This document shows, piece by piece, positions 1-64,000 of a stretch of 64,000 nucleotides of DNA (the stretch's first letter is position 1; each line of letters opens with the position of its first letter). This stretch comes from Antedon bifida (Eukaryota; Echinodermata; Crinoidea; Comatulida; Antedonidae), in assembly GCA_963402885.1 (NCBI GenBank), contig OY727096.1, positions 32,345,820 through 32,409,819 of the forward strand, given 5' to 3'. Below the pieces are notes generated by a model. The model made no database searches. It was not told the DNA's origin and worked only from the letters and a program-made list of their open reading frames with translations. Made by a program: the position numbers and the translations under genes.

Positions 1-738
1 GAACTTGACCCTGAGCTGATGCGTAATGCCACCGTCTACGCTGATAGTATGGAGGCCATTGTTAAGGAGTCTGGGGATGTTATTTTATCTAAGGTAAAGA
101 ATTTGTACTATATTGAGCTGTCTCAGGATGGCCATTTTGTAATATTGGATTATTGTACTACAGTCAGTTTCTGATGTATGTATAATTGTTACATGTTTGT
201 TTCCCTGTTTTGTTTTTATCTAGTGTGATGTGTATGCTGAAATTGGAGACCTTGTAAATGGGACGAAGGAAGCAAGAGCAGAACAAACAACTGTCTTTAA
301 GAGTTTGGGTATGTATTCAGCAGTTGCACGTCACACTTATCCAGGGTCCCACTTATCGAGGGTCCCATATCCAGGGTCCCACTTATCCAGGGTCCCATAT
401 CTAGAGTCCCACTTATCCAGGTCCCACTTTTCCAGGGTCCCATATCCAGGGTCCCACTTATCCAGAGTCCCATATAATATTCAGGGTCCCACTTATAGCA
501 TGATTTTCAAATCGTTAGACTAGGTTTTGCAATTCTTATTAGATTAAGGCCTGCAAGCAGAAATTTTCCAATATAATAGATGTAAACAACACTTATCCAT
601 AGTTATTAGAATACTATTTAAAACACTGCTTTTAAAAAATGATTTTGTATTTTCGTAGGGATAGCAGTCATGGATACAGTGACATCTACAATTGTCTACA
701 AAAAATACTGCGAGAATGAGTTGAAGTGCGATACATAA
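1..738 (+). CDS. CRYM: mu-crystallin (ketimine reductase), 3' end of an upstream tandem copy, cut by window edge
   Basis: Three exons are visible: 1-93 (partial at the edge), 224-308 and 659-738, ending in TAA. They match, almost base for base, exons 6-8 of the complete copy at 2366-5763. The protein read is the C-terminal part of the ornithine cyclodeaminase/mu-crystallin family: [16 protein letters not shown], then CDVYAEIGDLVNGT, then TTVFKSLG and VMDTVTSTIVYKKY. The family reduces cyclic ketimines with NAD(P)H and binds thyroid hormone in vertebrates. The last exon differs from the neighbouring copy at a few residues (IAVMDTVTSTIVYKK versus LAVMDTVASTFVYKK), so the two are separate paralogues rather than one read twice. 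Whether the 5' exons exist lies outside the window. Junction phases (0, then 1) are identical to the full copy. Confidence 0.85.
335..496. repeat. intronic 16-bp minisatellite in CRYM copy 1
   Basis: About ten imperfect copies of a unit close to CTTATCCAGGGTCCCA lie in the last intron of the partial CRYM copy. The same minisatellite, longer, sits at the same place in the complete copy (5283-5570). Confidence 0.9.
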
Positions 739-1499
739 ATTATGTGAGAAGTTTCGCTAACGTCCATTTATATATATATATTGGATATTAAAAAAAAACA
801 CCTTTTATGTTTAAATACAGGAATGGCCGCAATGGATGATTAAATGAAAAGTAATAGGTATGTCACACTACTGCAATTTAATACGAGTGGCTTAATACAA
901 TCTTTAGCCTCCAGCACTCAAAACCTCTACAGCCAATGATGAGAAGTAAAAACAGATACTGCTTGGGTTTCGAACTCAGGGCTTAAACATTAATAATACC
1001 GAATTTCCTGACCATTCAGCCAAATATAATGCTTGCAGAAATTCATCGACATAGCCTATTTGATTTATACATATGCGTACGTACCATTAGGCCTATCTAC
1101 CTACAGTTGGTCTCATAAAGAATTAAATAAGGGTTTCTTTTAAAATTAAAATAAAATTTAAGAACAAAAATATATAATAATGATATTTAAATATATAATT
1201 ATTATTAATTTATGTAACTATCCTTGCTTTAATGTACAAAATGTATTTATACATGCCTGTAATTATACTGTAATTATATAATATATATTATTTGTCATTT
1301 ATATATTAATATTGATTTGGATGATTTGCAAATAAACATAATGTAGCCTAGGCCTACTTACTTTTGTTTTGTGGCTTGATTTATTTTTCATAATGTATGT
1401 TGCTTCCCCGGTTGCTTCCAAATTTTGCTATTATTATAGCCTGTGCATATTCCGTACTACTGTATGTAAACCAACAACAAGACCTCAATTTAATTTAAA
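739..1499. other. spacer between CRYM copies, AT-rich
   Basis: No coding exon is seen. It contains the end of copy 1 and a tRNA-like SINE (962-1030). It also holds long AT-rich runs and a possible polyadenylation hexamer AATAAA near 1332, which is too far from the stop codon to assign firmly. Confidence 0.5.
962..1030 (-). mobile_element. degraded tRNA-derived SINE
   Basis: On the minus strand an A-box-like TGGCTGAATGGT (1022-1011) precedes a B-box-like GAGTTCGAAAC (977-967), with a spacing of about 33 bases as in tRNA genes. No cloverleaf with a proper acceptor stem can be closed, so this is read as a tRNA-derived SINE head and not a working tRNA. Confidence 0.45.
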
Positions 1500-2365
1500 C
1501 ATTCCCGCGCGAATACTGTGTTTATGTGATACGCTTGAATGACTCCACACACGTTGCCTTCGTTAAAAATAACTCGCGATTCTCAAACCCCACCCTAGCC
1601 CCCTACCACAATTTGGTGACTGTAGGATCCTCTAGCTAGCAGCAGTAGCCAGTCAGCCAGCCTACCAACCCCTAAAAGAAAAAAAGTATCCTGAATTCAT
1701 ACCGGTTCAGCCCAGCCAGCTAGATGCTCGAGTTGTTTCATGAATAACGACTTTCAGTGGTGAACCAAACAAGAGCAGACTCAATCTCTAGGCTAAGAAG
1801 GAAGGGCCTAGCTTGTTGTAGTAGTATAGTAGTTTAAAGTTTAGGCCAAGGCCGTGTTGACTTACCTAACAATTATTAATTACTTTATCAACACAATCTG
1901 CACAACAACCAAGGTATGTTGTTTGGTGTCTTTTTTACATTTCGGAAAATAGAAATGTGTCGGATCGTGTTTCCTGCATTATGTTGTTTGTAGGTTGGAT
2001 TTGAGCTGCGTGCCATGTGCGACATGCTTTGACGTAGGCTCTTAATTCCTATTGTATCAGGACAAAATTTAAATACTGTACAGCTGATGCTATATTTTTG
2101 GGGGTTTTTTTTATAGATTATTTTTATTATTGTTTAGTGTTAAATTAGAGTTTAAATACTAAAACCCAGAAACATGGGTTAAATTCCCACAGAATACTAA
2201 CCAATCACAACCCAGTTAATACATGATATTGATACCCTAAACCACCTAAACTAAACTGCAAGTAAATAAGTTAAGGACCTTATTTATATACCAAAAATTG
2301 ACATCCATATGTCTATACAGAGTGATATTAACCAATAACAAACAATCTATTTTCTTAGTAACAAA
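1500..2365 (+). promoter_or_regulatory. probable CRYM promoter, 5'UTR exon and 5'UTR intron
   Basis: GC content rises here and an E2F-like palindrome TTCCCGCGCGAA lies at about 1502-1513. A good donor (AAG|GTATGT at 1914) and an acceptor (TTTTCTTAG ending 2358) directly before the ATG at 2366 suggest a 5'UTR intron of about 445 bp. Part of that intron (about 2165-2240) resembles about 3140-3200 in intron 2 (shared words CCAATCACA and CCCAGTT), so both carry the same dispersed repeat. Transcription start is not determined. Confidence 0.4.
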
Positions 2366-5763
<3,398 letters not shown>

Positions 5764-5919
5764 GTGGCAGTAGGTTATTGATACAGACTATAAATTCAGT
5801 ATATTTTTGTAGCTCTAAGCATCATGGTAATATGACGTCGTAGATCTTTGATTGTCCAGGGCCGTATGTACCCCCTAAATTGCAAAAGGTCCTCATTTTA
5901 TAGGGTCTTAGAATAAATC

Positions 5920-6164
5920 TGTAGTGTATACATTATATTATGAAAATGGTCCAAAATATATTTTTTTAGTTTTAATCAAGTTATTCACTTTTGTAGAAAA
6001 AAAATAATTTTCCTTGTAAATAGACAAACCAAAAACCATTGTCTGACAGACAATTTAGGTATTTTTTGCTTTAAATTACATTTTTTTATGAAAATAATTG
6101 TTTTTTTCGATCCAGTTCGAAATTAAAATAATATTTTTTTAGGGGGACAATATATCTTTAAAGG
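5920..6164. mobile_element. MITE-like element (family 2), copy 1
   Basis: The right end AGGGGGACAATATATCTTTAA and the internal AGTTATTCACTTTT match the element at 36032-36340, which shows both inverted ends. The left end here is eroded, so its boundary is approximate. Confidence 0.5.
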
Positions 6165-6299
6165 CCTGCAGAGAATACTGTAGGATATATACAATATATA
6201 GAGAGCTGAATAAATTTTCTAAGCCAGATGAAACTAGTTGGTGGTCTTTAATTTTATTTTATAAAATGTACCATATGAACTTCCAATCTAATAAATCCA

Positions 6300-6425
6300 T
6301 TTCAATATCATTACAATCTAACTGCTTAGTTGGCACAAACCCTTTCAATATCATTACAATCTAACTGCTTAGTTGGCACAAACCCTTTCAATATCATTAC
6401 AATCTAACTGCTTAGTTGGCACAAA
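6300..6425. repeat. 43-bp tandem repeat, three copies
   Basis: Three essentially identical head-to-tail copies start at 6300, 6343 and 6386, each beginning TTTCAATATCATTACAATCT. The near-identity shows recent amplification. Confidence 0.95.
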
Positions 6426-6584
6426 AAAAAAACAGAAATATGTATAATGTATTACTAATAATAACACTAATAATAAACATATTACATACATATTATATAG
6501 GCCTACCAACAGAACTGTATGTATAATTAATTATTAACAGTAATATTTTGAACTATACTGTAATATAGATTATATATCGCAATA

Positions 6585-6925
6585 AGATTGAGGAGGAGGA
6601 GTGCAAAAACACAATGGGTTAGAAATTTAGTGAAAATTACTTTGTATTGTGATAATGTAACGTGTCCATAATGTTTTATTTTTGAATAACACTTATTCAA
6701 CCATAATGCTCTTATAGTAGAACCCACCTATTAAATGAATTTGTATTTATATATTTAAAAAAAACTTAGGGCCTTTTGCTTCTCTCGGCGTTCATTTCAA
6801 AGCAAATTTCTCCTTAATATTAATAGGTTGTCCTCCGAATCACTAAAAAAAATTGTTGCAGTCATGGATACAGTGACGTCTACAAATATGCAGTATAATG
6901 AGTTGAGTGTGATATATTATAATGT
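6585..6925 (+). pseudogene. decayed third CRYM copy (end of exon 1 and last exon)
   Basis: GTGCAAAAACACAATGGG at 6601-6618 is identical to the last bases of CRYM exon 1. The flank ACTTTGTATTGTGA (6639-6652) matches CRYM intron 1 beyond the MITE. At about 6858-6920, GCAGTCATGGATACAGTGAC and AATGAGTTGAGTGTGATA match the last exon with deletions. Everything between is lost. The remnant lacks the intron 1 MITE of the complete copy. Confidence 0.75.
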
Positions 6926-7440
6926 ATCGCATTTCACAGACGTCAGTGAAAAACTTTGAATTCAACAAAGGATTAACAAATTTGCAGTACTTTAATTTTT
7001 GGTTTTAAGTGATAAATACAAAATAATGTAAACGGATTATAGCTAGATTAGATTATTATCAATTGATCACAAATTAAATGTTCTATAACGTGATTTACTT
7101 AAAGGGGGAGTCCGGAGAATTCCCTCCCCTGACCTCTCTGGATCCGCCTCTGGGTAATCATTTGGCATTGTCTTCAATTGGTTAGAATATCGTACAGTTC
7201 ATTTTCACCAAAGTAGTCACCTGTTTAGAAAAATAATACAGTATTACAAGATTTTCTCGTGTGATACGACTGCTATTTGCCAAAAACGGAAAAAAAAAAC
7301 TTTACATGAAGAGTAATGGAAATCATATCAGCACAAAGTTCAGAGAATGTATTTATTTGTTTCTATCGTATGGTTACATAGAACCATGTACTCATGTATT
7401 CAAGTTCGATATATTTTATGTAGAATCTATATCGAATCTC
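6926..7440. other. non-coding spacer with a GGCGGATCCAG-type repeat
   Basis: No gene is seen. Around 7100-7155 the minus strand carries AGAGGCGGATCCAG, a motif also present on plus at about 44022 and 55622 (GTGGCGGATCCAGGGGG). This is part of a dispersed repeat whose ends I cannot fix. Confidence 0.4.
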
Positions 7441-8834
7441 CTACTTACAATATAGTTCATCGTTGCCATTTGTACATTGTTCCTTCCCATCACAAAACAT
7501 ATAATAGGGAATACACTCCTCTTCATTACTGTTGTCATCGTTCAATAATGGGTTGCAGTTGAATCCTGTTAACTTGGAGAAATCCAACCCTCTACACTGG
7601 TAATCTATGTGGTGTTGAAAAACATTCATATTCTAGTAGTTCTATTTTTAATGTTTAGCTCCTCAATTCTTAACCCTCACCCTCCTATTGCTATTACAGT
7701 ATGTTTTATATAATTAATTATCAACCTCCTTCATAATTGTTGTTATTCGAACAATGATAAATTTTGAGAACCTTTTTCTGTATTATTGTCACAGCTGGTG
7801 GCCTATTGTTTGTGTTTTTAAAAATGAAATAGAAAAAAAAAACTCCTGACGTTTTTGTGTTTCGATTTGTTTTTTCTATCGCTTTGTAAATAATGCAATT
7901 TGGCTGTGAGGACATATATACTATACTATGTTCAATACAAAAAAAGTTGCTGATTCTGTACCTGTGCAGGTTAGTTCGTCGCTGTCACAATCCTTCCATC
8001 CATCACAAACGTACTTACGCTCAATGCACGTACCATCTGCGCACTGGAACTTGTCGCACTCTTCTCCGTCCTTTTTGGAATTTCTAGACTGTGATTTAAA
8101 ATGCAATTGCAAAACACTAAGTACAAAAATTATTTTCAACAACAATAGTATTCAACAAAATTCGGAAGGTTTGATTTTTCAGCGTTCGCGTACTCACGCG
8201 CGCGTTATTACGTATCTGAGTTTGTTTTACTAATGAACAACAAAACGAAAAAAAGTAATCAATAACCTGGTAAGATTTGCCTTTTCGCATACAAAAAGAG
8301 AACTAATTATTTTGCTGTTACTACTTCTTAAATTATTATCTATTATTGTACTTGGCCATTGGCCTACATACTATGGACTAAATGGTTGAATGGTCTGAAT
8401 GAATTAAGTAAGACGATCTTAACTACTGAGCTGTATAATTTTTTTTTAAAATGTTATTGCTTAGAAGAAACCACACGATCATATTAATTATTAACTTTAA
8501 AACAAATCATATATAAATCTTAGGCCTAATATTGTTAAAAAGCAAAAAGCACACTTTTTGGAAACGTTTCTGTATTTGATTCCCAATCCGAATCACTTAA
8601 TTAAAATCATTCTGTTCAACAACTGTATTGGACAGGACAGAAGTTTGTTTTTAGTTGTTAAATGGATGTGAGGTAGCCTATCTATACTACGGTGGCTTAC
8701 AGTGGCTTAATACAGTAGCTTATATCTTTATGCTAACTTACCAGACTTTGACGACGCCTATGTCCTTTTGCTTCACAGCTTAGCACTATGTAGCACAAAA
8801 ACAATACTAGAAATGTACTACTACACCGCGACAT
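7441..8834 (-). CDS. small secreted protein with two LDL-receptor class A modules
   Basis: Exons on minus are 8834-8742, 8088-7962 and 7604-7441, 384 bases in all (127 aa plus TAG), phases 0 and 1. Exon 1 encodes a signal peptide (MSRCSSTFLVLFLCYIVLS, then CEAKG) followed by a basic HRRRQS stretch that could be a processing site. Exon 2 holds one LDLa module with six cysteines (CDKFQC, TCIERKYVC, DGWKDCDSDELTC). Exon 3 holds a second with six cysteines (YQC, FNC, EEC, MFC, EQC, LYC) and the GNDE calcium-site acidic pair. Such modules bind ligands extracellularly. Function is unknown: it may be a soluble decoy-like protein or the N-terminus of a longer receptor. The stop codon overlaps a strong donor (TT|GTAAGT), so splicing onward to further exons is possible, although none was recognised downstream. 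Confidence 0.7.
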
Positions 8835-10179
8835 TGCTACTCAAGAAAATCAGTAAAAATAGTTAAAACTTTTCAATGGTATGTGATGTTTTAAAGCAAC
8901 TAATTTATTCTCGCTTACAGATCTTGCTTTTCTTTGCCAACTCTGGCTTATTCAATTTGCTAACTATTTTATATTAAGCCTATTGCAATTTGATCGGAAG
9001 TTATAATATCCAGATCGTCTGAAATCTGAAACGAGGCATGTTATTCTATTTCTACGAATGATGACGTCAAATAATGTTCGGTAATTAAGTACGAGATCTT
9101 ACGCGATCTGATTGGTCTTGATTTTATCTATGCGCGCTGTTTCGTTGTGGGGATTTGGGCGTAATTCATCGTGGGAGGCGCGGCGGGAAAATATTAAGAC
9201 GCGTCACGTACGATAGTGGATATCATTCAGTAGTAATTTCCGATTATAAGGGACGGTTTCAAAATTCTTTTCTGATAGTTCAGTTTGTAATAATCTGAGT
9301 TTATGCTTTTTCCCCCGTTTTTTGTTTTGTTTTGCTGAAGTAAAAGTTCTTTTAGCTTACCTAATCAAATTTCAAAATGTATAGACAATGACACAGATGA
9401 GATGCCTATCTAAGCTGCCTAAAGCTATCAAACATACTTTTTATTTAAAAAAAGGTTATATCTTTAGGCCAAGATTTCCAACATAATAAGATGTGCTATT
9501 TCAACGCATGTTTTTGTCAAACACCACGAGTAACCCCGAGACACCACGAGTAACCCCGAGATAACATAAAATCAGAACTCCATAATATGTCTTTGGCAAC
9601 TTTTAAATCTTCACTATAGAAAACATATATGTATTAACCTTTTTGCCTTCACAATTGTAAATAGTTTTATATCTCTTTTCTTTCTTTTTGTTTTTCTTTT
9701 ATATTTTATTTTTGTTATAAATATGTTTACTGAACCACTTTGGAAATCAGTACATTTGTATTGAAAGTGTATTTCAGTTTAAAGAAAGAATTCTTTACGT
9801 CGTTTATATTGTTTAACAATGACACAAGGAGCAAAGGACTAATTACAATGTCACTCTTATGATTTAATTTATTTTTAAAAGCCTAAAAAAATCATTATAT
9901 TAAAAAAAAAAAAAATAGTTGCATTTATATATTGTCCACGTTTCATCTTACCTACCAAAAAATAGCTTTACACACAAGAGTCCTAAAAAAAAGAAGTCTG
10001 CAACTTACTTATTTAAGAAGCCGATGGGCTGGCTGGGTTGGGCTTTTTTTTTCGAGCTTTCACGGTAGTGAACAATCTTTTAATGTAAATTTTTTTAAAT
10101 CAGAAACAAAGTTGCATGGCATTATTATTATTATAGACTCGCTTGCACAGACTTATTTTTAACTTCTTCTGTCAGTATT
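8835..10179. other. non-coding region with CpG-rich promoter-like patch
   Basis: No coding exon was recognised. About 9100-9250 is relatively rich in CpG and carries an E2F-type GCGGGAAAA (9183-9191), so it may be the promoter of the LDLa gene. A 20-bp direct duplication (ACACCACGAGTAACCCCGAG twice) occupies 9521-9560. The rest is AT-rich. Confidence 0.4.
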
Positions 10180-10320
10180 GGCGTTCCATATGTTTGTTAA
10201 GTACTGTATCGATAGGTGGCATACTTTGTTTCCTTAGCGACCGGTTAAGCCAAGCACGTTGGTTCTGGCTGTGCAACTCAAAACAACAATAACCCCGACG
10301 GCGTATATCAAACACTTGAG
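10180..10320 (+). promoter_or_regulatory. promoter and 5'UTR exon of the 342-aa gene, with an RFX-type X-box
   Basis: GTTTCCTTAGCGAC at 10228-10241 fits the X-box pattern RYYNYY-N(1-3)-RRNRAC bound by RFX factors that drive ciliary genes. A non-coding exon seems to end at 10320 (CTTGAG|GTGAGT) and to join an acceptor (TTTAATAAG, ending about 11017) just before the ATG at 11045. Confidence 0.45.
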
Positions 10321-10555
10321 GTGAGTCGTACGTACATAAGTAAGTTTATTACCTTAATTACGGTAATAAAAATCAAACAAGGTAGATATTCTACTTCGAT
10401 TTATAACTTAATAATCATTTAACTGGGCCGCGAACTTAAAATGTTAAGTTCATAACCAAAGTATAATATTAGATTGCAACAAACATTGCATGCATTACTA
10501 ATCAACAATAGACATGTTTTTTATCCTGCCTTCAACTTTATATGTATTTTTTTTT

Positions 10556-10680
10556 TGTATGTTTTGTTGTCTTACATTATTTTGCTCATTTGTTTTATTG
10601 TTTTATTTTGGTTGCACCACTAACGACAGTGTGTGCCACTGATTAAAAAAGTGATGACCAATAAATAAATAAATAACACA
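10556..10680 (+). mobile_element. probable LINE 3' end
   Basis: GTGTGCCACTG followed by AAAAAGTGATG and an (AATA)n tail resembles the LINE-like 3' end at about 62926-62998 (GTGTGCCACTGTTACAAAAG, then an ATT-repeat tail). Confidence 0.4.
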
Positions 10681-11044
10681 TTCTGAAATTATGTTTGGAG
10701 TTAATTAGGGAAGCTGTTTTTTTTTTTATTCAACTTCTCACTAACACTGTTAGTGAAGGATCGGGACCAGCATGTGGTAAACACCTCCAAAAACGGTACA
10801 GTCCCAATTGTACAGTGGCAGGACGCCAATTGGTTTGTGAGCATGCAGATGCTTACTACTCGGTTTATATTCCTTTATTGGTGCCAGCCAGGTTATGCAA
10901 TTATGTTTTTAATATTTATAATTTATTATGTTTGATTAACCAAATATTACTATAAACAAATTTTTTGTAACCTTTTTTTTTTATTACTATGACATTTACT
11001 TCTTTTTTTTAATAAGGTACAGGCAGTGTGAGTTATTTAATAAG

Positions 11045-12386
11045 ATGGCCGCCGTATCATATATGGATTTAAAAGCCAAAAGAACTGAAGCAGTTGCTCC
11101 TAGAAGTCTATTTGGAACAACGTTTGAAATCAATGAAGGTGAATCAAACATTAATGAGGATGAAATACAAAAAGTGAATAAACGAAAGGAAAAAGTTGAC
11201 AAAACAGCAGCTTTTAGATCACCATCTTCAGAAGAGAAACTCCGGATTATGAAAGAGGCCATTGAACGTCAAGATTTGAAGGTTAGATTTGCAGAGGGAC
11301 GTTTGAAGAATCGCCAAACAGATGCACTTAGATTTTCATCTACTGCTGCTGCTGAAGTTGAACCAGAATCAAACAAACCCAAAGGAACATTTTCACCATA
11401 CAGAGCTGATGTTAAACATCAGTCTGGTGACATTGCTTATGCTGCAGATTTCAACCATCTTGGCCTGGACAGTCGGTACGATTACAACTACGAGCGATGT
11501 CGGCCTAGAATTAAACAGGGAAGCTACAAGCAAGCAGGGAATGTGTTGACAACAGGGAATTTGTTTACTTATAAGGGTAAATCCAACAGTTCTAGCATCT
11601 CAGACACTGGTAGATTACAATTACATAGAGGAATATCAAGTTCGTCTACTCGTTCATACGCCAGCTCAAACTCTATTCCGCCTAACATTAAACACACCTA
11701 CGGTGAAGAACTTTGTAGAAGGGTAAAGTTGGAAATCGTAGCAGAAAAATCTTCACCAACAATGGATGGAAATTCAACATTATCGTCAAGCAAATCATCA
11801 CCCGCACCGGAACGAGATCCTATGTACGACGCCCTCGGCAATGCACTTCGGCAGGACATCTTTAATGGTGTGCCGCACAACAAGGTGAACAGTTTAAACA
11901 CGGATTCCTACACTCAGGATATTCATAACAAATCAACAAATGAATTTCCGCCAACGTTTGCCGTTCAAAAAAATATGGATAGTAAGTAAATTATGGTTAA
12001 AGGCTCACTCACTCCATGTTTCTGGTTGTAGAATGAGTCTTCTCGGATAAGGACTATAAACTGTAGGTCCAGTGTACACATCTAGCTCATGTGCACTTTA
12101 AAGAACCTAGTACATCTTTTGAGTCGGGTAGTGGGTTACTCCAATGTACTAGTATACACACAGCCACTGATAATAACTGGGTCCTCTGGTAGACCAGTCT
12201 TTCACATTTTATTTTGTTTATCTCTCCAGGGGTAGCATTCTAAATTCTAATCGTAGAGCTTTTAATAAAATAGTGCATATGTTTGTTATTGTAGGTAGAT
12301 GGGCAGAGGATTGTGTAATACGAGGAAGGGTACTGAAAGCATGGGATCAGATGATGATGGAGAAGCAATCCAAGAAAACAAAGTAA
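11045..12386 (+). CDS. conserved-looking protein of unknown function, candidate ciliary protein
   Basis: Two coding exons, 11045-11981 and 12295-12386, are joined in phase 1 across AT|GTAAGT-type and TTGTAG sites, giving 1029 bases (342 aa plus TAA). Reading on without splicing stops two codons into the intron, whereas the spliced form continues SRWAEDCVIRGRVLKAW to a natural stop. The protein is hydrophilic with no signal peptide or membrane segment. It has a charged, probably helical part near residues 55-90 (SEEKLRIMKEAIERQDLKVR). A basic, tyrosine-rich part near 140-180 (DYNYERCRPRIKQGSYKQ, then GNLFTYKGK) is followed by a serine-rich stretch. I do not recognise the family. The upstream X-box suggests ciliary expression (inference). 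A palindromic MITE follows about 60 bp after the stop. Confidence 0.75.
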
Positions 12387-12445
12387 TTGTTTTAGGTGAA
12401 GGAAACACAATGGAAGAATTGCAGTGCATCAAGTACAATTCTAGG

Positions 12446-12589
12446 ATCTACACTATTAAACTAGTTTGACAAAAAAAGTGTGATGTGCCCATATATGGTG
12501 GTGATATGCTTAAATATGGTAGTGATATGACATCATGTCCATATATTGGCACATCACATTTTTTGTCACATAAAGTAGACAGAGCTTAA
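12446..12589. mobile_element. palindromic MITE (family 1), copy 2
   Basis: TCTACACTATTAAACTAG at the left mirrors the GTAGACAGAGCTTAAG end at the right. The interior shares AGTGTGATGTGCCCATATAT with the copy at 18678-18820. It lies in the 3'UTR or just past the unknown two-exon gene. Confidence 0.8.
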
Positions 12590-13170
12590 GAAACAAAGAA
12601 AACCAAAGAAACTAAGACAAACCAAAGTAATAAAACTATTGTGTAAAAAAACATACTGAATGAAAGAAAATGCATGTATTGAGTCCATTTCTAGTTTGAA
12701 CATAGTACAGCGTCTGATCAAAAATAGGTTTTTTTTATTCAAAGTGAACCATTTCATATATTTTTTTAAATGTTTTTATTGCAATAAAACATACTGTTCA
12801 TATATTCATATATTGTTTTCTTTTGTAATACATTAATACTTTTTTATACTGTACCATACAGCAGTACATTGTGAGAAATCTCTCCATTTTCAAACCACAT
12901 TCAGTGGCTGTAATACTATTATATCCCTTTTTAAAAATATAACCACCAAATTCTACAAACTACAAAAATATATTAGAATCTGTGTACTACAATAAAATCG
13001 TAGTATGACTTTAAAAACGTATCGCACTTCAAATTTCATAATTGATGTGACAAAAAAACACAAACTTAATATAATTTGAATATTGTAAGTGTCCCAGCTG
13101 CTCCAAACATATTGCAAGATAGAGGGAACATCCTATTAAGAGAAACAGTTAAGATGTGCACACAGTGCTG
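12590..13170. other. short intergenic stretch between convergent genes
   Basis: This AT-rich interval separates the plus-strand gene ending at 12386 from the minus-strand ADPRH ending at 13171. It probably holds both 3'UTRs. AATAAA occurs near 12784 on plus. Nothing else was recognised. Confidence 0.4.
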
Positions 13171-15402
13171 TTATTTACTGTCTGAGGTTTTTTGCTCTTT
13201 TGTGTGACTTAGATCATACAACTGTTTGGCTACTTTTTCCAATCGTTCCCTATATTCCAATTTCTCATAAAGATTTGCTGGTACATCATCCATCCCATAG
13301 ATGGCGCCCCACCAGCATGCAGCCATGACACCTGTTGAATCACTATCACCACCGTGGATCATGCCTCGGTGGCAAAGCTCTTCCCACGATGCACCTGCTC
13401 CAAGGAGTGCGTCATATGCAATCATGGGTGCATCGTGCCCGCTTGATCCACCCCATCCAGAATGACTCAGTGATTTGTAAAATTGATCTCGTTCTGTAAA
13501 TCCAAATTCTTTGGGGAAAGCAGGTAGGTTTGTTCCGTCTGCTATACCACGTGTCTCAAGATAACCCTTCCATTTATCCACAAAATAGGACCTGAATTAA
13601 CATAATAGAACAAACAGATTAATAAAAAGAAAATCTAACCTTTTCATTCCCACAAAAAAAAACATTCTGTATATACTCTTTTTAAATACTACATTAATAC
13701 TTAAGACCTCATTAATAATATGACAACACTAATACTTAAGATCACACTAATAATAATAATAATAATAGTTCATTCTTATATAGTGCATATAAGCAAGCTC
13801 TCAATGCGCCACTTACAGTAAGACCACGCTAATGCTTAATACCACATTAATACTCAAGACCACACTAATAGTGTACTTAAAATGAACCACACTAATATTT
13901 TATACTTCATTAATAGTAAGACGGCACATACTAATACTTAAGACCACACTAATAGTGTACTTAAAACCACACTAATATTTTAGACTTCATTAACAGTAAG
14001 ATGGCACTACTACTTGAGATCATACTAATACTTAAGCCTGCACTAATACTCAAGATCACATCACACTACAGTAATTATTATAAGAATAAGAAACTCACCA
14101 ATGATCTTTATTTTGTTTCACATCGCGACCAACTTCAACAACATATTCTAAAACCTTGGGTATAACAGCCATCAACCCACACCCCCACTCATTAATAGGC
14201 TTTGCCTGGATGGCATACGAAGTAAACAACGCACAAGCAACCGAGCCCAGATAGCCCACAGGTACATTGTGAGTCATACGTCCACTCTCGACGGCAACAG
14301 AGATCAGGTCAGAAAGTTGGTTAGGTTCTGGGTACCGAAGACCGATGCACATGGCACGCATTGCTGCCCCACATCCTCCTCCCCTAATAATAGAAGCAAA
14401 TTTTATAAATGTTATTCTATACAAAGCAAATCTTTTATAAAAAATGATAAATCTATTTTAGTGAAATTGAAAACTACATTTTGTTTACCTTTTATTAAAT
14501 GGAATTATGTGAGTCTTTGGTTGCTTAGTACTTAGAATGCTAACACTGCGTTGTGTTGTACCTCCTATAAACAAATAAAATAACTTATATCAATGTCTAC
14601 ACCATGTTCTACTGCTAAACAAATTTTCAATTTCATTAAAAATTAAATGTCCGAGAACAAATGTTATTATGATGAAAGCGTACAGTACCTGGTGCTCGAC
14701 CACTCATGTCTCTCATACCTCTAACGTAATGAAACGCTATTTCTAAAAATAACTTTTCTCCAACCTCCAATCCACTTGCAAGAGCTAAGAAAGAACACAA
14801 ATTGAAAACAAAATTATTATTAAAATTTCTGTAAAAGATACAAAATATTGCTATTTTTATTAACTTTTTAAAATTTACCTTCACCAGTTGCAAGGTGGAG
14901 AACAGTATCATCACTCACTGGCCAATCTTTCTCTAAATATAAACAAAAAGCTTTTGTCAATATTTACTGAAAAGTTGCAAGAAGTAAAGTAAGTTAAGTA
15001 TTGAATTCATTATTTCTCAAATGAGCAAAATAACAAATTTATATACAGTACCTCTTTGCCTTGAATTAATGCTACAGTACGTTTACAGCCCAATATCAAG
15101 CAAAAATAGAAACAGTAGGTGTAGGCTAAATATTAGTAGCACATAATTTCCACTAAATATATTCTTGTACAAAGGTTTATACCAGAGTAGACTTATATTA
15201 AGCACAAGTAATTAGGCTATAATTAATACTTACTATTAATTTTAAGCTTTGTCAAACCACCAAGCGCTTTTAATTCTTTGTAAATATCAGCTCCTACAAA
15301 GGTGAATTCCCAGCTACCACTCCTGTAGCCAACAGAATCTCCAACCCCACTCAGAACCATGGCGGCTTTGTAACGCTCACTTAAGCTCGGTTTTTCTGCC
15401 AT
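13171..15402 (-). CDS. ADPRH: ADP-ribosylarginine hydrolase (ARH1 type)
   Basis: Six exons on minus: 15402-15234, 14932-14879, 14784-14689, 14564-14489, 14383-14099 and 13591-13171. They total 1101 bases (366 aa plus TAA), against about 357 aa for vertebrate ARH1. The enzyme removes ADP-ribose from arginine residues, reversing mono-ADP-ribosylation. Visible landmarks: [20 protein letters not shown] at the N-terminus (exon 1), the metal-binding [13 protein letters not shown] (exon 2), [19 protein letters not shown] (exons 4-5), [13 protein letters not shown] and the second metal-binding motif HGGDSDSTG (exon 6). All catalytic acidic residues are present, so it should be active. A second in-frame ATG at codon 15 is possible, but the first fits family length. 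It is transcribed divergently from CEP20. Confidence 0.93.
13690..14070. repeat. degenerate tandem repeat in ADPRH intron 5
   Basis: Many imperfect copies of a unit like CACTAATACTTAAGACCA fill most of this intron. Copies have diverged strongly, unlike the fresh 43-bp repeat at 6300. Confidence 0.7.
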
Positions 15403-16106
15403 ATTTATACTGAAATCTGAAAAAAAAAACTTTTTTCCATTTAAAAAAAATAAAAAACATTTGATCTATAGCTCTTATCATTTATGGCATGCGTTTCTTT
15501 TAATGGCTCATCTCATGACAAATAAAACAAACAAAACAATTGAAGTTAGTTAAAACAGTGTTTATAAGTAATGTGAATATAACGTAATTTATTCAAAAAT
15601 ATTATACAAATACCTGTTGGTGGTATATACTGTACTCAATATTTATGATATACGGTAGAGTAAATAAGTGCTCTAGCGCCCTCACTTCCTACGCATCCAC
15701 CCAGCAGAGAGCAATAGAGAGTTGGGAAAGGGAGTTGTTGAACAGCTAGCAGTTCTTGATCTTTCATTCAGAAATAATTCAGAATTCTTTATAATCTTCG
15801 TTTATTTCTCCTCAAAATTAATCCTAAAATAAAATCAAAGACATACCCTAAAGTCCTTCTAATAAACAGCCGAATAGACTGATGACACTGAACAGTGAGT
15901 CCTGCGCGATCGTGCAAACAAAATATTAAAAATAGTGTACTGTGTGCTTCTTTTGATATGGTGTGTGGTATTCCTCCTCTGACGTCATTCTATATTTAGG
16001 TATGAACAACTAGTAGCTAGCCGGCCGCGACGATCGAGAGCAAGGAAGGGACGGCGCGGGAAGTTTTAAAACTTAAAAAAACAAAAAAGCAAGAAGAACG
16101 AATGTT
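15403..16106. promoter_or_regulatory. divergent promoter region between ADPRH and CEP20
   Basis: About 700 bp separates the two start codons, which point away from each other. The CpG-richer part near 15990-16060 (GCCGGCCGCGACGATCGAG) and a CRE-like CTGACGTCA at about 15979-15987 are the most promoter-like pieces. The two 5'UTRs must lie here. Transcription starts cannot be read from sequence alone. Confidence 0.55.
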
Positions 16107-18195
16107 ATGGCAGCTATTCAAGACCTTAAATCCGGTGAGCAAAATCCAAAAAGTATTAATTATTGCTCTTGAGTCTTATTAAATAGAATTTCCCAGGCCT
16201 AGGCTAGGCCTAGTAGCCCTAGGCCTACTAAAACTAGCCTACTAGGCCTAGGCTAGTACTAGCTAGGCCTCTAGTAGACTAGGAGGGCAGGCTAGGGCCT
16301 ACTAGCTAGGCCTAGCCTAGGCCTAATATATTAATATTACTATTAATATTAGCTTCGTGAAAATCATCACTATATAGTAGGCGGCCCTACTCCTACCTAG
16401 TACTATACTACAGTACTCTGTCTGCCTGGCCTCTAGTCTAGCTAAGCTTTAACTAAACTAAAAATAGGCTGAGAAGATAGTAAAATACCTTAGTTGTAAT
16501 ACATGTGTGATGAGGCAAAGCTAAGTAAAAGTATATTCCACTAACTATAAAAAGATACTCATGATCAAATTGTCCGAATAAAATGGAATGAATAATTTAT
16601 TATTTATACTATAGATAATTATTAAAATAATAATTTTTATCACATTTTTTATTTTTCCAGTTTTGAAAGAGACTCTGACAAACAGAGGCACACTAGATCA
16701 GGTGAAAGCTAGAGTTCGTGCAGAGGTCTTCCATGCCCTCAATGACCCAAATGAAGTGCGCCCTCCTATGAGCAACGAGAATATGCTTATAAATGAGCTG
16801 ATTTTAGAGTATCTTGAATACAACCGTTATAAATACACTGAATCAGTCCTGATGGCTGGTAATTAATTCAATATGTCCATCTTTTTATTATGTAAATAGG
16901 ATATGTTGTTATGTGTAGGCCTATTGTGTAATTGACAGTGTTGTTAGCTTTTATGTAAAAGGCCAGTATACTGTATGCATGCTTTATGCAAATGAGCGAT
17001 GCTGATGTTTTACTCCAGAAGACGCGCTGTAGAGATCCTAATCGAAATGATATACTGTATTCTCAACTTCATTTCATTTTGCAAACACATGGTGTACTGC
17101 AAACCTGGCTTACTAGAAGAAGACAGTGTTTTTATGCTTATTATGGTGGATGAAGCACAATAGGAATTTTTACTAAAACCATTAGGTACCTTTAACTGAA
17201 TTATAAAAGATTACTGTACACTCTTATAATATAAAGTTGTGTTACTGTTTTATAGAATCGGGACAGTCTACACCAAGACTTGATCGTCAGTTTCTAACCA
17301 AAGAGTTGAATTTGATTGAAGATAAAGATTCAAAATCACTGTAAGTTAAAATCTCGTACTTCAAAAAGCATATGATTGGTGGATTTGTACCACAAAGTAG
17401 GGATGATTTGAAGATTTCATAAGAGTTTAAGCTGTGTATTTATATTCAAAATACTGCTGTACTATTTCTATGTTTAATATATTATTAAACTTTTGACCCA
17501 TGCCCTTTTGATAACTTGATCAGTTGCATAACAACTGTCAAACGAGTTTGTTTACGTTATCCTTCTGTGATCAAAATAGCTACAGGAATGATAAGAGAAG
17601 TGTTTTGATCAAAAATGAATTCATGATGCATTGTGTTTTATTAATTCTATCTGTAAGGCTAAAGGAGGTATCTCTTATAAAGATATGTAAGGCTGTTAAT
17701 AAGAGATAAATATTGGGGAACAATGGCACAATGGTACATGTACATATGATGATGATCGACGCACTCTATATAAACAAATAAGCCTTTGATAAGACCCTGG
17801 TAAGAAACTTGACCCAAAGTTGACCTAATACATACAGTATACAAACTAGACCAAAATTACACCAAATAAACTAATCCAATTTATACTGTACTACTGAATT
17901 TTGAATCTTTCTAAATTTGATGTGCAAAAACATCTGGCCTACCAGTATCTCCACAAATGTTTTTAACCTTTACCTTCTTACAAAAAAATGATGTGTCTTT
18001 TACAGGCCGTTGATTTACAGTGTTTTGACACACTTCACACATGGCAAACCAAATCATGGCACATCTGCTGGGATACAGTCACTGAAAGGTGAAAGGCCAA
18101 CAACTTCTAGACATTTCTCATCCAGGACAGCCTCCTCTGAAGACATTAATAGTAGACTAGGAGAGCCAGTGTTATTAAAAGGAGAAAGAACATGA
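16107..18195 (+). CDS. CEP20: centrosomal protein of 20 kDa (FOR20 family)
   Basis: Four exons, 16107-16134, 16661-16858, 17256-17340 and 18006-18195, sum to 501 bases (166 aa plus TGA), against about 174 aa in human. CEP20/FOR20 sits at centriolar satellites and basal bodies and is needed for cilium assembly. MAAIQDLKSVLKETLTNRG begins the FOP-type dimerisation region. The LisH motif covers about residues 47-77 (NENMLINELILEYLEYNRYK, then YTESVL). LDRQFLTKELNL and the IYSVLTHFTHG segment follow, as in the vertebrate protein. The start is chosen because it is in frame with family homology; ATG at 16102 is out of frame. The tail after residue about 125 is serine-rich and poorly conserved. A possible alternative last exon lies near 18607. 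Confidence 0.92.
16190..16450. repeat. AGGCCTAG-rich simple sequence in CEP20 intron 1
   Basis: Dozens of overlapping TAGGCCTA and CTAGGCCTAG palindromes, CTAG being the commonest tetramer, form a low-complexity patch. A similar patch lies at 33740-34100 upstream of the SLC22 gene, and smaller ones near 25850 and 47625. Confidence 0.8.
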
Positions 18196-18302
18196 GGTTG
18201 AATGCAAACGTCAAATGAATCTCCCAAAACTGCAAACTTTTTCGTATGATAATTAAAGTGCTCCCACACAGACACCAGGTCCTGGGTGAACACACCATAC
18301 AA

Positions 18303-18400
18303 GTTTCAAGTTCAAGTTAAAATTTATTGTCAAATACAAAGTAAATGAAATTTGCCTTCCAAGGTTCAAATTGCAGTTACAAAACGTAGGTTTCAATTCC
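18303..18400 (-). mobile_element. LINE-type 3' tail with (AACTTG)n end
   Basis: On minus, a CAATAAATTTTAACTTGAAC ending resembles the tail at 4075-4235. It is short and 5'-truncated, and lies just after the CEP20 stop codon. Confidence 0.45.
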
Positions 18401-18677
18401 CCCAGTGTGTGGAACACCTGTATACTAGGCGAATAATGAATGGGGTATTAAAACCACTACTGTACTTGTAAAATTCTTTTATAGAAATTATGTAAATAAA
18501 TTATTTGAATGTAAATATCAAACCAAGCTTTGTTCGTTTTCATGAAAACATTATAAATTGTCTGATAATAACAAGTATATTACACAAACTACTTTATTCA
18601 TATTAGGACTCCTCTTGGAGGGAAGCGTCCGGAGAAACACACTGCATCTAAATGCAAAGTAATGTCGGTCGCCCATA

Positions 18678-18820
18678 TTAAAGCTCTGTCTACATTATCA
18701 AACTTTATGTGACAACAAAGTGTGATGTGCCCATATATGAACATGATGTCATATCACTACCATATTTGGGCATGTCACACTTTTTCGTCAAACTAGTTTG
18801 ATAGTGTGGACAGAGCTTAA
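18678..18820. mobile_element. palindromic MITE (family 1), best-preserved copy
   Basis: Inverted ends are TTAAAGCTCTGTCTACATTA at the left and its near-reverse-complement ending GTGTGGACAGAGCTTAA at the right. The inner arms AGTGTGATGTGCCCATATAT and ATATTTGGGCATGTCACACT are also inverted copies. TTAA at both ends suggests a TTAA target site, as for piggyBac-type elements, but the exact boundary is uncertain because the terminal A runs are ambiguous. Confidence 0.85.
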
Positions 18821-20562
18821 ATTCTTTTCATTTTGATTATTGATATTACCTTAGTCATTGATGTTATTATTGTTCAACTACACTATGTTAAGTGGTGATG
18901 AAATAGAATTAAAACAAGGCTGCAGTCGCGTGCTCAAGTTAGTGTTTACCAACCAACATAGTGAGCTGTAGTCGCGTTGCACGCACATGACTAAACATAG
19001 AAGAACATTACCAACAGAACTAAACACAATTTACAATTGAGTCAACAACAGCGTGGTCTTATTTTTATTAGATAACATTTATTGTAAAACACACTTAACT
19101 ATCACGAAATAAAATTTATAAACAAAACAATTGTTCTAAATATTTCATGCACATATCAAAATATGAGAATATGTATGAAGATTTTAAAAATTAACCATAA
19201 ACAAACATAATTAATTTTTTAATGCATAAATTGAATTTATACATGGTTATATAACTGACCGTATGTACATTTATTTACCACACTATTATCTGTTGTGGTA
19301 TAATATTGTGGTGCAATATAAATTGTAGTCCACCGTGACAATTGCTGACCTAAATACTTTTTAAGCACCCTGGTTCTCTTGAGTATGGTATAACTTTATT
19401 CAAAGCCATAACACAATCAAACCCAATTAATAATTGAGGTAGAAGCAAATCCACTATTTACACAATATATTATCAGTTTTTTTTTAACTTCTTCGATACA
19501 GAAATAAAATTGATTTTAGATGAAGTTATAAATTCCATTCCTACACACAAACCGATAAAATTAAATTTATAAATTGCACAAACAGTATTAACCATCTAAA
19601 GAAAACAAAGATTTAGAAAACTAAAGATATTTTAAGTTTTCCAGACGCCCTTTAATAGCCAACATGGTGAAGTGGCATGCATTAATAACAGATTTAATAA
19701 TAGTGTACAGTAGTGACATCATCCAAAAGTGCAAATGTAATGGAGGAATGATATAAAATTAGAATGTTAAAATTAAATAATTTGAAAGAATAGGAGACAT
19801 TAAAAAACAGCTGCAATGATTTATGAACAGAAACTAAGAAGCTTAAAGGACCTTTACGCCTCATTGATTTCGTAGAACAAAAATAATACTTGCTGTAAAT
19901 GTTCACCCTTAACTTGATGTACTGTACATAACCACATTTATCCTAACTTTTAGAGTCAGCTACGCATGTTAAGCACAGTTTGACTTTCATCATGCTCTCT
20001 TTAGAACAAAAGAACACATTTTATAAACACACATAAATATGTTTGGACCTTTTTAAATTAATTAAAATTGTCCTTCCAACAACCCTGATGATGTTTAATA
20101 TCAAACATAACAATGCCCGTAGAAGATCTTAACATCTACTCTTAAAATAAGATACAAATAGAACTAAATTAAGTTATTCTTGGATAAACTTGATATGACC
20201 CAAGGGTGCTGGAGAGAGTTCATCATTCATTACCAAAATAACATCAGTAATTGACTTTCTTAAACATAAAAACCACCTCATAAAAAATTTTAATTCAATA
20301 AATTACAAATGTTATTTTTGTTACAACAATCACAGTACATTAGTTCATCACAGTCACTATCAGTATACACACAGACTAATGATTGCATTAGTTCATTGTT
20401 CATAATACTGCTGCTGTACATATATTCAGATCCTTCAATCATATTTAGTATTCGCAATAAAAGTCATGAACAACATTTTGAAGCAACTGGTTATCCTGTG
20501 TTAAGTATCGTTGACAACTTCTTGTTCAAGTAAGGTTTAATAGCTTCCAAATGTAGAAACCC
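18821..20562. other. gene-free AT-rich region between CEP20 and SLC25A38
   Basis: Both strands were read and no exon with supporting splice sites and family similarity was found. The stretch probably contains the SLC25A38 3'UTR at its right end. A patch near 18900-18980 with GCAGTCGCGTGCTC and GTAGTCGCGTTGCACG repeats a short GC-rich word; nothing further was identified. Confidence 0.4.
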
Positions 20563-20880
20563 GCAGTAGTGTTGCTATTTTACAGTAGTGTTGCTATTCT
20601 GCAGTAGTGTTGCTATTCTGCAGTAGTGTTGCTATTTTGCAGTAGTGTTGCTATTTTGCAGTAGTGTTGCTATTCTGCAGTAGTGTTGCTATTCTGCAGT
20701 AGTGTTGCTATTCTGCAGTAGTGTTGCTATTCTGCAGTAGTGTTGCTATTCTGCAGTAGTGTTGCTATTCTGCAGTAGTGTTGCTATTCTTTGCAGTAGT
20801 GTTGCTATTCTTTGCAGTAGTGTTGCTATTCTGTGCAGTAGTGTTGCTATTCTGCAGTAGTGTTGCTGTTCTGCAGCTAT
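20563..20880. repeat. 19-bp tandem repeat, about 16 units
   Basis: Units of GCAGTAGTGTTGCTATTCT run head to tail with one or two variants (TTTT, TTTGC, GTGC). It is just beyond the last SLC25A38 exon, so it may lie in that 3'UTR. Confidence 0.95.
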
Positions 20881-21012
20881 TTTACACTTGTAAACTGTAC
20901 ATTTACATAAGTCGCAAATTTCTAAAATCATGTCATTTTTTTGTGATTCAAAAGCTGCTCTTTTTGTAGATCAAGTTGCAGAACACATTTTCGTAATCAT
21001 TATCTGCCATAT

Positions 21013-24000
21013 TCATTTTTGTGAAAAATTAGACATAACCTGCAAATAGGAAAACAATTATTATTAAAAAATATTTAATGAAATGATTAAATTTAAGAGG
21101 CAGTAAAGCGATTGATCATGATCTATCGCGCAAGGACTGGTCAAATTATTTGTGATCCAAGTGGGAACCAAGCTCTACAAGGCACCTTTAACTGGTCCAG
21201 CTGTGGTTTATAATTTTCAGTGCAGAACCAACTTACCTGTTCGTAGACAGTCCAGGCCATGGCTGCCATCATAGTTCTCCGCAAGCATCTGGGCACTAGT
21301 CCGGTACACATGGCTCTAGGTCCTTCTTCGGCCAGAATCTTTCGAACGGTTTGTAAGATGGTCTTATATCGTTCTGGATACAACTGCATTCGCGTCTTCA
21401 CAACGTCAGCTGGTTGAGTGACAGTGGACGCCAAGACGCCAGCGATTATCCCACTTGCAAAGTTAATAGTTGGTAGGTACTGACGTTCAATCTTATCTAA
21501 TAAAAGCAATCTCAAATTTAAGTTTTGTAAGAATTTCAAAGTAGGTTTTAAACAATCTACACTTGAGTTTTAAGTATCTTCATGGCAGGATTGAATGATA
21601 TTTAGTTTCTTTTTCAGAGTTAATTATTAAAATAACAATTGGTAATTTATTAACGATAAACAATAAACAACACTTATTTTATACCAGTAACATTTTCATC
21701 TATGAATAAAAAGTGATGTTTGTAAATAAACGCTCAATTATCTTTTAGGAACAGTAAATTGACATGGAATTTCTACATCAAAATCTGTACACCATAGTCA
21801 CATAAAATGCGAGTTTATCCAAACACTTACCAATTGGCATATGTTTCTTGGTTTGAGTGTAAAACATCAGATAGATACCAGAGAACGGTGCATCTCTCAA
21901 CAGCGTGGCAGACAGTCCGCTTGTAAGACCTGTAAAGTGTTTGGGAGAGGAGGGGGGTCACCATAGTAAAGTGCTTCACCTTGTATCGTTGCCCATCACC
22001 AAACACATTAATTATTTCCTTTTTTTAACCAAATAAATATTAAAAATAATAGAAGTGAATAATTTATCCTTGAGAAAGCCTTACGAAATGGGATTTGTTT
22101 ATTATAGTAGCAAACACATCACTTGCCCAACTTTACACAGTTAGGGGGAAAATGTCAAAATCAGCACTGTGGTCATGTTAGAGAGTTGTCAAAACTATAT
22201 AGACTATTTCTTAACTTAACCACATAAAACTTAAAAAGGAAGGAAGCCTTTTGCCATTTTCCCCCTGACTGTACATTAACACTACAAAACCACAACACAC
22301 TTATATAAGATGTCACCTAGTTAAATTACTGTGGTCAGACTATGCTATTATTTTACTAGCGCAACAGTCAACTAACACAAAATGGAAAGGCACTTGGCTA
22401 GCTTGGATTCGTTTTTCACTAGACATAGCGGAGCAGGCTAGTGCTAATGTTTTACAAGGACTATATAGTATTAGTTGTATACATTCACTTAATTCAACAA
22501 GACTGGAATGTTGACAGGGTTGATGGATCTAACCTTTATTAATTATTGTTCTTAAATAACAAACACCACTACAGACTACTGAGGTTCCCACTACAGACTA
22601 CATACTAAGATAACAAATTAACACCTTACCTTTTTTCCCTTCAGTGGTGTAGATTTTTCTTAGTGCATCTACAAGGCTTTGGTAGTTGTAAACTTTACTC
22701 TAGATTAAAAATACAATACATAAAATATCAAAATTTTTTTAAAGGACACCTGTAATAAATTAATTACCATACTGATACATGTGAAGTAATTTGACACAAT
22801 GTTAGCAGTTCTTACCTCAAAACGTGTTTTGACGACTGTGATTGGTATCAGGGTTACGCCTGCAAAACAACGTCCAACGACGCCTAACCCAATTGCCTGC
22901 AATGGGCCTGGGTTGTGACAACTATGGAAACAAACAAGTAAACATTTATTGCAACTTATCTTCCGATTGGCTGGCAGTAGATGAGCATGTTTATTTCTTC
23001 TTTTTTTTGGGTCAAATCTCACAATTAATCAAATATGAAATAATCATATTATGTTATATTAATACTTATATAATTATAGTTATATAAATAATAATTCATA
23101 AGTGTTGATTTTATTGATTTAAAAATTAGAAGCACTTACTCAAATGTATTTTTGAGTGTTTGTAGACAGCAAAAATACATGCCTACTCCTGGCACTGTTC
23201 TTGAAATTGACTAAAATGAAAAAAATAATACTTCATTACTGTTGTAATCTAGCTGTAGTGTAATAGAACAATAGTGTTAAATTGGTATTTCTAGTTTTTA
23301 ACCTTGGTTTAATTCTTTTTTCTATGAATGACCAATGACGTCAATAAGTACAGTAATCCTCCTGTATTATCAACCTGTAATGAATGGATTATTTGGCCAG
23401 AGTGCAACCTTCAGACACTCATGAAGCTGTAATTAAACCAGCTATTCAAATACATTGCAAAATATAATTAACAATTCAATTTCAAGTGGAAAATGTTTCA
23501 CAATTTTTTGCAATCATAATTATCAATGTTTATCTACACATTATCTCTGCAGTATATAGTCAATTAATTGTTTAAAATATTGTATAGATCGACACTGTTT
23601 GTCAACCGTTATTTTGATCAAGTCAACACTATGAAAACTGAAAATGAATATAAATATCCCAAAAAAGTGTAAAAATTGAGCAGTTCACTATAAACAAGAA
23701 TCAGCTACTTTTATTGAAATGAAAATTTAAATGTATTTATTTTTTCATTGTACAAGATGATATTGTACAACTTCAATAGACTGTCCCTTTAAGTGACGTC
23801 TTCTTGTTGCTGGTATTTGTGCCAGATACATTTCACATAAATTTTAATAACATCTTTTACATTAAATGCGGTACAGTGAAGATTTACATAAATGAGTAAA
23901 ATAAGTTTGTCATTTGGTAAACTATCAATAATTATAATAAGTGTATGAAACGAGCAGGGACAGTTAATAGACTCAACATTAAATTATGACATGCTATACA

Positions 24001-24685
24001 ATGTTCAAAGATTATATGTGTCTTGTGCAATAATTAAAAATTACAGTATACTGATTGATATGTTACAGTTACATTAATGTATTTGCTGAATTGATGAATC
24101 TAGGCCTTAATCTACATAATTGTTTTCTAATAGCTTTAAACCAGATGTCATGAATTCATTTTTACTTTTTACCAACATTTTTATCATGCAATTCAATGTT
24201 GAATATACTTTTTAAAATGACAGTACATGTTACACTGTATACATGGTTAAATTATAAAAACAGGAGTGTTTTAAAATCTGAAATAAATTTCTACTGTTAA
24301 CATTTACTTACAGGCACTATGCCTTTCCATAATCCAAGAATGTGCTCATTGCGAACGACATTGTTGAAAGTCCTCAGCATACTACCGCTGGCCCCGTCCA
24401 TTACCACCGATGACTGTAGACGAGTTTTTACCAGGTCTAAAGGCTGGAATAGTATGGTAGAACAAGTACCACTGAAAGAGCCGGCCAGGAACGACTTGAC
24501 AACAGGCGACTACAAGATTAAAAGAAAACAATGTTTATCATTATATCATATATATGTGTTATGCGCAATTTGAAATTGCATAAGTCTGGGTATTCTTGCG
24601 CAATTTGAAATTAGCTACCTAGCCTAGGCCTTTTGTAAAACTAAAAGAAAATTAATTTTATACTCACACTTAAAACTGTATCCAT
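21013..24685 (-). CDS. SLC25A38: mitochondrial glycine carrier of the SLC25A38/Hem25 type
   Basis: Eight exons on minus: 24685-24668, 24509-24312, 23210-23140, 22921-22816, 22699-22630, 21929-21831, 21496-21237 and 21039-21013. They sum to 849 bases (282 aa plus TGA), against 304 aa in human, which has a longer N-terminus. The protein imports glycine across the inner mitochondrial membrane for haem synthesis. Three carrier repeats each start with the signature: [25 protein letters not shown] and [15 protein letters not shown]. Other landmarks are [31 protein letters not shown] and [11 protein letters not shown]. Exon 1 encodes only MDTVLS. The last exon encodes only VMSNFSQK; I chose it because exon 7 ends in a perfect donor (CAG|GTAAGT) and the family also ends a few residues after VYE. 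Reading through that donor gives a longer, non-homologous tail, which I reject. Confidence 0.93.
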
Positions 24686-25480
24686 TTTGCTTTTTTGAGA
24701 TTTTGAAGTACTTGTTGCTGATGAAACTTTAATTTCACGTAAATTAAAAATTGTTAAAGTTGAAACCTGCTTTAGAAATAAACTTGGTTTGAAATTTTGA
24801 ATTTCTATTGGCATTTCAATATTGAAGAGTTTCTGTACTGATATTTTTTTTGTGCAAAAAATTCGGATTCTTTATTATTATTATTATTCTGTACTTTTTT
24901 ACAGGCTAGAACTACGCAATTTTTGATGACAGCTGAGATGGTATACGATGGGGTTCCAAGCAAAGCAACTGACTTTTGCAGCCTACGTAGCTAGGCATAC
25001 ATCCATTGGCAAGTTCAGCCCGGAGTTGAAAAACAGGATTCCATGTTTTCGCGAGATCTGTCACCTCCGTTTGAAATAAACTTTATGATTCTTTCTCATC
25101 ATCACGAAAATTGTTCCAACAAATTAGTTCTTTATTGCTTTAAATAATTACATGTTCTTCTGTAAAAAGAAAAGTTGAAATACAGCACAAACAAAACTAC
25201 ATATCAACAGGCAAACAGAGCTAGGACACACTTCGAAAACACGCTCAAACGTTGACGACGGTACGGCGAAAGTGAGTCAATCGTGGTGTTGTTGTTTTTT
25301 TGTGAAAAAAAAGTCATTACACAAAAACAAATGCGCGCGAAGTATTCCATGTTTAGATTTCTATTTTATTTATATTCAAATATACAAATCACATATAAAT
25401 ATGTTAATGACAATTTAATATTATCGGAATGCATAATAAACATTAAACATGCTAATTAATTGTGTCTTTTAAGTGATTTT
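24686..25480. promoter_or_regulatory. 5' flank of SLC25A38
   Basis: The 5'UTR and promoter of SLC25A38 must begin here. The most promoter-like part is around 25240-25340, with CpG-bearing GACGACGGTACGGCG and ATGCGCGCGAAG. GCGCAATTTGAAATT occurs twice, in the first intron (about 24564 and 24598). No TATA box can be assigned. Confidence 0.35.
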
Positions 25481-25604
25481 CGTAATGGATCTACTTTATG
25501 TAAGTACAAAATTATTCCGCCAAATCACGCGAGGAGGACCTGCAAAAAGCGGATCAGTCTGGATCTGGCTACAAATTCAACGGCAGCAGTTGTTACAAAT
25601 AAGG

Positions 25605-25690
25605 TGAGGGAATCCCCAAATATGGCAAGGGAATCCCAAATATGGCGTAGGAACTCCCCAAATATGGCTAGGGATTCCCTAATAAGGGAG
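25605..25690. promoter_or_regulatory. three phased CArG boxes interleaved with kappaB-like sites
   Basis: CCAAATATGG, a perfect CC(A/T)6GG serum response factor element, occurs at 25616-25625, 25636-25645 and 25658-25667, spaced 20 and 22 bp (about two helical turns). Between them lie GGGAATCCCC (25608-25617, a full match to GGGRNWYYCC) and the weaker GGGAATCCCA, GGAACTCCCC and GGGATTCCCT. It may be a regulatory array or simply a young 20-bp tandem repeat containing these words. Confidence 0.5.
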
Positions 25691-25739
25691 ATTATTGTAA
25701 ACAATAGTGAAGGACAGAAATCACGTGGATAATACGTGG

Positions 25740-28140
25740 GCACGTTTTATTATTTAAATGTGTTTCTTTACTTATCTACTGTAGTATTACTGTATCTAAT
25801 AATTTAGCCACAATAAGGTTTTTTAGTAAAAAAATATCCTAGGCCTAGCTAGGTCCGCTTGGCTAGCAGGTGGTGAGTTGACACCCCCCACCCGTGTATC
25901 GTATTTTTCAAAATACTAAACATGCTCGCCTGTTGAATATAGCTTCCATGGTGTTTCTCAGATTCAGAGTCACGTCATTTTATACCATTCGTCCTTGAAT
26001 TTTAAACACAAAGCCGAGGCATCAATCCCCTGTTATTGTTAATTTATGAGCATGATCCTGCATGGAGGAATTATTTTCCCTTCATGCCGTGATGAGTAGT
26101 AAAAAAGCCATTATAGTTTTGTTATAGGCCTACAGTAATAATCCCATTGAATAATTTATTGAAATAAATACATTTCACCTGCTTTTCGCGCGCATTTTAT
26201 CGCGCCTTCGTAATAGCCTTGGATTTTTCCCGGGTATGAAGATAACAAAACAATGCGATTCGTTTTACAGTTCGTAGGAGGCCTATTAGTGTCTTTCTAA
26301 TAATTGGTGGGGCATTTGTTTTTTTTCGCGTTTTCTTTTCTTTCTAGTTTTCTAGATCTAGACCCGTTTTGAATATTTTTTTTGTGTATGATGCCTTATT
26401 TTTATTATAATTAGACCGGTAATTATTGTATTTAAATTGTAGGGCTATGTAAACATTATTTTATTATTATCTGTTCACATAGTAAATACATAGATTATCC
26501 AACAGAGAAAACAAACTCTATATAACAAAGTTTATGGACGAATATTAAACTCATCAGACTTTTGTTACGCATGGATGAGTTCAACTTGGTGGCGGTATAC
26601 CAAAGAACTTACAACACGTTCTTTGGGTATATCCAGTCTGCAACTCTTTATCGTGTTTTTTGTACAAAGGCAATCGAACAAGCCTTATTAGAGGTGATGG
26701 TGATCTATATATTTCTACAAAATAAATAATACAAATACATAATGTAAAATAATGGCCTATGAAGTAGGTTTATAAAAGGTCCAAACAACTTTATATTTCT
26801 ATTCATAAATATACAGTACACAAAATTATGTGTGTACTATTATGGTGAAAATATGAATTTAAAAAGATAATGTACTGATACTTATAATAAAATAATAATC
26901 TCTTAAATACTCATAAAAAAGACAGCAAGTAGTTACCACATTTAAATACATGTACAAAAATAGGAACATGATCGTACTCTATTTCGGTTTGCAATAAAAG
27001 GTCCTAAACTTACAGACATGTAACTATTTTTAAATAAGTATAACCTCATTGTAAAGTTACTGTCACATAAGGCCATAGGAAATAGGCCATAGGCCTACTC
27101 TGTATTCACTAACAACAATTATTGGTTAATTGACCAAAATACAGCAGCACCAACATTTTAAAGTGCTTTCACAAGAACATTATTTTCACTGGCCTAAACA
27201 TAAATAAATAAAATTGGCCACATTTTCCATGTATTTCTGGTTATTTACAATACAATTTGTCAGTTTCTTTTTAAAAAGTACTATTGCACTTCAAGATATT
27301 GTACGCTGTATTTTATATAAATTATTCGGCATGTGAGTTTTTTTGGATTTGCATATCTTTCCCATATCCATTCAGATGATTTTTATTTAGTTGGAAATAA
27401 AATTTATTTATGAATAAAGAAATATGTAATTATACTGTAGAACTCGTTTAAATTACTGTACATGCTTGTACGCCAGTACTATAAATTATTATATCACACA
27501 ACTTAAACATACCATGAAAGCCCAGTGGTGTAATGTCTCCTCAGAGGCTTAGTTGGGAAAACCGTTACCCTATTATTTCCTCTCGTCATATTCATGATCG
27601 GACACTTCACTTATATTAAACCCTTGACAATTTCCTACCATTTATACACATTATATAAATATATTTTACAAAAATAACTATATTTAATAATATTTCTTAT
27701 AAAATAGAATTCTTTGTATTTCATAAAGGTGTGTCAAAAGTATTGCATCAACAAGATAAGAATGTTTACATGTATAGTTAGCATAACTAAGTATTAGAAT
27801 GTATAAGAATCTGTGTAATTTTATTCCTTACATTAATTAGTCACTCTGTAATATCCAAAAGTGTAATATTTTGATTGCAGTCAATACAACATCAAAGTAC
27901 AGGTATCTCCATACAATTAATTCTTTTAAAAAACATTAAAATCATACTTCTTTTCTGAGGCATATGAAATTGATGGATAAATAAAAAAAATCAGATTCTA
28001 AATCAGCTACAGTATGTGGTTGCTAGCGCCTTGAGCACTTTTAGAGGATATGTGCGCTATACAAGTTATTAATTTTAATAATATTTACCCATTATTCCTA
28101 CAATCGTTCTGAGATCATTGAAAGTATGTTATAACAATGC
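25740..28140. other. gene-free region between SLC25A38 and SLC22
   Basis: No coding exon was found on either strand. A CpG-richer patch at about 26185-26240 (TTTTCGCGCGCATTTTATCG) could be a promoter. A hairpin near 26593-26630 pairs GGTATACCAAAGAAC with GTTCTTTGGGTATATCC. The rest is AT-rich and probably includes the SLC22 3'UTR at its right end. Confidence 0.4.
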
Positions 28141-28329
28141 CTTACATTTGGTGCTGAAGCAGCCTAGAAATTGTAGTGCTAGCATGTTTGTTTATTTTAA
28201 ATGACGTGCCATCCTTTGGTGCGTTCATTAGAAAATCTGTTTTTAGTTTTAAAATTCGTGTGAACGCAACTAGTAATTCTTTGATCATGGCTATTATTCG
28301 CCAGGTTCTTAATGTGTCAAGAATGCACA

Positions 28330-28472
28330 TACAGTGGAATGCCTTGTTGCATTGACTTTATATATATAATAATATATGTATTTTTTTGTTTTTGTACTAT
28401 TAGTTCTTGTTTTGCTCTGGATATATTATGTCGTCATGGTATTCCGAAATAAAAAGATGAATGAATGAATTA
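28330..28472 (+). mobile_element. probable LINE 3' end with (ATGA)n tail
   Basis: A T-rich 3'UTR-like stretch ends in TCCGAAATAAAAAGATGAATGAATGAA. The word TTCCGAAATAAA also ends the element at about 62998, so the two share a 3' end. Confidence 0.5.
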
Positions 28473-28678
28473 CAGTAGTTTCTTTGTCTACTAAGAGGGA
28501 GCTTTCAATTTATGACGATTTATGACATAGAGGTCAAAAGTTAGGTCATGTTAATTCATTGTACATTATGGGAAGTTGTGTGTGCATGTGTGCGTGCTAC
28601 AGTACCTTATTCTATTCTTTTTGGTTTCTTTGGTCCAGGTGACGACTGGCGATACACCAATACATAGTAAGCATAACC

Positions 28679-31600
28679 CTAATCATTTTGTGCGTTACTT
28701 CGTTGAAACAGGATTTCAACTTCATCATCAACGTAATCATATACATGAACAGACTTCATTTCAATACCGTTCATCATTCCATTTGTTTTACCTTCACCAC
28801 GAATTTCCCACATGTGTCCTAAATCATTACTATTACTCCGGCGATTATGTAGAGTTATGTTTTCTCCTAGTCTGCCATCGTCAATAGAGGTCGCTTGTCC
28901 TTCTAATAACCCTGTACCAATATCCCAATCCATATCTCCACTAGTCCCATCGCTAAATATTTGCGCGTCTTCATCATCAGAGTCTTGCGCTACTAACTTG
29001 TATGGCACGCCCTCAATCTCATTGATGGTCTCTGGTAAAGGTTTGTTTAATGTCTCCGGGAGAAAGAAGTTTGCAACACCCGTTACGAAGCATGAAACTC
29101 CGTATATGACATACATTGGAGTGTTACCCTAAACAAAAATTAAAATATAACTTATTAGTTCAATTTGGATGGCACAAAAATAATTTTGTTAAAACTTTAA
29201 TTTAAATGATTTGGATGGAGAATGGTTGGTCCTATTTTCAAATTTGGTAATCTGTAGTATACATAGTAATGCATTAATATTGGTTGATTCCATTTTAAAA
29301 TGGGTGATATTTATAGTCTATACAGAATGCATTAATATTGATTCCATTTTTAGCTCAATGTAGTAATGTAATGTAATGCATCAATATTTGTCGATTCCGT
29401 TTTAAAGATGGAAAATAAATGTAAATAAATATAATAGTGTCTTGGTATTGGTTGATTCCATTTTCAAGATAGGTGATATACTTACCATTGTATCAAGTTG
29501 AGGAGCAATTATTCCACCAATCCTAGCAAACATTGAACATATACCCATCCCACTATTTCTGAAAAAGAAGTTTGGAATAACTTACAAAAAAGGTTGGAAA
29601 AGTGAATGAAAAAAAGCTGCTTTTGCTCAATTCGTGCACTCATTACTAAAAAATGGAATTACCTAACAACTGTTGGTATCAACTCCACAGAATAAACATA
29701 AATGCCGGTAAATGCGCTAGATATACCAAACTTGCCAATCATTGCCAGTAGTGTGCGTGCTAAAGCAGTCTTACTATTACCATCTGTAAAATTTAATAAA
29801 AAACAGTTAATTCAAGTAACTTAAGAAATAGGATTCCCTGAAAAAAGGACAATATTAATAATTTGTGTTGGAATACAGCTAACTCTGTCAACACCAATTA
29901 AAATTTCAGTCTGTACTTACCGTTAGGCTGTATGACCAACAAGCCAACACAACCGACTCCACCAAGGAAATATGAAACTAACATACATGGCTTACGACCA
30001 AAACTGTTAAAAAAGAAACATTTTTTGAAAAAGTTAAACAAAGATAACAGTTGCATTGAGCATTGCAACTTCGGGCCTGTTCAGACCTACAGAGTTAAGC
30101 TTTCGTATTGTACGCGGGTACAACTCCATAGGTCTGAACCAGGAAAAGATTAGCCACCTCGTACGACACTGATCTTTCTTAAAATTTGGTTGTAAACATG
30201 ATAAAACCAAGTAAACATGATATTCCTTTTTGTCAGCAAAATTAATGGCTTACCATCGCATAAACACATAGGCAAAGAGGTTAGCTGGAATTTCAATTAG
30301 ACCGGAGAGAGCAAAGCTGACATAGGGACTACCTCCTAATGTAGCTGATGACAATGACAAGCCATAGTATACTAAACTGCAAGTGAACCTATGGATAAAA
30401 AATATTGTAAAACCATTGTTAAGTTACTGTTAAGGCTTAAGAAGTCTTAATATCAATGTAGATCAAAGTAGGTAGGTATACAGGTTGTAACATTAACAAG
30501 CAAAAAATATATCCTGAAACCTCAAAAAGAAGCCTATATCGAAAAGAAGCTTTCTATTTGGCTTTCAAAAATCTCGAAAAGAACTTCATCTTGAAATTAC
30601 TGGGCTTCTTTTAAGGAGAGTATGGGCTTACTTAGAGCTATAATACTGAATGTCAATGGAATAGAAATAAGCAATAAAACACCTAGCTAGTTGAGAAAGA
30701 AGCCATCTCAAAAAGAAGCCTACTCAAATAGTCTTACAAAAAGAGGCCCAATGGCTTTATTAGGTTTATGGTACTTTAGTTATCATAAACAAGGTTGATT
30801 ACAATGAGAATAGTGTTTATGAATATTAATGTGGATACTGTTTAAGTAAAAATATCAAATTTATACCAATTTATCCATTGTATTACATTCCTCTTGCGCA
30901 TGACCTTTGTCCTGACGAGGTCAACATATGTATATTTCTTTTCTTTTGTCAATGGTGTAACCTGCTTTAATGCTATCAATGATCTCTCTATTTTTTTACC
31001 ATTCCTCTTTCCAATTTGATATAGAATATTTTCTGCTTGAGTAACTTTACCATTTGATGCCAGCCATCGTGGTGATTCAGGGAGAATTCTAAAATATATA
31101 TATATCAGTTTGAGTTTCAATAAAATACTTAATAGTTTAATAATAATAGTGTCTCTCACTTTCCATTAGCTTTGGTAAAGATTCATTTATATATACATTT
31201 TCTTTATATCCATATTCAAGAATTCTCTTTTTAATAACCATTTATTTTGCTATACGTTTTAAACCCATATTCAAAAATTCTCTTTTTAATAACCATTTAT
31301 TTTGCTATACATTTTATATCCATATTCAAGAACTCTCTTTTTTAATGAACATTTATTACTTACATTATATTACACAGAGTAAACAAGACAGGCGATATGG
31401 AAACCACACTTAACAAACGCCAATCATATATTAAATATGCACAAAAGCCATACACCTAGAAATAGAAAAAAAAGTGATTATTTATAGAAATTTTTCATCA
31501 TCATCAGTTTTTTTTATTCAACTTCATATATTTTGAGTACCGTACTTTTGCGGTGTAATACTCTCCTCCAAAATTGGATGTCTCGCGTCAGTATGGTATT

Positions 31601-33445
31601 ATACTTTATATAACACAAACCAGTAGGCCTATTATAAAGCATTTTGGGACACTATTCTAGAAGAGGTATCAATTAAACCTCTCAAATGTATTATTCAAGG
31701 AATTGATTTTGTTTATTCAAATTTTAAATTTAAATAATACCAGCAACATATTCAACATCTCTTATCATTATTGCTATTATTTATTAATTGCCGCAAACAG
31801 ATTTTCAATTCAATTCTATTTGTTTCTCCACACTAGATAATATACAAATAACAAAATGTGTAGAAGAAGGACTTAAGTTTAGTAAGAACTTAATTTTATT
31901 GAGTGCTGGATGTGGTTAAGCAAGACTTATCACATGGTTTTGAAATCAATTGCTTATAACAAAGAACACTTACTGCAAACCCTACGGAAAATGTTGAACT
32001 AAAAAGAAACCCAAGAAATTCTCTGCGATTTGAACTAATCATTTCAGTAAGCAACACATAGGATACCAAGCCTGCTCCTCCTCCTAAAAAACCACACAAG
32101 AATCTACAAAAGGAAAAACCACTTACGTTAAATTGTTTTGCCTCAGCTAGTATGAAACTGTTTTATATGTCGCAATTTTTTTACAATAAGCACAGTAAAA
32201 TTCTACAATAAAAACCACAGTAAAATTCAACAATAAAAAGCACAGTAAAATTCTACAATAAAATAAGTAAAATCTACAATAACCACAGTAAAATTCTACA
32301 ATAATGACACTAAAATTCTACAATAAAAACAGTAAAATTTTACAATAAGCACAATACAATTCAACGATAAGCCCTGCTTTGTGAAAAACATACCGTATTA
32401 TTAAAAGTTGCCAAACACTTTGAACTGCTGCTATAGAAAATGAGCTTATAATCCATAAAACTATTCCAACTGACATGACCTTATGCCTGCCAATTCTGTC
32501 TGCAAGCGCCCCCATTATCAACACACCGACAAAAATACCAAGAAAAAATACAGACATAGAATACTCGACATATAACTTCCTGTCACAGACAAGATTCAGC
32601 TAGAAGATAAAACAATGTATACAGAACATTTGGAGTAGATTCAGATTCAGTCCAATCACAGACATATATAAACATGGATATAAAACCACTACTGTGTGCA
32701 TTTGTTTGGTTTTACTGTCAACTGGAAATTTTAGCAGTAGTAAAAATATGAGCTTGTTATATATTAAATTATGAATTATTGATAAACCAGACACAAAATT
32801 CTATTTTTTTCTTCTTATAATTAGAATTACAAGATTGAGCTATTTCGTGTCCATGGATAATAATAATAATTTTATTCAGTTGTTACAAAAAATAATAACC
32901 AGTGAGTGAGAATAGGCTAACTAAAGCCCAATCTGCTTCTGCACTCACTCCAATAAACGAACTGTTTTAAAAAACATGAAATAGTGTTTTGTCAGAGCAG
33001 TCTTAGTGAACCATTATAAAAAAATATTAGTGGGCATGCTTAACTTTCGACATTTTTTTACTCACAGACACTACCCATATCAATATTTTTTTCTGAATTA
33101 TTTCTAGGTGGGTTAAGAGTATAGTATATATATATATAGTTTTAAGTACCTGAGTATAACTATACTATTCATAAAACAATAGATATTATAGTTGAAACTT
33201 ACGTCAGCAACCAGTGATGAAAACTCAGTGAGGTTGTAAACATATTGACTACAGGGTGGGTTCAATTTACACACTTCACTCGCATTTTCCAAACCATCAC
33301 AAGTAAACGCGGGTTCACGAGCTGTAAAAACAGGGTTGAATGTCACTGCAGAACCCCATATAGTCAACGAACATGCAAGAAATGTGTATATCCATTGAGC
33401 TTTGCCAAAACTTCCAATTTTCTCCAGAACGCCATCAAAATCCAT
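28679..33445 (-). CDS. SLC22-family organic cation/anion transporter
   Basis: Ten exons on minus: 33445-33203, 32599-32394, 32103-31974, 31455-31364, 31088-30867, 30388-30254, 30003-29921, 29783-29663, 29558-29486 and 29128-28679. They give 1755 bases (584 aa plus TAG), and all phases close. SLC22 proteins are 12-helix major-facilitator transporters in the plasma membrane. Landmarks: [20 protein letters not shown] at the N-terminus and a large extracellular loop with two N-glycosylation sites (NAS, NLT) and paired cysteines. Then come LNLVCDRK, the MFS motif [22 protein letters not shown], the second motif [18 protein letters not shown] and [26 protein letters not shown] precedes a long, acidic cytoplasmic tail of about 100 residues, longer than usual. 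Closest named group is probably the ORCT/OCT-like SLC22 set; the exact orthologue and substrate cannot be told. Confidence 0.93.
30072..30147. mobile_element. tiny MITE with 21-bp inverted ends in SLC22 intron 6
   Basis: CCTGTTCAGACCTACAGAGTT at the left and its near-reverse-complement AACTCCATAGGTCTGAACC at the right enclose about 30 bases. Size and structure fit a minimal inverted-repeat element. Confidence 0.65.
30510..30760. repeat. eroded CTCGAAAAGAAGCC-type repeat in SLC22 intron 5
   Basis: Several words such as CGAAAAGAAG, CTCAAAAAGAAGCC and GGGCTTCTTTT occur on both strands. The same family, better preserved, is at 45542-45721 and 57157-57336. Confidence 0.55.
31180..31350. repeat. 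about 62-bp tandem repeat in SLC22 intron 4
   Basis: Two and a half copies of a unit containing CCATATTCAAGAATTCTC and AACCATTTATTTTGCTATAC are seen, with few mismatches. Confidence 0.8.
32185..32360. repeat. short AT-rich tandem repeat in SLC22 intron 2
   Basis: About eight imperfect copies of CACAGTAAAATTCTACAATA with variable spacers lie just downstream of exon 2 of the SLC22 gene. Confidence 0.85.
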
Positions 33446-34357
33446 TCTGCAAATTTAGTTAGTGCTGCAGGAACATTGATTTCTTACAGCTAACTAGGTT
33501 TAGGCTAAATTTCAATTTAAAGAATTTAATCAATGTATTGCATTTATTATAAGTAAGTTTAGCCTAGTCTAGTTTTGATGTTTGAACATTTCAGCCACCA
33601 GTCATTTTGGCTGTTGGTTAATATGAATGCCTAAATTTATTTATTGCTCACCATTCAACAGCCCTTTTTTGGGTAAATGAATGTACGGCGGCAAAATGAA
33701 CAGAGGTCTCTCTATACTAGTATAGCCAAGATAGGGTCAGGCTCCTATCTACTACTACGTGACTAGGCCTATCCCACCTAGGCTAGCTAGAGTACTATAA
33801 TTAATTAGTATTTATATAATTAATACTAACTAAGTATATAAATAGATATATGCCTATCCTAGGTATAGATGCTTCTCTAACTAGCTAGGCCTAGGCCTCC
33901 ATCCTACATTAGGCCCAGCCTAGTTAGGGGGGCGGATGTACAAAAGCACGCCCGACCTTTTAGCCTAGGCCTAGCTACTAAAAAGAAGGTAGGCCTAGCC
34001 TAGGTAGGAGGCCGGCTAGCCTATTTAAGTATTAATAGGCCTTACTTATAGGGCTTCTAACTGATGTTACTAGCCTTGGCTAGGCCTATTGGTATACTAT
34101 TAGCTATTGGTTCGACGTTGTAAAAAGCGAATACAAACCCATTAATTAAAACTGCCGTGTTGTGTGTGTATGTACTAGGCCTATACGTGTAGCGTATACA
34201 AAAAGTAAAAGTGCAGAATCTCTTTTCTTATATTTTTTCTTTTACACTACACACTACTACGAAGCCCTAGAGGGGACATGATAATAATAAAAAAAAAATT
34301 ATATCACGTACGTACATGTTATTTAATACGTACGTGTTAATATTACGTACGTACGTA
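33446..34357. promoter_or_regulatory. SLC22 5' flank with AGGCCTAG-rich patch
   Basis: This is the region upstream of the SLC22 start codon. From about 33740 to 34100 it is dominated by TAGGCCTA/CTAGCC words as in CEP20 intron 1. Repeated CGTACGTACGT words occur near 34310-34357. No further gene is seen, and promoter elements cannot be singled out. Confidence 0.45.
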
Positions 34358-34520
34358 AAGCTTGGTTCCCACTAGAACGCAACGCAAGCGTTTTAACCAA
34401 TGACAAGCGAAGTTATAGACAGTTAGCAATCACAAGCGAATAAGCCATCGCTTGTGATTGGTCAATTCACTTACGTTGCGTTACGTCCTTGCGTTGCGTC
34501 GCTAGTGGGAACCACGCTTT
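34358..34520. mobile_element. MITE (family 3) with ends AAAGCTTGGTTCCCACTAG
   Basis: The left end AAAGCTTGGTTCCCACTAG and GAACGCAACGCAAG face the right end GTTGCGTCGCTAGTGGGAAC/CACGCTTT, an inverted repeat of about 33 bp with few mismatches. The inner arms also pair (ACAAGCGAA with TCGCTTGTGATTGG). No transposase is encoded. Confidence 0.85.
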
Positions 34521-36031
34521 AGTTGTTATGTTAGTGCATAGAGGCAGTCTGATAGAGGTATATAAAAATATACCTCTATACTATGGTTTGTGGAACCTGG
34601 CAGTGTTTTTTTTTGGTGGTATTTTTCTGATGAATCTTGATTATGTAATTGAAAAAACTGCAACTGGAGTATCACTCAATGTGAATCTATATAGTTCCAT
34701 AGTTATACCTTATAACCTGCCTAAAAAAGATCATGGAGATAATATACCTTGAGCGGATGTAATAGAGATTTAATCCGTCACTAGTTTTGATTCAAATTGG
34801 CCATGTTCAGGCAAGCAGCTAAATAAAACAGTAATTCATTAAAAAAGACTGAAAGTGAAACAAACAATATCATAGTACAGTAGTAATTTAAAGCTCAGGG
34901 TACAGGCATGAATTTTAAAGATAATATCTGGTTAATTGTACATAAATAAAATATTTGTAACAGAAATCAAGACAAAAAAACATGTATTTCCCTTAATATG
35001 GTCAAATACAAAATTTGGCAAAATTCTGCCATAAAAACCAGGAAGACTTTTTTTCAGTAGTTAGGTAGTTTAACCTGATGTAATAACATGTCTGGTGACT
35101 CCCTAGAAGGTGAAAAAATATGGTGGATATATGGTGGATAGTTTTTGCTGTAGCATGAAAATAAAAATCTGAAGTTGAATAAAAAATACCAGAAATGTAA
35201 TATTAAAGTTATATTACCTATATTTAGTCATCTGATAACATTTTTTACCATACCGTTTATTTTTCATACCTTTTTAAAATGCCTCTCTATTTACAAAATT
35301 TGTGTACAAAAGAATAGAGATTTCTCTGTGTAATTTGAACTATCCCCCCACTGATAAGAAAGTGCTTATTTTCAACAAGCTCGTGTAACACAAATAAAAT
35401 CCCAAAAATTATGAAACATAGGGGAAACTATAGATCGATAATTATTGGAATGTATGATCAATAGAATTTTTTTGCCCGCACCTGGCCTTTAAAATAACAT
35501 AAAAAATTATAATGATCACAACCCAACTGAATTGCTGACAAAAATATAGGCTTTTCAGTTCAAAAGAAAATACAAGAAATAAGCAGCCTGAAATAAAACT
35601 GGCATAGAAAAATAAATATCTTAGTTTAAAATTACGTCATTAAATGCACATTCATTTAAAAGGACGATTTCCAGATTAGACTAACATCAGAGATTATACA
35701 GTACCGTTTTTATAACCGAGAAACACATAAAAATATCGCAGACAAAAACATAACCTTTTTGACAGCAGTAATTATGTACATGCAATTAGTTAGCTTACAC
35801 CTGTCCCTCTGTGTAAATACCAAAGTCACCTCATGGTTACTCTAAATATTGATTTGTAGTGTAATAATGTTTATCATTTCACTACATTAACCAAGGCTAA
35901 CATGAGTAAATAGAATAGAAACAATATAATAATATACAATATTACAATTATGTAGCATTTTAAACATCAGTATGTTTTTAAACCTTTTGATTCATGCTCT
36001 GGTAGGAGTGCTTGCATTCACCTAGTTTTCT
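34521..36031. other. gene-free AT-rich stretch
   Basis: Both strands were read. No exon or recognisable element was found, and the short reading frames look like chance. Confidence 0.4.
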
Positions 36032-36340
36032 TAGAGATATATTGTCCCCTAAACATTTTTTGTTGAATATGCCATTTTAATATCAGGTCACGAAAGAGTT
36101 ATTCACTTTTACCAAAAACTGAATCGAAAAAAAAATTTACCTGAAAACAAATGTAATTTAAAGCAATGCTTAAATTGTCTCTTAAACAATGGTTTTTGGT
36201 AAAAATTAACCATTTCTTTTGTCTTAAGTGAAATACTTTTTTATTTTTTTTTGTTTTTTTTACAGAAGTGCATAACTTTATCAAAACTGCAAAATGATTT
36301 TATTAATCTTAATTTTTCGAGGACAATACATCTTTAATTG
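36032..36340. mobile_element. MITE-like element (family 2), copy 2
   Basis: The left end TAGAGATATATTGTCCCC is answered by the right end GAGGACAATACATCTTTAAT, its reverse complement with few changes. The inner part shares AGTTATTCACTTTT and CAATGGTTTTTGG-type words with the copy at 5920-6164. Confidence 0.65.
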
Positions 36341-36389
36341 ATAATATATACAGTGTTGTAATATAAATGATATTGGCACATAACAGAGG

Positions 36390-37116
36390 CTAGTAAATTC
36401 ATTCATATGGTTTCTCTCCTGTGTGTATTCTCACATGATTTTTCAAATTCAAAATAATGGTTGAACTTCTTTCCACAATGTTCACATTGATGGTGTCTCT
36501 TCTGTGTGTATTCTTAAATGTTTTTTCAGATCGTCATTCCGTTTGAATTTCTTCCCACAATGTTCACATTCATATGGTGTCTCTTCTGTGTGTACTCTCA
36601 AATGTTTTTTCAGATCTTCATTCTGGTTGAATTTCTTTCCACAATGTTCACATTCATATGGTCTCTCTCCTGTGTGTATTCTTAAATGTCTTTTCCAATT
36701 ACCACAATCATTAAACCTCTTTCCACAATGTTTACATTCATATTGTGTCTTTTGTGTGTGTATTCTCATATGATTTTTTAAATTCCCAATCTGGTTGAAC
36801 TTCTTTCCACAATGTTCACATTCATATGGTGTATCTTCTGTGTGTACTCTCAAATGTTTTTTCAAATCATTATTCTGGTTGAATTTCTTTCCACAATGTT
36901 CACATTCATATGGTGTCTCTTCTGTGTGTATTCTCAAATATTTTTTCAGATCGTCATTCCGTTTGAATTTCTTCCCACAATGTTCACATTCATATAGTGT
37001 CTCTTTTGTGTGTATTCTCAAATGTTTTTTCAGATCGCCATTCTGTTTGAATTTATTTCCACAATGTTCACATTCATATGGTTTCTCTCCTGTGTGTATT
37101 CTTAAATGTCTTTTTT
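36390..37116 (-). pseudogene. stranded 3' half of ZNF-A, cut off by a LINE insertion
   Basis: From 37113 down to about 36482 the minus strand reads C2H2 fingers in one frame ([19 protein letters not shown], then about six more 28-residue units). These should have followed the RR of ZNF-A's last finger (GNLRR). The first codons after the junction, [10 protein letters not shown], complete the interrupted finger. At about 36485 a small deletion changes the frame (HTEETPSM then stop), and one more degenerate finger follows out of frame. Without its promoter and 5' exons, this array is probably not translated. Confidence 0.8.
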
Positions 37117-37671
37117 ATTTTTTTAAATTTAATTTTGGATTTATATAGTGCTTTTCCAAGTGACCAAAGCGCTGTACAATAGAAAATACAATATATACAA
37201 CAAAACTTACAAAATACAAAAAATAGAAAATGGAATGAAAATACAAAAATATATATATATCAAAACTATGAGGGCCTATACAAAAAGTTACCGTAATATC
37301 ATAAACATTATTTAGGAAAGAGATAGGTTTTTAACATTTTCTTGAAATATTGCACATTTGGGGCTTCACGAATATAAGATGGTAAGTTATTCCACAATCT
37401 AGGACCGATGACAGAAAAACACTTATCGCCAAACGACCTCTTGGTCTTGGGGATGGCAAGACGGGTATGGTCTTGGGTAGATCGAAGTCCATGCCGACCA
37501 GAATGGTGTTTGTTTATAAGGTCCTGTAAATAACCAGGTGCTGAGCCATACAGACAGTTGTACACATGCACTAAGATCCTGAATTCAATCCTCTGCTGGA
37601 CAGGCAACCAATGCAGCTCCCCAATGAGAGGAGACGCAGTGGTGCGCAGTGGTGCGCAGTGGTGCGCTTGT
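37117..37671 (-). mobile_element. 5'-truncated LINE (CR1/L2-like) inserted in ZNF-A
   Basis: On minus, 37665-37308 encodes the typical C-terminal end of a non-LTR ORF2: [20 protein letters not shown], then [13 protein letters not shown] and LKTYLFPK, stop. Next comes a 3'UTR ending in AGCGCTTTGGTCACTTGGAA and TATATAAATCC, the common 3' end of CR1/L2-type elements. TGTCTT flanks both ends (about 37108-37113 and 37668-37673), a short possible target duplication. Three copies of GTGCGCAGTG lie near the 5' truncation point. Confidence 0.85.
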
Positions 37672-40600
37672 CTTCTCAGATTCCCTTTCTGGTTGAATTT
37701 CTTTCCACAATGTTCACATTCATATGGTATCTCTCCTGTGTGTATTCTCAAATGTTTTTTCAGATCGTCTTTCCGTTTGAATTTCTTCCCACAATGTTCA
37801 CATTCATATGGTGTCTCTCCTGTGTGTACTCTCAAATGTTTTTTCAGATCGTCATTCCGTTTGAATTTCTTCCAACAATGTTCACATTCGTATGGTGTCT
37901 CTTCTGCGTGTACTCTCAAATGTTTTTTCAGATCGTCATTCCGTTTGAATTTCTTCCCACAATGTTCACATTCATATGGTGTCTCTCCTGTGTGTATTCT
38001 CAAATGTTTTTTCCAATTACCACAATCATTAAACCTCTTTCCACAATGTTTACATTCATATGGTCTCTCTCCTGTGTGTATTCTTAAATGTCTTTTCCAA
38101 TTACTACCACCATTAAACCTCTTTCCACAATGTTTACATTCATATGGTCTCTCTCCTGTGTGTATTCTTAAATGTCTTTTCCAATTACCACCACCATTAA
38201 ACCTCTTTCCACAATGTTTACATTCATATTGTGTCTCTCCTGTGTGTATTCTCATATGATTTTTCAAACTCCCAATCTGGTTGAACTTTTTTCTACAATG
38301 TTCACATTCATATGGTTTCTCTCCTGTGTGTATTCTCAAATGATTTTTCAAATTCCCAATCATGTTGAACTTCTTTCCACAATGTTCACATTCATATGGT
38401 TTCTCTCCTATGTGTATTCTTAAATGTCTTTTTAAGTTCCCAATCTGGTTGAACTTCTTTCCACAATGTTCACATTCATATGGTTTCTCTCCTGTGTGTA
38501 TTCTCAAATGTTTTTTCAGATCGTCATTCCGTTTGAATTTCTTCCCACAATGTTCACATTCATATGGTGTCTCTTTTGTGTGTACTCTCAAATGTTTTTT
38601 CAGATCGCCATTCTGTTTGAATTTCTTCCCACAATGTTCACATTCATATGGTGTGTCTCCTGTGTGTATTCTCAAATGTTTTTTCAGATCGTCATTCCCT
38701 TTGAATTTCTTCCCACAATGTTCACATTCATATGGTCTCTCTCCTGTGTGTACTCTCAAATGTCTTCTCCAAGTACTACCATGTTTAAACTTCTTTCCAC
38801 AATGTTCACATTCATATGGTGTATCTTCTGTGTGTACTCTCAAATGTTTTTTCAAATCATTATTCTGGTTGAATTTCTTTCCACAATGTTCACATTCATA
38901 TGGTGTCTCTTCTGTGTGTACTCTCAAATGTTTTTTCAGATCGTCATTCCGTTTGAATTTCTTCCCACAATGTTCACATTCATATAGTCTCTCTCCTGGG
39001 TGATCTCCCATATGCGTTTGTAATCGCCCCTTCTGTCCTAATTTTTTCCCACATTTATTTGGTGCCTCTCCTGTGTGCATTCTCGAGTGTCTGTTCAGAG
39101 CACTACAACTTTTAAATTTCTTTCCACAATGTTCACATTCATATGGTGTCTCACCTTTGTGAATTCTTAAATGTCTTCTCAGATTATATTTATATTTGAA
39201 TTTCTTACCACAATGTTCACATTCATATGGTGTCTCTTCTGTGTGTACTCTCAAATGTTTTTTTAAATGCACATTCTGTTTGAATTTCTTTCCACAATGT
39301 TCACATTCATATGGTGTCTCTCCTGTGTGTACTCTCGAGTGTCTGTTCACATCACTTCGATATTTAAATTTCTTTCCACAATGTTCACATTCATATGGTG
39401 TCTCTTCTGTGTGTACTCTCGAGTGTCTGTTCACATCACTTCGATATTTAAATTTCCTTCCACGATGTTCACATTCATATGGTGACTCTCCTGTGTGCAC
39501 TCTCAAATGTCTTTTTAAATGCACATTCTGTTTGAATTTCTTTCCACAATGTTCACATTCATATGGTGTCTCTCCTGTGTGTACTCTCGAGTGTCTGTTC
39601 ACATCACTTCGATATTTAAATTTCTTTCCACAATGTTCACATTCATATGGTGTCTCTTCTGTGTGTACTCTCGAGTGTCTGTTCACATCACTTCGATATT
39701 TAAATTTCTTTCCACAATGTTCACATTCATATGGTGTCTCTCCTGTGTGTACTCTCAAATGTTTCTTCAGATCGTCATTCTGGTTGAATTTCTTTCCACA
39801 ATGTTCACATTCATATAGTGTCTCTTTTGTGTGTACTCTCAAATGTTTTTTCAGATCATCATTCTGGTTGAATTTCTTTCCACAATGTTCACATTCATTT
39901 GGTGTCTCTTCTGTGTGTACTCTCAAATGTTTCCTCAGATCGTCATTCTGGTTGAATTTCTTTCCACAATGTTCACATTCATATGGTGTCTCTTCTGCGT
40001 GTACTCTCAAATGTTTTTTCAGATCGTCATTCTGGTTGAATTTCTTTCCACAATGTTCACATTCGTATGGTGTCTCTTCTGCGTGTACTCTCAAATGTTT
40101 TTTCAGATCGTCATTCTGGTTGAATTTCTTTCCACAATGTTCACATTCATATGGTGTCTCTTCTGTGTGTATTCTCAAATGTTTTTTCAGATCGTCATTC
40201 CGTTTGAATTTCTTCCCACAATGTTCACATTCATATGGTGTCTCTTTTGTGTGTACTCTCAAATGTTTTTTCAGATCGCCATTCTGTTTGAATTTATTTC
40301 CACAATGTTCACATTCATATGGTTTCTCTCCTGTGTGTATTCTCAAATGTTTTTTCAGATCGTCATTCCGTTTGAATTTCTTCCAACAATGTTCACATTC
40401 ATATGGTCTCTCTCCTGAGTGTACTCTCAAATGTCTTCTCCAAGCACTACCATGTTTAAACTTCTTTCCACAATGTTCACATTCATATGGTGTCTCTTCT
40501 GTGTGTATTCTCAAATGTTTTTTCAGATCGTCATTCCGTTTGAATTTCTTCCCACAATGTTCACATTCATATGGCGACTCTCCTGTGTGTATTCTCAAAT

Positions 40601-41138
40601 GTATTTTCAAATTCCAAATCTGGTTAAATTTCTTTCCACAATGTTCACATTCATATGGTGTGTCTCCTGTGTGTACTCTCAAATGTTTTTTTAAATCGTC
40701 ATTCTGGTTGAATTTCTTTCCACAATGTTCACATTCATATGGTGTCTCTACTGTGTGTACTCTCAAATGTTTTTTCAGATCGTCATTCTGTTTGAATTTC
40801 TTCCCACAATGTTCACATTCATATGGTGTCTCTCCTGTGTACTCTCCCAAATGTCTGCTCCACCCACAATTTAAATCTAAACCAAGTCTGACAATGTTGA
40901 CTTGACATCGAAGAAGTTTAAACTCCTGATGAGGTTGAACGTTCAACTTGAAATCATTATCATCATAAAGGAGTACTTCACCTTTAGTCTGCATATCCAT
41001 TCCCAAATGTATCTTCAAATCATTTAAATGAAGTTTATCTCCACAGTGTTCACATTTGTATAAATTCATTATTCTCAGATGGCATAAGTACTGTAAGCCT
41101 GAATTGCCCCGGCTGTCCACTACTGGGTATTGGTACAC
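37308..41138 (-). CDS. ZNF-A: C2H2 zinc-finger array fused in frame to a LINE ORF2 tail
   Basis: The open frame is 1276 codons. Residues 1-105 are a non-finger head with one degenerate finger ([20 protein letters not shown]) and an acidic patch. Residues about 106-1150 hold about 37 tandem C2H2 fingers of 28 aa (pattern [10 protein letters not shown], helix, HLRVHT, linker EETP/GETP). One is a degenerate finger lacking the first cysteine ([20 protein letters not shown]). The last about 125 residues come from an inserted LINE. Long arrays of this kind bind DNA in the nucleus; no KRAB, SCAN, BTB or other effector domain is seen. An acceptor (TTTTTTTCAG at about 41150) just upstream suggests 5' exons, so the true start may lie farther up. 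It is almost identical to ZNF-B from about 37,820 to its 5' end. Confidence 0.85.
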
Positions 41139-41565
41139 TTTCTAGAAGTCACTGAAAAAAAGAAATAACCCACCATTCACAAAAAATACAATGAAATTAA
41201 AATTGTGTACAAAAATAAAATAATGTAATAAATATCATTTGAAAGTACAGTTTGAATTTCTTCATACATTACTGTAGGTTTCATTTTAAAGTATTCGGCT
41301 GATATAAAGAGGTTTTTAAAAATATATGTTATAATTTTGTCGATTTTACAGTATACTACAGGCAACAGTCAAATTTCAGTCTCAACCGTTTGGCTTTTTT
41401 TCTTAAAATGTTCACAGTTGAATTGTTCTATGGTTTGTTAACTTAAACTATTGTTTGATTACTGTTCACTGACAGACAGGACCTAACCCAGTGTAAACGG
41501 AACTAGATGATGGGTGTGGTATGGTAGTCTGCGGTAGAATTATATAATAATGCGGATTTTTTTTT
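41139..41565. other. 5' flank of ZNF-A
   Basis: It holds a polypyrimidine tract and AG (minus strand, about 41150-41165) that look like an acceptor for upstream exons, which I could not find. The same sequence is repeated upstream of ZNF-B (52741-53165) and, diverged, upstream of ZNF-C (61611-61760). Confidence 0.4.
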
Positions 41566-43560
41566 ATTTTTTATTTTTTTTATTTAATCGGTATAAAAAG
41601 ACTCAAAATACAACTCATAGTTGAAATGAAGAGCTTACAAATGAAAATGATAATTCACATAAAACAAAGTTAAACGAAGAAAAAACACATTAAGGCCTAT
41701 GATACAGTAATAATTACTGTATAATTCATTAAACTTAAAATTACTATAAAAATTGCTTAAAGATCAAAAGATAAGATTAATAATTACAAATTCTTAAATA
41801 TTTACAATTTTAAAAAATAGAGACTAATATTATTGATCACATTATTTTTATACACCAATAATATAATGTATAATTCATTTAAACTAAAAAATTACTATAA
41901 AAATTGCACAAAGATCAAATTCAAAGGATGATATTAATAATTACAAATTCATATATATTTACAAATTTAAAAAATTGAATCTTAATCACATTCATACTCT
42001 CCGAAATGTCTTTAAAGGTTAATTGTCAAATCTATTCATTATTTAAGAGTCCAATAACACTTGGAATTGTTGAGGCAGCAAGTCTTTTAGTCCGACATCG
42101 TGGCACATCGAACTTATTAACTTTACGCAAACACCTTGTCGGCTTTTCTTTTTCAGGGATCCATTCCTTAAAACGATCCGACTTTAGCAGCCCCTTTCCA
42201 AAGTTATAAAGAAGAACCTGACGTCTATGCTGCAATGTCTTTAACTTGAGGGTTTCAAGTGATTTTGCGTAACTAACATAGTTTTGATATCCAATAATAA
42301 GTTTTACAACACGCTTTTGGATGAATTCAAGTTGATCACTCTGTTTATTGGTGATCGAGCTATGCCAAAGAGGACTGGCATACTCAAGTAAAGGACGAAT
42401 GTATGTTGTAAAAGTGAAAACCAGGTCATCCTTTGGGGCTCCAAAACGCTTCAGAATGTATAGCATATATAGACGACGTGATGCCCTGGAAACGACTTCT
42501 TTAATCTGCATGTCCCACTTGAGGTCTCTTTGCAGATGCACTCCAAAAAGTTTCACACTCTGGGATTCTTCGAGTATAACACCATCCATTTGTAACGGCT
42601 CAAATTGGGGAACATTACGCAAAAAATGAACACGCATCACTTGAAACTTTACAGGATTTGGTGTTGCATCATTCTCCACACACCAACTGGAAAGAGCATC
42701 AAGGTTGCTTTGAATCGAACTATCTTCAGGTCTCTGTACTGAAATCACCTCACCAATCGTCAGGTCATCAACAAACTTCCATCTATCAGGTACATTGTTG
42801 AGCAAATCATTAACCATGATAGTAAATAGGATTGGGCCTAATTTAGTACCCTGAGGCACTCCGCACGAAATTGGTTCTGGCGCTGAGACTGAACCGCCCA
42901 ACCGCACACACTGATTTCTTTGCGAGAGGAAGCTACACACCGTTGGAATGAGAGAGGGCATGATATTAAGACCAATTACCGGTAATTTGTCAATCAGAAT
43001 TGAATGATTGACCCGGTCAAAGGCTTTACTAAAGTCTATGGCACAAATAGTACCATACATTCCTGAGCTATCTAATCCTGACAGAAGCCTATTACAGAGT
43101 TGTACAAGGTAATGAGTCGGTGATGAACCCTTCGCATTTCCAAACTGTTGGGAATCCATAAGAGGTCTGAAATCAGTAGCTATCCAATCAGAAAGGAAGC
43201 TCTCAAAAATTCTATCAAAAACAGACGTGATGGATATAGGCCTATATTCATTAGGTGTAGAAGCCTTTGGCTTTTTGGGTACAGGAGTAATGATGGCATT
43301 CTTCCAGATAGATGGGAAATTATTATCCTTGAGGCAACAATTCAATATTTTAGCGAGAGGTTGGGCAAGCTCTAAGGCAAATTCCTTAATTAATCGGAGA
43401 GGTATATCACGAGGATGCCTTGATTTATTCACATTAATGCCCTTTAATATTTTAAAAACTTGCCCAGGATGTGTATATGTAAATACCAATTTGCTATTTT
43501 GGTTGGTGGTCGTGACTGAATTATTAAAAAATTGTGACTATTGGGTACAGGAGGCATATT
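41566..43560 (-). mobile_element. 5'-truncated non-LTR retrotransposon, copy A
   Basis: The minus-strand reading frame 43489-42032 encodes about 485 aa of reverse transcriptase with its C-terminal region. It is followed by an AT-rich 3'UTR ending in an A-rich tail (T-rich on plus, 41566-41590). Endonuclease and ORF1 are absent. Confidence 0.8.
42032..43489 (-). CDS. reverse transcriptase (jockey/CR1-like), truncated at N-terminus, copy A
   Basis: The order of motifs is that of a non-LTR reverse transcriptase. ITPVPKKPKASTPNEYRPIS is motif 1-2 and CAIDFSKAFDRVNHSIL is motif A with its catalytic aspartate. CGVPQGTKLGPILFTIMVND is motif B and KFVDDLTIGE is motif C with FVDD. Then come YIRPLLEYASPLWHS and a basic C-terminal tail. 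The three catalytic aspartates are present, but the endonuclease domain is missing and the first ATG is internal to the original ORF, so the element cannot move by itself. Relative to copy B it carries two extra codons (KLPVIGLN versus KLIGLN) caused by a TA-flanked 6-bp insertion at 42979-42984. Confidence 0.88.
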   Translation of the reverse strand: MVFTYTHPGQVFKILKGINVNKSRHPRDIPLRLIKEFALELAQPLAKILNCCLKDNNFPSIWKNAIITPVPKKPKASTPNEYRPISITSVFDRIFESFLSDWIATDFRPLMDSQQFGNAKGSSPTHYLVQLCNRLLSGLDSSGMYGTICAIDFSKAFDRVNHSILIDKLPVIGLNIMPSLIPTVCSFLSQRNQCVRLGGSVSAPEPISCGVPQGTKLGPILFTIMVNDLLNNVPDRWKFVDDLTIGEVISVQRPEDSSIQSNLDALSSWCVENDATPNPVKFQVMRVHFLRNVPQFEPLQMDGVILEESQSVKLFGVHLQRDLKWDMQIKEVVSRASRRLYMLYILKRFGAPKDDLVFTFTTYIRPLLEYASPLWHSSITNKQSDQLEFIQKRVVKLIIGYQNYVSYAKSLETLKLKTLQHRRQVLLYNFGKGLLKSDRFKEWIPEKEKPTRCLRKVNKFDVPRCRTKRLAASTIPSVIGLLNNE

Positions 43561-45541
43561 GAATGCTATATATTAATGAGTTTAAATTTGATAATTGTAA
43601 ACATGATGTGTTGTGGTGTTCTTGTGGGTGGGTAATGTTTGTGAGTTGTTCTGAGATGGGGATTTCTTAGAAGACCAAGTCACATTGATGTCTAGCTATT
43701 AATCAGTATTGGTAAACAAGCTTTAATTGTTATGGATATACTAGTAGCATTGAGAGGCAGTAACGTTGGCAAAAAAAAAATGCTTCTTCTCATTTTTATT
43801 TTGTGTAAAATAAAAACAGAGACATAATTATAGGTAAATGTTACATACTATAGTGTAAAATACAGTACATAAATAAGGTGCATGGGATCGGCATATCTTC
43901 TTCATGTGTTTGAGTATTTCTGTATCAGATATTTGATATTGAATGATCAGTGATAGACATTTCCCCTCCCTGCAACGTGGCTCTGTATGACATGTCAGAC
44001 AAATACAGGGAGTAAAGACAGTGGCGGATCCAGGGGGCGTACCCTCCGCACGCTCCCCTATAAATCTGGAGAAAAAAAATTATCCTATCATAAGGGAAAA
44101 AAATGGGAAAGAGTAAAGTACTTTCACTTTTGGTTAAAACACATTCAGCGCCGTGCTAATTTACTTTTTATTAGAGGTCTCCATTGCCGTTGCTGTCTGT
44201 AAATTTCTAAGAGTTGCGAAATGAATAGCCTATTTTCACCTGAAACGCATTTTGGTCCCTGGATGTAACATGATATTGACGCGTGTATCAATCGTACCCA
44301 TACTCGGGGCACGAACGATTCGTACAAAGGACACCGCCATACAACCGCGTAGGCCTACCCATTGTTTATATCGCTGGCAGTCAGCAAGCATAAATAAAAG
44401 TGTATATACGTCAAAATTGGCACGGCGTGGTTACCTACAGATCATCATTATAGAGGATAATAATGTTATTAATAATATAGTACACTAACTGTGGTAACTG
44501 TGTACTGTGGTAGTATACATTAGTAACCGATTTTTTTTCCTAGGCCACCCGCTGTATCAATACCTATTATATTTATATATTTGATTTCTTCAACAAATTG
44601 ATGTAAATAAATATTGATCTATAATAAGCATTAAATTTGCTTTTTTTCGGGGCTTCCCCTAGATGTACGTTCGAATTGAACTTGAACGCAACGCAATCAA
44701 AACTAAATACTGAGTGAATGAAATCGGCAACAAAATGTTATATCGTCCTGTAATTAGTCACTGTGTTTATTGGAGGGAAGAGTATGATCGTTTTGCTCAT
44801 TGGTAGTATGCTACATATGAGTGTCTTTTCCTGCAAATTAGAGGTGCCATTTATCATCAATTTTATGTGCGAGAGTACCATTTTTGCCGGCCATCTGGGG
44901 CGTCATTTAATGACATGTTCTGTCGACGGCCCTGGACAGGCACCTTTTTCCGCCATGTACGTGAAAACGCTGACTTGCGCGAAACGCCCTGTTGTGATGC
45001 TTTTACTCAAAATAAGCCTATTGGGAATATGTCACTCTTTAAAAGGCTAGTACCTCAGTTTTCATATTTAAAATATCAATTTTTAATACATTTATTTAAC
45101 GTGAGAGTGCCATTTCCGACCATCTAGAGGTGTTACATTTTCAAAATCGCTTCAAATCAAAAGAAAAAAGAAGCAGAGACTGAGGTTCGCTTGATGACTG
45201 AAATTGTGAAAAGGATCATAGAAACGGAGCAAGCTGTGGGAGGTCTAATAATTATCCGTGCTTGGTATGGAAAGCTTTTACTATCTACAGTTGCGCCTAT
45301 ATGACTTTTGAGACATTTTTCAACCATGAAATATGTTTAATATACCAATTAAAAAACAATATAAAAAGCAAAAAAAAAACAGTCCTATGATTCACCGTCA
45401 AATACAATCATTTCGTTATCATCGTCGTCATCGTATCTGGCATTAAATTATCATACAGTACTACAGTAACTCTTAATCACGTATTTGTATTGTTTATTTC
45501 TGTTCCTTTGACGTTCAGTTAATAAACCTACATTCTTAATA

Positions 45542-45721
45542 CAGTATAGTAGTCTATCTCGAAAAGAAGCCCATACTATCTTGAAATAAAGCCCAGGGGG
45601 CTTCATTTCGAGATGGGCTTCTTTTCGAGAGTACTTTTGCAAACTGTAGAGTGGGGCTTCATTTCGAGATGGGCTTCTTTTCGAGGTTTAAGCCCATGGG
45701 TTTCTTTTCGAGGTTTTACGG
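45542..45721. mobile_element. fold-back repeat with CTCGAAAAGAAGCCC arms, copy A
   Basis: TCTCGAAAAGAAGCCC and GGGCTTCTTTTCGAGA face each other several times. The right end reads GGTTTTACGG followed by TA and the left end follows TA, consistent with a TA-target element whose termini are CAG/CCG. A copy lies at 57157-57336. Confidence 0.6.
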
Positions 45722-45989
45722 TATACTAATAGAAATATAAGATAAATATTTTGGCACATATGGCGTTTCATACGTGTACTGCCTGAGCTTGTAAACTGTA
45801 TTTCAGAAAAAAATCGAAACGTCGACTGGTGGCCTTGGAGTAAGACTAACTAGTCTACACTACCCATGCAAAATAATAACTCATGCATCGGAAGGTCGTT
45901 TCATACGTTTCGAGAGGGAGAATTAAGTCTTACTTTTTGGTTCAAAGATAACAACATAGGCCTACGATTGATATATTTATCATTTCAAT

Positions 45990-46260
45990 TCAATTCAATT
46001 CAAGAAACATTTATTGACCATAATTTAGCATAACATTAAGAATGGTTAGCATATCTATATTATAAGTGAGAGAGTTTGTACGTCTGTCTGTCTGTCGGGA
46101 GATACTGGAGTCGGGTGTTCTGTACTGAGAAGGCTTTAAACTAATTTTGAAACCCGCCCTGGGGCGGGTATAATTGCTAGTAATATATATAGTCGAGAGA
46201 CTACAAAAGGCCCGATGGGCCTGTCGCTGTAGTCCCTCTTTACATTATACAAGTATACAT
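45990..46260 (-). mobile_element. LINE 3' end (TCAATTCAATTC tail), interrupted by a Helitron
   Basis: On minus, GACTACAGCGACAGGCCCAT and GGGCCTTTTGTAGTCTCTCG form a hairpin-bearing 3'UTR, and the element ends at about 45988 with GAATTGAATTGAATTGA repeats. A 127-bp Helitron splits it. Duplicated at about 57605-57875. Confidence 0.55.
46054..46180 (+). mobile_element. short non-autonomous Helitron, copy A
   Basis: It begins TCTATATTATAAGTGAGAGA and ends with the hairpin CCCGCCCTGGGGCGGG, eight bases of spacer and CTAG, followed by T. It is inserted between A (46053) and T (46181). TC start, 3' hairpin, CTRR end and A/T insertion are the four hallmarks of Helitrons. At 127 bp it is close to minimal and encodes nothing. 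Confidence 0.9.
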
Positions 46261-47319
46261 ACAAATACAAATAATAATACAACACTTAGGCTAATCTTAA
46301 TTAGCCGTTACGTACATTATATCAGTATAAAAAAAAAATACAGTATCTTAATTAATTAGGTAATTTTAATACCTAAATAATACCTAAAACCATACAACTA
46401 AAATAATACAAGCTAACATACCTGCAGTTGTGTGTGGTCAATAATAATAAACAACTCCCTGTGATCAAACATTGAGACGTAATGTAATGCCGACTGATGA
46501 TGATTAACGGGGTATCCTGATATCTGATTGGATTGTCCATGGATCTTCTATTAGACTATTGTCTATTATTAAATGGGCGGGAGATTGGCATGGAGTAAAG
46601 CATTGTTTGCGATCCACACCTGGTAAAGTAAGTATTTTGGCCAAAGACAATACGTCACTGTGTGGATCAAAGTTGGTGCTTGCCGCCACCTAGGCGCTTT
46701 GTTCCTAAAGGGGTCGGAAACACACGGTCAGTCTGGTTCCAAAGATAGTGTATTCAGTATTTTAGAATCAGTGGCACCATGGATTAAACAATAGAAGGAT
46801 ATGCATCGACGGTGTCATCAAACGATTTTACAACGCGCTTGCCTATACTAAAGCACTGCTGCCAATCAAACAAACACGCTCATTGAACTCCGTGTCTCTA
46901 ACCGCGGCCTCTGTAAAACGCTGCGAATCAACTGTTACATTTTTTGAGACCAAAACGTAACCATGTGGAAATCGTATGCGCAGTCTGAATGTTCTATTGA
47001 CATGTCTGCGTCGATGATTAATTCTGTTTTAGTTTCATCACAATCGGACTACGAAAAGTTCACTTTCTTACGACTGGTAATTTTAAGTAGTTGGTAATAT
47101 TAATAAAATATGCAATTTTTATATTTGAATTATCATTATTTGCCTGCCATCTTCTGGCATTAAAAATTGCGTTAATCTATAGAATATTAAATTATGCATT
47201 TGACCATGTATGTTGTTAGCGTGGCCGGTGTTCACACATAAAACAATCGTGTTTTTAATATATGGCTAAGCAGTGGTTTCTTCATAAATCTCCTTAATTA
47301 TCGATGTGATTATATTTAA

Positions 47320-47535
47320 ATTGTAGTGCCTGGTGATTGGCTAGTGGTTATGTCATCCACATCACATCCAATCACCGGGCCTAATTGAATGAAAACAGCG
47401 ATCCCTGATTGGCTGGCTATGTATAGTTGTGATACGTTACCTAGCGGTCGTTTTGAAAAGTACACGCAGGGCAAACTTAATCACGAACAAACGAAGTACC
47501 TATTATTATTCACACAAGAAGTAAGACAACGGTGA
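47320..47535 (+). promoter_or_regulatory. CCAAT-box promoter-like block with a possible non-coding first exon
   Basis: Three CCAAT-type boxes occur within about 90 bp: GTGATTGGCTAG at about 47332, CATCCAATCACC at about 47367 and CTGATTGGCTGG at about 47407. They are followed by a possible exon ending AAGACAACG|GTGAGTATA at 47531. No coding exon is seen downstream on plus, so a transcript from here would be non-coding or antisense to the finger genes. Confidence 0.35.
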
Positions 47536-48499
47536 GTATATAGATCATGATTAAATGTTGTATCTACTACACTTAAGATTAGCAGTATCAATGTCGGCAA
47601 ATCATATGCTTTACTAGTAAGCCTAGGCCTAGTATTCTTGCTGATTTTGTAATTTTACATGTAGGCTGAGACAAAAAATAGTTATTGTCTCAGATGTAGG
47701 GCTACTACAGGTCATAAAATGCTACTTTAATGTCATAAAAACATTAGCGAAGATCAATCGCGGCAGAAACCTATACTAATTACAATTATAGCAAGTGAGC
47801 GCACATAGTCGTTACGTCACTGATTATACTGTTCAAATATGTATGAATACAAACGATTTGTAGGCTATGTGGTAGCAGTAAAGTTTCTATGAAGGACCAG
47901 CCAACAAGGTTAAATGTCGTTGCACATGTGCAGTAAACAATATATTAGGCACGCGACCGTTTCGTTGTTACCATGCGGTTAATTAAACTGTAACATTGTG
48001 GGCGGTCCGCAATCTGTCGGCGAGAGTCAAGGAACCCTTGATCTCACGTCGATGCATATCCTTCTATTCTTTAATCCATGGTGGCACACACCTTTCGCTA
48101 GCATGAAAAACACGGCCGATCATCAAGATTTAATGAAGAATTAAATAATAAAATACATACCAACACTACTATTTATTTAAATCAAGTTTAAAGTTAAATA
48201 ATAGATTAATTAATATATTTATTTCCTCCAAAAGGACATAAGATTTAAAAAAAAACACACAGAAAGTAGGGCAGACAAATAAGGAATATTAAGTTCCTAT
48301 TACACACTTAAGTTAATAACTTTATCTAAAGTTGTACTGTCTGTCTGCTTCTGACAAAATAACTCATCACAGATTAATTGCTCCACTGATATTAAATTAA
48401 AATATTGTACTTGTAGTTTTTTGATAATTTTCCTATTTCTGTTTTGTGTGTGTGGGGGTGGGTGTGTGTATTTTAACAAGTTTTCAGTTCACATTCATA

Positions 48500-48775
48500 G
48501 TCTCTCTCCGGTGTGTATTCTCAAATGTGCTCTAAAATTCTCACATTCTTTATTTTTTTCTGACAATGTTCACATTCATGTGGTTTCTCTTCTGGGTGTA
48601 ATCTCAAATGTTTTTTCAAATCATCATTCTTCTTAAAATTCTTCCCACAATATTCACATTCATATGGTGTCTCTCCGGTGTGTATTCTCAAATGTGCTCT
48701 AAAATTCTCACATTCTTTATTTTTTTCTGACAATGTTCACATTCATATGGTTTCTCTTCTGGGTGTAATCTCAAA
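48500..48775 (-). pseudogene. truncated zinc-finger remnants downstream of ZNF-B
   Basis: The minus strand reads fingers ([28 protein letters not shown]) broken by frameshifts. A block of about 100 bp (from TCCGGTGTGTATTCTCAAAT to TTCTGGGTGTAATCTCAAAT) occurs twice, at about 48508 and 48674. It lies 135 bp beyond the ZNF-B stop, so it is a lost extension of that array or a separate dead gene. Confidence 0.7.
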
Positions 48776-48909
48776 TAATTTCTTTTACCAATACAGTACT
48801 GCAGAATTTATTATTTTTTTCCCACGATGCCAAACATCGGATGAATGCTGGCAACGTTTCCCATATCGGTTGATCCAAAGGGTTTTCGTCGATTACGTTA
48901 GTTAGCGCC

Positions 48910-51900
48910 TCAGTCTAAATGTTTTTTCAAATGTCTCTTCAGACTGCTTCTATATTTTATTTTCTTTCCACAATATTCACATTCATATGGTGTCTCTTCT
49001 TTATGAATTCTTAAATGTCTTTTTAAATGCACATTCTGTTTGAATTTCTTTCCACAATGTTCACATTCATATGGTGACTCTCCTGTGTGCACTCTCAAAT
49101 GTCTTTTTAAATGCACATTCTGTTTGAATTTCTTTCCACAATGTTCACATTCATATGGTGTCTCTCCTGTGTGTACTCTTGAGTGTTTGTTCAGACTACT
49201 ACGATATTTAAATTTCTTTCCACAATGTTCACATTCATATGGTGTCTCTCCTGTGTGTACTCTCGAGTGTCTGTTCACATCACCACGATATTTAAATTTC
49301 TTCCCACAATGTTCACATCCATATGGTGTCTCTCCTGTGTGTACTCTCAAATGCTTTTTCAGATCGTCATTCCGTTTGAATTTCTTCCAACAATGTTCAC
49401 ATTCGTATGGTGTCTCTTCTGCGTGTACTCTCAAATGTTTTTTCAGATCGTCATTCCGTTTGAATTTCTTCCCACAATGTTCACATTCATATGGTGTCTC
49501 TCCTGTGTGTATTCTCAAATGTTTTTTCCAATTACCACAATCATTAAACCTCTTTCCACAATGTTTACATTCATATGGTCTCTCTCCTGTGTGTATTCTT
49601 AAATGTCTTTTCCAATTACTACCACCATTAAACCTCTTTCCACAATGTTTACATTCATATGGTCTCTCTCCTGTGTGTATTCTTAAATGTCTTTTCCAAT
49701 TACCACCACCATTAAACCTCTTTCCACAATGTTTACATTCATATTGTGTCTTTTTTGTGTGTATTCTCATATGATTTTTCAAATTCCCAATCTGGTTGAA
49801 CTTTTTTCTACAATGTTCACATTCATATGGTTTCTCTCCTGTGTGTATTCTCAAATGATTTTTCAAATTCCCAATCATGTTGAACTTCTTTCCACAATGT
49901 TCACATTCATATGGTTTCTCTCCTATGTGTATTCTTAAATGTCTTTTTAAGTTCCCAATCTGGTTGAACTTCTTTCCACAATGTTCACATTCATATGGTT
50001 TCTCTCCTGTGTGTATTCTCAAATGTTTTTTCAGATCGTCATTCCGTTTGAATTTCTTCCCACAATGTTCACATTCATATGGTGTCTCTTTTGTGTGTAT
50101 TCTCAAATGTTTTTTCAGATCGCCATTCTGTTTGAATTTCTTCCCACAATGTTCACATTCATATGGTGTGTCTCCTGTGTGTATTCTCAAATGTTTTTTC
50201 AGATCGTCATTCCCTTTGAATTTCTTCCCACAATGTTCACATTCATATGGTCTCTCTCCTGTGTGTACTCTCAAATGTCTTCTCCAAGTACTACCATGTT
50301 TAAACTTCTTTCCACAATGTTCACATTCATATGGTGTATCTTCTGTGTGTACTCTCAAATGTTTTTTCAAATCATTATTCTGGTTGAATTTCTTTCCACA
50401 ATGTTCACATTCATATGGTGTATCTTCTGTGTGTACTCTCAAATGTTTTTTCAGATCGTCATTCCGTTTGAATTTCTTCCCACAATGTTCACATTCATAT
50501 AGTCTCTCTCCTGGGTGATCTCCCATATGCGTTTGTAATCGCCCCTTCTGTCCTAATTTTTTCCCACATTTATTTGGTGCCTCTCCTGTGTGCATTCTCG
50601 AGTGTCTGTTCAGAGCACTACAACTTTTAAATTTCTTTCCACAATGTTCACATTCATATGGTGTCTCACCTTTGTGAATTCTTAAATGTCTTCTCAGATT
50701 ATATTTATATTTGAATTTCTTACCACAATGTTCACATTCATATGGTGTCTCTTCTGTGTGTACTCTCAAATGTTTTTTTAAATGCACATTCTGTTTGAAT
50801 TTCTTTCCACAATGTTCACATTCATATGGTGTCTCTCCTGTGTGTACTCTCGAGTGTCTGTTCACATCACTTCGATATTTAAATTTCTTTCCACAATGTT
50901 CACATTCATATGGTGTCTCTTCTGTGTGTACTCTCGAGTGTCTGTTCACATCACTTCGATATTTAAATTTCCTTCCACGATGTTCACATTCATATGGTGA
51001 CTCTCCTGTGTGCACTCTCAAATGTGTTTTTAAATGCACATTCTGTTTGAATTTCTTTCCACAATGTTCACATTCATATGGTGTCTCTCCTGTGTGTACT
51101 CTCGAGTGTCTGTTCACATCACTTCGATATTTAAATTTCTTTCCACAATGTTCACATTCATATGGTGTCTCTTCTGTGTGTACTCTCGAGTGTCTGTTCA
51201 CATCACTTCGATATTTAAATTTCTTTCCACAATGTTCACATTCATATGGTGTCTCTCCTGTGTGTACTCTCAAATGTTTCTTCAGATCGTCATTCTGGTT
51301 GAATTTCTTTCCACAATGTTCACATTCATATAGTGTCTCTTTTGTGTGTACTCTCAAATGTTTTTTCAGATCATCATTCTGGTTGAATTTCTTTCCACAA
51401 TGTTCACATTCATTTGGTGTCTCTTCTGTGTGTACTCTCAAATGTTTCCTCAGATCGTCATTCTGGTTGAATTTCTTTCCACAATGTTCACATTCATATG
51501 GTGTCTCTTCTGCGTGTACTCTCAAATGTTTTTTCAGATCGTCATTCTGGTTGAATTTCTTTCCACAATGTTCACATTCGTATGGTGTCTCTTCTGCGTG
51601 TACTCTCAAATGTTTTTTCAGATCGTCATTCTGGTTGAATTTCTTTCCACAATGTTCACATTCATATGGTGTCTCTTCTGTGTGTATTCTCAAAATATGT
51701 TTTTTCAGATCGTCATTCCGTTTGAATTTCTTCCCACAATGTTCACATTCATATGGTGTCTCTTTTGTGTGTACTCTCAAATGTTTTTTCAGATCGCCAT
51801 TCTGTTTGAATTTATTTCCACAATGTTCACATTCATATGGTTTCTCTCCTGTGTGTATTCTCAAATGTTTTTTCAGATCGTCTTTCCGTTTGAATTTCTT

Positions 51901-52740
51901 CCCACAATGTTCACATTCATATAGTCTCTCTCCTGTGTGTATTCTCAAATGTTTTTTCAGATCGTCATTCCGTTTGAATTTCTTCCAACAATGTTCACAT
52001 TCATATGGTCTCTCTCCTGAGTGTACTCTCAAATGTCTTCTCCAAGCACTACCATGTTTAAACTTCTTTCCACAATGTTCACATTCATATGGTGTCTCTT
52101 CTGTGTGTATTCTCAAATGTTTTTTCAGATCGTCATTCCGTTTGAATTTCTTCCCACAATGTTCACATTCATATGGCGACTCTCCTGTGTGTATTCTCAA
52201 ATGTATTTTCAAATTCCAAATCTGGTTAAATTTCTTTCCACAATGTTCACATTCATATGGTGTGTCTCCTGTGTGTACTCTCAAATGTTTTTTTAAATCG
52301 TCATTCTGGTTGAATTTCTTTCCACAATGTTCACATTCATATGGTGTCTCTACTGTGTGTACTCTCAAATGTTTTTTCAGATCGTCATTCTGTTTGAATT
52401 TCTTCCCACAATGTTCACATTCATATGGTGTCTCTCCTGTGTACTCTCCCAAATGTCTGCTCCACCCACAATTTAAATCTAAACCAAGTCTGACAATGTT
52501 GACTTGACATCGAAGAAGTTTAAACTCCTGATGAGGTTGAACGTTCAACTTGAAATCATTATCATCATAAAGGAGTACTTCACCTTTAGTCTGCATATCC
52601 ATTCCCAAATGTATCTTCAAATCATTTAAATGAAGTTTATCTCCACAGTGTTCACATTTGTATAAATTCATTATTCTCAGATGGCATAAGTACTGTAAGC
52701 CTGAATTGCCCCGGCTGTCCACTACTGGGTATTGGTACAC
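48910..52740 (-). CDS. ZNF-B: chimeric C2H2 zinc-finger protein, about 41 fingers
   Basis: The open frame is 1276 codons with a natural stop after [14 protein letters not shown]. Residues 1-105 form the same head as ZNF-A, followed by about 41 fingers. From the 5' end to about 49350 it matches ZNF-A; from about 49335 to the stop it matches ZNF-C ([20 protein letters not shown], then [12 protein letters not shown] and [10 protein letters not shown]). It has one finger more than ZNF-A ([18 protein letters not shown]) and one extra codon that changes a finger to His-X4-His (KKHILRIH). Dominant recognition helices are [16 protein letters not shown] and KYRSDVNR. Linkers are mostly HTEETP or HTGETP instead of the canonical TGEKP. 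Probably a nuclear DNA-binding protein without an obvious effector domain; 5' exons are likely, as for ZNF-A. Confidence 0.88.
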
Positions 52741-53165
52741 TTTCTAGAAGTCACTGAAAAAAAGAAATAACCCACCATTCACAAAAAATACAATGAAATT
52801 AAAATTGTGTACAAAAATAAAATAATGTAATAAATATCATTTGAAAGTACAGTTTGAATTTCTTCATACATTACTGTAGGTTTCATTTTAAAGTATTCGG
52901 CTGATATAAAGAGGTTTTTAAAAATATATGTTATAATTTTGTCGATTTTACAGTATACTACAGGCAACAGTCAAATTTCAGTCTCAACCGTTTGGCTTTT
53001 TTTCTTAAAATGTTCACAGTTGAATTGTTCTATGGTTTGTTAACTGAAACTATTGTTTGATTACTGTTCACTGACAGACAGGACCTAACCCAGTGTAAAC
53101 GGAACTAGATGATGGGTGTGGTATGGTAGTCTGCGGTAGAATTATATAATAATGCGGATTTTTTT
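52741..53165. other. 5' flank of ZNF-B
   Basis: Nearly identical to 41139-41565, with the same acceptor-like tract on minus just above the ORF start. No upstream exon was recognised. Confidence 0.4.
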
Positions 53166-53634
53166 TTATTTTTTATTTTTTTTATTTAATCGGTATAAAA
53201 AGACTCAAAATACAACTCATAGTTGAAATGAAGAGCTTACAAATGAAAATGATAATTCACATAAAACAAAGTTAAACGAAGAAAAAACACATTAAGGCCT
53301 ATGATACAGTAATAATTACTGTATAATTCATTAAACTTAAAATTACTATAAAAATTGCTTAAAGATCAAAAGATAAGATTAATAATTACAAATTCTTAAA
53401 TATTTACAATTTTAAAAAATAGAGACTAATATTATTGATCACATTATTTTTATACACCAATAATATATATGTATAATTCATTTAAACTAAAAAATTACTA
53501 TAAAAATTGCACAAAGATCAAATTCAAAGGATGATATTAATAATTACAAATTCATATATATTTACAAATTTAAAAAATTGAATCTTAATCACATTCATAC
53601 TCTCCGAAATGTCTTTAAAGGTTAATTGTCAAAT

Positions 53635-55086
53635 CTATTCATTATTTAAGAGTCCAATAACACTTGGAATTGTTGAGGCAGCAAGTCTTTTAGTCCGACA
53701 TCGTGGCACATCGAACTTATTAACTTTACGCAAACACCTTGTCGGCTTTTCTTTTTCAGGGATCCATTCCTTAAAACGATCCGACTTTAGCAGCCCCTTT
53801 CCAAAGTTATAAAGAAGAACCTGACGTCTATGCTGCAATGTCTTTAACTTGAGGGTTTCAAGTGATTTTGCGTAACTAACATAGTTTTGATATCCAATAA
53901 TAAGTTTTACAACACGCTTTTGGATGAATTCAAGTTGATCACTCTGTTTATTGGTGATCGAGCTATGCCAAAGAGGACTGGCATACTCAAGTAAAGGACG
54001 AATGTATGTTGTAAAAGTGAAAACCAGGTCATCCTTTGGGGCTCCAAAACGCTTCAGAATGTATAGCATATATAGACGACGTGATGCCCTGGAAACGACT
54101 TCTTTAATCTGCATGTCCCACTTGAGGTCTCTTTGCAGATGCACTCCAAAAAGTTTCACACTCTGGGATTCTTCGAGTATAACACCATCCATTTGTAACG
54201 GCTCAAATTGGGGAACATTACGCAAAAAATGAACACGCATCACTTGAAACTTTACAGGATTTGGTGTTGCATCATTCTCCACACACCAACTGGAAAGAGC
54301 ATCAAGGTTGCTTTGAATCGAACTATCTTCAGGTCTCTGTACTGAAATCACCTCACCAATCGTCAGGTCATCAACAAACTTCCATCTATCAGGTACATTG
54401 TTGAGCAAATCATTAACCATGATAGTAAATAGGATTGGGCCTAATTTAGTACCCTGAGGCACTCCGCACGAAATTGGTTCTGGCGCTGAGACTGAACCGC
54501 CCAACCGCACACACTGATTTCTTTGCGAGAGGAAGCTACACACCGTTGGAATGAGAGAGGGCATGATATTAAGACCAATTAATTTGTCAATCAGAATTGA
54601 ATGATTGACCCGGTCAAAGGCTTTACTAAAGTCTATGGCACAAATAGTACCATACATTTCTGAGCTATCTAATCCTGACAGAAGCCTATTACAGAGTTGT
54701 ACAAGGTAATGAGTCGGTGATGAACCCTTCGCATTTCCAAACTGTTGGGAATCCATAAGAGGTCTGAAATCAGTAGCTATCCAATCAGAAAGGAAGCTCT
54801 CAAAAATTCTACCAAAAACAGGCGTGATGGATATAGGCCTATATTCATTAGGTGTAGAAGCCTTTGGCTTTTTGGGTACAGGAGTAATGATGGCATTCTT
54901 CCAGATAGATGGGAAATTATTATCCTTGAGGCAACAATTCAATATTTTAGCGAGAGGTTGGGCAAGCTCTAAGGCAAATTCCTTAATTAATCGGAGAGGT
55001 ATATCACGAGGATGCCTTGATTTATTCACATTAATGCCCTTTAATATTTTAAAAACTTGCCCAGGATGTGTATATGTAAATACCAA
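53635..55086 (-). CDS. reverse transcriptase (jockey/CR1-like), truncated at N-terminus, copy B
   Basis: 483 codons, the tandem-duplicate of the frame at 42032-43489 with the same catalytic motifs (AIDFSKAFD, FVDD). It differs by P for S and G for D near residues 88-92 (TPVFGRIFE), E for G before MYG, and lacks the two-codon insertion. Because the copy arose by segmental duplication, this is not a second retrotransposition. The element spans about 53166-55157 including its 3'UTR. Confidence 0.88.
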   Translation of the reverse strand: MVFTYTHPGQVFKILKGINVNKSRHPRDIPLRLIKEFALELAQPLAKILNCCLKDNNFPSIWKNAIITPVPKKPKASTPNEYRPISITPVFGRIFESFLSDWIATDFRPLMDSQQFGNAKGSSPTHYLVQLCNRLLSGLDSSEMYGTICAIDFSKAFDRVNHSILIDKLIGLNIMPSLIPTVCSFLSQRNQCVRLGGSVSAPEPISCGVPQGTKLGPILFTIMVNDLLNNVPDRWKFVDDLTIGEVISVQRPEDSSIQSNLDALSSWCVENDATPNPVKFQVMRVHFLRNVPQFEPLQMDGVILEESQSVKLFGVHLQRDLKWDMQIKEVVSRASRRLYMLYILKRFGAPKDDLVFTFTTYIRPLLEYASPLWHSSITNKQSDQLEFIQKRVVKLIIGYQNYVSYAKSLETLKLKTLQHRRQVLLYNFGKGLLKSDRFKEWIPEKEKPTRCLRKVNKFDVPRCRTKRLAASTIPSVIGLLNNE

Positions 55087-55157
55087 TTTGCTATTTTGGT
55101 TGGTGGTCGTGACTGAATTATTAAAAAATTGTGACTATTGGGTACAGGAGGCATATT

Positions 55158-58100
55158 GAATGCTATATATTAATGAGTTTAAATTTGATAATTGTAAACA
55201 TGATGTGTTGTGGTGTTCTTGTGGGTGGGTACCGTAATGTTTGTGAGTTGTTCTGAGATGGGGATTTCTTATAAGACCAAGTCACATTGATGTCTAGCTA
55301 TTAATCAGTATTGGTAAACAAGCTTTAATTGTGATGGATATACTAGTAGGATTGAGAGGCAGTAACGTTGGCCAAAAAAAATGCTTCCTCTCATTTTTAT
55401 TTTGTGTAAAATAAAAACAGAGACATAATTATAGGTAAATGTTACATACTATAGTGTAAAATACAGTACATAAATAAGGTGCATGGGATCGGCATATCTT
55501 CTTCATGTTTTTGAGTATTTCTGTATCGGATATTTGATATTGAATGATCAGTGATAGGACATTTCCCCTCTCTGCAACGTGGCTCTGTATGACATGTCAG
55601 ACAAATACAGGGAGTAAAGACAGTGGCGGATCCAGGGGGGCGTACCCTCCGCAAGCCCCCCCCCCCCCCTATAAATCTGGAGAAAAAAAAATTATCCTAT
55701 CATAAGGGAAAAGAAATGGGAAAAAAGCGTAAAAAAAAGTAAAGTACTTTCACTTTTGGTTAAAACACATTCAGCGCCGTGCTAATTTACTTTTTATTAG
55801 AGGTCTCCATTGCCGTTGCTGTCTGTAAATTTCTAAGAGTTGCGAAATGAATAGCCTATTTTCACCTGAAACGCATTTTGGTCCCTGGATGTAACATGAT
55901 ATTGACGCGTGTATCAATCGTACCCATACTCGGGGCACGAACGATTCGTACAAAGGACACCGCCATACAACCGCGTAGGCCTACCCATTGTTTATATCGC
56001 TGGCAGTCAGCAACCATAAATAAAAGTGTATATACGTCAACATTGGCACGGCGTGGTTACCTACAGATCATCATTATAGAGGATAATAATTTTAATAATA
56101 ATATAGTACACTAACTGTGGTAACTGTGTACTGTGGTAGTATACATTAGCAACCGATTTTTTTCCTAGGCCACCCACTGTATCAATACCTATTATATTTA
56201 TATATTTGATTTCTTCAACAAATTGATGTAAATAAATATTGATCTATAATAAGCATTAAATTTGCGCTTTTTTTCGGGGCTTCCCCTAATTGAACTTGAA
56301 CGCAATGCAATCAAAACTAAATACTGAGTGAATCAAATCGGCAACAAAATGTTATATCGTCCTGTAATTAGTCACGTGTGTTTATTGGAGGGAAGAGTAT
56401 GATCGTTTTGCTCATTGCTAGCATGCTACATATGAGTGTCTTTTCCTGCAAATTAGAGGTGCCATTTATCATCAATTTTATGTGCGAGAGTACCATTTTT
56501 TCCGGCCATCTGGGGCGTCATTTAATGACATGTTCTGTCGACGGCCCTGGACAGGCACCTTTTTCCGCCATGTACGTGAAAACGCTGACTTGCGCGAAAC
56601 GCCCTGTTGTGATGCTTTTACTCAAAATAAGCCTATTGGGAATATGTCACTCTTTAAAAGGCTAGTACCTCAGTTTTCATATTTAAAATATCAATTTTTA
56701 ATACATTTATTTAACGTGAGAGTGCCATTTCCGACCATCTAGAGGTGTTACATTTTCAAAATCGCTTCAAATCAAAAGAAAAAAGAAGCAGAGACTGAGG
56801 TTCGCTTGATGACTGAAATTGTGAAAAGGATCATAGAAACGGAGCAAGCTGTGGGAGGTCTAATAATTATCCGTGCTTGGTATGGAAAGCTTTTACTATC
56901 TACAGTTGCGCCTATATGACTTTTGAGACATTTTTCAACCATGAAATATGTTTAATATACCAATTAAAAAACAATATAAAAAGCAAAAAAAAAACAGTCC
57001 TATGATTCACCGTCAAATACAATCATTTCGTTATCATCGTCGTCATCGTATCTGGCATTAAATTATCATACAGTACTACAGTAACTCTTAATCACGTATT
57101 TGTATTGTTTATTTCTGTTCCTTTGACGTTCAGTTAATAAACCTACATTCTTAATACAGTATAGTAGTCTATCTCGAAAAGAAGCCCATACTATCTTGAA
57201 ATAAAGCCCAGGGGGCTTCATTTCGAGATGGGCTTCTTTTCGAGAGTACTTTTGCAAACTGTAGAGTGGGGCTTCATTTCGAGATGGGCTTCTTTTCGAG
57301 GTTTAAGCCCATGGGTTTCTTTTCGAGGTTTTACGGTATACTAATAGAAATATAAGATAAATATTTTGGCACATATGGCGTTTCATACGTGTACTGCCTG
57401 AGCTTGTAAACTGTATTTCAGAAAAAAATCGAAACGTCGACTGGTGGCCTTGGAGTAAGACTAACTAGTCTACACTACCCATGCAAAATAATAACTCATG
57501 CATCGGAAGGTCGTTTCATACGTTTCGAGAGGGAGAATTAAGTCTTACTTTTTGGTTCAAAGATAACAACATAGGCCTACGATTGATATATTTATCATTT
57601 CAATTCAATTCAATTCAAGAAACATTTATTGACCATAATTTAGCATAACATTAAGAATGGTTAGCATATCTATATTATAAGTGAGAGAGTTTGTACGTCT
57701 GTCTGTCTGTCGGGAGATACTGGAGTCGGGTGTTCTGTACTGAGAAGGCTTTAAACTAATTTTGAAACCCGCCCTGGGGCGGGTATAATTGCTAGTAATA
57801 TATATAGTCGAGAGACTACAAAAGGCCCGATGGGCCTGTCGCTGTAGTCCCTCTTTACATTATACAAGTATACATACAAATACAAATAATAATACAACAC
57901 TTAGGCTAATCTTAATTAGCCGTTACGTACATTATATCAGTATAAAAAAAAAATACAGTATCTTAATTAATTAGGTAATTTTAATACCTAAATAATACCT
58001 AAAACCATACAACTAAAATAATACAAGCTAACATACCTGCAGTTGTGTGTGGTCAATAATAATAAACAACTCCCTGTGATCAAACATTGAGACGTAATGT

Positions 58101-60114
58101 AATGCCGACTGATGATGATTAACGGGGTATCCTGATATCTGATTGGATTGTCCATGGATCTTCTATTAGACTATTGTCTATTATTAAATGGGCGGGAGAT
58201 TGGCATGGAGTAAAGCATTGTTTGCGATCCACACCTGGTAAAGTAAGTATTTTGGCCAAAGACAATACGTCACTGTGTGGATCAAAGTTGGTGCTTGCCG
58301 CCACCTAGGCGCTTTGTTCCTAAAGGGGTCGGAAACACACGGTCAGTCTGGTTCCAAAGATAGTGTATTCAGTATTTTAGAATCAGTGGCACCATGGATT
58401 AAACAATAGAAGGATATGCATCGACGGTGTCATCAAACGATTTTACAACGCGCTTGCCTATACTAAAGCACTGCTGCCAATCAAACAAACACGCTCATTG
58501 AACTCCGTGTCTCTAACCGCGGCCTCTGTAAAACGCTGCGAATCAACTGTTACATTTTTTGAGACCAAAACGTAACCATGTGGAAATCGTATGCGCAGTC
58601 TGAATGTTCTATTGACATGTCTGCGTCGATGATTAATTCTGTTTTAGTTTCATCACAATCGGACTACGAAAAGTTCACTTTCTTACGACTGGTAATTTTA
58701 AGTAGTTGGTAATATTAATAAAATATGCAATTTTTATATTTGAATTATCATTATTTGCCTGCCATCTTCTGGCATTAAAAATTGCGTTAATCTATAGAAT
58801 ATTAAATTATGCATTTGACCATGTATGTTGTTAGCGTGGCCGGTGTTCACACATAAAACAATCGTGTTTTTAATATATGGCTAAGCAGTGGTTTCTTCAT
58901 AAATCTCCTTAATTATCGATGTGATTATATTTAAATTGTAGTGCCTGGTGATTGGCTAGTGGTTATGTCATCCACATCACATCCAATCACCGGGCCTAAT
59001 TGAATGAAAACAGCGATCCCTGATTGGCTGGCTATGTATAGTTGTGATACGTTACCTAGCGGTCGTTTTGAAAAGTACACGCAGGGCAAACTTAATCACG
59101 AACAAACGAAGTACCTATTATTATTCACACAAGAAGTAAGACAACGGTGAGTATATAGATCATGATTAAATGTTGTATCTACTACACTTAAGATTAGCAG
59201 TATCAATGTCGGCAAATCATATGCTTTACTAGTAAGCCTAGGCCTAGTATTCTTGCTGATTTTGTAATTTTACATGTAGGCTGAGACAAAAAATAGTTAT
59301 TGTCTCAGATGTAGGGCTACTACAGGTCATAAAATGCTACTTTAATGTCATAAAAACATTAGCGAAGATCAATCGCGGCAGAAACCTATACTAATTACAA
59401 TTATAGCAAGTGAGCGCACATAGTCGTTACGTCACTGATTATACTGTTCAAATATGTATGAATACAAACGATTTGTAGGCTATGTGGTAGCAGTAAAGTT
59501 TCTATGAAGGACCAGCCAACAAGGTTAAATGTCGTTGCACATGTGCAGTAAACAATATATTAGGCACGCGACCGTTTCGTTGTTACCATGCGGTTAATTA
59601 AACTGTAACATTGTGGGCGGTCCGCAATCTGTCGGCGAGAGTCAAGGAACCCTTGATCTCACGTCGATGCATATCCTTCTATTCTTTAATCCATGGTGGC
59701 ACACACCTTTCGCTAGCATGAAAAACACGGCCGATCATCAAGATTTAATGAAGAATTAAATAATAAAATACATACCAACACTACTATTTATTTAAATCAA
59801 GTTTAAAGTTAAATAATAGATTAATTAATATATTTATTTCCTCCAAAAGGACATAAGATTTTAAAAAAAACACACAGAAAGTAGGGCAGACAAATAAGGA
59901 ATATTAAGTTCCTATTACACACTTAAGTTAATAACTTTATCTAAAGTTGTACTGTCTGTCTGCTTCTGACAAAATAACTCATCACAGATTAATTGCTCCA
60001 CTGATATTAAATTAAAATATTGTACTTGTAGTTTTTTGATAATTTTCCTATTTCTGTTTTGTGTGTGTGGGGGTGGGTGTGTGTATTTTAACAAGTTTTC
60101 AGTTCACATTCATA
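55158..60114. other. duplicated spacer, copy B
   Basis: Copy of 43561-48499 with scattered indels: a 5-bp TA-flanked insertion (55232-55236), a longer C run in the GGATCCAGGGG repeat (about 55650-55670) and a deletion near 56287 relative to 44659-44678. It contains the second fold-back repeat (57157-57336), the LINE tail with Helitron, and the CCAAT-type block at about 58935-59150. Confidence 0.6.
57669..57795 (+). mobile_element. short non-autonomous Helitron, copy B
   Basis: Identical in layout to 46054-46180: TC start, CCCGCCCTGGGGCGGG hairpin, CTAG end, A/T flanks. It was copied with the segmental duplication, not by transposition, since the flanks match too. Confidence 0.9.
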
Positions 60115-60390
60115 GTCTCTCTCCGGTGTGTATTCTCAAATGTGCTCTAAAATTCTCACATTCTTTATTTTTTTCTGACAATGTTCACATTCATGTGGTT
60201 TCTCTTCTGGGTGTAATCTCAAATGTTTTTTCAAATCATCATTCTTCTTAAAATTCTTCCCACAATATTCACATTCATATGGTGTCTCTCCGGTGTGTAT
60301 TCTCAAATGTGCTCTAAAATTCTCACATTCTTTATTTTTTTCTGACAATGTTCACATTCATATGGTTTCTCTTCTGGGTGTAATCTCAAA
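60115..60390 (-). pseudogene. truncated zinc-finger remnants downstream of ZNF-C
   Basis: Copy of 48500-48775 with the same frameshifts and the same internal duplication, 135 bp beyond the ZNF-C stop. Confidence 0.7.
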
Positions 60391-60524
60391 TAATTTCTTT
60401 TACCAATACAGTACTGCAGAATTTATTATTTTTTTCCCACGATGCCAAACATCGGATGAATGCTGGCAACGTTTCCCATATCGGTTGATCCAAAGGGTTT
60501 TCGTCGATTACGTTAGTTAGCGCC

Positions 60525-61610
60525 TCAGTCTAAATGTTTTTTCAAATGTCTCTTCAGACTGCTTCTATATTTTATTTTCTTTCCACAATATTCACATTCA
60601 TATGGTGTCTCTTCTTTATGAATTCTTAAATGTCTTTTTAAATGCACATTCTGTTTGAATTTCTTTCCACAATGTTCACATTCATATGGTGACTCTCCTG
60701 TGTGCACTCTCAAATGTCTTTTTAAATGCACATTCTGTTTGAATTTCTTTCCACAATGTTCACATTCATATGGTGTCTCTCCTGTGTGTACTCTTGAGTG
60801 TTTGTTCAGACTACTACGATATTTAAATTTCTTTCCACAATGTTCACATTCATAAGGTTTCTCTACTGGATACACTCTCATATGCGTTTTTAATGGCCCG
60901 GAATGTGCTCTCAGTCCAGTTCTATATCTTAATTTCTTCCCACATTGTTCACATTCATATGGCATCTCTCCTGTATGGATTCTACGATATCTTCTTAACC
61001 CACTTGCATATTTAAATTTCTCTCCACAATCTTCACATTCATATGGTGCCTCTAATGTGTGTATTCTTAAATGTCTTCTCAGATTCCCTTTCTGGTTGAA
61101 TTTCTTTCCACAATGTTCACATTCATATGGTGTCTCTCCTGTGTGTACTCTCGAGTGTCTGTTCACATCACCACGATATTTAAATTTCTTCCCACAATGT
61201 TCACATCCATATGGTGTCTCTCCTGTGTGTACTCTCAAATGTTTTTTCAGATCATTATTCTGGTTGAATTTCTTTCCACAATGTTCACATTCATTTGGTG
61301 TATCTTCTGTGTGTACTCTCAAATGTTTCTTCAGATCGTCATTCTGTTTGAATTTCTTCCCACAATGTTCACATTCATATGGTGTCTCTTCTGTGTGTAC
61401 TCTCAAATATCTGCTCCACCCACAATTTAAATCTAAATCAAGTCTGACAATGTTGACTTGACATCGAAGAAGTTTAAACTCCTGATGAGGTTGAACGTTG
61501 AACTTGAAATCATTATCATCATTGAGTAGTTCATCCTTAATCCCCAAATGTATCTTCAAATCATTTAAATGAAATTTATCTCCACAATGTTCACATTTGT
61601 ATAAATTCAT
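60525..61610 (-). CDS. ZNF-C: shorter C2H2 zinc-finger protein, about 10 fingers
   Basis: 361 codons from ATG at 61610, same head as ZNF-A/B but diverged ([20 protein letters not shown], lacking the MDMQTKGEV insertion). About ten fingers follow, the last five shared with ZNF-B. It has a 273-bp block absent from ZNF-B holding [20 protein letters not shown], a [13 protein letters not shown] finger and an irregular unit ([20 protein letters not shown]) in which two helices seem fused. An acceptor (TTTTTTTTCAG at about 61670) upstream suggests 5' exons and a start farther up. The gene supplied the 3' half of ZNF-B. Confidence 0.85.
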
Positions 61611-63270
61611 TATTCTCAGATGGCATAACTACTGTAGGTCTGACCTGTCCAACACTGGGTATTAGTACACTGAAAAAAAATAAATAACTCACTATTCATA
61701 AAAAATACAATGAAATTAAAATTGTGTACAAAAGTATAATGTAAATACAGTATAAATGTCACCGTCGGAACTCGTCCAATGGGTAATAATCTAATAGAAG
61801 CGACAAATATGTGGGAGAAGCGAATAAGACGTTTAATAAAAGTTCCTAGTTCAAACACTGGACAGACAGAAAAGGAGACTATAAATGAATGCAACTATAT
61901 ATTGTTTAGTTTAGAATTTAGTTTCAATGTCACTATTATTATTATTTTACAACATTTGCTATTATCACAAATCAATGGCAATTATAAGTTAAACAAAATG
62001 ACAAAAGACGGAATATAAGTAAGTTTAACAATATTAAACAGATGTCAGATATTAGACGAAATCAATAAATCGATTAACTTGATTCAACCAAAGCTATTTA
62101 AAATACTATTAATATTTAGGGCTATTATAATTTAATCAATATTATTAAGAAAACCCATCAGAAGTTTAAATGTAAATTAATTAAACAAACACAGCCCCTC
62201 TACAGTAGTGAGGTTAAAAGCCGCTCAGACACCATTAGAAAATGAAACTGTAAACAAAACAACACAAATGGTTAAGGAAACATCTAAGATAATTGTTTAG
62301 ATAACATAGTTTAACGTTTTAACACACATTTTGAACTAATAACTAATTAAACAAAAACTACTAATGTATAATAACTATAGATATCATAATTAAATGAACT
62401 AATAAACTAACTAAATAATACATACTATTGAAAAATACTAGTGACCCAAAACGATAGAGTTACACATTAAAAGGACGAAATTTATTGCTTCAAGGTCACC
62501 TCCTATAATCTTAAACACAGATATGTCCTTGAACTATTCACCCTACATACTCTACAGTGCAGTAACATTCTAGCATTACAGTGTACTATGTACTAATACA
62601 TTTCCTGTTTGTTAACAATGGTTATTATATTTTTCATATTGTAATTATGGAGGAAAAAATGTTGTTGTTGTCATGTTGTACGTAAGGTGGGTGGGGGGGG
62701 GGGGGGGAACGGTGGGGGTTGGTGTGGGGTTGATTAGTGATTGGTTTTGTAGATTAAGAGTAATCTTGTACTGTATTTAAATTATATGTTGTACTTGTTA
62801 TTTTTGGAGAAGGGGAGGGAGGGGAATGAATGGGTTTTATTACATGTTACCGTATGTAGTTTAAGTAAGATTACCTATGTTTTTCTGTCTATTTTGTGCT
62901 TTCTTCTTATATATTTTTTGTTGGACGCACCTTCAAAATGTGAAGTGTGCCACTGTTACAAAAGTGAAGTTCCGAAATAAATTATTATTATTATTATACG
63001 AAATTATACGTACAATGAACACAATAATGAGGTCAAAGAGACATACAGTATATACCTATTATATATCGTCAAACTATATTAATTATCATAACTAAAACAC
63101 ATCAATTAAAGGTCCGATATATTATTACATCGCCTATCATGATAAATTAAACAATACAATAACAAATATTATTATTTACCAAAGTAAATTAAACAACAAT
63201 ACAGCAAATACATACGTTTTTATGACAAATAAACATGAGACTAGGAATGATGAGTGATATCGGAGGACTA
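61611..63270. other. right flank of the zinc-finger cluster
   Basis: No coding exon was recognised. It contains the 5' flank of ZNF-C, AT-rich spacer, a G run of more than ten bases near 62694-62708 and a LINE-like 3' end (about 62780-62998) with GTGTGCCACTGTTACAAAAG, TTCCGAAATAAA and an ATT-repeat tail. Confidence 0.45.
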
Positions 63271-63514
63271 ATTCGTCGATGGTAACGGCATGGGCGACAG
63301 GACTGACACTGCCTTCTTCGTTCGTCGATGTAACGGCATGGACGACAGGACTATCACTGCCTTCTTCATTCGTCGATGGTAACGGCATGGACGACAGGAC
63401 TATCACTGCCTTCTTCATTCGTCGATGGTAACGGCATGGACGACAGGACTATCACTGCCTTCTTCATTCGTCGATGGTAACGGCATGGCCGACAGGACTA
63501 TCACTGCCTTCTAT
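63271..63514. repeat. 49-bp minisatellite, five copies
   Basis: Units begin ATTCGTCGATGGTAACGGCA and end CTATCACTGCCTTCTTC. The first and last copies are variant and one unit lacks a G. It is relatively GC-rich for this window. Confidence 0.95.
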
Positions 63515-63539
63515 GGAACGCCGTTTACGCAACATTTCG

Positions 63540-63715
63540 ATGATATGAATTTTATGACGCGATATGTGAATGAAATGCATCGATATGAATTGAATGGCGT
63601 GATATATGAATGAAATGTTTTGAATTGAATGTTTTGAATGAAATGTTTTGATTGAAATGTTTTGAATAAAATGTTTTGAATAAAATGTTTTGAATGAAAT
63701 GTTTTGAATTATTTG
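63540..63715. repeat. short AT-rich tandem repeat (GAATGAAATGTTTT type)
   Basis: About seven units of 17 bp around GAATGAAATGTTTT run from 63600. Before them lie longer related units with GATATG and GAATGAAATGCATC. Confidence 0.85.
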
Positions 63716-63892
63716 TTTTATATAACATCTAAATAGATTCCTGTCACACACCTACTTTTTAGTGTTAGATCAAGACACAACTTTGCGCTGATTACTAGTA
63801 TAGCTGCATTATGGGAGTATGTTTCCATAGGTGACGTGTTTGATCAGGAAAAAATGACGGCGCTAATGCAGTTTCGTACCCACCCCTTAAAA

Positions 63893-63931
63893 TTACTCAA
63901 AATCTTCATCCAACCAGTGGTCAACAACATC
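63893..63931 (-). CDS. possible last coding exon of a gene entering from the right
   Basis: On minus, a good acceptor (TTTATGATTGCAG) precedes 13 codons reading DVVDHWLDEDFE and TAA. The acidic, tryptophan-bearing end looks like a protein C-terminus, but 13 codons prove little, the phase is assumed, and the rest of the gene is outside the window. Confidence 0.25.
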   Translation of the reverse strand, partial: DVVDHWLDEDFE

Positions 63932-64000
63932 CTGCAATCATAAAATTGTAAAAAATCGATAGTTTTTTCTTTTCATGGCCCTGGTTTGTTTTCTTAGGGG

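Follow-up and report, generated by a model that had tools for sequence, protein, structure and literature searches.

The window, i.e., the whole 64,000-nt stretch of DNA that was analysed, contains three C2H2 zinc-finger genes, ZNF-A, ZNF-B and ZNF-C, all on the minus strand, each with C-x2-C-x12-H-x3/4-H units in tandem within a single open frame (Table 1). The unit of these arrays is 84 bp long, and it accounted for most of the largest 20 of at least 60 families in a general repeat listing. ZNF-C is short; a Pfam scan of its frame returned zf-C2H2 (2.1e-57) and zf-H2C2_2 (1.3e-74), with neither KRAB nor PR/SET among the 25 of 30 families listed for this frame, the one of the three that was scanned. 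By sequence, its nearest solved structure among 40 chains was that of Zinc finger protein 568 (1.1e-91), which we take to be a KRAB-ZNF. Remnants of decayed fingers follow the stop codons of ZNF-B (48487-48776) and ZNF-C (60102-60391).

The finger sequences number 82, of which 40 are distinct. At the contact positions -1, 2, 3 and 6 the distinct fingers gave a pN/pS of 1.18 (0.98-1.46, about the 5-95% range of 100 bootstraps), and in the framework one of 0.21 (0.18-0.26); since the fingers are related by recent copying, these values show a framework under constraint and contacts that change freely or by selection, and do not amount to a formal test of positive selection. A constrained framework with unconstrained contacts resembles the pattern seen in arrays that are used to read DNA. 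Each C2H2 finger reads about three bases.

Elsewhere in the window, the frames matching TEX33, ADP-ribosylglycohydrolase, a mitochondrial carrier and an MFS transporter (Table 1) are probably ordinary neighbouring animal genes, and the sixth frame scanned (28682-29128) gave no family match. Searches of the whole window with Rfam, at the gathering threshold, and with a tRNA scan returned no matches. A 16-bp unit, GTCCCACTTATCCAGG, forms two separate arrays at 330-496 and 5279-5567. The palindromic octamer TAGGCCTA occurs 28 times, compared with 0.41 occurrences expected from shuffles, four of the 28 being second copies inside the duplicated unit described below; genomes of echinoderms or of related animals commonly contain this motif.

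Table 1. Coordinates of the genes, junctions and other features, given as positions within the window.
Feature	Position	Strand	Remarks
ZNF-A, open frame	37308..41141	-	1277 aa between stops; 35 fingers, counted by a simple pattern
ZNF-B, chimera	48910..52743	-	1277 aa between stops, in one open frame; 40 pattern fingers
ZNF-C, open frame	60525..61628	-	367 aa; 8 pattern fingers
Repeat unit 1, maximal extent	37805..49365	.	5′ part of A, spacer, C-derived 3′ part of B
Repeat unit 2, maximal extent	49320..61253	.	A-derived 5′ part of B, spacer, 3′ part of C
Divergent patch	43600..44900	.	26 of 39 substitutions and 11 of 15 indels; partner begins at about 55197 in unit 2
5′ portion of ZNF-B that comes from ZNF-A	49366..52830	-	
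Switch interval	49320..49365	-	A (37805-37850) and C (61208-61253) identical over 46 bp; one substitution private to B at 49354
3′ portion of ZNF-B that comes from ZNF-C, with the beginning of the adjoining flank	48248..49319	-	
Second junction	49211..49239	-	29-nt finger homology at which B is without 273 bp of C
C segment without counterpart in B	60855..61127	-	273 bp, i.e., 91 codons or 3.25 finger units; in frame
Extra finger of B	51843..51926	-	84 bp, no A counterpart there; nearest other stretch A 37730 (2 mismatches)
Extra codon of B relative to A	51694..51696	-	3-bp insertion, giving H-x4-H spacing in one finger
LINE 3′ fragment, non-LTR, 5′-truncated	37115..37680	-	inside the finger beginning NQKGNLRR
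Rest of the ZNF-A array past the LINE	36482..37114	-	resumes at about 37114; ends in a stop after a frame break; decayed finger below
Frame matching one of four families (TEX33, ADP-ribosylglycohydrolase, mitochondrial carrier, MFS transporter)	10940-11986	+	
Further frames matching one of these families	13174-14457, 21144-21569, 32321-32599	-, -, -	ADP-ribosylglycohydrolase in two frames

The 3′ end of ZNF-A is broken by a LINE fragment, presumably CR1/L2-like, which has an A-rich tail and a short flanking repeat, AAGACA, the first A's of which are inseparable from the tail. By eye, the sequence into which the ZNF-A frame continues, in frame, resembles the end of a LINE reverse-transcriptase frame; this LINE-derived tail of ZNF-A (frame 37308-37700) had no Pfam match, and a second copy of the fragment was not found in the window. 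A 10-bp unit, CGCAGTGGTG, is present about three times near the 5′ end of the LINE (37635-37667, plus strand).

The three genes are joined by a direct repeat of about 11.5 kb, in which 37693-49769 matches 49292-61405; the initial annotation had placed an 11.6 kb tandem duplication around a junction in ZNF-B. A tandem duplication has one new junction, in its middle, and leaves its outer ends unchanged. Here, the gene at the junction between the two units (37.8-49.35 and 49.35-61.2 kb) is the hybrid ZNF-B, and the ends of the duplication lie in ZNF-A and in ZNF-C. Both the A/B and the C/B matches continue beyond the gene into the corresponding flank, and near-identity stops at the outer ends, in A as well as in C. 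At the exon start, C was found to be 83.6% identical to A and to B (385-column alignment, gaps included, up to 61744), and above 61744 its similarity to A and B ends (E up to 1e-6), the one exception being the match of a local minisatellite to itself. The 3′ part of A, i.e., the remainder of the array, the LINE fragment and the further fingers, was not found in the 3′ part of B beyond ordinary finger similarity.

The two units were compared by global alignment (37820-49330 vs 49335-61220, differences being counted up to 49200 of unit 1), which gave 39 substitutions in 11,360 aligned bases and 15 indels. Relative to their unit-2 partners, 41229-42949 has 1 difference in 1,721 bases and 44901-49200 has 1 substitution in 4,300 aligned bases; the divergent patch, with 1,286 of the 11,360 aligned bases, holds 26 of the 39 substitutions (a 2% difference; Fisher p 3.7e-16), a count that depends on gap placement for the few substitutions adjoining indels. 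Such patchiness would not be predicted by one duplication followed by even mutation and counts against it; the patch could be due to exchange between different haplotypes, to later conversion or to haplotype assembly. Each unit also carries a reverse-transcriptase frame on the minus strand, at 42032-43537 (RVT_1, 1.1e-24, the Pfam score being that of this first frame) and at 53635-55134, and the two differ by a 6-bp indel and three substitutions.

The patch bears on whether ZNF-B is real at all. If two haplotypes of a two-gene (A-C) locus had been placed end to end in the assembly and joined in their finger arrays, which are in general hard to assemble, then ZNF-B would not exist, and the patch, together with the 273-bp and 84-bp differences described below, would be allelic; nearly identical units with a patch of 2% difference over 1.3 kb are a pattern that is possible for allelic haplotypes. 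We consider such an artefact unlikely: the units truly differ, by the substitutions and indels just given, and hence do not stem from a mere double use of one set of reads. The open frame of ZNF-B is weak counter-evidence, as any in-register join would have kept the frame.

Within ZNF-B, the initial annotation had described an A-like 5′ part, a C-like 3′ part and a single switch between them, and this was borne out at all 29 of the sites at which A and C differ in register. These sites, from the examined stretch 49195-49489, extend from 49244 to 49457; in order of position, ZNF-B is C-like at 17 of them, the last being 49319, and then A-like at 12, the first being 49366, and none is of a third kind. 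For 17 + 12 sites in random order the chance of a perfect two-block order is 1.9e-8, a value to be read with the proviso that neighbouring sites are not independent. Interleaving of A-like and C-like diagnostic sites along the gene, which would have spoken against a single switch, was found at 0 of the 29. Two sequence variants that had been singled out behaved as described: TTCCAACAATGTTCACATTC, common to A and B, occurs at 37870 and 40381 (A) and at 49385 and 51983 (B) and nowhere in C, and CACATCCATATGG, the rare PYGCEHC variant linking B to C, is confined to 49314 (B) and 61202 (C). ZNF-B was also tiled in 84-bp steps, with the best ungapped match to each tile being taken from anywhere in A (37115-41228, the A stretch below the LINE being left out) and in C (60520-61744). 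Of the resulting 47 tiles, the topmost (52783-52866) was dropped because the A range ended short of its partner. The 41 tiles from 49339 to 52782 were nearer to A in 40 cases, with one tie, and 33 of them had no mismatch to A, whereas among the five tiles from 48919 to 49338 four were nearer to C, again with one tie.

A gene of this composition could also have resulted from gene conversion, in which an old A-type middle copy had its 3′ end overwritten by C. Conversion is reported among paralogous finger genes in passages of PMC2604467, and three A/B substitutions that lie within 4 bp (38237, 38239 and 38240) resemble a small conversion tract. However, the C-like identity continues unbroken from the switch through the stop codon of B into the spacer (the single substitution in 44901-49200), and the 29 sites do not interleave. 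With no second, downstream tract boundary to be seen, gene conversion was set aside as largely refuted, and we regard it as scarcely credible.

The junction had initially been assigned to about 30 bp, 49320-49352; the location holds, and the real bracket, given as the switch interval in Table 1, is a little wider. The switch falls inside sequence that is common to both parents, an identical block of 46 bp, and in the register used the NQKGN finger of A and that of C are opposite each other, with 59 of 60 bases the same. Around the junction, A and C are 88.5% identical over 252 bp, a value exceeded at 11 of the 117 A/C match centres examined. Exact A/C matches of at least 25 nt (37690-41228 vs 60525-61744) number 178, of which 16 are longer than the 46-bp block and one is equal to it, the longest being 123 nt, so that a break at the longest A/C homology was rejected. 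The same comparison argues against the assembly artefact, since a false join would have used these 46 bp of identity, with 88.5% around them, though longer exact matches of up to 123 nt existed.

Downstream of the switch, B had been said to equal C in everything, and this proved incorrect: 273 bp of C are missing from B first. B follows C at an offset of +11888 down to 49211 and at one of +11615 from 49239 downwards, the two alignments overlapping by 29 nt, and B and C are identical from 48248 to 49239. When the missing C stretch and its edges were tiled, 5 of 10 tiles had a best match with 19-34 mismatches of 84 in 36400-53000; because these five are without a close match there, a loss from B, or from the participating C allele, appears likelier than acquisition of the segment by C from its neighbours. 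Relative to A, B has in addition one 84-bp finger and one codon. The view that a new finger combination had been created in one step is therefore not sustained. The 273-bp, 84-bp and codon differences imply at least one further rearrangement of the arrays, before or after, or else that the exchanging alleles were already different; that the parent parts are altered in these other respects counts against one step, not against the exchange.

The second rearrangement lies about 80-155 bp from the switch, as may be seen in complex replication-based events, and a tandem duplication produced by replication, i.e., by template switching or break-induced replication via finger homology and without reciprocal crossover, would have the same single junction; the shortness of the identical block (46 bp) also speaks for it. 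Yet no bases are inserted at either junction, the private substitution at 49354 sitting in the switch interval, and both junctions unite homologous finger parts, as homologous exchange predicts; a replication-based origin is, in our estimate, quite improbable.

One switch, at the one new junction inside the tandem duplication, reads as the product of an A/C crossover, and we think it probable that an ectopic (non-allelic) homologous crossover between ZNF-A and ZNF-C gave rise to both the tandem duplication and the hybrid ZNF-B. The initial annotation had called ZNF-B a chimera made by unequal crossing-over; the chimera, the single switch and its coincidence with the duplication junction stand, and the crossover is the mechanism that we infer from them. 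Under such a crossover, ZNF-A and ZNF-C would be older tandem paralogous poly-zinc-finger genes, whose 84-bp finger arrays would have mispaired with the NQKGN finger of each facing the other, and the crossover would have been resolved within the 46 bp of identical finger and linker. The expected order of the product would be A, spacer, the new B, a second copy of the spacer, and C, with B made up of the exon start of A, 34 of the 35 pattern fingers of A, and the last fingers and stop codon of C. The frame would have been kept because the exchange was in register with the 84-bp (28-codon) unit. B would later have lost 273 bp from the portion that it has from C, through another exchange or through slippage over the 29-bp finger homology, or alternatively the C allele in the exchange may already have been without this segment; A and B would also have come to differ by one finger and one codon. 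If expressed, the ZNF-B protein would be a long predicted DNA-binding array, in which the recognition series of A (34 of 35 fingers, with one between) would end in five fingers of C. The contact letters of these C-derived fingers are YGDR, YSSK, QVHR, QVHR and YSSR.

ZNF-B carries the intact 3′ end of C, and ZNF-A is broken at its own. The crossover might thus be viewed as a gene rescue, in which the 3′ end of the A array, lost to the LINE and to decay, was replaced in B by the terminus of C. We regard this rescue, in which the LINE insertion would have preceded the crossover, as doubtful. If it were true, recombination in coding repeats would have circumvented the damage done by a transposon to a member of a gene family that is thought to fight transposons. 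As part of this reading, the near-identity of the two units suggests that the event may be recent enough to be still polymorphic.

The mechanism is a textbook one and is expected for poly-zinc-finger families; the merits of the present case are its sharpness and its apparent recency. If real, ZNF-B would be a base-resolved and apparently recent case of tandem finger genes gaining a new finger series, with a breakpoint bracket of 46 bp and with both parents still beside the product, and with such fresh cases one could measure, in individuals, how often coding repeats exchange ectopically and how much homology this requires.

Passages of PMC10547256 describe ZNF expansions across animals, with many-finger frames in zebrafish, octopus, rice weevil and sea urchin that are less studied, and metazoan tandem-repeat ZNF expansions that co-evolve with transposable elements; the many-finger frames are like those found here, and these passages trace no single chimera-forming events. 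For KRAB-ZNF genes, passages of PMC5363842 regard duplication through unequal crossing over, through conversion or in other ways as likely. Whole-finger gain and loss are described as frequent among paralogues, presumably by recombination and with some conversion, in passages of PMC2604467, and growth of the ZNF family through repeated tandem duplication is described in those of PMC2865497. The present genes share finger gain and loss with vertebrate tandem clusters of the KRAB-ZNF type, but ZNF-C is without KRAB among the 25 of 30 Pfam families listed for it, and the window is probably invertebrate DNA.

The unit of the PRDM9 zinc-finger minisatellite is likewise an 84-bp coding repeat. Like the present arrays, PRDM9 has finger units that keep the frame, evolves in concert and varies at its contact positions, and unequal crossing over has been invoked for its ruminant copies (passages of PMC5351255). 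The exchange described here differs in having occurred between two different genes, with duplication of the DNA between them, and the 25 of 30 families listed for ZNF-C do not include PR/SET. Fusion genes of tandem paralogues that arose by unequal crossing over are known from haemoglobin Lepore and anti-Lepore and from the opsins. As in these, the hybrid lies at a duplication junction between its two parents, and the duplication product resembles anti-Lepore; unlike in the Lepore and opsin cases, the breakpoint of ZNF-B lies in an internal coding repeat, so that many registers of exchange would keep the frame.
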